Positions 1 to 64,000 of a DNA stretch of 64,000 nucleotides are shown piece after piece. Numbering within the stretch: the first letter of the stretch is position 1; each line of letters begins with the position of its first letter. Position numbers and translations under genes: made by a program. Origin of the DNA: Aedes albopictus (lineage: Eukaryota > Arthropoda > Insecta > Diptera > Culicidae); the NCBI RefSeq assembly GCF_035046485.1, contig NC_085137.1:4131977-4195976 (forward strand), in the 5' to 3' direction. The notes beneath the pieces were generated by a model. It was not told the origin of the DNA and ran no database searches. It saw only the letters and a program-made list of their open reading frames with translations.

Positions 1-96
1 GGTTTACGCTGAAAAGTTGATCGAGTGGTTATCCGTACTATCGACCAACTTTTGTATTTGTATTTGTTCGAGGTGTGGCTTCATCAAACTTCCTTG

Positions 97-212
97 TTAA
101 CCTTCCGGCAGTCGCGCGGTTTGCCACTACCGCGTCAATGCGGAGTACAAAAAGCGAGATTTTTTCAACGTGTTGTACAAAATACAACACCGCGATCGCT
201 CGAGTGTTAAGG
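97..212 (-). repeat. GC-rich short interspersed element, copy 1
   Basis: Read on the minus strand this stretch begins TTAAC, then a GCG-rich segment, GTTGTA, a CTCGCTTTTTGTA core and a second GC-rich segment. The same order occurs on the plus strand near 59769-59900. Two diverged copies in opposite orientation indicate a dispersed element, not a gene. Short ORFs here are incidental. Family not recognised. Confidence 0.45.
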
Positions 213-290
213 GGATTCAGGTTCCTCTCAGGAGGCTTCAACGGATTCCAAAAGGCCACAGGGGCGTTTCAGGGAGTCTCCGGAAGGTGC
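213..290 (+). repeat. Class A degenerate repeat block
   Basis: Loose tandem copies of a G-rich motif of the TCTCAGGGGCGTTTCAGG type, spaced about 20-30 bp. The same family recurs through the first 20 kb and directly upstream of both copies of receptor exon 6. No coding support. Confidence 0.6.
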
Positions 291-297
291 TTCAAAG

Positions 298-519
298 TAT
301 AGATAGTAGAGTAAACATAGATCCGCGGGCATCACTGAGTGGTATGTTTCAAGCGTGTGACTAATAATTTTTAAAAGTGCGATGAGGGAATATGACGTCA
401 TGGGCTCCATTGATGTTGTCGGAGTCGTGACGTCATGCTCGTTTGGATACAGATTTTGACAGTTCGTTTGAATACAATGGATTCATCTTAGCACATCTAT
501 GTTTACTCTTCCATCTATA
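298..519. mobile_element. 222-bp MITE with 8-bp target duplication and two CRE palindromes
   Basis: Near-perfect terminal inverted repeats of about 24 bp begin TATAGAT and contain AGAGTAAACATAGAT on both sides. The element is flanked by identical 8-bp direct repeats CTTCAAAG (290-297 and 520-527), as expected for hAT- or P-type insertion. The interior holds two perfect TGACGTCA palindromes (393-400 and 428-435), the consensus cAMP-response element. The insertion lies inside class A repeats. Confidence 0.7.
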
Positions 520-527
520 CTTCAAAG

Positions 528-763
528 GATCTCAGGGAGTTCCAGGGGTGTTCCTGTAGATTTTGGGATCATTTCAGAGAATTTCATGGGGTTCTGGAGG
601 GCTCCAGGGGGTTCTGGTGCATTTAAGTATGTTTCAAGGGCATTATGGGGGTTTCGGAGGGTCTCAAGTGCGTTACATGGGTCTGATGAGAGTCTTAGGG
701 GGATAACAGAGGCATTTCAGAGGCAGTAACAGGGGGTCACGTTGCATGGGATTCGAGGGAGTT
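528..763 (+). repeat. Class A degenerate repeat block
   Basis: G-rich repeats of the TTCAGGGG and TCTCAGGG type continue from the block interrupted by the MITE at 298-519. The 76-residue ORF across it reflects repeat composition only. Confidence 0.6.
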
Positions 764-767
764 TTAA

Positions 768-1290
768 CCCTCTAATACCCAATCCCGCCTTTAGACGGGG
801 TACAGTTTGAGCATTTTTGTAATTTTTGTTTCGTGGAAAATCTTTTTTTATATTTTTGGCTGATATTTAGGACTGTTCTGTATATCTCAAAATGGTTTTT
901 GGTGTATTTTAAAGCGAATTTACATTTTTTTTAAATCATTGAAAAATTGATATTTTAGTTACCTTTTAGAAGTCATTGTTTATTTTGTATTGAATCGCTA
1001 CAATTAACATATTTTAAATTTTTCCTTAATCACTCTATCCTTGTTTAATAGTTTAAGGGAATCGAATACACTCTTAAATTATTTTCCTTAAAATAATTCG
1101 TTCCCCAAATTGGCTTCCAGGAAAAATATAAAAGTGTGAGGATGTTCAAAAATAAAAATTAGAAAAATCAAAAACTGAAATTCACGAAATCGAGAATTAA
1201 AAAGAATCATCTTCCAAAACATGTTTAAATCGATTTTAGATGACGAAAAATGATATTTAGATCAAAATAAAAAAATTGGGTATTAGAGGG
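768..1290. mobile_element. piggyBac-like MITE, TTAA target site
   Basis: TTAA occurs at 764-767 and 1291-1294. Immediately inside are perfect inverted repeats CCCTCTAATACCCAA (left) and TTGGGTATTAGAGGG (right). TTAA duplication plus CCC-starting termini is the known signature of the piggyBac superfamily. The 523-bp interior is AT-rich and has no transposase ORF, so the copy is non-autonomous. Confidence 0.7.
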
Positions 1291-1294
1291 TTAA

Positions 1295-1554
1295 GGTGAC
1301 TTGGTGCATCACAGAATTTCCATAGGAATCATTGACTTTTTAATTTTCAATGATTGTTTGCCTCGCGTTTTTGAAGTGATAAAAAACGGGAAATTTTGCA
1401 GTCACGCAGTAGAAAAAGTATCATCACACTCACCACGAGTGAGCATATGGGATGATACATTTTCATCCTAATTTGCGCTTTGGTAACTGAGTTTTATCAC
1501 TTTGAAATTTCGAGCGAGATTTCAATGATGCTGATGACGCACTACGCGTCGTTA
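1295..1554. other. Gene-free stretch with a weak inverted repeat
   Basis: No ORF or known family is visible. Sequence near AAGTGATAAAA (about 1373) pairs with TTTTATCACTTTGAAAT (about 1491), suggesting a small decayed palindromic element of about 140 bp. No clear target duplication was found. Confidence 0.3.
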
Positions 1555-1998
1555 AGGGGATTTCGGAGGCATTTTAAGAAGCATCAGAAGATTTTTTGCG
1601 AGTTTTAGAGGAAATGTGATTTTGGTGGTCTTGGAGGGTCTCAGGTACGTTACATGGGGTCCATCGAGGATTTAGGGGGATTTCGGAAGTATTTCAAGAT
1701 ATTTCTGAGGATTTTTAGAGACAAAATGGCTTGAAACATATTGAAACGCCCCTGAAACGTCTTGAAACACCCCTAAAACCTCCATAATTCCATTGAAGTG
1801 CCTTTGAAATCTAAGTATTCCATTTGAAATGCCCCTGAAACCCCTTGTAAGGTTCCAGAAACCCTCTAAAATGCATCTTGAAACCCAAACGCCCCTGAAA
1901 TGCTATCAAACGCTACTGAAATCTCTAGGAACGTCTTTGAAACGTTCCTGAAACAACCAGAAACTCTCTGAAATTCATTTGACATGCCTTGAAACGTC
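1555..1998. repeat. Class A repeats switching orientation
   Basis: From 1555 to about 1720 the G-rich strand is on top. From about 1735 to 1998 the block is C-rich (CCCCTGAAACGCC type), so the orientation flips. There is no gene. Confidence 0.55.
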
Positions 1999-2006
1999 CT
2001 CAAAAC

Positions 2007-2407
2007 CAGTGTTGAAAATTTTATTTCGTCATATCTAAATTCAATCGCCTACAGCTAATTTTAGAAGCTGAACCTGAGAATATGGTATATGAAAAACTTG
2101 TGCGGCTAGACCAGTTCTGCTAGAAAGTCACGGAAAAAACAATATTTTTCGAATATTTAAGGTAAATGTCACGGACCACCTTTGAAAAATGCTAAATGAT
2201 ATTCACCGTGAATATCATTTGGCATTTTTCAAAGGTAGTCCGTGACATTTACCTTAAATATTCGAAAAATAGTGGTTTTTCCGTGACTTTCTAGCAGAAC
2301 TGGTATAGCTGCACAAGTCTTCCATATACCATATTCTCAGGTTCAGCCTCCAAAATGAGCTGTAGGTGATTGAATTTAGATATGACGAAATGAAATTTTC
2401 AACACTG
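2007..2407. mobile_element. hAT-like foldback MITE, 401 bp, 8-bp TSD
   Basis: The two halves are almost exact reverse complements over about 190 bp each, so the element folds into one long hairpin centred near 2205. Termini are CAGTGTTGAAAATTT and its complement AAATTTTCAACACTG. It is flanked by identical 8-bp repeats CTCAAAAC at 1999-2006 and 2408-2415. CA-starting termini with 8-bp duplications are typical of hAT elements. No transposase is present. Confidence 0.8.
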
Positions 2408-2415
2408 CTCAAAAC

Positions 2416-2605
2416 CCCTGAAAACGTCCCTGAAACCCCCTTAATACTATTGAAACACCTCAAAAATCTCCGTATTTTCATTGAAATGCCCACGACACCT
2501 GACGGAAAGCATTTGAAATCCCCTGAAACACCCCTGAATGCCTATGGAAACCTCTCTTTTGGGCTTTCTGGAAACTTCCCGGAAAGCCCCTTGGATCCAT
2601 TTTAA
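2416..2605 (-). repeat. Class A repeat block, minus orientation
   Basis: Continuation of the C-rich CCCCTGAAA repeats split by the hAT-like MITE. The + strand ORF at 2366-2605 runs from the MITE into the repeat and is not a gene. Confidence 0.5.
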
Positions 2606-2867
2606 ATGCCAAGGAGCAAGATCTGATTTCGAGAACTAGATTCTCTCATTGAAGCCCTAGCTTTGCTTGAAATCGCCTCTTTTTAAGCCCGTTTTAATTT
2701 AAGCTCATTTTTAACTTATGCACCCCCAGCAATGGCATAAAAAAAGATTTTAGTGTACCTTGTACGGTAGTGAAGTCTGTGATATATTGTTCGCCTAAAT
2801 TATTCTTTTCAGAATACGCGCTTTGTTAACGGACGAGTCAGCCTAGTGGAAGACCCAAGAGTAAAGA
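2606..2867. other. Gene-free stretch, no feature seen
   Basis: Mixed-composition sequence without repeats, ORFs of note or recognisable element ends. Confidence 0.3.
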
Positions 2868-3345
2868 ATGAACACTGTCCCCCCTGTGATTCAGGGGAGA
2901 TTTAGGGGGTCCCAGGGGCATTTCAGGAGGTCTCACAGGATTCAAGAAGAGTTTCAGGGGATTTCAGGGAATCTCAGGGGATTTGAGAGGTTCTCTGAGG
3001 AGCCTCAGGGGTTGCCAAGGGAGTTCCAAGGGGTCTCAGGGGCGTTTCAGCTGGTCTTAGAAAGATTCAAGAGGGTTTCAAGGAGTTCCAGGTCAGGTCT
3101 TCAAGGGGTTCCAGAAAGCTTCAGGGGGTTTCAGGGGATTTTATGGAGGTTTCGGAGGGCTCCTGAGGGGTTTGAGAAGAGTTTCAGAGGGTCCCCGGGG
3201 CGTTTCAGGAAGTCTCAGGGGCGTTTCTAGAAACCTCAGAAGATTTCAGGGAGTACCAAAAGGTCTCAGGGCCATTTTAGGGGTTCTCACGGGCACTTCA
3301 GGAAGCCTCAGGGGGCACCACGGGAATTGCAGGGCTGTTTAAAGA
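2868..3345 (+). repeat. Class A degenerate repeat block
   Basis: Dense GGTCTCAGGGGCGTTTCAGG-like repeats. The 120-residue ORF (2868-3230) is rich in FRGSQG-like runs, as expected when this repeat is translated; it is not a protein candidate. Confidence 0.65.
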
Positions 3346-3690
3346 GGTGTTCAAAACTATGGTTAAAATTATTAAAATTAGTTCAATTACATATAGATTT
3401 ATGCAATACTAATTGATGAGTCTCTCGTTCTGCCGTCAAAAACATTAACAAAACTCACAAGTTCTTGCTTCAATATCGAAGGTGATTTTCTCTTGCAAAG
3501 TCAAGTTCCTTAGAAAGAGGAGGTGGGTTCTACCAGCAAGTTGTAAATTTTATGAGGAAACAAGTATTTGTTTGAAATCTGACGTTCAATTTGTTTCAAA
3601 CAGCTTTATATTTATGGCCTGAACAAATTGACATTTTTAAATTTTACTTCAAAAGTTTTTGGATTTACCATTTTTTTCTACGTAGGGTAA
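3346..3690. other. Gene-free AT-rich stretch
   Basis: AT-rich sequence between two class A blocks. No ORF, tRNA or element termini recognised. Confidence 0.3.
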
Positions 3691-4735
3691 CCAGAAGGTG
3701 TCAGGGACGTTTAGATGGTTCTCAGGGAAGCCTAGGGAGAGTTTAGGAAGTTTAGTAGGTTTGATTTAGGAGGTCTTAGGGACGGTCGCTTCAGGAGTTC
3801 TCAGAGGCGTTTCAGAGTATCTCAAGGGACTCTAAGGAGATTATAGGGGATCTCAGGGGTGTTCCACGGAGTCTCAGGGGAGTTTTATGGCATCTGAGGG
3901 ACATTTTAGAGGGCCTCCTGGGAGTTCTAGCTACGGGATGTTAGGAGCGTTTCAGGGGAATCCAGGGGGTTTTGGGAAGCGAGGTAACTGGAGGTCTCAA
4001 GGGCGTTTGAGGTGGTCTCAAGGGTCTTTGAGGTGGTCTCAAGGGTCTTTGAGGTGGTCCCGGGAGCATTTCAGTGGGTCTCACAGAATTCCAAAAGAGT
4101 TTCTGGGGGGTTTAAGGGAGGTTTCATTAGGTCTTAGAGGTTTACAGGGGAGTTCCAGGGGTTTTCAAGGGAGTTTCAAGGTATCTCAGGGGCGTTTCAG
4201 GTGATCTTAGAAGGTTCCAGAAGGGCTTCAAGTGGGCTCCAGGGTATCACATGGGCTTTTAAGGGGTGTGTCAGTGGGTTTAAGAGGGCTTCCAAGTAAT
4301 CTCCAGTTGGCCTTGTGGAAAAGGCTTTTGATTGTCGATCCGGAGGCACAACATACACACTCATACAATGGCAGACGAATTGCCTTCTAATTACAAGTTT
4401 TCCTGTACGTTTTAGGGGGCCTCAAGCCGCAGCGTTCCAGGAGGACCCAGTGATTTTAGGGAAGGGAGGTAACTGGAGGTCTCAAGGGCGTTTGAGGTGG
4501 TCCTATGGGCATTTCAGGGTGTCTCACAGGATTCCAAAAGAATTTCTGGGGGGTTCAGGGAGTCTCAGGGGGTCCGAGAGGATTTCAGAAAAAAATCAGA
4601 GGTTTTTAAAGGAGTTCTAGGTGGTCTTAGGGGCGTTTCAGGGGATCTCAGAAGGTCCTTTGAGATTTTCAGGTGGGCTCCAGGGGATCACATGGGCGTT
4701 TTAGTGTGTTTAAGAGGGCTCCCAAGTAATCTCCA
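3691..4735 (+). repeat. Class A block with a ~486-bp internal tandem duplication
   Basis: A segment starting GGTAACTGGAGGTCTC near 3983 recurs near 4469, together with downstream class A motifs and a junction reading AAGTAATCTCCAG followed by a SINE-like head (about 4296 and 4727). A unit of about 430-490 bp was therefore duplicated in tandem, including a SINE insertion. ORFs of about 100 residues here are repeat translations. Confidence 0.6.
4310..4395 (+). repeat. Feilai-like SINE fragment (duplicated copy)
   Basis: Contains a diverged tRNA-like head (GATTGTCGATCCGGAGGC) and a short piece of SINE body (ATACAATGGCAGACGAATTG). It is the upstream member of the duplicated repeat-plus-SINE unit. 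The head lacks a clear B box. Confidence 0.4.
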
Positions 4736-4738
4736 GTG

Positions 4739-4985
4739 TGGATAAGGATTTTGATCGCCAATCCGGAGACGGTGGGTTCGATTTCCGTTCCTGTCGGGAA
4801 CTTGTCCCGACTTCCCTGGGCTTAGTGTATCATTGTGCTTGCCCCACAATATGCAGATTAATGTAATGACAGACAGACTTTCAATAGATAACTGCGGAAA
4901 TGCTCAAAAACTGAACTAAGTTGAAGAAAGGCAGGCCAAGTTTCAGTGAGAACGTAAAGCCGCAAAGAATAATGAGAAGAATGGA
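4739..4985 (+). repeat. Feilai-type tRNA-derived SINE, 5' truncated
   Basis: Starts within a tRNA-like head: GATCGCCAATCCGGAGACGG is followed by the B-box region GGGTTCGATTTCCG, as in the fuller copy at 30134-30409. The body includes a GACTTCCCTGGGCTTAGTG segment. The A-box end is missing or decayed. Confidence 0.65.
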
Positions 4986-5375
4986 AAAAAGCCTGAAATG
5001 CCCCTGAGGCCACCTAAAACCATTTGGGTGCCTTTTTTCTCAGGGGCTGTGGAACATTCCAGGGGGGAACAAGGAGGTCTCAGGGGCGGTTCAGGAGGTC
5101 TGATGGGTGTTTGAGGGGGTTTATGAGGATTCCAAGGAGGTTTCAGGAGGTTTTGTGAGGCTTCAGGAGGTTCCACGAGGTTTCAGAGCTGTTCCAGAAG
5201 GTCTCAGGGGTGTTACAGGATATCCCATGCAGTTTCAGGGATGTGTCAGAAGGTCTTAGAAGTGTTTTGGATGTCTCCGGTTCGTTTCAGAGGGTCTCAA
5301 ATGGTCCCAGGGGGATTTCAGGTGGTTTCAGTAGGTTTCAGAGGATCTCTAAAGCGTTTTAGGGATCCTAATAGC
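4986..5375 (+). repeat. Class A degenerate repeat block
   Basis: Starts with a short C-rich stretch, then changes to the G-rich TTTCAGGAGGT form. The minus-strand proline-rich ORF (4943-5176) is the complement of the repeat and not a gene. Confidence 0.55.
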
Positions 5376-5430
5376 CCAACTAACAATCAGTCACTCAAGC
5401 CCCTTTATGACAAATTAATTCACCATGATT

Positions 5431-5515
5431 CTGAATAACATTTGGATAACTTACAAGATTCGAACTCGAGACCCATCGATTGTCAGCCGTATGCTTTCCT
5501 ATTTGCGCCATCCTA
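5431..5515 (-). repeat. tRNA-like SINE head or tRNA pseudogene
   Basis: On the minus strand the sequence starts GGATGGCGCAAATAGG and has a B-box-like GAGTTCGAATC. The 5' GGATGGC can pair with 3' GTTATCC over 7 bp (two G-T pairs), giving a tRNA-like acceptor stem. The anticodon arm is imperfect and no following gene is evident, so a tRNA-derived SINE head or dead tRNA is more likely than a working tRNA. Confidence 0.4.
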
Positions 5516-5637
5516 GAGATGATGAATTAAAGCACTCAAATCAAAACATAAGCTTCTCGTGGTTTAATAATGACCACACTTCGACTCGTATTCACTACTG
5601 CATAGAAGATTATGGTTAACAACTGAACAATACATTA

Positions 5638-5735
5638 ATTCAGCTACTCTGCCGCGAATTGCATATCTGTCCCATTTGCATAGGAAATCCAGAAAAGATG
5701 GGACTGATATGCGATTTACGGCAGTACTGTTTAGT
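5638..5735. repeat. Short hairpin MITE-like element
   Basis: CTCTGCCGCGAATTGCATAT near 5646 and the region complementary to ATATGCGATTTACGGCAGTA near 5709 form an imperfect inverted repeat with a loop of about 30 bp. No target duplication established. Confidence 0.45.
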
Positions 5736-7059
5736 AAAAAACGTGCTTTTTTCATCCTGTACTCTGAGTCGAAGTATGATGAAATGAAAGCGCTTATTCG
5801 ACTTGTGAAAAACACATTATTCAGATATATGTGCTAATTTGTACACAAACTTAAAAAGAAGCAGGTAAAGGTCATGTTAAACTATTTTGTAAAGGAATTG
5901 AAAGTCGAATAGAAATCTTATTAAACTCTTAAGAAGTTTTTTAAATAATCTTTGTTATTATCAATTCGAAAGGTTGCCATAGGCTACTTTTTCAAATTGA
6001 AAAGCATGTGTACAGCATAATTTTAGTTCAGCTATCATTACTATTATAAAGCAAACATTCAGCATGCATGCTTGTTTGTGGCTTGCAGGGCGGTCTCAGG
6101 GAGTCTCAGGGAGTCTCAGGAGCGATTCAGCCTCCCTAAACACCTCTGATACCACCAGGAACTTTCTTCTTTAAGGCTTCTCTGAATCAAAGTTGTAGCT
6201 GATAGAGTAGTCTAGGTCTAGGAGTACCATGGGTTAACAAATTGGTTAAAATTGTAAAAAAACGTTGTTTTCTCATAGTATTTCCCATACAAACTTTGAA
6301 GGGATTCTGCAGTCTCAAGTTTCAACCAAATCAGTTCAAATTTTTGGAGTAGCCATAGAATCTGGTTGCGAATAGAATATGCGGTTTGGAAAGTGGATAA
6401 TGAAGTCCATGTGGATTAAGTCCGATCAGATTCCACATATTTTCGTGAATTATTTGCTTGTACTAAAGAACAGCGGCTGCCGGCTCAGCTACTAAAAGAT
6501 TGCAAACAAGCATCATATGTGCCACCCGTCCGTATGTTCCGCTGTTCCGTAAACTCCATCCACTTGTGCAAACTCTTACGGAACCACGGAAAATTATCTG
6601 CTCGTTATGCTTTCATGCCTGATTTCTGATGGTTGGTTGCGCTTTGGGTTTTTGAGCAGAGCTGTTCGTTTTCATTTTGCCACATCCTTTCTCTCGCAGT
6701 ACCAAGTGCAGTTCAGCGTAGGAACGTATACCTACACATACTTGCCCACTATTACACATGGTTCGCTTTTCGCGTTTGACTTGAAACAAAGGCTTTTCCG
6801 CTGAATTTGCTACCATTCTCATGCGGCCGTCACCTCGGAAGCTTTCGTCGAGGGTAGGGCGGGTTCAGTGGTGGTGTGAAGTGCTGTTGCCGGTGGCGGT
6901 TTAGTGAACCGTGGAAAATGCCGTGACCAAATCCGTGCCTATGTGGTAAGGATATGATCGGAAAGCAGCAATATTTTACCAAATAGTTTTCAAATATTTT
7001 AAAGATGAAAGTTTTCATTTGTTAAATAATCAACGGTCAGGCCTGTTGACATTGACATG
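5736..7059. other. Gene-free stretch
   Basis: A short class A remnant lies at about 6085-6165. The rest is mixed AT-rich sequence with no ORF over about 70 codons that looks protein-like and no recognised element ends. Confidence 0.3.
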
Positions 7060-7440
7060 ATTGCCAACACAATTTTCAGACCATATTTTTTGCCATGCTA
7101 TTTTCTTTGTTCTATCTTCAATTTTCTATCTTGTATGTTCATTATCTTCTCAACCATTTCTTTCTTCATCTATTTTCTCGTTTTTGTGTATCTTTCTGTT
7201 TTCTTCTTTTGAATTTATATATCTTCTCTTTGTATTCCCCATCATCTAATTTCTGTTTTCTATCTTCTATCTGCTCTATCTTGTCTATCTCATATCTTCT
7301 ATTTTCTATTTTCTATTTATCTATTTTTTTTTATTTTTCTATTTTTTTATTTTTCTATTTTACTATTTTTCTATTTTACTATTTTTCTATTTTTCTATTT
7401 TTTTTATTTTTCTATTTTTCTATTTTCTCTTCAACGAGTC
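7060..7440 (+). repeat. Polypyrimidine low-complexity tract
   Basis: Strongly strand-biased T/C-rich sequence. It is dominated from about 7290 by TTTTCTATTTTTC-type short repeats. The 122-residue Phe/Ser/Leu-rich ORF (7095-7463) is a translation of this tract. Confidence 0.7.
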
Positions 7441-8275
7441 TTTATTATAGATTTGCTTTATGAAATATTTTTCCCCGTTACGAATGCATATTTTTAGTAA
7501 TAGTTGTCATTAAATCTGAATCTTAGTGTCATATCTAGCCCACTGTGTGCCATCGCCGTACCTAGGTACCACACACATCTTCTAACGAGCACGGAAACGG
7601 TGCTAAACGGAAGCTGGATCGTATTTACCGTTCTTGGCGATTCGCCGCGCCGTCAGCATCATCACTATGGTAGGCCATGATGCATGACGACTGGGCCCGC
7701 CGGCCGTGCGCCTAGCCTACTGCAAACACACCCGCCGTCGAAGCGAAATTGCAAGCTTCATGGAAAACACCATCACGGCTGAAGGTTTTCCCGAGGGAAA
7801 TTCCACCATCATTTTCCCCGTCGTCATCTAACCCCGAAGCCGATTCCAGTTAATAACGGACAGTTTGCTCTCGGGTTGTTTTAAGTTTCATCCTTTGCCC
7901 GACCGTTCTTGCCCATCCTACCCCACGTCGCTTTCACCGTCACCCTACCTAGCGAACTCCTTCCGAACAAACCCCATTAGAGTCGATTTAATATTTACTC
8001 TACACGACATATTTCCAATCTATTGTAGTAGTCACGTACCGAGTGGTTGTTGGGTTGCGAGATTAATAGCGAACAAGAGGCTGGAAGCAATGTCTGAAAC
8101 TCAGAAAGATACAGGTCAGTTCTACTATGGTAAAGCAACCCATGCCAGACTACTAGTAGGCCGACCGGATATAAGGACAAGAGTGCTGCACTGTGGCTCC
8201 ATTTGTTCGGAGTAGTGGTCACATCTCGCTTTTAACATTATTCAATAGATAATACATATATTCGAAAGTGACAAG
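7441..8275. other. Unique, GC-richer non-repetitive stretch
   Basis: In contrast to its AT-rich, repeat-laden neighbours, about 7540-7990 is GC-richer and free of recognisable repeats. No convincing ORF spans it. It could hold a non-coding exon, an enhancer or an old element. Function not determined. Confidence 0.3.
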
Positions 8276-8280
8276 GCATC

Positions 8281-8816
8281 GCATAGCCATAGCATAGCCA
8301 TAGCATAGCCATAGCATAGCCATAGCATAGCCATAGCATAGCCATAGCATAGCCATAGCATAGCCATAGCATAGCCATAGCATAGCCATAGCATAGCCAT
8401 AGCATAGCCATAGCATAGCCATAGCATAGCCATAGCATAGCCATAGCATAGCCATAGCATAGCCATAGCATAGCCATAGCATAGCCATAGCATAGCCATA
8501 GCATAGCCATAGCATAGCCATAGCATAGCCATAGCATAGCCATAGCATAGCCATAGCATAGCCATAGCATAGCCATAGCATAGCCATAGCATAGCCATAG
8601 CATAGCCATAACATAGCCATAGCATAGCCATAGCATAGCCATAGCATAGCCATAGCATAGCCATAGCATAGCCATAGCATAGCCATAGCATAGCCATAGC
8701 ATAGCCATAGCATAGCCATAGCATAGCCATAGCATAGCCATAGCATAGCCATAGCATAGCCATAGCATAGCCATAGCATAGCCATAGCATAGCCATAGCA
8801 TAGCCATAGCATAGCC
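8281..8816 (+). repeat. 11-bp satellite, about 48-49 copies
   Basis: Nearly perfect tandem copies of AGCATAGCCAT. I noticed one variant unit, with AACATAG near 8610. The reverse complement carries ATG in every unit and no stop, and 11 is not a multiple of 3, so all three minus frames are open (184-199 residues). These ORFs are artefacts. The array stops abruptly at the terminus of the transposon-like copy at 8815-10059. Satellite units reappear at 10060-10081 and just after 11081. Confidence 0.95.
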
Positions 8817-10059
8817 AAGTTACATTTTAAGTTTTGTGCGGCTCTCTAAGAGGTTTTCATGATCAATTCAATAAAACTTGCAATAAAACTGATTAATACA
8901 TCAAAACCTCTTGATAACCTCTTTAAGAGCATCAACCGGCTAGCAATACAACTGTTTCAAAACCTAGTTGAAAATTTTTCCATACTCGAAAAGAGGTTAT
9001 GATGATTGTTGTTGTTTTTTTTATTTCAACAAAAATTATGACAGCTCAAAAAAACAGAGAAGCTTCTTCAACGTAAAGCTCAGGAAGAGATATTATTCGC
9101 AAGTAGAAAGCGATCATTTCATAGTAATAATTCAAGAGTTATATTGGTGCAAGGCTTATGCGCATTCAATTTTACCATGAATGTTGGGGTTGCAGAAGCA
9201 TAAAATTAATACGCTTTGAAATTGGTGAATATTATCATCTTGGAATGAAATAAATCAATTTGTTAATTTAGTAAATCAATCTCGAATTACATGAAAACTC
9301 AGCTGAGAGAGTTTATTTATGTAAGCATGCCATGAAAATGACGGCAAACTATCAATTCGTTGCTAATTTGAGCAAATTAAACTATTTATGCAATTCAGTA
9401 TCATCATTTCAATTTTATATAACTCATTTCAGTACCATAATGGCCATTTTTTCCGTACTGGTTCATTATGCAACTGAAATGAGATGCATAATGAAAAATA
9501 GTTGTATAATGTTCATAATGCAACTCATTTGAGATGCATTATGAATATTATGCAATACAAATGAGTTGCATTATGAAAAAAATCATTGCAAGCCTCGTTG
9601 GATAAATGTACGACTCATGCTGTAAAAATCAACTTTTTGCAACTTATTACATAAATAACTGTTTCCATTCACGTATCTGATTCTTCAATATGGCGACGAC
9701 CATAATTAGCGAAAATAAAACGAAAGCAAATTCACTTTTATGATGACCGCAATAAACCTAGTAGTATCATAGTTTCTGATTTTCCACCAACAGATGTCGT
9801 TACTAATCGAACGGATCGCCATCTGTTGAGAGTTTGAACAGTTTTATTGTGGTAATAATGAATGCCAGAAGGTTTACATATCGGAGAGTTTTGTTTACTC
9901 TTAAAATCTGGCTTTATGGATATTTTCAAGTATACTATAAAACATTTCATCAATGGTTTTCATAAAAGTACTCATAAAACTGTGAATTCTTTATTATTGC
10001 TGTAATAAAATCCTAATAAAAACAAGCAAAACGAATCAGCAATGGAATTGTTACTTGGG
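8815..10059 (-). mobile_element. CCCAAGTAAC-family element, copy E1
   Basis: Bounded by CCAAGTTAC on the left and GTTACTTGGG on the right. It is the reverse complement of the copy at 10082-11081, so the pair forms a large inverted repeat. No transposase ORF, so non-autonomous. It is about 245 bp longer than E2, mainly through a block near 9385-9640 that contains repeated TGCATAATG and CATTATGCA motifs, probably a nested MITE. Confidence 0.7.
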
Positions 10060-10081
10060 TAGCCATATAACAATAGCATAG
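10060..10081 (+). repeat. Satellite remnant between two inverted elements
   Basis: The linker TAGCCATATAACAATAGCATAG contains AGCCAT and AGCATAG satellite words with an ATAACA interruption. This shows that E1 and E2 are two insertions into the array, or one palindromic unit with a satellite-like centre. Confidence 0.6.
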
Positions 10082-11081
10082 CCAAGTAACAATTTCATTG
10101 CTGATTAGTTTAGTTTGATTTTTATTAGGGTTTTATTACAGCAATAATTAAAACTCGCAGTTTTATGATTGCTTTTATGAAAACCATTGATAAAATGTTT
10201 TATAGTATACTTGAAAATATCCATAAAGACAGATTTTAAGAGTAAACAAAACTTTCCGATTTGTAAACCTTCTGGTAATCAATATTACCACAATAAAACT
10301 GTTAAAACTCTCAACAGATGGCGATCCGTTCGATTAGTAACGGCACCTGTGTGTGGAAAAGCAGAACTACGACATTTCTAGGTTTATTGCGGTAATCATA
10401 AAAGTAAACTTGTTTTCGTTTTTTTTTCGCTGATTATGGTTGTCGCCATATTGAAAAATTAGCTAACGTGAATGGAAAATAGTTAATTTTGGACAAATTA
10501 GCAATGAATTGATAGTTTGCCACCATTTCCATAACATGCTCACATAAATAAACTCTCTCTGCTGAGTTTTCTTGTGATTCGAGATAGTTTTACTGAATAA
10601 ACAAATTGATTTATTTCATTCCAAGATGATAATATTCACTATTTTTGAAGCGCATTAATTTTATGATTCTGCCACCCCAATATTCACGGTAAAATTGAAT
10701 GCGCATAAGCCTACCAACATAATAACAACTAAAATATTACTTTGAAATGACCGCTTCTACTTACGAATGATGTATCGTCCAGAACTTTACGTGCCATCGA
10801 ATAAGCTTATCTGCATCTTGAGCTATCATAGTTTTTGTTGAAAAAAAAAAAAAACAACAACAATCGAGATTGGGAAACTTTTCTACTAGGTTTTAAACGG
10901 TTTTATTGCTACTCTTAATACGGTTTGCAAAACCTCTCCGAGAGTGGTCCACTTAGCCGGAAAATGCTCTTAAAGAGGTTATCAAGAGGTTTTGATGTAT
11001 AATTCAGTTTTATTGCGAGTTTTATAAAATTGGTCATGAAGATCTCTTCTAGAGCCGAACAAAACTTAAAATGTTACTTGG
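10082..11081 (+). mobile_element. CCCAAGTAAC-family element, copy E2
   Basis: Termini are CCAAGTAACAATT and AATGTTACTTGG, and AGCATAG lies on both outer sides. Internal landmarks shared with E1 and with the copy at 58342-60200 include CTCAACAGATGGCGATCCGT and TTATCAAGAGGTTTTGATGT. No coding capacity is seen. The flanking AGCATAG repeat may simply be satellite periodicity and does not prove a 7-bp target duplication. Confidence 0.7.
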
Positions 11082-11159
11082 GAGCATAGCCATAGAGGAC
11101 GGACATTGTGTATAGGGAAATCAAACAATGACGGAAGCTATAGAAACGGTAACCAGGGA

Positions 11160-11345
11160 CGATTATAGGGAGAGCAAATGGAGGTTGCAGGGGCGTCTCA
11201 AAAGGCCTTAGGGGGTTCCAGTGAGATCAAGGTGGTGCCCAGGAATCTAGAGTCATTTTAGGAGGTCTCACGAGAAGTATGGGGCATTTCAGAAGGTTCT
11301 AAGGAATTGCAGAAGTTTCAGAATGTTCCAAGAGGTTTCAGCCGA
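11160..11345 (+). repeat. Class A repeat remnant
   Basis: Short block of GGGGTTCCAG- and TTTCAGAAGG-like repeats after the last satellite units. Confidence 0.45.
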
Positions 11346-12110
11346 ATCTTTCATTTTTAAGCACAGAATTTTGATTAAAAATAGTGATTAATCGAACTTT
11401 TTTTTTTCATTATAGATTTGCCTAAACTCATAAAATGGCCATCTTGCTTTAACATTTTACTCGTGCATTGCATACTTTTAGGTATCAATGGCTTACTGTT
11501 AGCTGATCGTCCAAACCTTCGAATAATCGATTAATCATTAACTCTCTGTGTAGTGGATATAAGGGTTATGAAAAATTATAATACTTCCAACAAGAGTGCA
11601 TTGATAAGGTGAAATGAGAATATTGATTTGGATCTTCGGCTGGAATGTCATAGTTTCACTTCGTGATTATTTAGCCTGAACTGCCCACGCGAGCGTACTT
11701 TACGAACATCTCTCTTCTCGTGCATTCCTGTAAGCACATTCATATAGACCTTTCAACAAGATGGTCAAATCAGTTGATACCGAAGCTTTGACAACACCAA
11801 AATGACAATTCAACGTATGCGCTTTGGTTGTAAACAAAGACACTCGCAAAGACATACACAGATCTGTCACATGAGTAACCCTTTAGCAGAGAGCAAGAAT
11901 CAGAGAGTGAGAGTGGTTGATATTCGGAGAAATTGTCGGGTTTGAAACAACATCCGAAAGAACTCGAGAGATTCTGTAAACGATTGTTGTGGCACACGGA
12001 CGCACGCTTGGTTTTTTCGCTAAGGTTTTCGCGAAGAAAAAAATGGCCGACAACCGCTCCGACGACCGCTTTTACGACCGCTCCGACCACCGTTCCGACA
12101 CTCTGGTTTC
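11346..12110. other. Unique stretch ending in an Arg/Asp-rich ORF start
   Basis: No repeat family recognised. At 12042 an ATG in good context (GAAAAAAATGGCC) opens a short frame rich in Asp-Arg-Ser triplets, with an alternative upstream ATG at 11989. The frame runs into class A repeats and stops at 12174. The Asp/Arg run reflects a short CGACCGCTCCGA-type tandem repeat. A microexon start is possible but unsupported. Confidence 0.25.
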
Positions 12111-13370
12111 AGGGAGTGTCAAGAGATACCATGAGGTCTCAAAGGCGTTCGAGGGATCTCAGAGGATTCATTAAGTACGTTTAGAGGGTCTTAGGGGAAG
12201 GAGGGGTCTACGGGGATATTATGGGTGTTAAAGTGAGTCTCACGGATATTTAAGGAGATCTCAGTGGTATTTCAAGGGGTCCCAGAGGGTTCCAGGGTGG
12301 TTTCAGGGGAGTTTCAAGGGAATCCAGAAGGTCTCGGGAGCGTTTCAGGAAGTCTCAGGAGGGAAGTCCCATGGGTGTTTCAGATGGTTGCCGGAGATTT
12401 CAGGCGGTACCAGGAGGTCTCAGAATCGTTTCTGGGAGCGTGAGGGAGTCATATTGGGTTTCTTGGGAGCATTTCAAGAGATCTCAGGGGCATTTCAGGT
12501 GGTCCCACAGGCTTCCAGGGAGGTTTTAGGGGAATCCAGGGGGTACCCAGGGGTCTAGAGGCGTTTCGGGGGGTTGGGCATTTTTACAGGATTCTAAGGG
12601 ATTCCAGGAGTTTCTGATGGTTCTAGAGGGTCTGAAGAGCTTTTCAGAGGCGTTTTAGGGGCGTATATGGGAGTGCCAGGGGGTTTTAGGAAGTCTCAAG
12701 GGTGTTTCAGGGTGCCCCGTTAGCGATTCACTCTCAAAATTGAATCAGCCCATCTCTAGTCCTCAGGAAGTCTTAAGCTGGATCTATGAGGTGTTAGGGG
12801 CGTTTCAGGGGGTCCCAGGGGCGTTTCAGTGAGAGACCATGAGAAATCAGAAACGTTTCAAGAGATCTCTGGGACGTTTCAGGGAGTCGCAGAGCGCTCC
12901 AAGTTGGTTTTAGGAGGTCTGAGAAGCCTTTCACGATTTTTTTTTTTGAAAATCTGATTTTTAACTAGTAAGCTTGTTTTTCACAAGTTTCAGAGGGTTT
13001 TAGTAGCGTTTCAGGGGTCTCTGAAGGTTTGAGGAGGTTCGAAAGTGGAAGTCGCAGTGAGTTTCAGAGGGATTCAGAGGGCTCAAGGAGGTTTCAGGGG
13101 GTCTTAGAGATACTTCATGGGTCTTCAGGGTAGTCCCAAGAGGTCTTAGGGGCGTTTCGGGTGGTTTCAAGTGCACCTCAGGAGGTCTCAAGACAGTTTC
13201 AGGTTTTTTTTTCAGGGGTTTTTAGGATGTTTCAGCTACGGCCTTGAAGTTTCCTGAATCTCTCTGAAACGTCCCTCAACCCTTTGAAACGCCTCTGGAA
13301 GGGTTAATCCTCTGAAAGAAACCTCTGAAGCCTCAAACCTCCAGGAGCTAAACCTTTTCTCTAAACTGAA
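12111..13370 (+). repeat. Class A degenerate repeat block
   Basis: Long run of GGTCTCAGGGGCGTTTCAGG-like copies. A short orientation flip to the C-rich form occurs at about 13255-13365. The minus-strand Pro-rich ORF at 13000-13191 is the complement of the repeat. Confidence 0.65.
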
Positions 13371-14455
13371 TTCCCTTGTATGAAATCGCCCCCTTAAGAC
13401 CCAAGTCAGTCGAGCACCCGAAAATTGTCTGTGGTGCGTGCGGCTTACTAGAATTACATTTTTATCAAATTTGGTAACAATAAGGAAAATTTGAAGAAAA
13501 CTTGTCTCTTCGAAATTGAAAGTAGATTATTTCTTGTGAAGAAACTATATCGATAATTTGTTCAGATTTTACGGGAATGGCTTTTTAGTGAAAAGAAGTT
13601 GTAGAAATTATAAGACGTTTCTTCCTTTTTTACATGCCAGAGAACGTTTCGAGACATATTTTCGAAATTGAAAGACATCCATCGATGGAGAATTTCGTAA
13701 AGAAGATTCTATGGAAATAATATTTGTGAAAAAAGTTGTCTGAAATTTGCGAATAGCTTTAGAATTTGCAACAAAAGTTCGCAAAAAGATCATAAAATTT
13801 GCCATTGCAAATAGGTAATCGCGATGGTTCATTATACTTATATAAACATCCTAACTGTGATAAGAATAGAAGCAGCCAAGGGCTGAAAGTCTCTATAATC
13901 AAGATAAATCAATCAATCAAGAATATAATGCCACATCGAAAGTCCGCCACAAGAACATTTTTCAGGGCAAACAAACGGCACTCATTTTTAACCTTTTTAT
14001 TGAATTGGTTTGAATTACATAGAGCAACTAATGAAATAATCTTATTGAATTTGAAATTTGTTAGCAAGATTATGTACAGTTACATTCGACTTTTTTGGTG
14101 TCTGACCATCTGATCACAGGCGCACCCTAGTCGTAGAAGAAATGAACTCCAACGTTATGAACGCAGCATAATATGCTACTGGCTTGTGTGTATTGTTGCG
14201 CATGGAATCATTGCACCTAGGATTTCTCAACATTTTTATATGAAAGTATGATATTTTGTATACACCAAAAGATTGCTGAGAAAATTTGCAATCCAATGGT
14301 GTAATTTATTCGTCTCAAATGTAAACTTCATAGCATACTTTTTCTATTTCCATTCCATGCGTAAATATTCCTCGCTATAGCAGCAGCGCACGGTGTGAGG
14401 TAGAAATATGAAAACAGCCAGCAGCAGCGAAAGCAGTTATTGTTCATCTAGGCTC
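13371..14455. other. Gene-free stretch with a SINE-tail-like remnant
   Basis: About 13870-13925 reads CCAAGGGCTGAAAGTCTC followed by GATAAATCAATCAATCAA. This resembles the 3' region and short-repeat tail of a tRNA-derived SINE. Nothing else recognised. Confidence 0.3.
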
Positions 14456-14950
14456 AGTGTACCAGTTATGGCTATAGTACCTTAAATTCGCCATAGTTGA
14501 TTTTGACTCTTTAAAGATACAAATCAACAAGAAAAAAATCGTGAACAACAGATCACGATCACAAATGATGATTGCAATCATTCAAATTTCACTATTTGCT
14601 CAAATTATGGTAGAAATAAATCATTTTCCTTAACTTTTCGGCCTCCTTGCACCCTATTTCGCCATAGTGTACCAGTTATGGCATCTCCCATAAGGAATGC
14701 ATGTAAATAGTGCGAAGTGGAACCCAAATTAACAAATGTGTCCATAACTGGTACAGGGTTCCTATCATTGGCACACGCCGTAATAAATACTAAAAGTAGT
14801 TTTGGCTCCATTTTTATATTTTTCCTGTAAAGTATGAAAACTAATCAATCATTTGACTAATTGTTTACATTCGTTGGTCTTCTTCTTATTTTTGTAGAAA
14901 TAGTTGTCCTTAGGTGGTGCGATAACTGGTACAGGCACCCTAACTGTATT
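14456..14950. repeat. MITE-like element with ACCAGTTATGG inverted motifs
   Basis: GTACCAGTTATGG occurs at about 14459 and 14670, and its complement (CATAACTGGTAC, or ATAACTGGTACAGG) at about 14742 and 14921. Paired inverted copies at both ends and inside suggest a decayed MITE of about 490 bp. No clear target duplication. Confidence 0.4.
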
Positions 14951-15049
14951 CATTCCACCAACAATGCGGGACATGACAGGGGATTTGATGCTTTCAATTT
15001 TGCCAACACGTTGCGGTTATTTGGAGCCGTTGGGATCAAGTAGGAAATA

Positions 15050-17690
15050 ATGATGATATAGTTGTTTCGAAAAATTCCTAGGAAATTTCTTCAGCATTCC
15101 CTCTGGAATTCTTTCTGGAGATTATACTACGCACTGCATTTGAGGACTCCACCAGGAATTATATTCCACCGGAAATGCCCGCTGGGGATTTCATCAGGGA
15201 TTGATTCTGCGGTTTTCGCCAGGGTTTTCCTTTGAAGATTTAGCCAGGAATGTCTTCTGGGCATTCCACCAAAAATTACTTTTGGAAATTCCGCCACGAA
15301 TTCTCTATGGAGATTATATGGGTTTCCCCTGGAGATTCTGCCTGATTTTCTCTGGAGATACCGGCAAGGATTTCCAAAGGAAATTCCATCAGAGGTTTCC
15401 TCTGGAGGTCTCGCAAATGATTTCCGTATCGGTATTGCGCCAGGAATTTCTGCAGAGGATTCCACCAGAGGCTCCCTCGGGGGATTCCATCGGGGATTTC
15501 CTCTTTACCAGGGATTCTCACTGGAAATTTCGCCAGGAGTTATATATGGAGATTCCACCAGGGGTTTCCTGGAGATTCTGCCAGATTTTTTTCTGGAGAT
15601 TTGCCTGGGATTCTCTCAGGAGATAACGGCAAGGATTTTCAGAGGAAATTACGTCAGGAATTCCCAGAGGAAATTCCTGGTAAAATCCCGGAAGGAATTC
15701 CTAGTGGAATATTCGGAGGATATATTTGGTGGAATTCCCTGAGGAAACACCTGGTGGAATTCTCTGAAGAATTATCTGGTGGAATCCCCGGAGAAAATTC
15801 CTAGTTGAATCCCCGGAGGAAATACTGGGTGAAATTCCCTGAGCAAATTCGTGGTGGAATTCCCTGAGGAAATTCCTGGTGGGATCCCCGGAAGGAATTT
15901 CTAGTGGAATATTCGGAGAAAATTCCTGGTGGAATCCCCGGAGAGAAATCCTGGTAAAATATCCGGAGGGAATTCCTGGTGGAATCCCCGAGGAAATACC
16001 GGCTGAAATTCCCTGAGCAAATTCCTGGTGGAATTCCCTGAGGGAATTCCTGGTGAAATCCCCGAAAAGAATCCCTAGTAGAATCCCCGGTAGGAAAAGC
16101 TAGTGGAATATCCGGAGGAAATTCCTGGTGGCATCTCCTGAGGAAACTCCTGGTGGAATTCTTTGAAGAAATTCCTGGACAAAATTCATTCTGGAATATC
16201 CGGAGGAAATTCCAGATGGAATCCTCGGAGAAAATTCCTGGTAAAATCCCCGGAGAGAATTCCTGGTGGAATTTCCTGAGGAAACTCCTGGTGGAGTTCC
16301 CTTAGCAAATTCCTGGATGACTACACTGAGGAAATTCCTGGTGATATCCCCAGAGGAAGCTCATGATGGGATCCCCGGAAAAAAATCCTGGTGGAATCCC
16401 CGGAGTATATTCCTAGTTGAATTCCCTGAGGAAATTCCTGGTGGTATCCGTGGTGGGAATGCTTGGAGGAATTTCCTGGTGAAATACCTGGTGGAAAACC
16501 CTGAGGATATGCCTGGTGGAAGTGAAATTCCTGGAAGGAAATTCCTGGAGGGATCCCCGTAGAAGATCCCTGATAGAAAGCCCGGAGAAAGTTCCTGGTG
16601 GAATATCCGGAGGAAATTTCTGGTGGAATATCCGGAGGAAATTTTTGGTGGAGTCCCCGAAAAAAATCCTGGTGGAATCCCTGGAAGGAATCCTTGGAGG
16701 AATTACCTGAGGAAAAACCTGGTGGAATTACCTGAGGAAATTCCTAGTGGAATATCCGGAGAAAATTCCAGGTGGAATATCCAGAGGAAAATCCTGATAG
16801 AATCAGAGAAAAAAATCCTGGAGGAATCCCCGTAGAAAATCCCTGGTAGAAAGCCCAGAGAAAATTCCTGGTGGAATATTCGGAGGAAATTTCTGATGGA
16901 ATCCCCGAAAAAAAAACAAGCTGGAATCCCTGGAGGGAATCCTCGGATGAATTTCTTGAGGAAATACCTGGTGGAATTATCTGAGGAAATACCTGGTGGA
17001 AATCTCTGAGGAAACTCCTGGTGGAATTCTTTGAGGAAATTCCTGGAGAAAATTCATGGTGGAATATCCGGAGGAAACTCCTGCTGGAATATCCGGAGGT
17101 AATTCCCTGTGGAATCCCCGGAGAAAGTTCCTGTTGGAATTTCCTGGGGAAATTCCTGGTGAAATCCCCAGAAGGAATTCCTAGATAATCCCTAATGAAA
17201 ACTGCGGAGAAAATTCCTGGTGCAATATCCGGTGATAATTCCTAACGATATTTCCTGAGGAAAATCCTGGCGGAAATCCCTGAGGAAATTCCCTTGGCAA
17301 ATTCCTGGAGGACTACACTGAGGAAATTCCTGGTGATATCCCCAGATGAAGCTCCTGATGGAATCCCCGAAGAAAATTCCTGGTGGAATCCCCGGAGTAT
17401 ATTCCTAGTTGAATTCCCTGAGGAAATTCCTGGTGGAATCCGCGGTGGGAATGCCTGGAGGAATTTCCTGGTGAAATACCTGGTGGAAAACCCTGAGGCT
17501 ATGCCTGGTGGAAGTCCCTAAGGAAATTCCTGGAGGAATCCCCGTAGAAAATCCCTGGTAGAAAGCCCGGAGAAAGTTCCTGGTGGAATATCCGAGGAAA
17601 TTTCTGGTGGAATATCCGGAGGAAATTTCTGATGGAATCCCCGGAAAAAAATCCTGGTGGAATCCCTAGAGGGAATCCTTGGATATTCCT
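15050..17690 (+). repeat. Class B degenerate repeat block
   Basis: About 2.6 kb of diverged copies of a ~25-26-bp motif of the GGAATTCCTGGTGGAATCCC type. The best-conserved descendants form the clean array directly downstream. ORFs here are low-complexity Ile-Pro-Gly-Gly and Glu-Glu-Ile-Pro strings arising from the repeat. Confidence 0.75.
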
Positions 17691-17697
17691 GGAATCC

Positions 17698-18132
17698 GGT
17701 GGATATTCCTGGTGGAATCCCCGGTGGATATTCCTGGTGGAATCCCCGGTGGATATTCCTGGTGGAATCCCCGGTGGATATTCCTGGTGGAATCCCCGGT
17801 GGATATTCCTGGTGGAATCCCCGGTGGATATTCCTGGTGGAATCCCCGGTGGATATTCCTGGTGGAATCCCCGGTGGATATTCCTGGTGGAATCCCCGGA
17901 GGATATTCCTGGTGGAATCCCCGGAGGATATTCCTGGTGGAATCCCCGGAGGATATTCCTGGTGGAATCCCCGGAGGATATTCCTGGTGGAATCCCCGGA
18001 GGATATTCCTGGTGGAATCCCCGGAGGATATTCCTGGTGGAATCCCCGGAGGATATTCCTGGTGGAATCCCCGGAGGATATTCCTGGTGGAATCCCCGGA
18101 GGATATTCCTGGTGGAATCCCCGGAGGATATT
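17698..18132 (+). repeat. 25-bp tandem array in two homogeneous subtypes (8 + 10 copies)
   Basis: The sub-motif GGTGGATATT recurs every 25 bp from 17698 to 17873 (8 copies). It is then replaced without gap by GGAGGATATT every 25 bp from 17898 to 18123 (10 copies). The remainder of the unit is invariant. A period of 25 is not a multiple of 3, so all three plus frames stay open (172-215 residues) with a 25-residue repeat. These are not protein genes. The last unit fuses directly into class A repeats. Confidence 0.95.
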
Positions 18133-18935
18133 CAGGGGTGTTTCAGGAGGTTCTAGATGGATTCACGGGGTCTAGAGGCATTAAAGGGGGACATTACAGA
18201 GGTTTCTTAGGGATTCCAGATGTTGCAAAGGATTCCATAGGGTCTCAGGGGCGTTTCAAAGGTGTTTCGGGAACGTTTAAGGGAGTGTCAGAGGGTTTCA
18301 GGAAGTCTCAGGGTTGTTTAAGATAGCCTCCGGAGATTTAGGAGGAAGCCAATAGGTCTATCGGGCGTCTCAGAAGATTTCAGGGCCGTTTCAAGGGGGT
18401 CTCAGAGGGTTCATTGAGGGAACTCAGATGCGTTTCAGAGGATCATGGGGGCTTTACAGGGGGCTCAGAAGGTCTCAAGGGTGTTTTAGGTGATGTTTCA
18501 GGTGATCTCAGGGGTGTTTTAGGGGGTCTCAGAGGGTGCCTGGGAAATTCAAGGGATTTCAGGGGATTCTCAGGAAGTCTCAGAGGCGTTTCAGGGGGCC
18601 TAAGGGCATTTACAGGGATTCCAAGGGCGTTTCAATGCGCTTCAATGAGTCTCAAGGGGGTTCCAGGGGGTCTTGCAGGAGGATATACCAGGAGATCTTA
18701 TAGGCGTTTCTCATTGAGCCGCATGGTGGTTTTAGAGGGTCTTTGTGGCGTTTCAGGGCGTCTCAGAGGGTTTCATGGGGTTCCATGAGCCTCACGAAGT
18801 TTCGGAAGAGTTCCAGGAGGCCCTTGGGGTGTGTCAAAGAGTCCTAGATGGTTCCAGGCGTACTTTAGGGGTCTTCAGGGTGGTTCCTGGTTGTTTTAGG
18901 TACGGCCCTGGAGCTTCCCCTTTAATCTTTTGAAA
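18133..18935 (+). repeat. Class A degenerate repeat block
   Basis: Begins seamlessly after the last 25-bp unit (GATATTCAGGGGTGTTTCAGG) and continues with TCTCAGGGGCGTTTC-like motifs. The 124-residue Gly/Val-rich ORF is repeat-derived. Confidence 0.65.
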
Positions 18936-19633
18936 GGCAATTGGAAGAGTTTTACACCTCTGGAACAGAGAAGAGCATTTTCAGATCATAGAGTCACAAA
19001 ACAAATAACAAAGAATACGCAAAGTTTATCCTTTAACTCAACTTGTAAGTATAATGACATGATTTTGGGTTATTTAAAAATCATAGTTGATCACACGGAT
19101 TGGTATTACCGAAAATTTGCACTTTGAGTGAGTTATTCTGTTCACGTTGAGATAATTATAAATCGCATTGAATGGATTTTCGCAACAAATGCAGGTCTTA
19201 ATTTTTGAGCGATGACTTACTGAAATGTCAAATCAATCTCAATTCACCCTAAAATGCCTGAAATGCCTCTAAAACCTTTTCTCTAGAAATAAGGTTCCTC
19301 ATTTAAAGGGCTGGCATAAAATTAAGTTCTTGTGTATGTATATCCATCCCATTGGCGGATTCTCGACTATTTATAATAACACAGACCTACTCATCTACTG
19401 CACATTCCTGCCCAAGTCCTTGGTAGCATTTTTATTGCATTAGTTCTATCAACAACTTCATAAACGTCCAGACCTAGGGTGGTAAAAGTAGAGAATATTC
19501 AAAAGATGTAATGGTGGGCGGCTCAAAAAACAATCGATGCTCGAAAAGTCAAGGTGCTCAACCCTTAAATGAAAAATATGCATATTTGAATCATTTTTGT
19601 AGAACATTTCGATTTTCTAAAAAAATCATTTAG
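18936..19633. other. Gene-free stretch
   Basis: Short C-rich class A remnant near 19245-19285. Otherwise unremarkable AT-rich sequence. Confidence 0.3.
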
Positions 19634-20463
19634 AGGTTCCGCTAGGGCGATTTTTGAAAAATGGCCTTTTTTCATGAGAAGTCTCAAAAAAAAAACATTT
19701 TTTCGTAATATTTTTTCAACTTCTGATTTTTTTTTCAATATTTTTGTATTTTTATATAAACCTCTAGGCATTCTTGAAGGGGATAAGTTTTTGAAATACT
19801 TATTGTGTCAATATATTGACGGCAGAAGCGTTTTTGTACTGATGAAAGGACTATTTTTTTGAGAATTTTTCATCTATATTTGAGTAAAAAATACATGCAC
19901 GATTTTTTATTTTCAACCAAGAAAAAATTATCTGATAGTACTATTTGTAAGCGTTATTTCTCAAAAAAAAAAAAAGATTTGGAATATCTTGTCTAGAAGC
20001 TGAGATATTACGCTTTAAGTGAAAGTACAATGTTTCAAATTTTTTCAAATCTTTGTATATTAGGAACATTGTAAGGTCTTTGTGACACTCCAATGTTCGT
20101 ATATTAAAAGAAGTTGAAAAAACAGCTTTCCTTGTTGGATGGTCAATCTATCAGAAGAAACTTTCAAAATTGAATATAGAAAATCGTTCAAGTTTTTTTT
20201 TCTCAAATTTAGATGAAAAATTCTCAAAAAAAGTCCTTTTATCAACATAAAATCGGTTCTGCCGTCAATATGAATACAATATTTCAAAGCAAACCCTTCA
20301 AGAGTGCCTAGAGGTCCATAGAAAAATACAAAAATATTTATTTATTAAATATTAATATTTATTAAAAAAAAATCAGAAGTTTAAAAAATATTAGGAAAAA
20401 ATGATTTTTTGAGACTTTTCATGAAAAAAGGTCATTTTTGAAAAACCGCCCTAGCGGAACTTT
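19634..20463. mobile_element. ~830-bp foldback element
   Basis: The left end GGTTCCGCTAGGGCGATTTT is mirrored at the right by AACCGCCCTAGCGGAAC. Inverted similarity extends inward about 300 bp on each side: the GACGGCAGAA, TTGAGAATTTTTCATCTA and CCTCTAGGCA regions all have complementary partners. The centre (about 19960-20140) is unpaired. No ORF of interest and no clear target duplication. Confidence 0.65.
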
Positions 20464-20760
20464 TCGAATATCGTTTTTTTGGGACAGTCTAATGTAATGG
20501 CCATGCCCATATAACAATATATTGGACAAATAATTAATCGGAAAGATCTCACCAGTTCCATCTCGTCGATGAACTATATCCACGCCTCGATTTTTTTCCA
20601 TTTCTGCGCAAAACAATACACTCGTGGTAAAAGATCCTTTGCTGCGCGACACTTTTCCTTCTCTTTTCACTTTTTTCACTATTCGTGCGGAAAAGTTTTT
20701 TTTTCATACTTGGAATTAAAATAGATTAATATTAATATTAAAAAAAAAACATTTTTTGAC
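20464..20760. other. Upstream flank of the receptor gene
   Basis: AT-rich with poly-A and poly-T runs. It separates the foldback element from the unique leader region. No promoter element can be named with confidence. Confidence 0.3.
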
Positions 20761-21258
20761 CTATGGAATTGGTACCACTGTGGGGTGGTTTCCTTCTCCG
20801 TTTCGCTCTATCGTTCTACCCTTGGTTATACCCATCGAGCCTTCTGCGAAGGAAAAAAGGGTTGCTTGGATTCGAGATAGATTTGCACAGTAGAGGCCCG
20901 TTATCAACGTGGATGGCGTCTTACGAGTGCATACCCCCAACAAGCACGTGTTTTCCCGCGCGAGAAAAGCACATGAGAGTCACGATCAGATTTTCTCTTC
21001 ATTCTCTCGCCGAGTTTTCATTCCGGGAAAAATGAAGATTATTCAAGCTGCCTCCAACCGAACCGACCGACAGTTCCACTCAAGCTTTTGACTCGGAAGG
21101 ACGATTTCATGTGAAGAAGAGATGGTGTTTCCCATTTATCTTCCAGCTGAAGTGATACGACGACGAGCCAAACAAACATACGAATGTCGAGTGTGTGATT
21201 AACAAGGCAAATAGTGAGAGTGGAGGAAGGGACCGCAAGTACCCTTTTAAAGTGAACA
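20761..21258 (+). promoter_or_regulatory. GABA-B-R3: Probable promoter / 5' leader of GABA-B-R3
   Basis: The sequence becomes non-repetitive and GC-richer just upstream of coding exon 1, and stays so up to the ATG at 21259. There is a TGA in frame at 21253-21255, so the ORF cannot extend 5' within this exon. No TATA box or initiator can be assigned confidently. A further upstream non-coding exon is possible. Confidence 0.45.
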
Positions 21259-21678
21259 ATGTTGGTGCGGTTGGCGTTTATCCTCTTGTGGTTTCTGGAG
21301 CTTTTGGGTGCCGGGATGCCATCGTCGTGGGTGTCCTCGTCCCCGTCGAACTTTGAAAATTTCACCCGTGGTCCGGAGTTTGCCGCGAAGAGGAGGATAC
21401 TGCGAAGCATAGATAAATCGGTCCTGTTGGTGAATGAAACGACAAAAGTGTTGAATAGGAATACCATTAACACGGCCTTTGAACGAACCCGACCGGCGAC
21501 GGGGAAGAAGCGGCTGAGGGAGGTCTCCATTCTGGGGCTGTTTGAATTGAGCACCCGGCATGGTGTGCGGAAAGAAGGATTCAGTGAATTGGCTGCTGCT
21601 CAATTGGCAGTTCAACACATCAATCGGAGGGGTCTTCTGCTCGGATATACGCTGAAGCTGTTGACGAATGATACAAAG
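21259..21678 (+). CDS. GABA-B-R3: GABA-B-R3 coding exon 1 (signal peptide and N-terminus)
   Basis: Encodes residues 1-140. The start is the ATG at 21259: an in-frame stop lies 6 bp upstream and the N-terminus is a typical signal peptide (basic MLVR followed by a run of Leu, Phe, Ile and Trp, then Gly-Ala-Gly). A basic, poorly conserved segment follows. Then comes the start of the periplasmic-binding-like fold (KRLREVSILGLFELST, later AAQLAVQHINRRGLLLGY). The exon ends in phase 0 at ACAAAG before GTTTGT. The 152-residue ORF continues into the intron and should be cut at 21678. A Venus-flytrap domain starting LGLFELS is usual in this family. Confidence 0.88.
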
Positions 21679-21882
21679 GTTTGTATTGAAGTAACTTTTA
21701 TGTGTATAATCATATAATGTATATTCTGAACTGCACTGACCTGAAGGCCAATACACCCCGCCTTGGTTTTTATTAAAGGTGCACGTTAGTCTAACCGACA
21801 ATCCAGGATTTCTTTTCTAAACTGCGTGACATTGCTCAACACAGGCGACGGCTATTCTCTTTAGGGAGGAAAAGCTATGTAC

Positions 21883-22390
21883 TTTGCCCTACGATTAATG
21901 CTGATGAGATCAATACCGTCCGCAAAGATAAGGAGCAGTTTTTCATTAACTCATGTATTCCAAAGAATCTGGTGGATTGTCTGATGTTACTGCTATCAAG
22001 TTCTATCAGAATTCGATCCTTCCCAGAAGTTTTTTTTTATGTTAGTTTAGGACTTGGTTTAGCGCCTTTTAAACTTTATTCAGTGTTGATGGATTCACTG
22101 CTTGACTGTCCTCAAGAATGTTATTGCTGTTCCTAATTACACCTTCAATGCTCCTGTACAAAACATAATCAAAATGTTACCGGTCAGTGTACTCGCGCTA
22201 TCATGTGCCGTGCATAATTGATAGTTTTATAGAAAACTCCGCATATCGTTCCGTTCCATGCTCTCTTGCGCTTCACACTATGTTTATGCAGCCGATTCTT
22301 GGTGCAGTGGATTATGCTCCTATCATCCTGTATACTACCCGTTGAGCTGAGTACTAGTGATATTACTCGTTCGTTGCTCGTTGGCACTCT
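21883..22390 (-). pseudogene. Non-LTR retrotransposon reverse-transcriptase remnant in intron 1
   Basis: On the minus strand about 21883-21931 reads IFADGIDLISINRRA, the catalytic-loop region of non-LTR reverse transcriptases, with Gly where the second catalytic Asp normally sits. Minus-strand sequence at about 22205-22390 (CCAACGAGCAACGAACGAG then GGAACGGAACGATATGCGGA) is shared with the fragment at 28385-28690 and belongs to the linker before the RT domain of the same type of element. Frames are broken; the copy is dead. Confidence 0.6.
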
Positions 22391-23140
22391 TTGCTGTCAT
22401 GGTAAAATCAAAGCTGGTTACTCATGGGTTCCAAATTTCATGGCCCCTCTAGGGGAGACTAAGGAGACTTTATCCCTGGGGAGACTTATTTCCCCGAAAA
22501 TAAGTTTTCTTCTTGCATTTTTTTTTTTCGCAAAACTTCGTCAGAACAATAGACTATGTTTAAGCTACAAGTAATTTAAATTGTCCAATGCAGTATTTTT
22601 TTTATTGATTGGTTTTCAGCCATTCAGAAATGTTTTGGGCAGTTTAAAAAATTCCAATTGCTCCAATTACTCCAAATTGTGTAAAATTTTATTGAGAATA
22701 TACTATCAAATTTAATTGTTCGGGTAGGGTTATTATAAAAATGTTTCATTTTTTGTAGCTTAGCATATATTTAAGTGTCACTTGTGACCGTGATGAAATC
22801 GTGCTGTTGAAATCAAATACTAATCGATTTTCAGGGTAACTATTTGCTTTATCTAACGGAAAAAACGTCTGATTAATTCTAACCCGGAGATCAATTTGAC
22901 CCCGGTTTAAAGTATAAACCCTGTTTTGAATATAAGATATATGTATTCTTAAAATTTCAATTTTATTTATATTTTATTTTTTTATGATTAAAATTCAAAA
23001 AAAAAAATATAAGAAAATATAAACGAAAATGAAATGAAAGCTGGAGCTCCTAAGGGGATCGCCCATTTTTGAAAAATGCACCATAAAACATGTCTCCATA
23101 AAACATAGTTTTAAAAACTTTAACATTTTTGAAAATGAGG
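22391..23140. other. Intron 1, AT-rich, no feature seen
   Basis: AT-rich intronic sequence without recognisable genes or element ends. Confidence 0.3.
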
Positions 23141-26100
23141 ATAGGTTCACTGTCCATGTGTTGCTGTATAAATTTGTCGAAGAATTTCCCCAGGGATTCT
23201 TGAAGACATTCCTCCAGCAATTTTCCTTGGTTTTTTTTCCAGGAATTTCTCATTAGATTTTTGTTGGAACTAGTCCACGGGTTTCTTTAGGATTTTTACC
23301 AGGTTTTCCTCCAAGAATCTTCGGGAATTTTAAAGAATCTGTTTCAAAGATTGCGATTGCTCCAAATTTATACATATTAATCATCAGAACTTTCTGAGGG
23401 AATTCTTTCGGGGATTGTACTTAAATTTCCTCCAGCAATTTTCTTAAAGATTTCTCCAGGAATTCCTCCAGAAATGTCCTTGAAAATCGTCCCAGCAGAT
23501 TTTTTTTACAATTGGAGATAGTTTGCAGATTCCTCCAGAACTTATATGGGTTGTTGAAAAGTCTAAAAAAAAAATGACCACGTGGTTTATGGACAGCCCC
23601 TTTCAGGTATTCACGCAGAACTCGATGTACACAGCGCAACGAGTAACTTCCACGCAGCGTCCGAAAAGAAAGAATTTTCACGCAGATTTGTGTAACACCG
23701 GATCCGCACATTTTTTGTGTTGATCCAGTCGTACACAAGTATGCGTGAAAAGTCCTTTGTCTTTTTGCTCGCTGCGTGAAAGTTACTCGTGCGCTGTGTT
23801 GTTTCATTTAAGGGTGTTCCAATAGAATTTCTACTGGGATACCATCAATAATTTCTCCAGAGATTTCCTCATGCATTTCTTTTAGAACTCTTCCACAAAT
23901 TATTGCTTGGAATTTCAGACGTATTACTTGGTGATCCTTTTGGAGTTTTTCCTGAGTTTTATTTCTTAGCACTTCTCAAGGTTGATTTCAAGAAATATTC
24001 TAGGAGTACCTGGAGGAAGTTTTTAAGTTCTTCCAGGTATTCCTTTCAAAATCCCATCAAACATTGTTTTGTTTTTTTTTTCTAAATATCCTCAGTGGTT
24101 TTCAAAAAAAAAATAATAATAACGGAACTTCCTCTCATAATTTGAGAAATTGTACAACAAATCCTTCGATTAATTTCTCCTGATGTATCTCAATGAGGGA
24201 CTGCTTAAGAAATTCCACCTTAAAAAACTCCGTTAGAAATCTACTCAGTAATTTTCTCGGAAACTACAGCAGAAATTCCTTACGAAATTTCTCCAAATAA
24301 CTCTTCAGAAATTCCTTCAGTAGTTTTTACATGAAATTATTTCCACAAATTCTCTAGAAGTTTCTTATGAAATTCTTTTGAGATTCCTTCAGAGATATCT
24401 CAGGGAATGCTTTCAGGTATCCTAAAAATGTTATTGTAAGAATTTCTCCAGTCAGACATTACGTATCCAGGAATCCTATCTGACGTTTTTCAAAAATTTC
24501 TTCTAGAAATCTCCACAGGTATCTTCTAGAGTTCTTTCAAGGATTCCTTCCGAGAATCTTTGAGGGATTCCTTTAAAAATTAGGGCATTTCTGCAGTTTA
24601 GTAATTTCTGGAAGAGTCATCTACAGAAAATCTCTGGAAGAGTCTTTGAAGAAATCGCAGGGCATATTTCTGACAGAATCTCAGGAGCAACATAAAAAAG
24701 TACCTGTGTAAGATGTTCGACAGGAACTTTTTAAGAAATTTCTCAAGGAATTCCAGGAGAAACTGTTAGAGGGATTTCCGTCAGATTTTCAAAGGGAATT
24801 TTATGAAAAAAAAAATCTATGGAAAAACTTATGGAGACATTTCTTTGTGTAATTGCTAAATAATTCCTTCAAATACTGAATGAGTCCCTGGAAATATTTC
24901 TATAGAAATCCCTGAAAAAATTTTAAATGAAATTCATGAAGAATCCCTGAAGATTAAAAAAAATCCCCAGTCTAATTTCCTGGGAAATTCCTAAAGAAAT
25001 CTCAGGAGGAATTTCTGAAAAAAAAAATCCTGCAGGACCAGAAAATGATTGGTGGAACTCCAAGAGACCTTATATTCCTTATAATTTTAGCACAGTTTCT
25101 GGAGAAGTTGTTCAATAAAGTGCTTTCTAAAAATAAAATTCCCATAGGAACTAGAAAAATCTGATGGGAAATTTACAATGGAATTGCTGCAGAAATTTCT
25201 AGAGAATTCCTAGAAAAAAATCTGAATCATTGGAAAAATCTTTGGAGGAAATGCTGGAGGATTTTTTAGGGAATTTACGGAGGAATGCTACTGGAACTCC
25301 TAAAAGTATCACTGTTGGAATTTTAGGGGAATTCCTGCAAGAAACACTGAAAGTAGTAGTGTAAGCGTCCCTGGATGAATTCTTGCTAGAAATCTCCGAA
25401 GCATTTTCAGGAAACTCCCCTGTGAATATTTCCAATGGAATCGCCGGAGAAATTTCCAAGGAAATCTCTGGAGAAGTTAATAAAGAAATGCTTGTACGAA
25501 TTTCTGAAGGAACCAACGCAATATATTCTAAAAAAAAAAACAGCGCCGACATTGAAAGATCTTCTGAGATCATCCCAGTATCCAACGAAACGCTAAAAAT
25601 CTCAATCATAAAGGAATATAAAACTTCTTGTTCCTGGAGTGGGAAAGTCATGAAGGAATCCCAAGAAAAAAACATCTGATTCTCTCACAAATATTTTCTA
25701 AGGGATACCCTGGATGATTTTTTAAAGTTATCACAGGAGACGTTACGAAAGAAATACATGGATAACCTCCTGAACGAATGATTGGTGAAATGTCCCAAGA
25801 AATTCCTTAGGGCATATCTTCAGGAAGCCCTCGAGAAATTTCTTAAGATTTCCTGTAAGAATTTTGTAAAGGAATCTCTAGATAAATTTCTGAAAAAAAA
25901 TCTAGAGAAAACTTTGGCGAAACTTTTTATAAATCCCTACAAGATTATCTTAAGGAATCCCTGAAAGAATTTTTGAAGGAAACTTTGGAAGAAGCTCTTA
26001 AAAAATCTTTTTCTTTTTTCTCGAAGTTTCTGAAAGATTTTTTTTTAAATTTCCTAAGGAATTCAAAACTTTCCATTAAAAAAATCTCAGGATGAATGTT

Positions 26101-26620
26101 CTAAAAGAATCCCAGTATAGATTTCTGAAAAATCTTTGGATCAATTTCTGAGGCACCTCATGGAACTCCGGAGGAGTTTCCTAGAAAAAAAAAATCCCTG
26201 GAATGTTATTTCAAAGAAATCGCTGGCGGATTTTAGAAGCAATCCAAGGAACAATTCCGGAAGGATTTATGAAAGAGCTCTTTTTTTGAGATATTGATTT
26301 GAGAATGAATCTCTTGGAAACTTCATGAATAATGTTCTTAAGAAATCTTTGGTATAATATCAGAAAAAATCCCATGCATAATTTCTTAAAGATTTCATTA
26401 AAGACTTTCCATAGTTATCACTTGAGAAATTTTTGAAGAAATGTATGGAGAATTATCTATAGAAATCAATGGAGGAATTTTTGAAGAGAGCCATTATTGG
26501 TTTTCTAAATAAACCCTTCAGGTTATTTCACGATGAATTTCTGAGAGAATTCCTAAATGATTTCTGATGTAATTAAATCCTACAAGATTTCCAAAAATGA
26601 TACATTTTTGGTGGTATCTC
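23141..26620. repeat. Class B repeats in intron 1, both orientations
   Basis: Degenerate GGAATTTCTCCAGGAATTCC-like and complementary motifs, with frequent AGAAATT and TTTCTG words. Strand polarity changes several times. ORFs such as 25199-25675 (-) and 25383-25679 (+) overlap on opposite strands and are Ile/Ser/Glu/Lys-rich repeat translations. Confidence 0.6.
23629..23801. repeat. Hairpin MITE-like element within class B repeats
   Basis: ACACAGCGCAACGAGTAAC at 23629 has its complement GTTACTCGTGCGCTGTGTT at about 23782. The arms are about 40 bp and extend through the GCAGCG region. It is GC-richer than its surroundings and has no clear target duplication. Confidence 0.55.
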
Positions 26621-28071
26621 TTATAGAATTTCCGTAGAAAGGGTTTTATTTTTACACGAATGGGAACACAAATGAAATATAAGAAAGGAAATTTCTCTCA
26701 AATAGGTGGTTTTCCTACAACCACAAAATGAATTCTTAAAAAAACGAAGAAAGATTTCTGTTAATTAAAACTGGGAATACCCAAAAGGGTAGTTTTTCTG
26801 AAATTTGTGAGTCTGTTTACATTTGAAAATCGAGGTAATTTCTGTAGAAAGTTGATTTTCAACTTCACAATTTTCCAAATATCCCAGGATGGTCAAATGC
26901 TTCCAAATATATTTTCTTGATTTTTTATTTTCCATCGATTTTTAAAACAATGACAACACTATCTAAGATTTTCGATTTAAAAATCAGATTCCACGTATAA
27001 GTTTCAATGAATATGCTATACTTATAATTTTCTACATCCAATAATACTTAAGCAAATACAAAAAAAAAAAAAGAAAAAGTGGGCCTTGTCAAATGATGTT
27101 CGAGACGGTCTGAAAATTTGCATATCTGAGAAATAATTAATCCATCTGTGATAAAAACTGTGAAACAGTAAAAAAAAGCTCAAATAACATTTTCTACATT
27201 TTCTCTATTTTTTTATTTCTCAAATTCGCGGTGGATGCAGGAAAAAAATATGAGTAGTTTTGTCTTTAGTACTTGAAAGTAAAATTTATTTTTGATCTAC
27301 AAATCTAAAAAAAACTGTTACATTTTACTTAAAAAAAAACTTGTCAATGAAAACTAAAAAAATCGAGAAAAAATAGTCAGAAGCTTTTGACGATCCTTGG
27401 CAACTTGTTTGATTTTGATGCTGAAAGTTTGCTTTTGACAGAAAAAAAATTAAAAAACCCTTATCATTTGTTTTTGAAAATTTGAAATTATATTACATCT
27501 AACATAGATCCACGATGAATATTACTCTCAGTGTAATTTTTTTCTGAAATTTCTTCAAATACATATTGTCAAACATCTTCGAGGACACCATTTTAATCCA
27601 AACAGGTTTTTTTTTCGTACACTCTTTTAAATAAATAGTTAGGTGAGGAAAAATGCAAAAGTAAATGATTCACGAAATCCAGTGCATAAACAAAATTGAA
27701 TTCAAGTTGAATAATATCGAGTAAAAATGGATTTTTTTGTGTGTTTTGGGTTGGAAATGCTCTTTTGTGAGAAGTGAATAAATAAGTTAGAAACTGTTAG
27801 ATAGTAAATGAGTGCGTAAGTAAGGGATACGATGGGTGATGTTGTGAGTTGGTAAGTGATTTGTAGGATCTATGAAGATTTAAAATGATCTTTTAAATCG
27901 TGGCCGATGGAAATTTCGTTTGCCTGTGGTTCCCTTATGCAATTGGCACATTCTTGCCTGTGCTCTTTTTTTTTTGTAAATTGCGTATATGAGACCACTC
28001 AATCAACTGTTTGGAGCAGAGTAAACTCGACTGATCGGTTAGAGTAGCGAACAAAGAATGATTTATTGCTA
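26621..28071. other. Intron 1, AT-rich, no feature seen
   Basis: Long AT-rich stretch with poly-A and poly-T runs. No ORF, repeat array or element ends recognised. Confidence 0.3.
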
Positions 28072-28077
28072 TACATA

Positions 28078-28283
28078 GGGTGTGGGACCATTTGGGCAGG
28101 AGCACCTATTTTGGGCACTTGCTGCTATAACTCAGTTAATTTCAAACTAATTGATATGAAATTTTGTGCATGGCTGTGCGTATCTTATCGTATTTCAAAA
28201 ATCAAGTCAATTGGCTGAAAATTCACGGAGCAACAGCAGCAAGTGCCCAAAATAGGTTTTCCTGCCCAAATAGTCCCAGACCC
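28078..28283. mobile_element. 206-bp MITE (ACCATTTGGGCAGG family), copy 1
   Basis: Terminal inverted repeats of about 60 bp begin GGGTGTGGGACC and contain CCTATTTTGGGCACTTGCTG. TACATA flanks both ends (28072-28077 and 28284-28289). This could be a 6-bp duplication, or a TA duplication next to similar bases. A second copy lies at 50486-50698. Confidence 0.7.
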
Positions 28284-28384
28284 TACATAAAATTCAACGC
28301 TTACTATGCTAACACATTCCATATCTTAATAAGAATCTGTTGGATTGATTGATGTAGCTGTTGCTTCATCTCTTAAGAAGCTCG

Positions 28385-28690
28385 ATCAGACTCCGATCAT
28401 CCACATAAGTCCCGTCTTCTCCAGGCGCCTTATTTTGTTCAGCTTCTTTATCTAATTCAGTGTTGGTAATTGCACTGTTTCACCGTCTTCAGTTTTATCA
28501 ATCCTCTTCATACCTACACCATTGACTACATTGACTACATTGACAGATGTGTAAAATCTCCGCATATCGTTCCGTTCCATGATTCCTTGCGCTTCAACAA
28601 TTACACTCTCTTCATGCGGCCGCTTCTTGTTGATCAGAGTACCAGCTAGACAGCATTTTTTCTCGTTCGTTACTCGTTGGCACACTCAGA
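28385..28690 (-). pseudogene. Non-LTR retrotransposon remnant (pre-RT linker)
   Basis: The minus-strand frame contains IMERNDMRRFYTSVN. This type of segment precedes the reverse-transcriptase domain in many insect non-LTR elements (pattern: glutamate/arginine-rich, then RxFYxxVN). It shares sequence with 22205-22390. Only a fragment survives, without endonuclease or RT domains. Confidence 0.5.
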
Positions 28691-28896
28691 TGGTTGGGAG
28701 TCGATATTTTGTCTTTCCACTTTTCTTTTTATAAATGTATTTTATTTTAAGTTGTTTTTCTATTCAGATTAATTGCAAACAAACCGAATCCTTGAAGCTT
28801 TCGGAATCCTCGAAATTATTGTCAACATTTTACGATCAAAATACAGTATACTTCAATAAAACTAATTAACTAATAATCACACTCTTTTCATTACAG

Positions 28897-29040
28897 TGTG
28901 ATCCCGGTGTCGGAATCGATCGGTTTTTCCACGCCTTGTACACCCATCAAGACAAGCGTATCATGATGGTGCTTGGGTCTGCTTGCTCGGAAGTTACCGA
29001 AAGTTTAGCCAAAGTCGTTCCATATTGGAACATTGTGCAG
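28897..29040 (+). CDS. GABA-B-R3: GABA-B-R3 coding exon 2 (Venus-flytrap lobe)
   Basis: Residues 141-188, 48 codons, phase 0 at both ends. The acceptor follows CATTACAG and the donor is GTCAGA. It continues exon 1 as DTK-CDPGVGIDRFF. The conserved stretch MMVLGSACSEVTESLAKVVP followed by WNIVQ is the lobe 1 segment where class C receptors place a GxxxS/T-type ligand-contact motif. There is no start codon, so it is easily missed by ORF scanning. Confidence 0.9.
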
Positions 29041-29131
29041 GTCAGATTGTCAGATTTTCCAAATAAGTAGAATAACTAGTATTTCTATTGCTAAATGAGA
29101 TCAACAGAAGTGATCCTTCCCCATTTTGCAG

Positions 29132-29407
29132 GTCTCTTTCGGCTCAACATCGCCAGCGTTGAGCGATCGCCGTGAATTCCCACTGTTCTACCGAACAGTG
29201 GCACCCGATTCGTCGCACAATCCTGCCCGAATCGCATTCATCAAACACTTTGCCTGGGATACGGTGGCCACCTTTTCCGAGAACGAGGAAGGCCATTCGT
29301 TGGCCGTGAACGACCTGGTGACCGATCTGGAGCTAGCAAACATCACCTGTGCGGCTACGATATCCTTTGCGGAAACTGATTTCAAGGAGCAGCTCAAACT
29401 GCTAAGG
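29132..29407 (+). CDS. GABA-B-R3: GABA-B-R3 coding exon 3 (Venus-flytrap lobe)
   Basis: Residues 189-280, 92 codons, phase 0 at both ends. Begins VSFGSTSPALSDRREF, the conserved core after WNIVQ in GABA-B receptors. It continues through the FYRTVAPDSSHNPARIAFIK region typical of subtype 3 and ends KLLR at AGG before GTATTT. The read-through ORF beyond 29407 is intron. Confidence 0.92.
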
Positions 29408-29720
29408 GTATTTTGTTGCCCCCGCCTGAAACCCCCACCTCCCTTTGTCGACTATCTTTACTATAGTGTTCCCCTTCATTGTGCTCACAGTTGAGCTCAC
29501 AGTAGGAATGCGGTTGATGAACACCCACGTAGCGTTGATTGTTGTACTGTCGAACCACCTCACCGTAGAGACCCTTCCTCAGTATATTGTAGTGCGTAGT
29601 ATTGTCATGTTTTTCTTCCCGGAATGATGCCGACGTTAGGTAAGAGTTCTTGTTGTTGTGTTATAGGTATTACTTAGTTAAGGAAACATGTTGATATTCA
29701 TGTTTTTTACTTACTTTCAG

Positions 29721-29786
29721 GAAAAGGACATTCGGGTGATTATCGGAAGTTTCTCACACGAAATCGCTCCTAAAGTTTTCTGCGAG
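29721..29786 (+). CDS. GABA-B-R3: GABA-B-R3 coding exon 4
   Basis: Residues 281-302, 22 codons, phase 0. The acceptor follows TTACTTTCAG and the donor is GTATGT. It encodes EKDIRVIIGSFSHEIAPKV then FCE, matching the family's conserved RIIIGSF segment. This is a microexon without a useful ATG. Confidence 0.92.
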
Positions 29787-29848
29787 GTATGTCGTATCGG
29801 AACCATAAATGTTTCATTACTTCTGAAGCTCATTGATTCATTTCGTAG

Positions 29849-30034
29849 GCTTATCATCTGGGAATGTATGGATCGGAATACGCATGGATTCTACAGGATA
29901 CCCATATTTCCTTCTGGTGGCTTGAGCAGAATAGCGCCTGTCCGTTGACAATTCTGTTGAAGGCCGTGGAAAATGTGCTGCTAGTGTCCAGCTATAATAG
30001 CATCGTTGGAATGGGAACAGCACTGAGTGGTTTG
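29849..30034 (+). CDS. GABA-B-R3: GABA-B-R3 coding exon 5
   Basis: Residues 303-364, 62 codons, phase 0. It starts AYHLGMYGSEYAWIL after TTTCGTAG and ends SGL before GTAAGC. YGSEYAWIL corresponds to the family's YGxxYxWxx segment, followed by a WW pair and a Cys as in other GABA-B ectodomains. After this exon comes a 9.5-kb intron (30035-39534). Confidence 0.9.
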
Positions 30035-30133
30035 GTAAGCCAACACTGCTGCGCTAGCTTTCACTTCGTGAAATAGAGGCACCAACCTTGAATTTTGATA
30101 ACAAAGAACACCAAAAATGAGTTCTAAATTTAC

Positions 30134-30409
30134 TATTCTTCTTCTTCTTCTTTATGGCTCTACGTCCGCACTGGGACTTGGACTTGGCCAGCCTCGCTTA
30201 AACTTAGTGTTCTTTGTGCACTTCCACAGTTATTAATTGAAGGGCTTTCTTTGCCTGCCATTGCATGAATTTGTATATTGTGAGGCAAGTACAATGATAC
30301 TCTATGCCCAGGGAGTCGAGAAAACTTTTCCGACCGGAACGGGAATCGAACCCGCCGTCTCCGGATTGGCGATCCATAGCCTTAACCACTAGGCTATCTG
30401 GAGACCCCC
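30134..30409 (-). mobile_element. Feilai-type tRNA-derived SINE, full length
   Basis: On the minus strand it starts GGGGTCTCCAGATAGCCTAG, with A-box-like TAGTGGTTAAGGC and B-box GGTTCGATTCCC. The tRNA-unrelated body runs to a short GAA-rich tail. Perfect 8-bp repeats AAATTTAC flank it at 30126-30133 and 30410-30417. It sits in intron 5 of the receptor gene, antisense to the gene. Confidence 0.88.
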
Positions 30410-30639
30410 AAATTTACCCAAAAATTTACTGTTATTTGTTCCTAATAACTTCCAACTCGTTTCCTCTCTAACAACAAAAATCAATGAGGCCATGGTTGGA
30501 AATTTTGGTGTTCTTGGTGGCAGTGATTATTACAATTTAGAGTTCTTGGTAGATAAACACTTGATGATGTTTTAAGCCGGCGTATTTACTGCTTCGTTAT
30601 ATTTATAATGAATTTGTAGGAAAATATCAGGACTCACCA

Positions 30640-31755
30640 AGATTCAAAAATACAATAAGGAGACAGAATTCCCTACACAAATTCTGGTAGAGTTCCGAAT
30701 CCTGCGATACCTGAAGAAATTTCCAGTGAGTCTTTCAAGGTCTAATGAGGCATTGATTCTTGACATTTTTGTAGGGAAATTTTGAATTACATTTTTAGTT
30801 GATCTTTGTAATGAAATCCCTGTGGAATGCATTAAGCTTTTTTTTTCTGCTCTTCTAAATAAGTTACTACAAAAATCCACAGGAATATATCTCAGAGAGT
30901 TCGGGAAGGACAAAAGTTTTTATTCTTGATGAAGTATTTCAGACTGAACTAAGCTAAGTCAATAAGATTTTTGGAAAGTAATCTCAGGAGTATTTTCCGG
31001 AATAATTGATATAGAAAATTTCAGCAAGATTCTAGAGAATTCCCTGGAGAAATTCCTAGAAGAATTCCCATAGGAATTTCTGGAGTATATTCATTGAGAA
31101 TCTATGGAGAAATCACTAGAACACTTCTGGATAAATACCAGGAGTAATCTCCAACAAAATTACTGTGAAAACTCCTAGAGAAATTTCAGATGAAATCCCC
31201 AACGAAAATCATGGAGAAGAAATAGAGGAATACCTGAATAATCCTAGATATCCCTAATGGAGTTCCTTGAGGAATTCCTGGAATATCCTGGGTAAACCCT
31301 GGTGCAATTTCTAGATGAATTCCTGATGAAATTCCTGAAGAAGTCTCTAAAAGAATCAAATGAAGAATTTCTGGATAAATCCCTGGTGGGATTCATTGGA
31401 GAATCTCTGTAGAAATCTGTACAGGAGTTCTTTGGAGAAAACCCTGAAGGGATTCCTGTATAAATCCCAGGTTTCCAGGGGTAGTTCTGGATGAACTCCT
31501 AGTGAAACTCTTGGAGGAGTCCCCGGAGAAATCCTTGGAGATGCTAAACACCTAGATAAACTTGTGAGTCAATTCCTGGTAGAACTCCTGGAAAAATTCC
31601 TGATGAAATCCATAATGAAATCCTTGAAGAAGTTCCTGAAGTAACTTCTGGAAAATCCCTAGAGGAACTCTTGAATAGATTCGTGATGGAAATTCTAAAG
31701 CAATCGCTGTTGAAATTCTTAGAACATCTGATCGCAAGTACACGTCCGTCAAAAA
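30640..31755. repeat. Class B repeats in intron 5
   Basis: Degenerate GAATTCCTGGAGAAATTCC-like motifs. The minus ORFs at 31544-31780 are low-complexity translations. Confidence 0.55.
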
Positions 31756-32170
31756 TATGAATTAAGGACTCTAGATGCAAAGGGGTGTAAGTGACCCTTT
31801 TGTAGAATTTGAGTTGATCGTATCACAAAATGTTTCAGACTTCAATCTTTTCAGAATTTCCTTAAGATCATTTTTACTCTATTGGTTAACGGCTAGGCAG
31901 TGAACTTACAGCCGATTTCCAAAAGCATTATTTATACGTTGATTTCACAAATTCCAATACATCGGTTGACATTGGTTAGATTTTGAATCTCCATATTTTT
32001 TTACATTTTAGTTCCACTGCCTTTCCTCTTTAACTATCAAAGTACTCTTAACCGAAAACACCTCATACCGTGAAGTTGAATAGACTAGAAAAGGTTTTAT
32101 CACGGGTTTCAAAACTTCTACAAGACTAATTAGGCATGAAAATGTTACTTAAGATGATACTGAGAGTAGT
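31756..32170. other. Intron 5, no feature seen
   Basis: AT-rich, non-repetitive spacer between class B blocks. Confidence 0.3.
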
Positions 32171-34396
32171 GAAGCATGAAGGAATCCCTCTGGGAATTCC
32201 CAGAGGGAGAGGATTATTTTTCGGAAGAACCCATGGTGAAAACTCCAGCAATAATCCTAGAGAAACTCCTAGAGCAATCCCTGGACGAATTACCTAAAAG
32301 AATTTCTGGAGGAATGTTTGGAGTATTTTCAAGAAAAATGCATGGAGAAATCCCTAGAATGGCTCCTTTATATATTGCAAGGGTAATCTTCATAGGAACT
32401 CCTATAAGAACCCCTATGAAAATTATATGCGGAGTTCCTAGCGAAAATCATAGAGCAATCTCTTGAGGTATCCCTATATGTAGAAAAATCGCTCTATGAA
32501 TACCTGGATAACCCCTGGATAAATCTCAGGAGTTCGTGCAACCTCTCAATTAATTTATGGGAATGTCCTTAGTGGAACCCCTGGAGAAATCTTTAAAGAA
32601 TCCTGGAGGAATTCCAGGATAAATCCCTAGATGTACTGTTGGGCAATTTTTTGGAGAAAACCCTTGAGGGATCCATTGATGAATTACCACAGGATAAAAT
32701 ACTGGGTAAATTCCCGGTGAACTCCTGAATCTCAGGCGGAATCTCTGATGGAACCTCTGAAGAAGTTCCTAAATTAACAGCAGGAAAAAAATCTTGCGGT
32801 AATTGTGGTTTGATCCCTGTGGAATTGCTAGAGGAATTCCTGGGGATATACTTGGAGAAGTCTTTGAAGAAATCCCTTGAGGAATTTCTGGATAAATCGC
32901 TGTAGAAATCTGTAGAAGCATTTTTAGGAGAAACCCCCAGAGGAATTGGATGAATCCCTGGTTGAATTTATGGAGGATATTCAGGTGAAACTCTTGGATA
33001 AATCCACGAAGAAATCCCTAGAGGAATTCCTTAGAAAATCGCCACAGAAATTTTTGGATATTGGATTCTTGGAGAATTTTTCAATGGAATGCAATAGATT
33101 TTCTGGATAAAATCCTAAAGGGCTTCCTGGTTGAATATTTAGAAAAAAATCTTGGCTGAATATCTTGTGAAAATCTTCGATAAATTTCTGATAGAATGTC
33201 TAGAGGAATTATATTAATCATAACATAATTTTCTAGAGACATCCCTAGAGTCAATATTGATGAAACTTTGGAATAATTCCTTGAAAAATTTTTTGAGAAA
33301 TACTAGGGGAAATTCTCTTGAGAAATTCCGGGATAAATTCCTGCTGTTATTCCAGAGCCAATCCTTAGAAAACCGCAAACAATATTTCTTAATCAACATG
33401 TGAAAAAGCTGGAACAACAAACTGCAGTGGCTCCTCGTCTTTCTAAGGTGTATTTCCATTCATTATGATAACTTGTGCCAGTAACAGGTAGAGGGAAGTC
33501 ATGAAAATCTTTCAGGAATTTCACAAGACATTTTTCCAAGAGTTCCCGTATAGATTCCATCAAGAATTTTTTTTCGAAGTTTTTAACAAAATGTTATCAG
33601 AAGTTTATTCGGGACTCTAACCAGAAATCTGTTTCATTAGAAGTTTGTTCAAAAACCTTGATGAAATTTCCCTGAATTCCCTAAAATTCCTCTAGGAAAC
33701 AAACATTCACAGTTTGACTATCAATTGCGCTAAAATTCGCTAGAAATTATCGTTCACGGATTTCACTAACAATATATCCAGGAATTTCATTAGACAGCCG
33801 TCCAATAATTTCACTAGAAGATCGACCGGAAATTGTACCAGAAACTGCATTACAAGTTTTACAAGAGATTTCTGAAAATCCTCTAGAAATTTTACTGAAG
33901 ATTCGTACAGGCATTTCACTTGAAGTTTTTCTAGGAATTTCACTTGAAACTTATGTAGGAATATCACAAGAAATTTCTCCAAGTATTTCAGCATTTCTTT
34001 AGCCAAGAATGTTTCAAGAAAATATTCAAATAATTTCACAATAAATTAATCCAGAAATCTAATCAGAAATTTTGCCAGAGGTCTCTTCAGAAATTTCATG
34101 AACAACCTCTCTTCTGCATCTCTTTGGGAACAGCCCGCTGATGTAGGGCACGGGTTGGGTCGAAATTGATTCTAATTCACAAGAAGGTTAATGATTTTCA
34201 AAATTGGCAATTCATCCAGAATTTGCTCAACAAATTCTTTTAGTTTGTAAATTGCGCTATAGGTTGCACTAGAAATCCCTCCAAAAATTAAAAAAAAACA
34301 CCATCAGTAATATTACTAGTAGTTTTTTCATGAGGAATTCACCAGACAATTTTCAAGGCATTCCATATGAAGATCTTCCAAGGGTTTTACTAACAA

Positions 34397-35073
34397 CACT
34401 AGTTTACAAAATAAAATGAAAGTCGTGAACTTCTGTCAACGACCAAAGTTTTTGAAGTATAATTTAGCACTGATTTTGGAACCGTGCTTCAAAAAATTTT
34501 AAGTAGAGCAGTTTTTGAGTTTTATCTCAATATTGAGTTTTACAACTTTTAGAAATATGAAATTTATCAAAATTCAAATATCTTGCGTTTTGTTCAATTA
34601 ATTTCAAATCTTTTTCCATAAATTAAAAGCTGAGTACAATACCATTCGATCATCTGAATGCAGGTTTTGCGTCAGATTGATAAAATTCGAGATATTGGCG
34701 AGTTTTAGGGACGATCTCCTTAAATTTTAGCCAAATTTCCAAAAATATATGAAGCAATGTATTTTTTTCAATAAGAAAAAAACAATCTAAAAATTCTTTC
34801 TCAACGTTTATTTGACATTTCATATGTAGGCGAGTTACAGTAAAAAATTCAGCTCAATCGGAGCATTGATTACGGAGAATGAGATGTGTGAAGTGAGCGA
34901 CGTTGCTTAAAAATAGAACAAAAATGGATTTCAAATCATCAACCTTGTATGGAAAGTCGAAAAAAATTCCGCTCTACTGTATTTTTTTTCCTTCGCCTTT
35001 TCGAATTCAGGGCATGATTCTACACCAAAAATGATCATCAGCTTACCGAGTTCAAAAATGCTGTAAACTAGTG
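34397..35073. mobile_element. CACTA-like non-autonomous element, 677 bp
   Basis: Exact 12-bp terminal inverted repeats CACTAGTTTACA / TGTAAACTAGTG are flanked by 3-bp direct repeats CAA (34394-34396 and 35074-35076). CACTA termini with a 3-bp duplication match the CACTA/EnSpm superfamily. The interior is AT-rich and non-coding. It interrupts class B repeats. Confidence 0.6.
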
Positions 35074-36475
35074 CAATCAATCCAGGAATTTCATTAGATA
35101 GCCTTACAGGAACATCACCTGAAGTTCGATCAGAAATTGCACCAGAAACTGCATTATGAATTTTGTAAGAAATTTCAGAAAATCCTACAGAAATGTTACT
35201 AAAAAAATGTCGGAAATTTTATTAAGGATTCCTCCAGCAATTTCACTGCAAATTTCTCCAGAAATATTTCACTGGAGATTTGTACTGGCATTTCACTAGG
35301 AGTTTCATATTTTTCCAGGATTTTTATTAAATTTACTTCAGTTATTTCACCAGGAATTCTCCTAGAAACTGTTTTAGTAATTTCATCGCAAAATTTATTA
35401 GAACATTCTTCATGAATTTTGTTAGATTTTTTCCTGGAATTTTATGAACAAAGAATCTTTCAAGAATTTCATCTGAATTTTCTCAAAAATTCACCAGCAA
35501 ATTTTGAATGAAATTCACCAGAAACTCCTTTAGAAATTTCACCAAAAGTTTTATTGCAAAGGTGTTCAAGGAGGGTGAGTAAATAGAAGATTTTAAGGTG
35601 AAATTTTACTTGAAATTAGCCAGAAATTCCCAAAAAAAAAAAATCAAAAAAAGATCTCTTAGGAATTTTGTTTGATTCTTCCAGGGATTTCACAGAAATA
35701 GAATACTTCAAAGATTTCATCTTCAAAGATTTCATCTTCAAAGATTTCATCTGAACATTTCATAAGAACTCTACCAAAAATTCTTTTACAAATTTTACAA
35801 GATTTTTTTCTAGAAATTTCACCATGAATCCCTAATGGACTTTCATAACAAGATTCTTTAGGAGTTTCACAGAAATTTCCTAAAAAGGTTCTTCATCTTT
35901 TATTTTTTTAGAATTGCACCAGAAATTTTTCAATCCTTCCGGAATTCGCAAGAAGTTCGTCTAGGAGTTTAATAAAAAAATCTTGGATTGCACCAGAAAT
36001 TCCTCCAGAGGTTTTACCAGAAATTTATCCTGAAATTAAACAAAGATTTTTTCCTGGTATTTCACTAAAATGTCCTCGAAGATTTTGCGTTTTGTGTTTG
36101 ACCACTTTACTACGTGCGTTTTTAGAGTATTGAAGTGCCCTTCTAAGCATATATGTGCCATGTTGTTTTGCATTCTTGTCGTGCTTTTCTCAGTAACAGA
36201 TTTATTTGAAATTAATTTGATATTTTTTTCCCATTTTGCGTCACAAATAAATATTGCACGATAACGTAAAACTTCATTCTGGCATTGATATTTAAATGAA
36301 ATATAAGTTAGAGCAGTGGGACAAGATGCGTAGAAAAACAACATGGTACAGATATGTTTAGAACGGCAGTGAACAGCTATTTTCTTCAGCTACTCTTGTT
36401 ATAAGGCCCTAAATCTCAATATTTTTATGTCATTTGAATCCAAAAGAGCTTATGAATTCGGTTCCGGGTTATTTG

Positions 36476-36835
36476 GCCGAACGCCATTTGGCCGAATGCC
36501 GTTTGGCCAAATGCCATTTGGCGAAAGGGTCATTTGGTCGAATGCCATTTGGCCGAAAGCCGCTTGGCCGAAAAATGAATGATGAACTTAAGTGAACAGC
36601 CTCAGTATAGCTTGAAAGAACAGCCTATGAGTCAAAGAAGAAAAAAATCTTTGATAAAATATAGGCAGTTTCAACGCCAACTTAGCCCTGAATATCAAAA
36701 CTAAAAAGAACAGCCTATTATTAAAAGAAGGAAATATTTCTGATGCAATTAGAATGTCGAAAACTTCTTCTGAATTCTCTTGATCACGATTCGGCCTAGC
36801 GGCATTCGGCCAAATGACCCATTCGGTCAGATTTC
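36476..36835. repeat. MITE-like element with multiple TTTGGCCGAATGCC motifs
   Basis: About six copies of a CATTTGGCCGAATGCC-type word stand at the left end (36476-36572). Complementary GGCATTCGGCCAAATGACCC-like words occur at the right end (36787-36825). The middle carries a GAACAGCCTA segment resembling sequence near 46760 and 58060. Confidence 0.5.
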
Positions 36836-37857
36836 AATGCAACATCCTCCAGTAATTTCTCTAGAAGATCTACCAGAAATCGCATCAGAAACTCCATGTC
36901 AATTTCAGAAAAGAACTTTTTTTTTTTTAATTTTCATTGAGGTCTCCTCTAGAAATTTCACTATAGATTCGGATAGGCATTTCACTAGAAGTTTTTTCAA
37001 GAATTTTACTAGATATTTCTCTAGGAATTTGACTCAAAATTTCCCTAGGAATTTTGCCAGAAATTTCTGCGCGATTTAAAAGAAAAAATATTTAGGATTT
37101 TACCATAAATTCCTTAAGGAATCCCACCAGAAACTGTTTTACGAATTTTATCAGAAAATCCATCATAAATTACTCAAAAAAGAAGATCCTGCAAGAATTT
37201 CACTTGATTTTTTCAAAAATTTCACAAAAATAATAATATTTGGAATTTTATCTGAATTTTCACAAAAAAAAAATCACCAGAACTTCCTATTGAAATTTCA
37301 CCTGAAATTTCTTTGTAATTTTTATGGATATAATCCTTCAGTAGTCAGGAGAAATTTCCCGAAAAGATTCCCAATTTTCTCTGATAATTTCACCAGAAAA
37401 CTCTCAAGGAAATACACCAAAAACTACTTTAGATATTTCACTAAGAAGTTTTTCAAGATTGCAAAGAAGTTTAAGGTGGTGTTATGCTATTCTCCAAATC
37501 CAGTGGAAAGTTCTCCCAGAATCTTGATCTCACAGTATCCTTAGGATGATTCATTCAGAACTCAGAGGAGTATGGTCGCAGAATAGATCAAGAAAAGGTC
37601 GCATTGGTATCATGTCCCCAACACAGGAAAAACAAAATGCTCGCAGAACCTTGAAGAGGATGTTTACTGCCAGAATCTTGAAGAGGATTCTCACAAAAAC
37701 CTCAGGAAGATTCTCATGGAATCCTGACGATGATTCTCAAAAGAATAAAAACCTCAAGAGAATAAGTTTTTTTTAATTTCTATATTCGTGTCTTTTAACT
37801 TAGGCTAATTCTGCACTAGGATCTTGAAGGGATACTCACACAATCCAGAGGAAGATT

Positions 37858-38309
37858 CCCGACTAGAAAAGCATATCAAGGCTTATAAACACATTGTGTT
37901 TTGATGTTTTAAAATTTTCCTATAACTTATTATGTTATAAACTAGATGCAGCATGATGTAAAAATAACTTAAATTGTAACAAAATATACACCGGTCTAAT
38001 CACAATTATAACCTATTTTATTATAATAAGATCAAAATTATATCGCAATATGTTATATACTTTAGCTTCAAGAAAACTAGTTTCTATCATATTTTGATGA
38101 AATTGTGTAAAATTTTTATCCGAATGTCGAATAATGAAAACTAAATTATTTCACAATTACTTGTTAAACATCATTTATAACTCAATATGCTACAATTCAG
38201 TTATAACATTTTTGAACACCAAAGATGTTAAACATGATTACATCACAATGAAGTGATATCATGGTTAGCTATAATTATGTTATATTTTTGTTAGAATCTT
38301 CTAGTCGGG
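37858..38309 (+). mobile_element. AT-rich MITE with CCCGACTAGAA termini, copy A
   Basis: Starts CCCGACTAGAA and ends TTCTAGTCGGG (11-bp perfect inverted repeats), 452 bp. Very AT-rich with many TTATAAC and ATGTTATA words. No ORF. Copy B, 154 bp downstream, is its diverged reverse complement. Confidence 0.7.
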
Positions 38310-38463
38310 TTATCACAGAATCCTTAGTAGGATTCTTTCAGAATCCAGAAGATGCTCCCAGGTAGGAGGATGGTTACAGAATCTTGAAGAGGATTCTCAC
38401 AAAAATTTGATGAGGATTCTCATGGAATCCAGAGGTGAATGCTTCAAGAATCCAGTGGAGATC

Positions 38464-38906
38464 CCCGACTAGAAGATTCTAACAAAAATATAACATAATT
38501 ATATCAAACCATGTTATGAATAACTTATTGTGATATAATCATGTTTAACATCATTAATGTTATAACTCTATTCTATCATATTATGTTACAAATGTTCTTC
38601 AATAACTCATTGTGAAACAATTTAGTTCTGATTGTTTGACATTCAGAATAACATTCAACACAATTGTATCAAAATATGATAGAAACTAGTTTTCATGAAG
38701 CTAAAATTAATATTATATTGTGTTATAATTTTGTTCTGATTATAACAAAATACGTAATTATTTTGATTAGACTGGTGTACATTTTGTTACAGTTTTAGTT
38801 ATTTTAACATTATCCTGCATCTAGTTTATAACAAAATAAGTTATAGAAAAAATTCATATCATCATAACACAATGTGTTATAAATTTGATATATTTTTATA
38901 GTTGGG
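38464..38906 (-). mobile_element. AT-rich MITE with CCCGACTAGAA termini, copy B
   Basis: Starts CCCGACTAGAAGATTCTAAC, the reverse complement of copy A's right end. The internal ACTAGATGCAG landmark appears inverted. The right terminus is eroded (TATAGTTGGGG). Together with copy A it forms a long inverted repeat in intron 5. Confidence 0.65.
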
Positions 38907-39240
38907 GAATTCTCCAAGAATCTTAAAGAGGATTTTCACAGCAACCTAAGAAGGATTCTCATAGCAACCTGAGGAGGACTCTCACAATAGCCTGAAGAAG
39001 ATTCTCATAGAATTCTAAGGGGTATGCTTCCGTATTACTGAGTAGGATGATGATACCCGAACCTTGAAAAAAAAATCTCTTCTCGCAGAGAGGGATTCTC
39101 ACAGCAAAAAGAAGGATTCTCGATTATTCCAGAGGAGGATTCTCCCAGAATCTTGAGGAGGATGCCTTCAGAATCCTGAGTAGAAATCTCACGGAACCCT
39201 GGAAGGGATTCTCGCCGCATTATGAGGCAGAATCTCCCAG

Positions 39241-39395
39241 TATGCTGAAGTTTTCAGAGGCGTCTCAAGGCGTTTCAAGGGGTGTTATCGAGCTTCACAG
39301 GTGTACAAGCTAGCCTCAGGAGGTTTCAGAGGGGCTTAAGCGGGCTTCACAGATTTCTAAAGGGTTCTAGACAGTACGTCTCTACTAGGTTATTT
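39241..39395 (+). repeat. Class A repeat block upstream of exon 6
   Basis: GGCGTCTCAAGGCGTTTCAAGG-like copies end about 140 bp before the exon 6 acceptor. A corresponding block (52471-52860) precedes the duplicated exon 6. Confidence 0.55.
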
Positions 39396-39534
39396 ACAGA
39401 AGAACTTCCAAGCTACGCCAATGATGATCCAGTATTTAAATATGTATACAAATCCCAATACTTATCAAAACTTTTTGAACCTAATACGCACTTATCCGTA
39501 TTTAAACGATTATTTTAAATTTTCTCTCCTCCAG

Positions 39535-40079
39535 ACAAACGACATCTTCCTCCGCAAGCTGGCCGAAATGAACGTGACCGAACCGGTGTCGCAATTCGCT
39601 CCCCAAACATACGATGCGGTATGGGCGATCGCGTTGGCCCTCCGCGGCGCAGAACGAACGTGGACACAGGTAGCCCACCGGAACCGTACCCGGTTGGCCC
39701 ATTACGACTACACGCGGTTCGACATTGCCCAGGAACTGCTCAGCCAGTTCGACAGTCTGAAGTTCAACGGGATCTCCGGACCGGTTTCGTTCGATGGAGC
39801 CGATCGCGTGGGAACCACTTCGTTCCATCAGATCCAAAGCGGACGGCTGCAGCTCATTGCGTTCTACTATCCGAAGAACAATTCGTTGGATTTCGGTTGC
39901 CCCAAGTGCGGTATGGTGGAGTGGGAATCCGGACAGGTACCGATCGCGAAACGCAGCTTGAGACTTCGAGTTGACACCATTTCACCGTTGGCGTTCTACA
40001 TGGTGGTCGTGTTATCTGTGGTAGGAATTGGAATCTCGCTGTTGTTTCTTGGACTGAATCTACACTTCAGGAAACTCAA
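39535..40079 (+). CDS. GABA-B-R3: GABA-B-R3 coding exon 6, copy 1 (lobe end, linker and TM1)
   Basis: Residues 365-545 plus two bases of 546. The acceptor follows TCTCCTCCAG. Begins TNDIFLRKLAEM and contains APQTYDAVWAIALALRGAER, the end of the ligand-binding lobe (SGPVSFDGADRVG), a short Cys-containing linker (FGCPKCG) and TM1 (about 514-537). The donor is GTAAGA. The 54-bp intron that follows is very short. This exon and the next are repeated 13439 bp downstream. Confidence 0.93.
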
Positions 40080-40133
40080 GTAAGAGGTATTTATTTACTG
40101 GAAACATGGTTCTAATGTTTGTCTTAATTCCAG

Positions 40134-41811
40134 AGCGATCAAACTGTCCAGCCCAAAGCTGAGCACGATCACCGTTACCGGGTGTATACTAGTCTACATG
40201 GCCACGATCCTACTGGGGCTCGATCACTCAACACTACCCTGGTCATCGGTGACCTTCTCGTCGATCTGCATGGCCAGAATCTACTTTCTATCGGCTGGTT
40301 TCTCGCTCGCATTCGGATCGATGTTTGCCAAGACATTTCGAGTCTATCGGCTGTTCACGCACAGCGCCGGGGGACTCTGTAAGGATAAGATCTTGAGGGA
40401 TACTCAGTTGATCTCGGTGATCGGCGCATTGCTGCTGCTGGATGCCTGCGTTGTGTCGTTCTGGATGGCTGCGGATCCAATGGAGCGACACTTACATAAT
40501 TTGTCACTGGAGATCAGTGCTACTGACAGGACCGTGGTTTTCTTGCCGCAAGTCGAGCTGTGTCGATCGAGGCATTACGAAAGTTGGCTGGGTACGTTGT
40601 ACGCGTACAAAGGTCTCCTGTTGCTGGTGGGTGTCTACATGGCATGGCAGACTCGGAATGTGAAAATTCCAGCCTTAAACGATTCTCAGTACATCGGAAT
40701 TTCGGTGTACAGTGTGGTGATCACCAGCGCTAGCGTTGTAGTCCTAGCCAATTTGTTGTACGAGAAAGTAACCTTGGCGTTCGTGATCACGGCAGGTTTC
40801 ATTCTAGTCTCAACGACGGCAACGCTCTGCCTACTGTTTCTTCCGAAGCTGAAAGATATCTTCGATAAGGGCGAAGTGTACGATCCAGTTATCCACAGTA
40901 TGGGACTCAAAGTGGAATGCAACACTCGGAGATTTGTACTAGATGATCGCAGAGAGCTGCAGTTCCGTGTGGAGGTTCAAAATCGAGTGTACAAGAAAGA
41001 GATCGAGATGCTAGACGCGGAAATCGTTCGGTTGGAAAAACTCCTCAACGAAAAGTCTTCCAGATCTTCGTCGCGATCATCTGACCCGAACGTAAAACCC
41101 CTGGAAATGTCGGACCCCAGTACGACCAGTGGATTGCCAATGCTGCTACTATCCGTGCTTCCCCCGATCATACCTCGTGCGAGTTGGCCTTCCGTCGACC
41201 CTATGCTATCACCAATGAAGCGAAACGTGACCTTCAGCTCTCAGCCGCGGATCGAACTGAGTCGCGATCGAATGGGCCTATCTGGATATCGATCTTCGAG
41301 TATAGAGGAAGGTGGAGGAGGTGTGCTAAACCGAATCTGGAACCTGTTTGGACCGCGAATGCGCAATACTACGTCCGTGTCAACGCTTGGAGGTTTGAAC
41401 CTGGCCACTGTCATGCCTTCGAAACTCACGATCTTTGCGGAAGTGGACGCCGAAGATGAAGTGTCATCTATGAGTGATCGTCGACGATCGGATGTTTTTA
41501 CGATTAATCAAACATCCGTCGAAGATCTACGCTTGACAGGGTCCGAACCGAAGGTGAACTTCATGCTGCCACCTGTAGTAGCGAATCGACGATCCTCGAT
41601 CGTACCAACCCTTCGGGAGAGGATCAAAGGATCTCCCAGATTTCCCCACAGGGTTTGCCCGACCAGCAGCATGTCGGAATTGGTAGGGGACCGGGCGAAG
41701 ATCGGGTTTCTAACGGTGAAGAGCTGCGAGGTTTTGCAACGTAACAATAACGATCCCAAATCGAAGTGGAAATCGATGGATTCTTTTTCGAAGAATGTCG
41801 AGCAGTGTTGA
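40134..41811 (+). CDS. GABA-B-R3: GABA-B-R3 terminal coding exon 7, copy 1 (TM2-TM7 and tail)
   Basis: Residues 546-1104; first codon split (AA|A). Includes the intracellular loop Lys-Leu-Ser-Ser-Pro-Lys-Leu-Ser, TM2, the highly conserved AGFSLAFGSMFAKTFRVYRL at TM3, the PALNDSQYIGISVY segment, and TM7 ending PKL near residue 785. A coiled coil (about 822-852: LQFRVEVQNRVYKKEIEMLD) is the type used for GABA-B heterodimer contacts. The ~250-residue tail contains SPRFPHR and many Ser/Arg sites. Stop TGA is at 41809-41811. Confidence 0.94.
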
Positions 41812-41935
41812 GTTTTGAGTGGTGACAATGTAGGACCAATAACCCGTATAAATATCGGTTAACATTAGTTGATAGATGGTTGCAACTGAGTGCTGTGTTT
41901 CATAGAAAGCAATAAAATAAAATCGAATCAATGGT
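41812..41935 (+). terminator. 3' UTR and poly(A) signals, copy 1
   Basis: Two overlapping AATAAA hexamers at 41911-41921, about 100 bp after the stop codon. A nearly identical arrangement follows the duplicate stop codon at 55350. Confidence 0.7.
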
Positions 41936-42690
41936 AGTTTGTGTGAATGGAATTTATTAATCATAATAATCAAAGAAGAGTGGTTATTTCTTGTGCACAT
42001 ATCCGAACAAATTTTATTCCACTTTTTATTTAATTTAAAAGATTAGGTTTCTTAATACAAAACTGGGCCAGTCTTGTTTTCAGTAGGTCAGTTCCATTTT
42101 CACTAATTTGTTTCACTTTCTGAAATTACACGTTGTTACGCCAGGCAGATGAACGGGCCAATTTATGCCTGTCTTGTTCGGATGTCCGTTTTGACAGCTT
42201 AATAGATAATTCAGGTGCATGATCCAGTTCAGCACCAGTTGGGATTTTAAAAAGCAAAGCGATAAGAGTTAGTGTTCACAAATCACATTTCTTGAGCCAT
42301 GACGGGTATTTATAAATACACAAGCTTCTGTTCAGGGTTAGTTGAGGAATCAGTTGAAAAACGTGAATTAGTTTATGTTTTTGCTTTGAGATAACGCTAA
42401 ATTTCCAAAAGGATTTTTTGTTTTTCGACTTCTATGACACATGCTGTTGACCTTTGGTCATTTAAGGATTGTTCAATTTATAAAACGGACAAGTTTATAA
42501 GGCTAGTTCAAATTCTACCGTTAGGCCGAATGGTCATCAGGACGAATTTCATCTCAGCAGTTATGGTATTGGCAACGAAACGGTTTCTAAATTTGTTTGA
42601 CATTCCAATAATAGGAAGCGATCGGTAAAGTACAAGCTTGAAAGTAGTGACCTGGATTTTAGTATGGTGAGATGATCCATTCTCAGTAGA
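41936..42690. other. 3' flank, copy 1 of duplicated segment
   Basis: Closely similar to 55375-56125 (shared landmarks AACTGGGCCAGTCTTGTTTTC and CATTCCAATAATA), showing that the duplication extends well past the gene. No ORF. Near 42640-42680 lies the left arm of an inverted repeat whose partner in copy 2 is at 57905-57985. Confidence 0.75.
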
Positions 42691-42694
42691 TTCA

Positions 42695-42864
42695 TGTTGG
42701 CATATTGAACCGTGGACAACGACTCACGGCACATCAACTGATCCTAGTAGGCATGGCCAACCTCAGCCACCCGCGTCGTCGTCACTCGTATAGAAACGTC
42801 ACAGTGTGAAGTCAGATTGCATTCCGGCAGCTCCCGCTTGCTCGCAACAAATCTAAAGTGCACA
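42695..42864 (+). repeat. Left long terminal repeat (170 bp)
   Basis: Begins TGTTGGCATATTG and ends AAAGTGCACA (TG...CA). It matches 46438-46607 with about five substitutions in 170. A TGGCGATCCTGCCGGG sequence two bases downstream looks like a tRNA primer-binding site. The matching direct repeat also includes AGATTCA just upstream of both copies. Confidence 0.7.
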
Positions 42865-43207
42865 TTTGGCGATCCTGCCGGGTTTAATTTCAAGAGAACC
42901 TATTGGTAGTAGATGTGGGCAAGCGGGGGCATTCAAAAATAGTACTGATTGTGTGTGTTTTTTGACGTAGGACTACGTCTCTCTTTTCTATACCGGGTGT
43001 CATTCTAAATTTTCAGAAATCAGCCGCGTTACGTTTAAAGTGGAGATTTTGAGCGTTAATAGCTCAGCCATTTCTTGTTGAATTTTCAAAATTTTGGCAC
43101 CAATCGATTGCAAATCTTTACACCAATTATGTCCAATAATAATATTTGCTGTTTTTCAATAACAAACTATTGAAAAATTGGGAAAAGTGAACCCATGTTT
43201 ATTCCAG

Positions 43208-43265
43208 CCAATCACGATCGAGCACATTTTGGAGCACATTTTGGATGCTCCCGTCGAATATAAAA
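43208..43265 (+). promoter_or_regulatory. CCAAT + TATAAAA promoter-like cassette 1
   Basis: GCCAATCA with CCAAT at 43208-43212 is followed by TATAAAA at 43259-43265, a classical spacing. Downstream 43270-43720 is GC-rich with overlapping ORFs on both strands, none recognisable. Confidence 0.45.
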
Positions 43266-44090
43266 GCTACTGCTTCTTCGCATCTTCCCTCATTTGCCTT
43301 TGTCGTCTCGAGGTGAACGCATCGAACGAGAGCTGCCCACTTTCTTCGTTTGCGTTTTCGCTCATTGTTCTTTGACGGCCGTGTTGGCTCGGCGTCGGTG
43401 GTTGTCGGCAAGGGTGCTGTTGCACATTCGCCTTCTAACCGTCTAACGCGGCAGACGAAGGAAAGAATACGTTTCATCGATTGCTCGGCGGTGGTGGCAG
43501 AGGCAGCAAAATCCACAGAAAGATCAGCGACATACGAATTTGCGAGTTGCGTCGCTGTCCTCGGGGCTCGGTCCTTTCGCCGATTGATTGGCGGTGGCGC
43601 ATTGATGATAGCATCAGGAACATCCAGGGCAACAAGCGGCGGGCCAATTTTCGACGGCGTTCAGCATTCAGCACGGAGGAATCCAACACGCATTGCGTGG
43701 CATGATAAATTCATGTCATTTTTTGTCTAAAATCTTTCAATATTCAATCGGTTCTTTTCAGGACCATAGAAAATTATTCATCAAGAGTTGTGAATCAGAT
43801 AATTATTTCATTCCATCATGGATCGGTAAAAGTGTGGTGCAACCGAAAAGTGAAAGATTGAATGCTTGGTGGCCCCGCAAGAATGATGATGCCGGCCACT
43901 AATGGTTCCATCCGGAATTTATCAACCCTATCCGAACCATTTTTCGTGAAACATCGATAAATTATAACGTTGTTCGAGTTAAAATGATCTTAACCTTACA
44001 ATATTTTGATTACTTTATTCGTTAAATGAAAATTTTCTCATTTCTCGGTTGATTAACCGTTTCAAGCGTCTGGTGCATGCGGGGCGGGTC

Positions 44091-44160
44091 ATGCAAATAA
44101 AATATACTGAAAAGCCAGCCGAATGGGAGGAGCTTCATCTGCTAATCTAGGGCATAAAAG
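44091..44160 (+). promoter_or_regulatory. Octamer-like ATGCAAAT + ATAAAAG promoter-like cassette 2
   Basis: ATGCAAAT at 44091, then GCCAGCCGAATGGGAGGAGC and CATAAAAG at 44153-44160. A near-identical cassette lies 641 bp downstream. TCAGTC at 44198 could serve as an arthropod initiator, but the spacing is longer than usual. Confidence 0.45.
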
Positions 44161-44731
44161 CTGCTCCCTCTGATTTCTTTCGTCATTTTCGTTGGATCAG
44201 TCAAGCAGGGTGGATGTCACCTCCACACCTGAGCACTACCCATCGGCGACTCTCGGCTATCGTGCTGATAGCGTCATGAATCTTATCCACGGCAGAAAGC
44301 GGCCTACCAATTTTCGGTGGCATCCTGCAGGATTAGCACGGAGAAAACCAACACGCATTGCGCAGGCAAGGCGGTTTCATGCCATTTTCTTCCTGAAATC
44401 GTTACTTTATCAAACGGTCCTTATCAGGATCACCAAAAAATGATTCTTCAATAGTTGTAAATCAGATAATTTTACTCCATCAATCGAGAAAAGTGTGGTT
44501 CACCCGAAAAATGAATGATTGAATTCCGGCCACTAATGGTTCCACCCAGAATTCAGCAACGTATTACCCTATCAGGACTATTTTCCGTAAAACATTGTTT
44601 AACTCTAACAATTTTCGAATTAAAATGATCTGAATCATCCAATATTTTGTTTACTTTAACGCTTAATGAATTTTTTTTCCATTTCTGGGTTGATTAATCG
44701 TTTGAAGCGTCTGAAGCAGGCGGGGCGGGCC

Positions 44732-44801
44732 ATGCAAATGAAATATTCTGGAAAGCCAGCCGAATGGGAGGAGCTGCATCTGCTAATCTAGGGGTATAAA
44801 A
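44732..44801 (+). promoter_or_regulatory. Octamer-like ATGCAAAT + TATAAAAG promoter-like cassette 3
   Basis: Duplicate of the cassette at 44091-44160, with an exact TATAAAAG at 44795. The sequence immediately downstream diverges after CTCTGATTTCTTTC into short GTCGGGT repeats, so no shared transcript body is evident. Confidence 0.45.
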
Positions 44802-45125
44802 GCTGTTCCCTCTGATTTCTTTCTGGATTCCGCCAGACTGAAAAAATGTCGAATGTCGGGTTAAAGTCGGGTCAATTTTTATCGAATGTTGGGCCACTGT
44901 TGGACCAACATCGATCAACTATTGGGTCTATGTTAGGTTTGGTGGCTAAAATCAAAATAGGTGAATGATAGGTTGATGTCGGGTTTGACGTCATCAACTA
45001 TGGTAAAAGCTTTAAACCTACAACACCACAAATTTATGCTTCCTAGCTGGGGCTCAATTGAATGATGTGCCTTGACTGAGGCTGGAGCTGAAAATTAGTA
45101 AAAGCTCGAGATCAGTCTTACCCAA

Positions 45126-45177
45126 CCAATCACAATCAAGCATAGTTCTGTGAGGCGACACGACGAAACTTATATAA
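45126..45177 (+). promoter_or_regulatory. CCAAT + TATATAA promoter-like cassette 4
   Basis: ACCAATCACAATC (CCAAT at 45126-45130) and TATATAA at 45171-45177 repeat the layout of cassette 1. The 233-codon ORF starting at 45178 lies directly downstream. Confidence 0.45.
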
Positions 45178-45879
45178 GTGGTGCACACACTCATTTCGAT
45201 CATTTCATCGGCACACACAGCAGCGGACGGACAGCACCGAGCGGCAGCAAGATCCCAAAAAAGATCCGCTTCAACGGATGAGCAAGCGGGTGGCACCGCC
45301 CTCTGTCCAATGAAGCCTCGATTCTTTTCGGATCCATCGGCAGTGGAGGCAGTAGCGGAAGCAACATCCAAAGAAAAATCCGCCTCGGCAAACGAAAATT
45401 CGATTGGCGTCACTTTTCGTTTGCCGGGGCCCCGATTCTTTCATGGATTGCCGGCGGCAGCAGCAGCGAGATCCCAAAAAAGATCCGCTTCAACGGATGA
45501 GCAAGCGGGTGGCACCGCCCTCTGTCCAATGAAGCCTCGATTCTTTTCGGATCCATCGGCAGTGGAGGCAGTAGCGGAAGCAACATCCAAAGAAAAATCC
45601 GCCTCGGCAAACGAAAATTCGATTGGCGTCACTTTTCGTTTGCCGGGGCCCCGATTCTTTCATGGATTGTCGGTGGCAGCAGCAGCAAGATCCCAAAAAA
45701 GATCCGCTTCAACGGATGAGCAAGCGGGTGGCACCGCCCTCTGTCCAATGAAGCCTCGATTCTTTTCGGATCAATCGGTGGTGGCGGCATGGGTGGCAAT
45801 GAATTATACCAAAATGGTTCTTTTAAGGGCCCCAAAGCTTCCGAAAGAGTTATTTGGAGCATTATTCAATTATTTCTAA
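45178..45879 (+). CDS. Doubtful ORF made of a 219-bp tandem repeat
   Basis: A 233-codon frame directly after promoter-like cassette 4. It contains about 2.6 copies of a 73-residue unit, exact period 219 bp (landmark AGATCCC at 45250, 45469 and 45688). The unit includes RSQKRSASTDEQAGGTALCP and is rich in Ser, Ala, Lys and Glu. 219 is divisible by 3, so the frame is preserved, but minus-strand frames of 63-77 residues are also open across the same repeat. No known domain is recognised. It could be a captured gene fragment, an element-encoded protein or chance. I do not assign a function. Confidence 0.25.
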   Translation: MVHTLISIISSAHTAADGQHRAAARSQKRSASTDEQAGGTALCPMKPRFFSDPSAVEAVAEATSKEKSASANENSIGVTFRLPGPRFFHGLPAAAAARSQKRSASTDEQAGGTALCPMKPRFFSDPSAVEAVAEATSKEKSASANENSIGVTFRLPGPRFFHGLSVAAAARSQKRSASTDEQAGGTALCPMKPRFFSDQSVVAAWVAMNYTKMVLLRAPKLPKELFGALFNYF

Positions 45880-46437
45880 AAATTCAACTAATTCTAATTT
45901 TTATAGTTTAGTTTATCGATAAAGTTTAATTTTTATACTAAATATACACCGCTGTATATTTGGTATTTGAAATTCCAAATTTACTGTCAATGTCATTCCA
46001 ATCGAGTAGGATACCTGTCAAATGCGCTTTAAAGGCATTGCTCGGCAGCATCATCGTCATGATACGGGAATCATCATTACCAGCAACAATCGCCAGATTT
46101 CGAGTCTTTAGCATATAGTGATTTTACTCTGCCGTTATTTTTGCTGAATAGATACACGTTTACTTCATCTGTGAGCCCCAAATTCTTTATTATGCGTTAA
46201 AAATTAGTCCTACGTCAACATTGCGGTTATGTCTCAGACATTACACACCCCTAGTTTTTTATTTTCATAAGTGAAGTAACATGTATCGTCTGACGATAAT
46301 TTGGATGGAGTTTTTGCGTTGTTCGCAAGTTTTGGTTGTTATGACAAAAAGTTCAATAAAACTGCTTTTATACAGTTCGCAAGCGTTGTGGCTAGAGGGT
46401 AGTCTATGTGCAAATGCGCAAATGACGCAAAGATTCA

Positions 46438-46607
46438 TGTTGGCATATTGAACCGTGGACAACGACTCACGGCACATCAGCTGATCCTAGTAGGCATGGC
46501 CAACCTCAGCCACACGCGTCGTCGTCACTCGTATAGTAACGTCACAGTGAGAAGTCAGATTGCATTCCAGCAGCTCCCGCTTGCTCGCAACAAATCTAAA
46601 GTGCACA
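46438..46607 (+). repeat. Right long terminal repeat (170 bp)
   Basis: About 97 percent identical by eye to 42695-42864. It ends GTGCACA, directly followed by AAATGGAGAATTGAT, which resumes the duplicated flank that aligns with 57907 onward in copy 2. Confidence 0.7.
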
Positions 46608-47214
46608 AAATGGAGAATTGATAGCAGCTTTTAATCTAGTACTTCACTGATTGCGTCCTATTGACTACAATACTAAAATTGTACAATGGTTTTTACCGTT
46701 ATCAACAATTACTGCCCAAAATTATTTCTACAGTTTTACCATAGACTGTGTTGGTTTAACTTGAAAGAATAGCTCATATTTAAAAGAAGGAAAAGTTTTA
46801 CATTCGATTATTGGCAGATTCAGCACCGAAAACTAGTGTAAGCCTTCGTTACCAAAAAATTTTAACTAGGGAGATTCTTCCATTAATTCCTACCAGAGTT
46901 GCACTCTGTCACTATCAATATCAATGGTAAGCAAATCGCTGATTTTGATAAGCCGACTGCGATCCAAGTCAGCGTGCGCTTTATTGAGTCACCGTCACTT
47001 AACTTGTTCCATCAGAACTGGATCAGAAATTCGTTTAAAAACCCAAATGAAGATTTACCAAGATGATAATTTAATATGTGGTACAAAATAACAAGTTTTG
47101 CATGTTGGTCACAAAAAAGTTTGTGTTTTGGCGAAAACCACTAAAATATCACATCAGTTGCAATCTAGGATAGGATGTGACAACTGAAATTCGCCTGTCT
47201 TTTTATTTTTTCGT
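46608..47214. other. Flank resumption and gene-free spacer
   Basis: 46608 to about 46840 matches copy 2 at about 57907-58120 (CTAGTACTTCACT, CTATTGACTACAATACTAAA, GGCAGATTCAGCACC). Similarity then ends, marking the 3' limit of the duplication. Nothing else seen to 47214. Confidence 0.55.
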
Positions 47215-47216
47215 TA

Positions 47217-48595
47217 CACTGAAAGCAGCTTTGTAGTGAAATTTACTACAATGGGGGTTACAATTAACAGACTCGCACCAACGTTTTTCAACCGAAGTGA
47301 CTTCATGTTTATTATAAGAAGAAATGTAGTATTTTTTACTGTTCTTCTGAGTTTCTGTTAAGGTTGTTGTCTCTACTATTGAATATACCATTCATCAGTT
47401 AAATATACAACAATGTGGAGCGGACCTGTTGTGATGGTTAGAAGTCTTGACTATCATGCCGAGGACCTGGGATCGAATCCCACTCCCGACAAACTTGCAA
47501 AATGTGAGTTCTTCCTTCGGAAGGGAAGTAAAGTGTGGGTCCCGAGATGAACTAGCCTAGGGCTAAAAATCTCGTTAATACAGATAAAAAAAATATATAT
47601 ATATACAACAGAAGTTGTTTATTTTGACTACTGAAGATTTACTGCAGCGTGGCAGTATGTTTGTAGTAATTTTACATTGTAATTTTGAACCAACAAGTTT
47701 TATTTGAAATAATTTTATTTTATATTTAAAATACAGAAAAGATACAAATATCTCTAACATAAATAAAAAAAAGCATAAAGCGCTGGCACGATTGTCCGAT
47801 GCTAGTAAAGGAACACTTGAAAAACATAATTAGCTAAGGTACGAGTTAGTTTGCAGAGGTTTGCAGCCGTTTTTGGGGTTCTTTCAAGGTTGTGCCGGGA
47901 ATTTTTAGGAGCTGTTTTGTAGCAACAATCCTGAAAAGAACGCTACCTCTAGTAAACTTATTTATTTCAAAGACTAATGTAAACTTACCGTGAGAGACTA
48001 GAAATCCTCTTGGTCAGCTCGGGAAATCATTAACATTATCAGCATCTGAAAGCGGCAGCAAAGCGGCAAAATCTGAATAGCATAAAGTTATATTTTTGTG
48101 AATTTTGGTTTTTCAGGTGGGCGGCGATTAATTACATTAAGTAACACTGTTTTGCACAATCGTTTTTGATTAAAAAAGTCGCAAAAAGTTATTTTTTTTC
48201 GTAGCCAAAACAAACAAGTATTTTTCTGTCAACAAACACCTGACTACATTAACAGTAAAATTAACCACAAATAACTTCGGTTATATTTCGTTGGTATAAT
48301 ATATTCAATACTACTACAAACATGGTAAAATCGAGAGTGTAACATCATTGAACCATGCATCACTATTATCTTTACCACGAGCATAGTAGTTTTTGCTATC
48401 AAATATGCTCATGCTATTAGGTATTTTGAAAACACTGCGTGGTTAATTTTCCCAGAGAATCACGATGAAAAATAGGTTCAAAACAACCATTTGTCAGTCA
48501 ATTTCCCTAATTTTATGGTGCTTTTAACCAAATTTTATGCTTGTGAATTCAACAACACGTTTCTCGTTTAAAGTACAATGAAATTGATTTCAGTG
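47217..48595. mobile_element. Possible TA-flanked element with CACTGAAA ends
   Basis: TACACTGAAA at 47215 and TTTCAGTGTA at 48588 are perfect inverted 10-mers, compatible with TA target duplication and CACTGAAA termini of a Tc1/mariner-like element. The termini are short, so chance is possible. The interior is AT-rich and carries an inserted SINE. Confidence 0.35.
47413..47600 (+). mobile_element. tRNA-derived SINE with 10-bp target duplication
   Basis: The head contains GTGATGGTTAGAAGTC (A-box-like) and GGGATCGAATCCC (B-box-like). The body includes CCTAGGGCTAAAAATCTCG and ends in an A-rich and TA-rich tail. Perfect direct repeats ATATACAACA flank it at 47403-47412 and 47601-47610. It differs from the Feilai-type copy in this window. 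Confidence 0.8.
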
Positions 48596-48689
48596 TAGAT
48601 TTCGTCGATGATGAAAATTCAGTGCTACCACTTTACTTTATTCCAAATCTTTCAGACAATTTAAATTTAACGATTGCAATTATAATGAA

Positions 48690-49970
48690 TAACTTGAGAA
48701 GCATTTCTGCAGAATCCCGAAGAAAATTCTCACAAAAAATCTGTAGAGGATTCTCATCCCAAGTATTATTTGATAGTCAAATAGCCTTAAGGAGGTTTTT
48801 AGAACCACCATAAAAACAAAATATTAGGTATAAGGTTTTATGATGGTTCTCAAAACCTCTACAAGATCAAATTGTTACTTGGGATAGAATCCTGAGGGGC
48901 AGACTCCCAGAATCCAGAAGCGGATGCTCCCAGGAACTATCATAGAATCCTTTCAGAATCCAGAGGATGCTCCTAGAATCCTGAGCGGGATGATACCAGA
49001 GTCTTGAAGAGGATTCTCACAAAAATCTGATGAGGATTCTCCTAAAGAGGATCTTGGCAAAAACCTGAGGGAGGAGGATTCTTCCAAAATCCAGAGGAGA
49101 ACTCTCCCAGAATCTTAAAGAGCATTCTCACAGAATCCTGAGGAAGATTTATACAGGATCCATAGCAGGATTCTTTAAGTAGAATGACACTAGAATCACA
49201 GAAACCTGGGAAGGATTCTTACAGAAGATTTTTTCCAAAAACTTGAGGAAGAACCTAGAGGCAAACTTTCCCAGGATCTTGAAGATGATTCTCAGAGAAA
49301 CTTGAGAACCATTCCCGCAGAGTCCCGAAGAGAATTATTAGTAAAAATTTGAAGAGAATTCTCATAGAATCCTCCGAGTAGAATGACACTAAAATCTTGA
49401 AGATGGTTTTCACAGAAACTTGAGAAGGATTCTCACAGAAGGATTTTCCCAAAAACTTGAGTAAGATTCTGATGCCCTCAGAATCTAGAGGCAAACTTTC
49501 CCAGGATCTTGAAGATGATTCTCATAGAAACTTGAGAACCATTCCCGCAGAGTCCCGAAGAAAAATCTGAAGAGGATTCTCATAGAATCTTCAGGAGCAC
49601 TCTTTCAAAATCCAGAGGATGCTCCTAGAATTCTGAAGGGGATGTTACCAGAATCTTGAAGAGGATTCTCAAAAAAAAATCTGATGAGGATTCTCCTGAT
49701 GTGATTGCTCCCATAATCCAGTGGTAGATTCTCCCAGATTCTTGAAGAGGATTCTCACAGAATCATGACTGAGACACTCACCGAAATCTTAGAAAGATTC
49801 TTACAGACTCCAGAGGAGTATGCTCCCAGAATCCTGAAGAGGATGATACTGAATTTGGAGAAGATTTTCACAGTAACCTGGGGAGGATTCTTACTTAATC
49901 CAGAAAAGGATTCTCCCAGAACCCTGAGGAGAATATTCACAGAATCCTGAAGAGGATTCTCTCAGTATCC
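48690..49970. repeat. Class C degenerate repeats
   Basis: GAAGAGGATTCTCACAGAATCC-like copies. A segment of about 240 bp repeats (CCCAGGATCTTGAAGATGAT at about 49270 and 49500), so local segmental duplication has occurred. ORFs here are repeat translations. Confidence 0.6.
48758..48883. mobile_element. 126-bp MITE with CCCAAGTA / TACTTGGG termini
   Basis: CCCAAGTATTATTTGAT at the left and ATCAAATTGTTACTTGGG at the right form the outer stem. An inner stem pairs AGGAGGTTTTTAGAACCACC with the GGTTCTCAAAACCTC side. The termini match those of the ~1-kb elements E1-E3, so this may be a short relative. Confidence 0.65.
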
Positions 49971-50480
49971 CGACCCATCCGAGAGCAAATAACAAGATTA
50001 TAACAAAATTATTCGAACTATTGTAAGAAATAGCAAAAGGTGATATCATTTTGTTGCATGGGTATATCTATGTGAATATTCATAACTAAGTTATACTCAT
50101 ATTTGTTTTTATTTTAAGTATCAAAATTATAACAAAACTTGTTATTTTGTTCAGACAGATATATAAGAAAATTTGTTACATAATGCATAATAATACAATT
50201 TCCTACAACACAATTTCGTACATTTTTATTGCAATATTTGTAATGTTTATTGTAACAAAGTTATTTTTTTTAAATATTTTGTATTGTTGCGAAAAAGTTC
50301 GATATTTTTTTGTTATTTTGATCACTCGAACCAAGAAAATTATTACAAAACTTATAATAAATTGTTTCTGAAATAAATAATAGAATTTGTTATAATCTTG
50401 TTATGATTAAATCTCAGTTTGTTATATTTTAGTATCATTTGGAGGGAGTTTTGTTAGAATTTTTGCTTGGTATTCATTCA
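49971..50480. repeat. AT-rich MITE-like stretch
   Basis: Rich in AACAAGATTATAAC-, TTGTTATAATC- and GTAACAAAG-like words resembling the AT-rich MITEs at 37858-38906. Possible ends are AGCAAATAACAAG and the complement of TTAGAATTTTTGCT. Boundaries uncertain. Confidence 0.35.
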
Positions 50481-50485
50481 AAGTA

Positions 50486-50698
50486 GGGTCTTGTACCATT
50501 TGGGCAGGTGTACCTATTTTGGGCACTTGCTGCTATAACTAAATCAATTTTCAATCGATTGACTTGATTTTTTGTACAGAGTTAGGCACGTACAGTTTCT
50601 AACTCTATGCAAAAATTCAAAACAATCGGTTTGAAATTGACTTAGTTATAGCGGCAAGTGCCCAAAATAGGTACACCTGCCCAAATGGTACAAGACCC
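50486..50698. mobile_element. 213-bp MITE (ACCATTTGGGCAGG family), copy 2
   Basis: Inverted repeats of about 65 bp begin GGGTCTTGTACCATTTGGGC. The right side is a close complement, ending GGTACAAGACCC. Same family as 28078-28283; the internal loop differs. No clean target duplication here. Confidence 0.7.
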
Positions 50699-50895
50699 TG
50701 CATGTTTTATAGCGACCGTTGTTACAAGAAACAATGTAACAAAATATCAAACTGAAACTCAAAGCGTTTCAGGTAATTTCAGGGTTTTTTTTCATCTTTA
50801 TTAACGCAATTTCAGGGTGTTTAGGGGGCTTCACTGGCTTTCAGGTGATTAAAGGAATTTCTAGGCGTTTTGAGAGGTGTTTCAAGAAGTTTTAA

Positions 50896-52466
50896 CCTTT
50901 GAAACCGGATTTTTTCCAAGCGTTATTATGGAGTATTTTCTACGTATTTCTGTAGTTTTGGTGCTCAATAGCATGAAAAAGGTAGAATATTCTGCAGAAT
51001 TTTTTTTCCGTATACCATAAGATCAGCTGGGGCGATTCAAACTTTTCTTGTGTTTAATATCTAAGTATGTACCAGAAGCTATGGTCTCCGGAGTAGTGCT
51101 GTTGATCTGGAATATCTCATAACTATTTTGGATTGACTTATGATATGACAGGGGGATAACAGATTACTGTTTAATGTTCATTGTGAGAATAACTACTATT
51201 ACTGTCAAGAGTTTATGTTCAGGCTAGTTTGAATGATTCTCAATGTCCCAAAGGTACATAATAATGTATAGTATACCTCAGGTTGGTCCAGTCACCGCGA
51301 TTGATTATGAAACTTTACTCAGTATGTCAGATATAGCTGATGTTACGAGTGTAGACCTAAAGATCTGAACTTCAATATAGTTTGGCTAACCTGGAATATT
51401 CCCATAGTATCTCTTAATAACTTTTGATATTTCAAGAGCTTTACGGATCTCAGCAGAATATGTCATGCTATTATTTATGGCGAAAACAAAAAGTTTTTCT
51501 TGTAGATTTGTAAGATTTTATTTTAGAACAGTTTGCACGACCCTGAATGTCCCAAAGGTTAATAATAATCAAGTAGGCTTCTGATTGGTCCAGTAACCAC
51601 AGATAAATATGCAACGTTACTTAGTATTGCAGATATGACAGTTTACACGAATGTAGACTTGATGTTCTGAACTCCAAGCTAGTTTGGCTGATCTGAAATA
51701 TTCCTATATTGTCTCTAAATGACATTTGAGATTTTCAGAGCTTCAAGGATCCCAGCAGATTATGCAATACTATGATTTGTGGTAAAACACATAAAGTTGC
51801 TTTTGTGGATTTGAAGGACATCATTATAGAACAGTTTGGACGACCCTGAATATCCAAAAGGTTATAATTAGCCAGTAGACTTCAGATTGCTCCAATAACT
51901 ACGGTTAATTATGCAGCGTTACTCAGTATAACAGATATGGCTACTATTACGATTGTAGACCTGAAGTTCTGAACTCCAAGGTAGTTTGGCTGACCTGGAA
52001 CATCCCTATAGTGTCTTCAAATGACATTGTAAATGTCAAGAGCTTCACGGATCCCAGAAGGTTATGCAATGCTATTTTTTGTGGCGAAAATACATAACAT
52101 TATTCTTGTAGATTTGAAGGACTTCACTATAGGACAGTTTGGAACACCTAGAACATCCCAAAATATAAAACACAGTTTGATATTCTTGACAAAGGCTAAA
52201 TGAATACATATAAACGTAACCACCATCCAGTTCAGCTTCTAGAACAACTGTTATGTCAATTATTTCGTTTTTCCACATTTCATGGTGTTCAGGATGTTCT
52301 AGGTTATCAATGAAGGCCTAAATACAAATATTCCGATTTTCCCTAACAGAGGACTCAATTTGCAACAACTTTGCCCAAGACAGTATTCTGTTTTATTGAA
52401 TGGGTGAATTTATACAGCCATTTCTATGTTGGGGTCATCATATATGACTCCTCGGGCTCCAAAGGG
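50896..52466. mobile_element. piggyBac-like TTAA element containing ~303-bp tandem repeats
   Basis: TTAA at 50892-50895 and 52467-52470. The ends CCTTTGAAACC and the complement of GGCTCCAAAGGG resemble each other and begin with a piggyBac-type CC(C)TTTG. The 1.57-kb interior has no transposase. It has three clear diverged copies of a ~303-bp unit, landmark AATGTCCCAAAGG or AATATCCAAAAGG near 51242, 51546 and 51849, and a partial copy on either side. Confidence 0.55.
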
Positions 52467-52470
52467 TTAA

Positions 52471-52860
52471 GGCATTGAAGCGCATTTCAGGAGGTTTCAG
52501 AAGACTTGAGGGCGTTTCAAAAGACTTCAGAGAGATTCCTTGAAGTTTAGGGGGCTTCAAAAATTTTTAGGTTAACTTTCCGAGGAATTTCAGAGGCGTT
52601 TCAAGGGTTATCAGAAGATCTCTAGAGGACTTTACTGCCCTTCAGATGAGCTGTGGGGGATTTCGGGAGCATTTCAGGGGTTGTTCAAGGCGTTTCAGGG
52701 TGTTTGAAGGCATTTCAGGTGGTTTCACAGGGGTTCTCAGGGTTTTAGGCAGCTTCACAGAATTCCAGGTGAGCTTCAGGGTCTTAAAGGTGTTTAAGGC
52801 GTTTCAAGGGATTCTGATGGGTTCCCAGGGGTTTCAGGGGCATCTCAAGGGGGTTTCAAA
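52471..52860 (+). repeat. Class A repeat block upstream of duplicated exon 6
   Basis: TTTCAGGGGTGTTTCAAGG-like copies stop about 110 bp before the duplicate acceptor. They mirror the block at 39241-39395 and are a possible substrate for the recombination that made the duplication. Confidence 0.6.
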
Positions 52861-52973
52861 CAGAACTACTCTCCTATGTTATCTACAATAGAACTTGCTA
52901 GCTACGCCAATGATGACCCTGTGTATACAACTCTCAATACTCTTCAATTCATTTTGAGTATTCTCTTCCCCAG

Positions 52974-53518
52974 ACAAACGACATCTTCCTCCACAAGCTG
53001 GCCGAAATGAACGTGACCGAACCGGTGTCGCAATTCGCTCCCCAAACCTACGACGCGGTATGGGCGATCGCGTTGGCCTTACGTGGCGCAGAACGAACGT
53101 GGACACAGGTGGCCCACCGGAACCGTACCCGGTTGGCCCATTACGACTACACGCGGTTCGACATTGCCCAGGAACTGCTCAGCCAGTTCGACAGCCTGAA
53201 GTTCAACGGGATCTCCGGGCCGGTTTCGTTCGATGGAGCCGATCGCGTGGGAACCACTTCGTTCCATCAGATCCAAAGCGGACGGCTGCAGCTCATTGCG
53301 TTCTACTATCCGAAGAACAATTCGTTGGATTTCGGTTGCCCCAAGTGCGGTATGGTGGAGTGGGAATCTGGGCAGGTGCCGATCGCGAAGCGCAGTTTGA
53401 GGCTTCGAGTTGACACCATTTCTCCGCTGGCGTTCTACATGGTGGTTGTGTTGTCGGTGGTGGGAATTGGAATCTCGCTGTTGTTTCTTGGACTGAATCT
53501 ACACTTCAGGAAACTCAA
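52974..53518 (+). CDS. GABA-B-R3: GABA-B-R3 exon 6, copy 2
   Basis: Same length (545 bp), phase and splice signals as 39535-40079: acceptor TTCCCCAG, donor GTAAGA. Its protein differs at one residue of 181 (Arg371 to His). The Venus-flytrap end, linker and TM1 are intact. Several synonymous changes separate the copies. No exon equivalent to exons 1-5 lies between 41.8 and 52.9 kb, so a complete receptor would need splicing from exon 5 at 30034. Alternatives are an unexpressed relic or an assembly duplicate. Confidence 0.85.
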
Positions 53519-53572
53519 GTAAGAAGTATTTAATTACTGGCAGCGTGGTTTTAATACTTTTTCTACTTCCAG

Positions 53573-55250
53573 AGCGATCAAACTGTCCAGCCCAAAGCTG
53601 AGCACGATCACCGTTACCGGGTGTATACTAGTCTACATGGCCACGATACTACTGGGACTCGATCATTCAACGCTACCGTGGTCATCGGTGACCTTCTCGT
53701 CGATCTGCATGGCCAGAATCTACTTTCTGTCGGCTGGTTTCTCGCTCGCATTCGGATCGATGTTTGCGAAGACATTTCGAGTCTATCGACTGTTCACGCA
53801 CAGCGCCGGGGGACTCTGTAAGGATAAGATCTTGAGGGATACTCAGTTGATCTCGGTGATCGGTGCATTGCTGCTGCTGGATGCCTGCGTTGTGTCGTTC
53901 TGGATGGCTGCGGATCCAATGGAGCGACATTTGCATAATCTGTCACTGGAGATCAGTGCTACCGACAGGACCGTGGTTTTCTTGCCGCAAGTCGAGCTGT
54001 GTCGATCGAGGCATTACGAGAGCTGGTTGGGAACGTTGTACGCATACAAAGGTCTCCTGTTGCTGGTGGGTGTCTACATGGCATGGCAGACTCGGAATGT
54101 GAAAATTCCGGCTTTAAACGATTCGCAGTACATTGGAATTTCAGTGTACAGCGTGGTGATCACCAGTGCAAGCGTTGTAGTCCTAGCCAATTTGTTGTAC
54201 GAGAAAGTAACATTGGCGTTCGTGATCACGGCAGGTTTCATTCTGATCTCAACGACGGCAACGCTCTGCCTACTGTTTCTTCCGAAGCTGAAAGATATCT
54301 TCGATAAGGGCGAAGTGTACGATCCAGTTATCCACAGTATGGGACTCAAAGTGGAATGCAATACCCGGAGATTTGTGCTGGATGATCGTAGGGAGCTGCA
54401 GTTCCGAGTGGAGGTTCAAAACCGAGTGTACAAGAAAGAGATCGAGATGCTAGACGCGGAAATCGTTCGGTTAGAAAAACTCCTCAACGAAAAGTCTTCC
54501 AGATCTTCGTCGCGATCATCTGACCCGAACGTAAAACCCCTGGAAATGTCGGACCCCAGTACGACCAGTGGATTGCCAATGCTGCTACTGTCCGTGCTGC
54601 CCCCGATCATACCACGTGCGAGTTGGCCTTCCGTCGACCCTATGCTATCACCAAAGAAGCGAAACGTGACCTTCAGCTCTCAGCCGCGGATTGAACTGGG
54701 TCGCGATCGAATAGGCTTATCTGGATATCGATCTTCGAGTATAGAGGAAGGTGGAGGAGGTGTGCTAAACCGAATCTGGAACCTGTTTGGACCACGAATG
54801 CGCAATACTACGTCCGTTTCAACGCTTGGAGGTTTGAACTTAGCCACAGTCTTGCCTTCGAAACTCACGATCTTTGCGGAAGTGGACGCCGAAGATGAAG
54901 TGTCGTCTATGAGTGATCGTAGACGATCGGATGTTTTTACGATTAACCAGACATCCGTCGAAGACCTACGCTTGACAGGGTCCGAACCGAAAGTGAACTT
55001 CATGTTGCCTCCTGTTGTAGTGAATCGACGATCCTCGATCGTACCAACCCTTCGGGAGAGGATCAAAGGATCTCCCAGATTTCCGCACAGGGTTTGCCCG
55101 ACCAGCAGCATGTCGGAATTGGCAGGCGAACGGGCGAAGATCGGGTTTCTAACGGTGAAGAGCTGCGAGGTTTTGCAACGTAACAATAACGATCCCAAAT
55201 CGAAGTGGAAATCGATGGATTCTTTCTCGAAGAATGTCGAGCAGTGTTGA
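53573..55250 (+). CDS. GABA-B-R3: GABA-B-R3 terminal exon 7, copy 2
   Basis: 1678 bp, the same length as 40134-41811, ending in TGA at 55248-55250. It is open throughout and has all seven-membrane-segment landmarks and SPRFPHR. Eight residue changes against copy 1: V771I between TM6 and TM7, and seven in the tail (about M907K, S922G, M926I, plus Met to Leu, Ala to Val, Val to Ala and Asp to Glu further on). The membrane core is otherwise identical although silent sites differ, the pattern of protein-level constraint. Confidence 0.87.
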
Positions 55251-56125
55251 GTTTTGAGTGGTGACAATGTAGGACCAATAACTCGTATATAACTCGGTTA
55301 ACATTAGCTGATAGATGGTTGCAACTGAGTGCTGTGTTTCATAGAAAGCAATAAAATAAAATCGAATCAATGGTAGTTTGTGTGAATGGAATTTATTAAT
55401 CATAATAATCAAAGAAGAGTGGTTATTTCTTGTGCACATATCCGAACAAATTGTATTCCACTTTTTATTTATTTTTTAAGATTAAGTTTCTTAATACAAA
55501 ACTGGGCCAGTCTTGTTTTCAGCAGGTCAGTTTCATTATCATTAATTTGTTTCACTTACTGAAATTACATGTTGTTACGCTAGGCAGATAAACGGGCCAA
55601 TTTATGCCTGTCTTATTCGGATGTCCGTTTTGACAGCTTAATAGATAATTCTGTTGCATGATCCAGTTCAGCACCGGTTGTCATTTTGAGAAGCAAAGCG
55701 ATAAGAGATAGTGTTCACAAATCATATTTCTTGAGCCATGACGAGTATTTATAAATACACAAGCTTCTGCTTAGGGTTAGTTGAGGAATCAGTTGAGAAA
55801 AAGTGAATCGGTTTTTGTTATTTCTTTGAGATAACGCTAAATTTCCAAAAGGATTTTTTGTTTTTCTACTTCTATGACACATGTTGTTGGCCTTTGGTAA
55901 TTTGAGGACTGTTAAATTTAAAAACGGAGAAATTTATATATAAAGGCTAGAAAAAAGCATTGTTCAAATTCAACCATCAGGATGAATTTCAACACAGCAG
56001 TTATGGTATTGGCACCGAAACAGTTTTTGAATTTGTTAGACATTCCAATAATAAAAAGCAATCAGCGAAGCACTAGCTTGAACGTAGTGAGCTTGATTTT
56101 TGTATGATGAGAAGATCAATTCTCC
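55251..56125. other. 3' UTR and flank, copy 2 of duplicated segment
   Basis: Aligns with 41812-42690. AATAAA hexamers at 55350-55360. High similarity through about 56100, after which the copies differ by separate insertions. Confidence 0.75.
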
Positions 56126-56135
56126 ATTTCTGGAA

Positions 56136-56250
56136 TGAAATGGTGCAAACAGAGTGGGTATTATGATTTCTTATCTAATTTGATGCTGTTGCTCAAAAAG
56201 CATCAAATTAGTCAAGAAATCATAATAACCACGCTGTTTGCACCATTTCA
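56136..56250. repeat. Near-perfect 115-bp hairpin
   Basis: TGAAATGGTGCAAACAGAGT at 56136 is mirrored by CTGTTTGCACCATTTCA ending at 56250. The inner arms ATTATGATTTCTTATCTAAT and TTAGTCAAGAAATCATAAT also pair. The stem is about 50 bp with a loop of about 10 bp. Confidence 0.75.
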
Positions 56251-56282
56251 ACGGCGTAGCCAGCTTTTTCTTTTTTTTCTTG

Positions 56283-56392
56283 TTCACTCTCTTAAACAAA
56301 CACGAGAAAGAGCGGGATCAAACCAGGGGCGAATGGCTCCTCACTCCATCCCTCTCTTTCTCGTGTTTGTTTAGGAGAGTGAGCAAGAAAAC
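56283..56392. repeat. Inverted repeat with AAACAAACACGAGAAAGAG arms
   Basis: CACTCTCTTAAACAAACACG at the left and CGTGTTTGTTTAGGAGAGTG at the right are near-perfect complements, separated by about 50 bp of GC-richer sequence. No element name assigned. Confidence 0.6.
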
Positions 56393-56544
56393 CCCTAATG
56401 AATCCACCTGTGGTGGTGTTGGTGGCGCCTTTCTCGTACCTTCGAAAACACATTTTAACAAAACTCAAGTGACATGGTGATGAATACTGCACTTTCTTAT
56501 GTTTAACAAAAATCCATGGCACCATAAATTATATTTGGCTTTTG

Positions 56545-57500
56545 ATATTTGAGCCTCAAGGAGAAACATCAGAGAAAACCAATATGGCTGCCACAATGGC
56601 CGACTTGGACCCCTACTCATGTTTTCAAGAGCACCAATCTTGAAAATTCGTAAAAAAATGCGCTCGATTTGGAATAGCTGCCTCTTTTTGCAAGTGAGCA
56701 AAGCCAGGATAAACAAGTGCGGCTTGATTCGAGGCTTCCTTCGTTAGATTTGTGCCTCTGAAGTTTGTTTGCAAAATTGCAATGGGATTTGTTGATGTTT
56801 CACCTAAAACTACTAAAAAAAGCTGCCACTTTGAATTTTGAGCCGCCATTTAGGATTAAGTCAGCAATTCTGGAAATTCTGGTCGCCATGTTTGGACTCC
56901 AGACTTCTTCGTACCACATATACCCTAAAACTCCATGAAAACGCCGTCATATTGACTTTTAGGCCGCCATTTTGGGTACCAAATATACACACATCGTATG
57001 GCTTTGAAACCTAAAAATCCATTAAATAGCTGACATCTTGAGTTTTGAGTCACCATCTTGGAATTTAGACCGCCATCTTGAATATTCTGGTTGCCATTTT
57101 TGGTCTCCAGACATCTTCCCGATACCCAATACACCCAAAGGTTTTGGAGCCCAAAACTCCATTAAACAACCATTATCTTGAATTTTCAGACGCCATCTTG
57201 GAAATTTTGGTCGCCATTTTTCGACTCCTGACGTCTTCCTCATACCAAATATATCAATAAAACAGTTTTGGAACCTAAAACACCAATAAACAGTGGCCAT
57301 CTTGAATTTTGAGCTGCCATCTTGGATTTTCGACCGCTATGTTGAATTCTCTGGTCGCCATTTTTGGACTCCAGACAAATGTACCCATATTACATGGTTA
57401 TGCGGCCCAAAATTCTATTAAACAGCAGCCATCTTGAATTTTGAGCCTCCATCTTGAATATTAGACTATCATCTGAAATTTTTAGCCGACATCGTGGAAT
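56545..57500 (+). repeat. Degenerate ~125-140-bp tandem repeats rich in GCCATCTTG
   Basis: Landmark CCCAAAACTCCATTAAACA or variants recurs near 57010, 57148, 57272 and 57402. Each unit carries two to three GCCATCTTGAATTTTGAG or TCGCCATTTTTGG words. At least nine GCCAT(C/T)TT-type words occur between 56850 and 57440. No coding function. Confidence 0.6.
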
Positions 57501-57559
57501 TTTGGTCTTCAGTGTTGATTTCCGCACAACATTCCTCATTTATGCTAAAGGATATAAAA

Positions 57560-57860
57560 ATCGGTGCAGTTTGATGTGTCGCATGATATGGCTCGATTCC
57601 GTTTTATATACTGGCCGTATAGTTCATCGGTGCTGGTCCGGATCATAAAAATGGCCATAGCTCCGGAACGCCTTGACCGAAGTGCAAGTGCATTTTTTTT
57701 TGCGCACAGACATACATACATACATACACACATACAGACATCATCTCTATTCATCGAACTGAGTTGATTGGTATATGTGACTCGACTCTCCGAGCCATCT
57801 ATAGAAAATTAGTTTTTTCAGTGAACATATAGCCTTTCAGTACACTTTGGTGTTCGAGAA
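57560..57860 (+). repeat. Transposon-derived block with (CATA)n microsatellite
   Basis: A GC-moderate segment (AATGGCCATAGCTCCGGAAC) is followed by a CATACATACATACATACACA microsatellite at about 57710-57740 and a block ending AGAAAGGCAAAAAG. It looks like part of a dispersed element; family not determined. Confidence 0.4.
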
Positions 57861-58400
57861 AGGCAAAAAGAAAAAGCTGACTACGCCGTTGCACCATTTC
57901 ATTGCAGAAATGGAGAATTGATCTTCTCACCATACAAAAATCCAGCTCACTACTTTCAATCTAGTACTTCACTTATTGTTTCCTATTGACTACAATACTA
58001 AAATTTTACCGTTATCAACCTTTGCCGCCCAAAACTATTTCAATAGTGGAACTTAAAAGAATAGCCTATATTGAAAAAAAAAATGAATAAATATTGGCAG
58101 ATTCAGCACCAACATCTAATTTAACTCTTCTATTAGGAGGGGTTGCTTAACGAGAATGTTTATCAACCAAATTTCGACACGAGAAGCAGATATTCTTCTA
58201 ATTTAGAGATTTTTTTTTGAGGATTGTTGGAATGGCCACCTGGTTCCGGAGTTATTCCGGAATCAAAATGAGTCAATGGAATTGGGCCATTTTGGAAAAA
58301 GTGAATTTTTGATATGGGAACAGTTTATTTTTCAGACCTAACCCAAGTAACAATTCTATTGCTGATTGGTTTTGTTTGATTTTTATTAGGGTTTTATTAC

Positions 58401-59488
58401 TTACCTTACCGATCTGGCTAAAGCCGGGGTGGCCTCTGCTGTACATACAGGGGGTGGCCAAAATGTTTGGGATAGGCAACTTTTTTTCTCCCACAAAAAA
58501 AAATCAACATGCTGTAACTTTTCATAGAGTGCATCAAAAAATCTCAAATTTTGACTATTTATCAACCTATTATATGTGCATCATTGGTACAAAATCTGAC
58601 TCGATTGAATAATTTTTCGCGAAGTTAGAACCGTTCGGGTAAAACACTATTTTTTAGCCAACTCATTTTTGAGCTGTCATATCTCAGAAACTAGTGAACC
58701 GAATTGAATGAATTTTTTAACGTTTATCAACAATATATTGATACCTAATACAACGTTATAAAATGTAATATTTTCTCACGGAGAATTAAGTTATACCGGG
58801 TTGAAATTTTTACCCATATAGAGGAAAATAAGTAATTTTACAATAGCACACAAAAATTACTAAATGTGTTCTTTGGACATCAACACTAAAATTTATTGAC
58901 ACCTTCGTAAAAAAATTACATTTTTTCGAGAAAAATCCAAAAAGTGTCAACCCATGATAACTTTTTTCAACGTTCAAAAAGTATCTATGTTTTAATGGTT
59001 TGAAAAGCATTTATATATTGTTAGTGTACGTACAAAATTTCATTCAATTCGGTTCAGTGGTTTCCGAGATATGACAGCTCAAAAATGAGTTGTTCAAAAA
59101 TAGTGTTTTACCCGAACGGTTCTAACTTTGCGAAAGATTAATCAATCGAGCCCGAATTTGTACCAATGATGCACATATGATAGGTTGCCAAACAGTCAAA
59201 ATTTGAGATTTTTTGATGCACTCTATGAAAAGTTATAGCATGTTGAGCTTTTTTGTGGGAGAAAAAAAGTTGCATATCCCAAACATTTTGGCCATCCCCT
59301 GTAGTAGCCGCCTCCATTCCACTCGGTCCATGGCTGTTGGTCTCCAGTTCCGCACTCTGCGTAGGGTCCGCAGATCGTCCTCCACTTGGTCGACCCACCT
59401 AGCTCGCTGCGCTCCACGTCTTCTTGTACCGGTCGGATGACTCTCGAGAACCCGACTAAAATGGGGTTGCTATCCGACATCCTGATGA
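58401..59488 (-). mobile_element. 5'-truncated non-LTR retrotransposon, itself interrupted
   Basis: On the minus strand 59302-59480 encodes the end of a non-LTR ORF2: TRRRGAQRARWVDQVEDDLR then TLRRVRNWRPTAMDRVEWRR, a C-terminal pattern I associate with RTE-like mosquito elements. It resumes at 58400-58440 as AEATPALARSV, interrupted by the mariner-like MITE. The minus 3' end is a GTAAG repeat. TTTATTAC flanks the insertion on both sides, consistent with target-primed reverse transcription into E3. Confidence 0.7.
58448..59301. mobile_element. Tc1/mariner-like foldback MITE, 854 bp
   Basis: TA at 58446-58447 and 59302-59303. Termini are CAGGGGGTGGCC and the complement of GGCCATCCCCTG. Inverted similarity extends about 300 bp into each side, through the AAAATGTTTGGGATA, GAACCGTTCGGGTAAAACAC and GAGCTGTCATATCTC regions. 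No transposase. It splits the retrotransposon C-terminus. Confidence 0.75.
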
Positions 59489-59748
59489 TTTATTACAGCA
59501 TTAATTAAAACACTGTTTTATGACTACTTTGATGACAACCATTGATAAAATGTTTTATTAGTACACTTGAAGAAATCCATAAATCCTGGTTTTAAGAGTA
59601 AACAAAACTCTCCGATATGTGAACCTTCTGGCATTCATTATTACCACAATAAAACTGTTCAAACTCTCAACAGATAGCGATCCGTTCAATTAGTAACGAC
59701 ATCTGTTGGTGGAAAAGCAGAAACTACGACACGGCTAGGTATATTGCG

Positions 59749-59920
59749 TATAAGTGTAGAATTAGCATTTAACCCTTCAGCGCGCGCGCTGTTGTAAAAA
59801 GTACAATACTACCAAAAAACCTCGCTTTTCGTATACAGCGCAAGCGCGGCGGTGCAGTTCCGTTTGCTTGATGGTGCGCGTCCTGGAAGTTTAAGTTAAA
59901 ATACACGTTAATACAAAAAG
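59749..59920 (+). repeat. GC-rich short interspersed element, copy 2
   Basis: Inserted in E3, with GGTATATTGCG on both sides (59738-59748 and 59921-59931) as a probable 11-bp target duplication. Contains TTAACCCTTCAGCGCGCGCG and a CCTCGCTTTTCGTATA core, homologous to the minus-strand sequence at 97-212. Confidence 0.6.
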
Positions 59921-60200
59921 GTATATTGCGGTCATCATAAAAGTATACTTGCTTTCGTTCTATTTTCGCTAGTTTTGGTCTTCGCCATATTGAAGAATTG
60001 GCTGACGTGAATGGAAAATAGTTAATTTTGCTGAAATAAGCAGTGAATTGATAGTTTGCCGCCATTTTCATATCATGCCGGAAGATTCTCTTAAAGAGGT
60101 TATCAAGAGGTTTTGATGTTTAAATCAGTTTTATTGCAAGTTTTATAAAATTAGTTAAGATCTCTTAAAGAGCCTAACAAAACTTAAAATGTTACGTGGG

Positions 60201-60530
60201 AAAGAAAAATATGTCTTAAAGTTCGTCCCGGTCACTAAGTGCCTTGGCCAGTGGAACAAGTTTTAAGGATGTTCTTGAATGAATATGATTCAACACCATC
60301 ATGCGACATATCAAAATTCATGATTTTGAAAGTTGTAGCAAATTATTACGATGATTGGTCGCTTAGAATACATTTGGACATTTTGGAATCAATTAATCGA
60401 ATTCCGAATTCCAGTTCCGGAGCCAAGTTTTGAAAATAGTTCAATACTGTCATGCGGAATTTCAAATATCGCAGATTTTGAAATATGTTAGTTGTTAGTT
60501 GTTGTTGTTGTATGTTAGTCGTTTAAAATA
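60201..60530. other. Gene-free stretch
   Basis: No repeat, ORF or element end recognised, apart from a short GTTGTTAGTTGTTGTTG run near 60490. Confidence 0.3.
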
Positions 60531-61290
60531 CTTCTTCCAGAAATTCTTTCGGTGGTTTTTCCAATGATTTCCTCAATGATTTATCCAGGACTTCCTTCTG
60601 AAGTTTCATCCAAGAGTTCTTCCAGAAATGCCTCATTAGGTCCTCTCTTCTATCTAGGGTTTTTCCAGAAATACTTCGTGGGATTCCTCTAGAGATTTCT
60701 CCTGGTATATTTGCAGCATTTTTTTCAGGGAATCTTTCTGAGATTTATCTGGAAATGTCACCTGCGATTCCATCATGGACTCTTCCATAGATTCCTCCAG
60801 AATACCTCTACCGATTCATCCAAGGAGAACTTTAGGTATTCCTCCAGGTATTCTTTGAAGGTGCTTGTCTCAGGATTCCCTCGGCATTCCTTTGCCCATC
60901 TGCTAGGATTTCTCTAGAAATGGTACCTATGGTACCACCAAGAATTCTACGAAGTCCTCCAGAAATTCCTTCAAGAGTTCTTGGGATCATTCAAGACAAT
61001 CTTCTTGGGATTATTCCAGAAGTTCCTCCGGTGATTCCTCCAGGAACATCTTCAGAGATTTAATCCAGAAACTCCAGCTAGGATCCCTCAAGCAATTGCA
61101 ACTGTGGTTCTACCATTCTTCCTTGGACACCTTCAGAAATTGTTAATGAAATACCTTCAAGAGGTTTACCCAGGGATTTCTTCAGAGATTTCTTGAGTGA
61201 TTTCTTCAAGAATTCTTGCTGGGGATTAATTATGATATTCTTCCAGAAGTTACTCCGGTGATTCCTCCAGAAATATCTTCAGATATTTCA
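60531..61290 (-). repeat. Class B repeats
   Basis: GATTCCTCCAGAAATTCCTTC-like copies, the complementary polarity of the block at 15-17.7 kb. Confidence 0.6.
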
Positions 61291-61375
61291 GAGTAGTTGA
61301 AGGACTAAACGTGAGGTAAAAAAGGGTTCACGGGAATGGTACTGAGGCGGGAGTAACATATTCTGCTTCGGGCAT

Positions 61376-62340
61376 CCATGGACCTTGAACAAGTAGCCAG
61401 TCACCGACTACCGGTCTTTGGCATCTGTTGTCCAGTCAGCATTTACATAGCGCACAAGTGGTGTACTGAATGCAGTGCTCTTGAAGGTCTGTCCCATTGC
61501 GGTTGTTCCTTTGAGGTATCGAGTTACCCGCTTCTAGTGGCTTCCAGTCGGGTTTTGCTGGAAACGTCCCATAAAGCTGATAGGGAAGCAGGTCCGGTGT
61601 TACGCAAAACAATTGATACATGATACTGCGTAGAAGTTCGTGATCCGGATGAAATGTTCTATTTCCATCTCTTTTCAGTTAGAGTTCTTTTGTCTATTGG
61701 GGTATATGTTGGATGGCAGGTACTCAAACCGAATTTACCCAGAAGCTTTACAGCTGCGGCTTCTTGTGATAACTCCATTGTTCTTACATTTCTGCGTCAT
61801 AATCGATTTGAATACCAAGAATTCGCATGAAAGGATCTTCATAAGCTTCTGGATACTGCATAAGTGACCTCGTCACCTTCCTGCGACAGCGTGTACAAAC
61901 AGTAATTCCTTTTGGAACATACGAACTTCACCTTCAGAAACACTTCATTGAATTCTGAAGCGATTTTTGCAGCTTGTACACCAGATTTGGTTTGGCCTTT
62001 ACTCTTTTTGGAACTTCCATGTACACTGTTCAGGTCCTCTTTAAGGTAACTATAGAAAAACATTGTTTTAGTGTCGATCTGATATACGTCATATCCATGA
62101 TTAACACTAACAACCAACACAGTCCGCACTGTAGCCAGCCGAACCACAGGTGCACAGGTTTCATAGAAATCAAGCTTTGTTTCGAACGCGATGGCCGATC
62201 TTATCTTCCTTCAGCCGAATTACCCATTTGTTTTTCAGGAGCTTCACACCAGAAGGGCATGGTACATCTTCCCATACACCATTCGTTGCCATGGAGTCGA
62301 GTTCATCAGCGCGCAGACTGGTAAAGACCATTTGTCATGA
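61376..62340 (-). pseudogene. Ty1/copia retrotransposon pol fragment (RT to RNase H), decayed
   Basis: Read on the minus strand: about 62150-61840 gives VVRLATVRTVLVVSVNHGYD-like sequence (first residue altered) and YDVYQIDTKTMF, the start of the copia reverse transcriptase. About 61760-61680 encodes ELSQEAAAVKLLGKFGLSTC. About 61560-61376 encodes RYLKGTTAMGQTF, then VNADWTTDAKDR, a stop, and SVTGYLFKVHG, the RNase H region. Frames change at least twice and there is at least one in-frame stop. The YxDD active site is not retained and no LTRs are seen. Confidence 0.75.
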
Positions 62341-62394
62341 TCGTTATGGTAAGCAATTTCGTCATACACTTCGGAAACATCTGAGAGGGAATGC

Positions 62395-62573
62395 AGAACT
62401 CCTGCAAGAATCTTCATGAAACTCTTCGTGAAATTCCCAGGAAACTCCCGGAGAAATTCCTGAACTATTGAAGGAATTCCTGGGGAAATCCTGGAGGATT
62501 TCCCGGGGAACTCATGGAGTAATGCCCGAAATATTTCTGAAGGAAATTTCCAGGAAACTCCTGGCCCAAGTAA
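62395..62573 (+). repeat. Class B repeat remnant
   Basis: AATTCCTGGGGAAATCCTGG-like copies immediately upstream of the copia fragment's minus-strand reading. Confidence 0.5.
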
Positions 62574-62944
62574 AAATTCGAAGTCTTAAATAAGCATGCA
62601 TGCTGTATTATTCCTTGTTTATAACAATCTTAGTTGAATAAAAATGTATGTGGAATTTGATGTTATTTACATTGTAAATAAGCCACAATAAAATATTCGG
62701 CACATACGCGAACAACGATTTAAGTATAAGCTTAACAAACGTCAGCAATTTTTGTTTGTTCAATTTGTCTATATAAGCTTTAATGTTAGCTGAATAAGAA
62801 CTTTTTTCTACATGTTAAATAACTCATTTTCCTCAGTTTCCAATAGCTGATTATTGTTCTTTATATAGAAGAGCAAATGCCTTTGATTTATATTACTTCA
62901 GCTATTATGGCTAAGTTCAATAATGATTTAATAGGATGCTACAT
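62574..62944. other. Gene-free AT-rich stretch
   Basis: Starts CCCAAGTAAAAATTCG, similar to the left end of the CCCAAGTAAC family, but no matching right end was found. Confidence 0.3.
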
Positions 62945-63335
62945 AAACGAATTAGCTTAGAGCTTAGCTTAGCTTAGACTGACTGCACATATCTATGGTT
63001 GCTACTCCGTGATTGACTCGAACCAATGACAGTTGCACAATGAATCAACTGAATAATTGACTGGGAGTGGTCAACATTCTCACTGTGCACGCTTCAGAGG
63101 CTCTCTTTAACAGTACAATAACGGCGCCGGCCACGTCCTTGCAGTCAGGTTGGAAGAGTGAAGGAATGTTAATAGCAACCTTTGTTATGTGAAAGTTGGC
63201 GTTTACCGCACGTCTCCACCAAAGGCTGCAGGAAGGAGTGATTGTTAGTAGGGCAGGTATCGTTGGGTCAGGATTCACTTCGATAAGTAATATGACCTTT
63301 TGGAGTTGCAGTATGCCGTGCAAACTGCAGTGATG
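62945..63335 (-). repeat. Probable retrotransposon 3' region with TTAGC repeat tail
   Basis: A GCTTAGCTTAGCTTAG microsatellite at about 62960-62985 adjoins moderately GC-rich, conserved-looking sequence to about 63300. The layout fits the 3' end and simple-repeat tail of a minus-strand non-LTR element. The 92-residue minus ORF (63045-63323) has no domain I recognise. Confidence 0.35.
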
Positions 63336-63339
63336 TTGT

Positions 63340-63690
63340 TCGCTTCACGCGGAAAGCAAACAACCAACCACCCTCGTCAGGTGATTGCTCAATATTTACT
63401 ACAAATGAAGCAACAAAGTGCTATTGTTCGCATCACGCGGAAAGCAAATAATCGACCACCCACGTCAGGTGATCGTTTAATATTTACTATTAAAGACGCG
63501 ACAACACATACAAACTTAAGCGCTATTGCTCACTCCGCGCGGAAAGTAAACAATCAGCCACCCGCGTCAGGTGGACACTCAAGATTTACAACAAAAGACG
63601 TGTCAAAACATGCAATTTGATGCGCTATTGCTCGCTTCACGCGGAAAGCAAACACTTGACCACCCACGTAAGGTGATCGCTCAATATTTA
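63340..63690 (+). repeat. Four ~100-bp tandem repeats
   Basis: The landmark TCACGCGGAAAGCAAA or variants recurs near 63340, 63428, 63530 and 63632 (spacings about 89, 101 and 102 bp). Each is followed by ACCACCC, CGTCAGGTGA and CAATATTTA segments. Three plus-strand frames read through parts of it. No gene recognised. Confidence 0.8.
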
Positions 63691-64000
63691 TTCATAAAAA
63701 TACTTGCAACAAATATACATGGACAGATACATAGAAAAATAGTATGTCGTTAAGAGATTGCACAAAAGAAATGAAATGCAATAAAAAGAAGAGATAGTTT
63801 GTAAAATGCCATCCCGAACAGTGACAAAGTGGAACAAAAATCCAAGTCGACACTCATGGTGACGAACTATAAAAAGTCAATGAAAAAATATTTGAAAAGA
63901 GGATATTATAAATATATGGTATAAAATTGTATTAATATAATAATTGATGTAGAATCCATAGAAAGAGAATAACAAGGAACAAACTCACCGGATAATCGCC
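63691..64000. other. Gene-free window end
   Basis: AT-rich sequence with no feature recognised up to the end of the window. Confidence 0.3.

Follow-up and report, generated by a model that had tools for sequence, protein, structure and literature searches.

Within the window analysed here, a stretch of 64,000 nucleotides from Aedes albopictus, a receptor gene of the GABA-B-R3 type carries its two terminal exons twice behind a single set of recognised exons 1-5. It is fairly probable that this gene is one of two paralogues, that its terminal module was duplicated in tandem after the inverted arms holding the paralogues had formed, and that both modules have been kept as alternative terminal exons.

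Anatomy and identity of the duplicated module

The sequence-only reading had placed exons 6 and 7 at 39535-41811 and again at 52974-55250, with an offset of 13439, and this observation was confirmed by alignment, both stretches being 2277 bp long and aligning without gaps and with 100 mismatches. A 2.3-kb repeat at 96% identity is not a matter of chance. The lengths of the parts are the same in both modules, as had been claimed (exon 6, 545 bp; intron 6, 54 bp; exon 7, 1678 bp), and the splice sites and stops are likewise intact in both, with GTAAGA donors, CAG acceptors and TGA stops, each module being followed by AATAAA signals (41911/41916 for the proximal one, 55350/55355 for the distal one). 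As the 54-bp intron 6 is retained in both, a retrocopy origin of either module is ruled out. The module products, of 740 aa each, differ at the nine residues first counted (98.8% identity), one of them in the flytrap, one in the membrane part and seven in the C-terminal tail, and about 80 synonymous differences separate the proximal and distal modules. By self-BLAST, the local repeat spans the whole units of Table 1 at 93.7% identity, and weaker homology (72.7%) reaches about 150 bp further upstream, between 39362-39478 and 52851-52957. A single set of exons 1-5, as previously proposed, was found within the window by tblastn, and these are the only upstream coding exons recognised there; between the modules, tblastn of P0001 and P0002 (E 1e-3) returned no decayed second set.

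The proposed identity, a GABA-B receptor gene with an intact duplicated terminal module, holds in both its parts, the R3 subtype being putative. The module frames score above the cut-off for PF01094 (Venus flytrap) and PF00003 (class C 7TM). Among the best 120 of 335 matches, the top ones are mosquito GABA-B subunits carrying the NCBI name 'subunit 2', and some from other insects are named 'subunit 3' or 'GABA-B-R3'. Among the best 60 of 92, residues 809-851 of the paralogue P0001 match 5gwm_B, named subtype 3, isoform A. The subtype name used here is taken from these database labels. PMC11008680, on Ae. aegypti, refers to three GABA-B subtypes in Drosophila, and the spellings of R3 tried are absent from it.

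Table 1. Positions of the gene parts, duplicated units and flanking features within the window
Feature	Positions	Strand	Source
Exon 1 (ATG, signal region, Venus flytrap domain start)	21259..21678	+	tblastn with P0001, spliced model
Exon 2	28897..29040	+	tblastn, spliced model
Exon 3	29132..29407	+	tblastn, spliced model
Exon 4	29721..29786	+	tblastn, spliced model
Exon 5, shared donor exon (phase 0 end, GTAAGC donor)	29849..30034	+	tblastn, spliced model
Proximal copy of duplicated unit (read as the extra one)	39512..42684	+	self-BLAST
Exon 6 proximal (Venus flytrap domain end, linker, first membrane helix by inspection)	39535..40079	+	
Exon 7 proximal (7TM remainder, coiled-coil region, tail, TGA)	40134..41811	+	
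Poly(A) signals, proximal: two overlapping AATAAA	41911..41921	+	
Inter-module repeat with 177-bp direct end repeats (97.2%)	42688..46607	.	self-BLAST, genome search
Distal copy of duplicated unit (positional counterpart of the other gene's single module)	52951..56124	+	
Exon 6 distal	52974..53518	+	
Exon 7 distal, TGA stop	53573..55250	+	
Poly(A) signals, distal: two overlapping AATAAA	55350..55360	+	
3' flank, 98.7% identical to inverted arm R	57358..62498	.	genome search

The second gene and the origin of the extra module

Elsewhere in this genome, between C2:4464698 and C2:4432070 on the minus strand, lie a third module and a further set of exons 1-5. This second complete gene, whose product is a public 1104-aa protein, lies about 250 kb from the window gene, inverted and with one terminal module only. 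In the genome searches the module has exactly three copies (3 of 3 candidates scored) and exons 2-5 have two (2 of 2). Both genes sit in collinear inverted arms of 91-98 kb, that of the second gene being arm R. The 3' flank of the window gene is present in full length at just two places among the candidates scored (40 of 19230), and a piece inside it is a dispersed repeat. Homology of the arms stops at the outer edge (C2:4124948 / 4492273), beyond which 22.9 and 21.7 kb of N-free sequence have just three pieces (62-234 bp) in common, and none of these follows the arms in being inverted. Because of a 23-base N run in the spacer, the arms do not stand on one gapless stretch and their relative orientation is not independently proven. 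Two peptides from a conserved intron-3 block had no match in Pfam.

The distal module of the window is the positional counterpart of the other gene's single module, and the proximal one is read as the extra, probably a product of tandem duplication; the unit duplicated would probably comprise the end of intron 5, exons 6-7 and 0.9 kb of flank. The flank of the distal module is collinear with the other gene, and the distance from exon 5 to the distal module (22.9 kb) is similar to the length of the other gene's intron 5 (22.0 kb). Within that intron, a piece near the start matches window positions 31361-31655 (68%), and a piece near the end matches the sequence immediately 5' of each window module over about 100 bp, at 76% and 85%, as tandem duplication predicts. 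Synonymous divergence (dS) is 0.16 between the modules and 0.19-0.25 between the genes, an ordering (0.16 < 0.21, 0.25) in which the confidence intervals overlap. Residue 430 is Q in both window modules, K in the other gene and K/R in 10 of 10 other mosquito proteins, these being the proteins chosen for polarisation (P0002-P0010 and P0012, Anopheles proteins left out). On account of the dS ordering and the Q430 pattern, we favour a module duplication later than the gene duplication. At tail positions 922, 926 and 973 the distal module groups with the other gene instead, which we take as gene conversion or homoplasy. The inner part of the inter-module repeat is 97-99% identical over 2.3-3.3 kb to at least 32 other places (33 of 4964 candidates scored), and the element appears to have inserted recently at the proximal unit's 3' edge.

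Coding selection and competing explanations

Changes private to one copy, i.e., unique to it with the other two as background, number 5 nonsynonymous and 44 synonymous in the proximal module (5/49), 4 and 29 in the distal one (4/33) and 4 and 65 in the third copy, with neutral expectations of 33.8, 23.0 and 46.9 nonsynonymous changes, respectively. For each of the three copies, 0 of 2000 neutral simulation replicates were as low as observed; dN is about 0.005-0.006 versus a dS of 0.16-0.25. Judged by this pattern, both modules have been selected as coding sequence, because their private changes are mostly synonymous, and there is indirect support for both being, or having been, translated. Three conversion-like tracts were also found among the copies: the proximal module equals R over 25 consecutive informative sites (distal coordinates 55558-55890; 0 of 10000 permutations as long), the distal module equals R over 15 (55962-56027; 1 of 10000), and the two window modules equal each other over 8 (55136-55202; 39 of 10000).

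Such tracts suit an explanation in which one module is used and the other is a recently stranded passenger, kept clean by gene conversion or by the short time elapsed. The first complete acceptor/poly(A) unit on a transcript is normally expected to capture most of the processing. The proximal module appears no weaker than the distal one in its acceptor and poly(A) signals, so that transcripts may rarely extend to the distal module. Nevertheless, a passenger is unlikely: the low nonsynonymous share among private changes could not be supplied by conversion from the other two copies, and both modules have retained intact splice sites, stop and poly(A) signals. An assembly artefact, in which modules or arms would be uncollapsed alleles of one locus in a very heterozygous species, deserves attention insofar as retained haplotypes are a known feature of Ae. 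albopictus assemblies. PMC10993458 puts heterozygosity at about 5.29% and reports duplication of about 82.9% of single-copy genes in its draft assemblies, and PMC7448346 lists likely duplicate artefacts for this species; the 98.7% identity of the 5.1-kb flank between arms and the N run in the spacer point the same way. However, dS values of 0.16 (modules) and 0.19-0.25 (arms) are well above 5.29%, even though the measures differ, and in the intron upstream of the modules no aligned piece exceeds 184 bp (identity about 67-91%) and many are repetitive, whereas alleles should align over kilobases. Moreover, the window contains no N, the homology of the arms is bounded at the outer edge, and the arms are inverted in the assembly. 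As there is also a third copy elsewhere, an uncollapsed haplotype, given in the sequence-only reading as a case that would refute it, looks quite improbable.

An intact distal module with mostly synonymous private changes, about 10 kb away from the proximal one, might also be a short gene in its own right, driven by a separate promoter and encoding a 7TM protein that lacks most of the Venus flytrap domain. This is very improbable, given that over a third of the inter-module interval is a young repeat and that the module opens within the flytrap fold, at residue 365 of 1104; neither an initiator nor a signal peptide belonging to it was recognised, short of a systematic search for 5' exons. Such a truncated 7TM product, as suggested in the sequence-only reading, found no positive support, neither an own start nor a 5' exon being recognised within the same limits.

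Probable alternative terminal exons and known systems

The preferred account, alternative terminal exons in one of two paralogues, agrees with the layout found: shared 5' exons are followed by phase-compatible homologous modules, each with acceptor, stop and poly(A) signal. The suggestion that exon 5 could be joined to either exon 6 is borne out by ends on codon boundaries, both joins giving an uninterrupted frame of 1104 aa. The arms would have formed first, yielding two complete GABA-B-R3 paralogues on one chromosome, and the 3' part of the window gene, from the end of intron 5 through exons 6 and 7 to about 0.9 kb into the flank, would then have been duplicated in tandem. In one case exon 5 would be spliced to the proximal exon 6 and the transcript would terminate at that module's poly(A) site; in the other, splicing would pass over the proximal module to the distal one. 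Either choice would give a full 1104-aa class C receptor subunit, the two proteins being nearly equivalent, so that the outcome would mainly be redundancy or dosage. From sequence we infer the tandem origin and its timing, the splicing of both modules from exon 5 and the manner of choice. Functional diversification of the two isoforms is not evident, because they would be nearly identical. A more elaborate version, in which module choice is regulated, separate expression or trafficking roles are maintained by selection and the cores stay similar through gene conversion across the inverted arms, draws on the concentration of seven of the nine differences in the C-terminal tail, and is rather doubtful.

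The architecture resembles that of mosquito PGRP-LC. In PMC2715215, PGRP-LC of Anopheles and Drosophila has repeated 3' modules chosen by splicing; as in the window gene, shared 5' exons precede modules of two variable exons that stem from exon re-duplication and whose intron keeps its relative position. However, PGRP-LC modules encode distinct domains with isoform-specific roles, whereas those of the window are 98.8% identical in protein and belong to a class C GPCR; alternative splicing is demonstrated for the former and inferred for the latter. Homologous alternative 3'-terminal exons or genes with multiple poly(A) sites are described in PMC3228551 for human capping protein beta and Drosophila examples. 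They have the traits seen or proposed at the window gene: the terminal exons are homologous and similar in length, every one carries a separate stop and poly(A) site, and splicing or processing of the 3' end decides between them; CG42235 is there among trans-spliced genes. The human example concerns homologous 3'-terminal exons, whereas the window has a module of two coding exons, 2.2 kb in all, that takes in the whole transmembrane domain. Another chromosomal segment multiplied locally in Ae. albopictus is the triplicated PPO cluster, confirmed by in situ hybridisation in PMC7448346, from which the GABA-B-R3 locus differs by its inverted arms, one with a partial intragenic duplication. Among the titles and abstract openings listed for open-licence text in PubMed Central, no literature on a doubled GABA-B-R3 terminal module was found, and the terms REL1, dorsal, Relish and duplicat have no match in PMC12510663.

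Should both modules be in use, a single gene could yield two all but identical receptors through the choice of its ending, a natural experiment on tolerating and keeping an intragenic duplication of a receptor's signalling half. One public protein model can coexist with a second gene and a third terminal module, and such additional copies would be a confounder in RNAi, CRISPR and expression studies of this vector's GABA-B signalling. The nine amino acid and about 80 synonymous differences allow RNA reads to be assigned to each module.

Two terminal modules behind one set of 5' exons

The sequence-only reading had proposed that exons 6-7 of this gene are duplicated intact, and this was confirmed. 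The proximal and distal modules, each of 2277 bp, align without gaps and with 100 mismatches; they have equal exon lengths, a 54-bp intron, undamaged GTAAGA donors, CAG acceptors and TGA stops, and two overlapping AATAAA signals at equal distance past the stop. Their 740-residue products differ at 9 positions, and a 120-bp stretch of the 3' UTR around AATAAA shows no difference at all. The duplicated unit is present but somewhat longer than first reported, with homology traces reaching about 150 bp further upstream.

In a search with the proximal-module protein, the full-length relatives among the best 120 of 335 matches were mosquito GABA-B receptor subunits, the closest being P0001, a public Aedes albopictus protein of 1104 residues. 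The name GABA-B-R3 was adopted from the earlier reading, the NCBI names of the mosquito proteins being 'subunit 2' or '2-like'. According to Pfam, exon 6 encodes the final part of the receptor ligand-binding domain and exon 7 the class C 7TM domain. By sequence, P0001 matches solved GABA-B subunits at residues 91-790 and, at residues 809-851, the 50-residue chain 5gwm_B named 'Metabotropic GABA-B receptor subtype 3, isoform A', a stretch which we take to be a coiled coil. As the module begins at residue 365, within the Venus flytrap domain, it cannot build this domain alone.

A second gene and the inverted arms

A DNA search of the whole genome (1.344 Gb) yielded three candidates, all matching the proximal module, two in the window and one elsewhere. 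Exons 2-5 occur in two copies. The third module is part of a complete inverted gene on the same contig, called R, whose spliced product equals P0001 at 1104/1104 residues. The window gene spliced with either module also encodes 1104 residues without a stop, differing from P0001 at 13 (proximal) or 12 (distal) positions.

Both genes sit in collinear, inverted arms of 91.4 and 97.6 kb, with blocks of about 69-99% identity in a comparison of pieces of at least 80 bp near the expected diagonal. The inverted collinearity ends at the outer edge: N-free stretches of 22.9 and 21.7 kb past it have just three pieces in common (62-234 bp), each of them in direct orientation. Toward the spacer, stretches of 29.6 and 40.7 kb have 15 short common pieces (66-591 bp) whose orientation is mixed, a pattern expected of dispersed repeats. 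A 23-N run in the spacer is probably a scaffold gap. A gene encoding a Rel homology dimerisation domain also falls partly within the arms, each of which has open frames 236 and 223-224 aa long; in the Pfam scan, made on the window-side frames, the Rel DNA-binding domain fell slightly below the cut-off. This is a second gene common, at least in part, to both copies of the segmental duplication.

Coordinates of the features (window positions unless prefixed; C2, contig NC_085137.1, with the window at C2:4131977-4195976; L017, stretch adjoining the window; L031, stretch in the spacer)
Feature	Position	Strand	Basis
Exons 1-5, window gene	21259-30034		
Proximal module	39535-41811		
Distal module	52974-55250		
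Duplicated units	39512-42684; 52951-56124		
Identical 3' UTR stretch (proximal)	41871-41990		
Third module (R)	C2:4432070-4434346	opposite to window modules	
Exon 1 of R	C2:4464698		
Arm homology	C2:4124948/4492273 to ~4216391/4394713		
23-N run	C2:4243334-4243356 (L031 7335-7357)		
Rel homology dimerisation domain frames	L017 ~5971-7340 (beyond window end, ~69994-71364)	minus	open frames, Pfam
Proximal = R run (distal coordinates)	55558-55890		
Distal = R run	55962-56027		
Proximal = distal run	55136-55202		
Near-identical flank	57358-62498		
Intron 3 block	29490-29652		
Mismatch-free part of block	29490-29615		
Match to piece near start of R intron 5	31361-31655		
Repeat beside proximal unit	42688-46607		
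Open frame in this repeat	45178-45879		
tRNA-like match	30331-30403	minus	Rfam
Tandem repeat array	15618-18137		

Of the two window modules, the proximal one is probably the extra copy. The 3' flank of the distal module stays collinear with R for kilobases, and the distance from exon 5 to the module is 22.0 kb in R; in the window, the distal module lies 22.9 kb from exon 5 and the proximal one 9.5 kb. Short pieces of R intron 5 (95-301 bp) match the window, one near its start (68%) and one near its end, the latter matching sequence directly upstream of both modules; their order fits a duplication in tandem that took in the end of the intron, exons 6 and 7 and the flank. Speculatively, repetitive stretches at 37.5-39.2 and 48.9-50.0 kb of the window might have mediated the exchange. 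A further repeat abuts the 3' edge of the proximal unit and is read as a later insertion. With 33 of 4964 candidates scored, its inner part shares 97-99% identity with 32 other listed places along 2.3-3.3 kb. This repeat is young; direct repeats of 177 bp (97.2%) form its ends, and inside it lies an open frame containing repeated units.

Age, selection and exchange

Synonymous divergence (dS, NG86; bootstrap intervals in brackets) was 0.16 (0.128-0.202) between proximal and distal modules, 0.21 (0.165-0.254) between distal and R, 0.25 (0.203-0.308) between proximal and R, and 0.19 (0.138-0.247) for exons 1-5 of the two genes, with dN of 0.005-0.006 throughout. This order suggests that the arms arose first and the module duplication later, a preference rather than a proof, as the intervals overlap. 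Q430, found in both window modules, agrees with this order, the residue being K in gene R and K or arginine (R) in 10/10 other mosquito proteins compared, but three variable tail sites contradict it.

Nonsynonymous changes make up 5/49 of those private to the proximal module, 4/33 for the distal one and 4/69 for R, excluding six sites at which all three copies differ. Neutral simulation gave means of 33.8, 23.0 and 46.9, respectively, with 0/2000 replicates as low, and from this deficit we infer that both window modules have been selected as protein-coding through most of their separate existence. The differences among the three shares are not significant (Fisher p 1.0, 0.49 and 0.27).

Conversion-like runs of consecutive informative sites also link the copies: proximal equals R at 25 and distal equals R at 15 sites of the 3' UTR and flank (0/10000 and 1/10000 permutations), and proximal equals distal at 8 sites at the end of exon 7 (39/10000), run lengths being somewhat inflated by the mixing of coding and noncoding sequence of unlike rates. 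A 5.1-kb flank is 98.7% identical between the arms, although coding dS nearby is about 0.2, and has no further full-length match among the matches listed (40 of 19230 candidates scored). This is read as likely recent exchange or homogenisation between the inverted arms. In intron 3, a block including 126 bp without mismatch to R has potential acceptors, a donor (GTAAGA) and, early on, a stop in frame, and is a candidate poison exon or a short gene-conversion tract; introns 2 and 4 are identical to those of R at 51/59 and 51/62 sites. Neither Rfam (at gathering threshold) nor Pfam gives a match to the block.

Use of the two modules

Cis-splicing of exon 5 to the proximal or the distal module would be the simplest route to translation of both, since intact exons 1-5 lie upstream of two complete, apparently selected modules. 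The acceptors are alike (15-16 pyrimidines in the last 20 before CAG), so no measured feature predicts a strong module preference. Because the products differ at one flytrap, one membrane-domain and seven tail residues, the two receptors should signal alike, tail-dependent differences being possible.

That modules and arms are instead an assembly artefact of uncollapsed haplotypes is improbable. The heterozygosity of Ae. albopictus, about 5.3% according to PMC10993458, lies far under the dS values, the two being different measures, and the introns upstream of the two modules can be aligned in short pieces only. Alternative splicing of common 5' exons to repeated two-exon 3' modules is described for Anopheles PGRP-LC (PMC2715215), and terminal exons that are homologous and have their own poly(A) sites form a recognised class (PMC3228551). 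The window gene would be a variant of that kind that encodes a class C receptor, its modules being so far without visible functional divergence.

In the window directly after exon 5, a tRNA-like match (Rfam tRNA, 38.4 bits), possibly a tRNA-derived SINE, overlaps a stretch repeated at 4738-4988 (76.6%). Further upstream lies a long array of diverged tandem repeats in which several frames are open.
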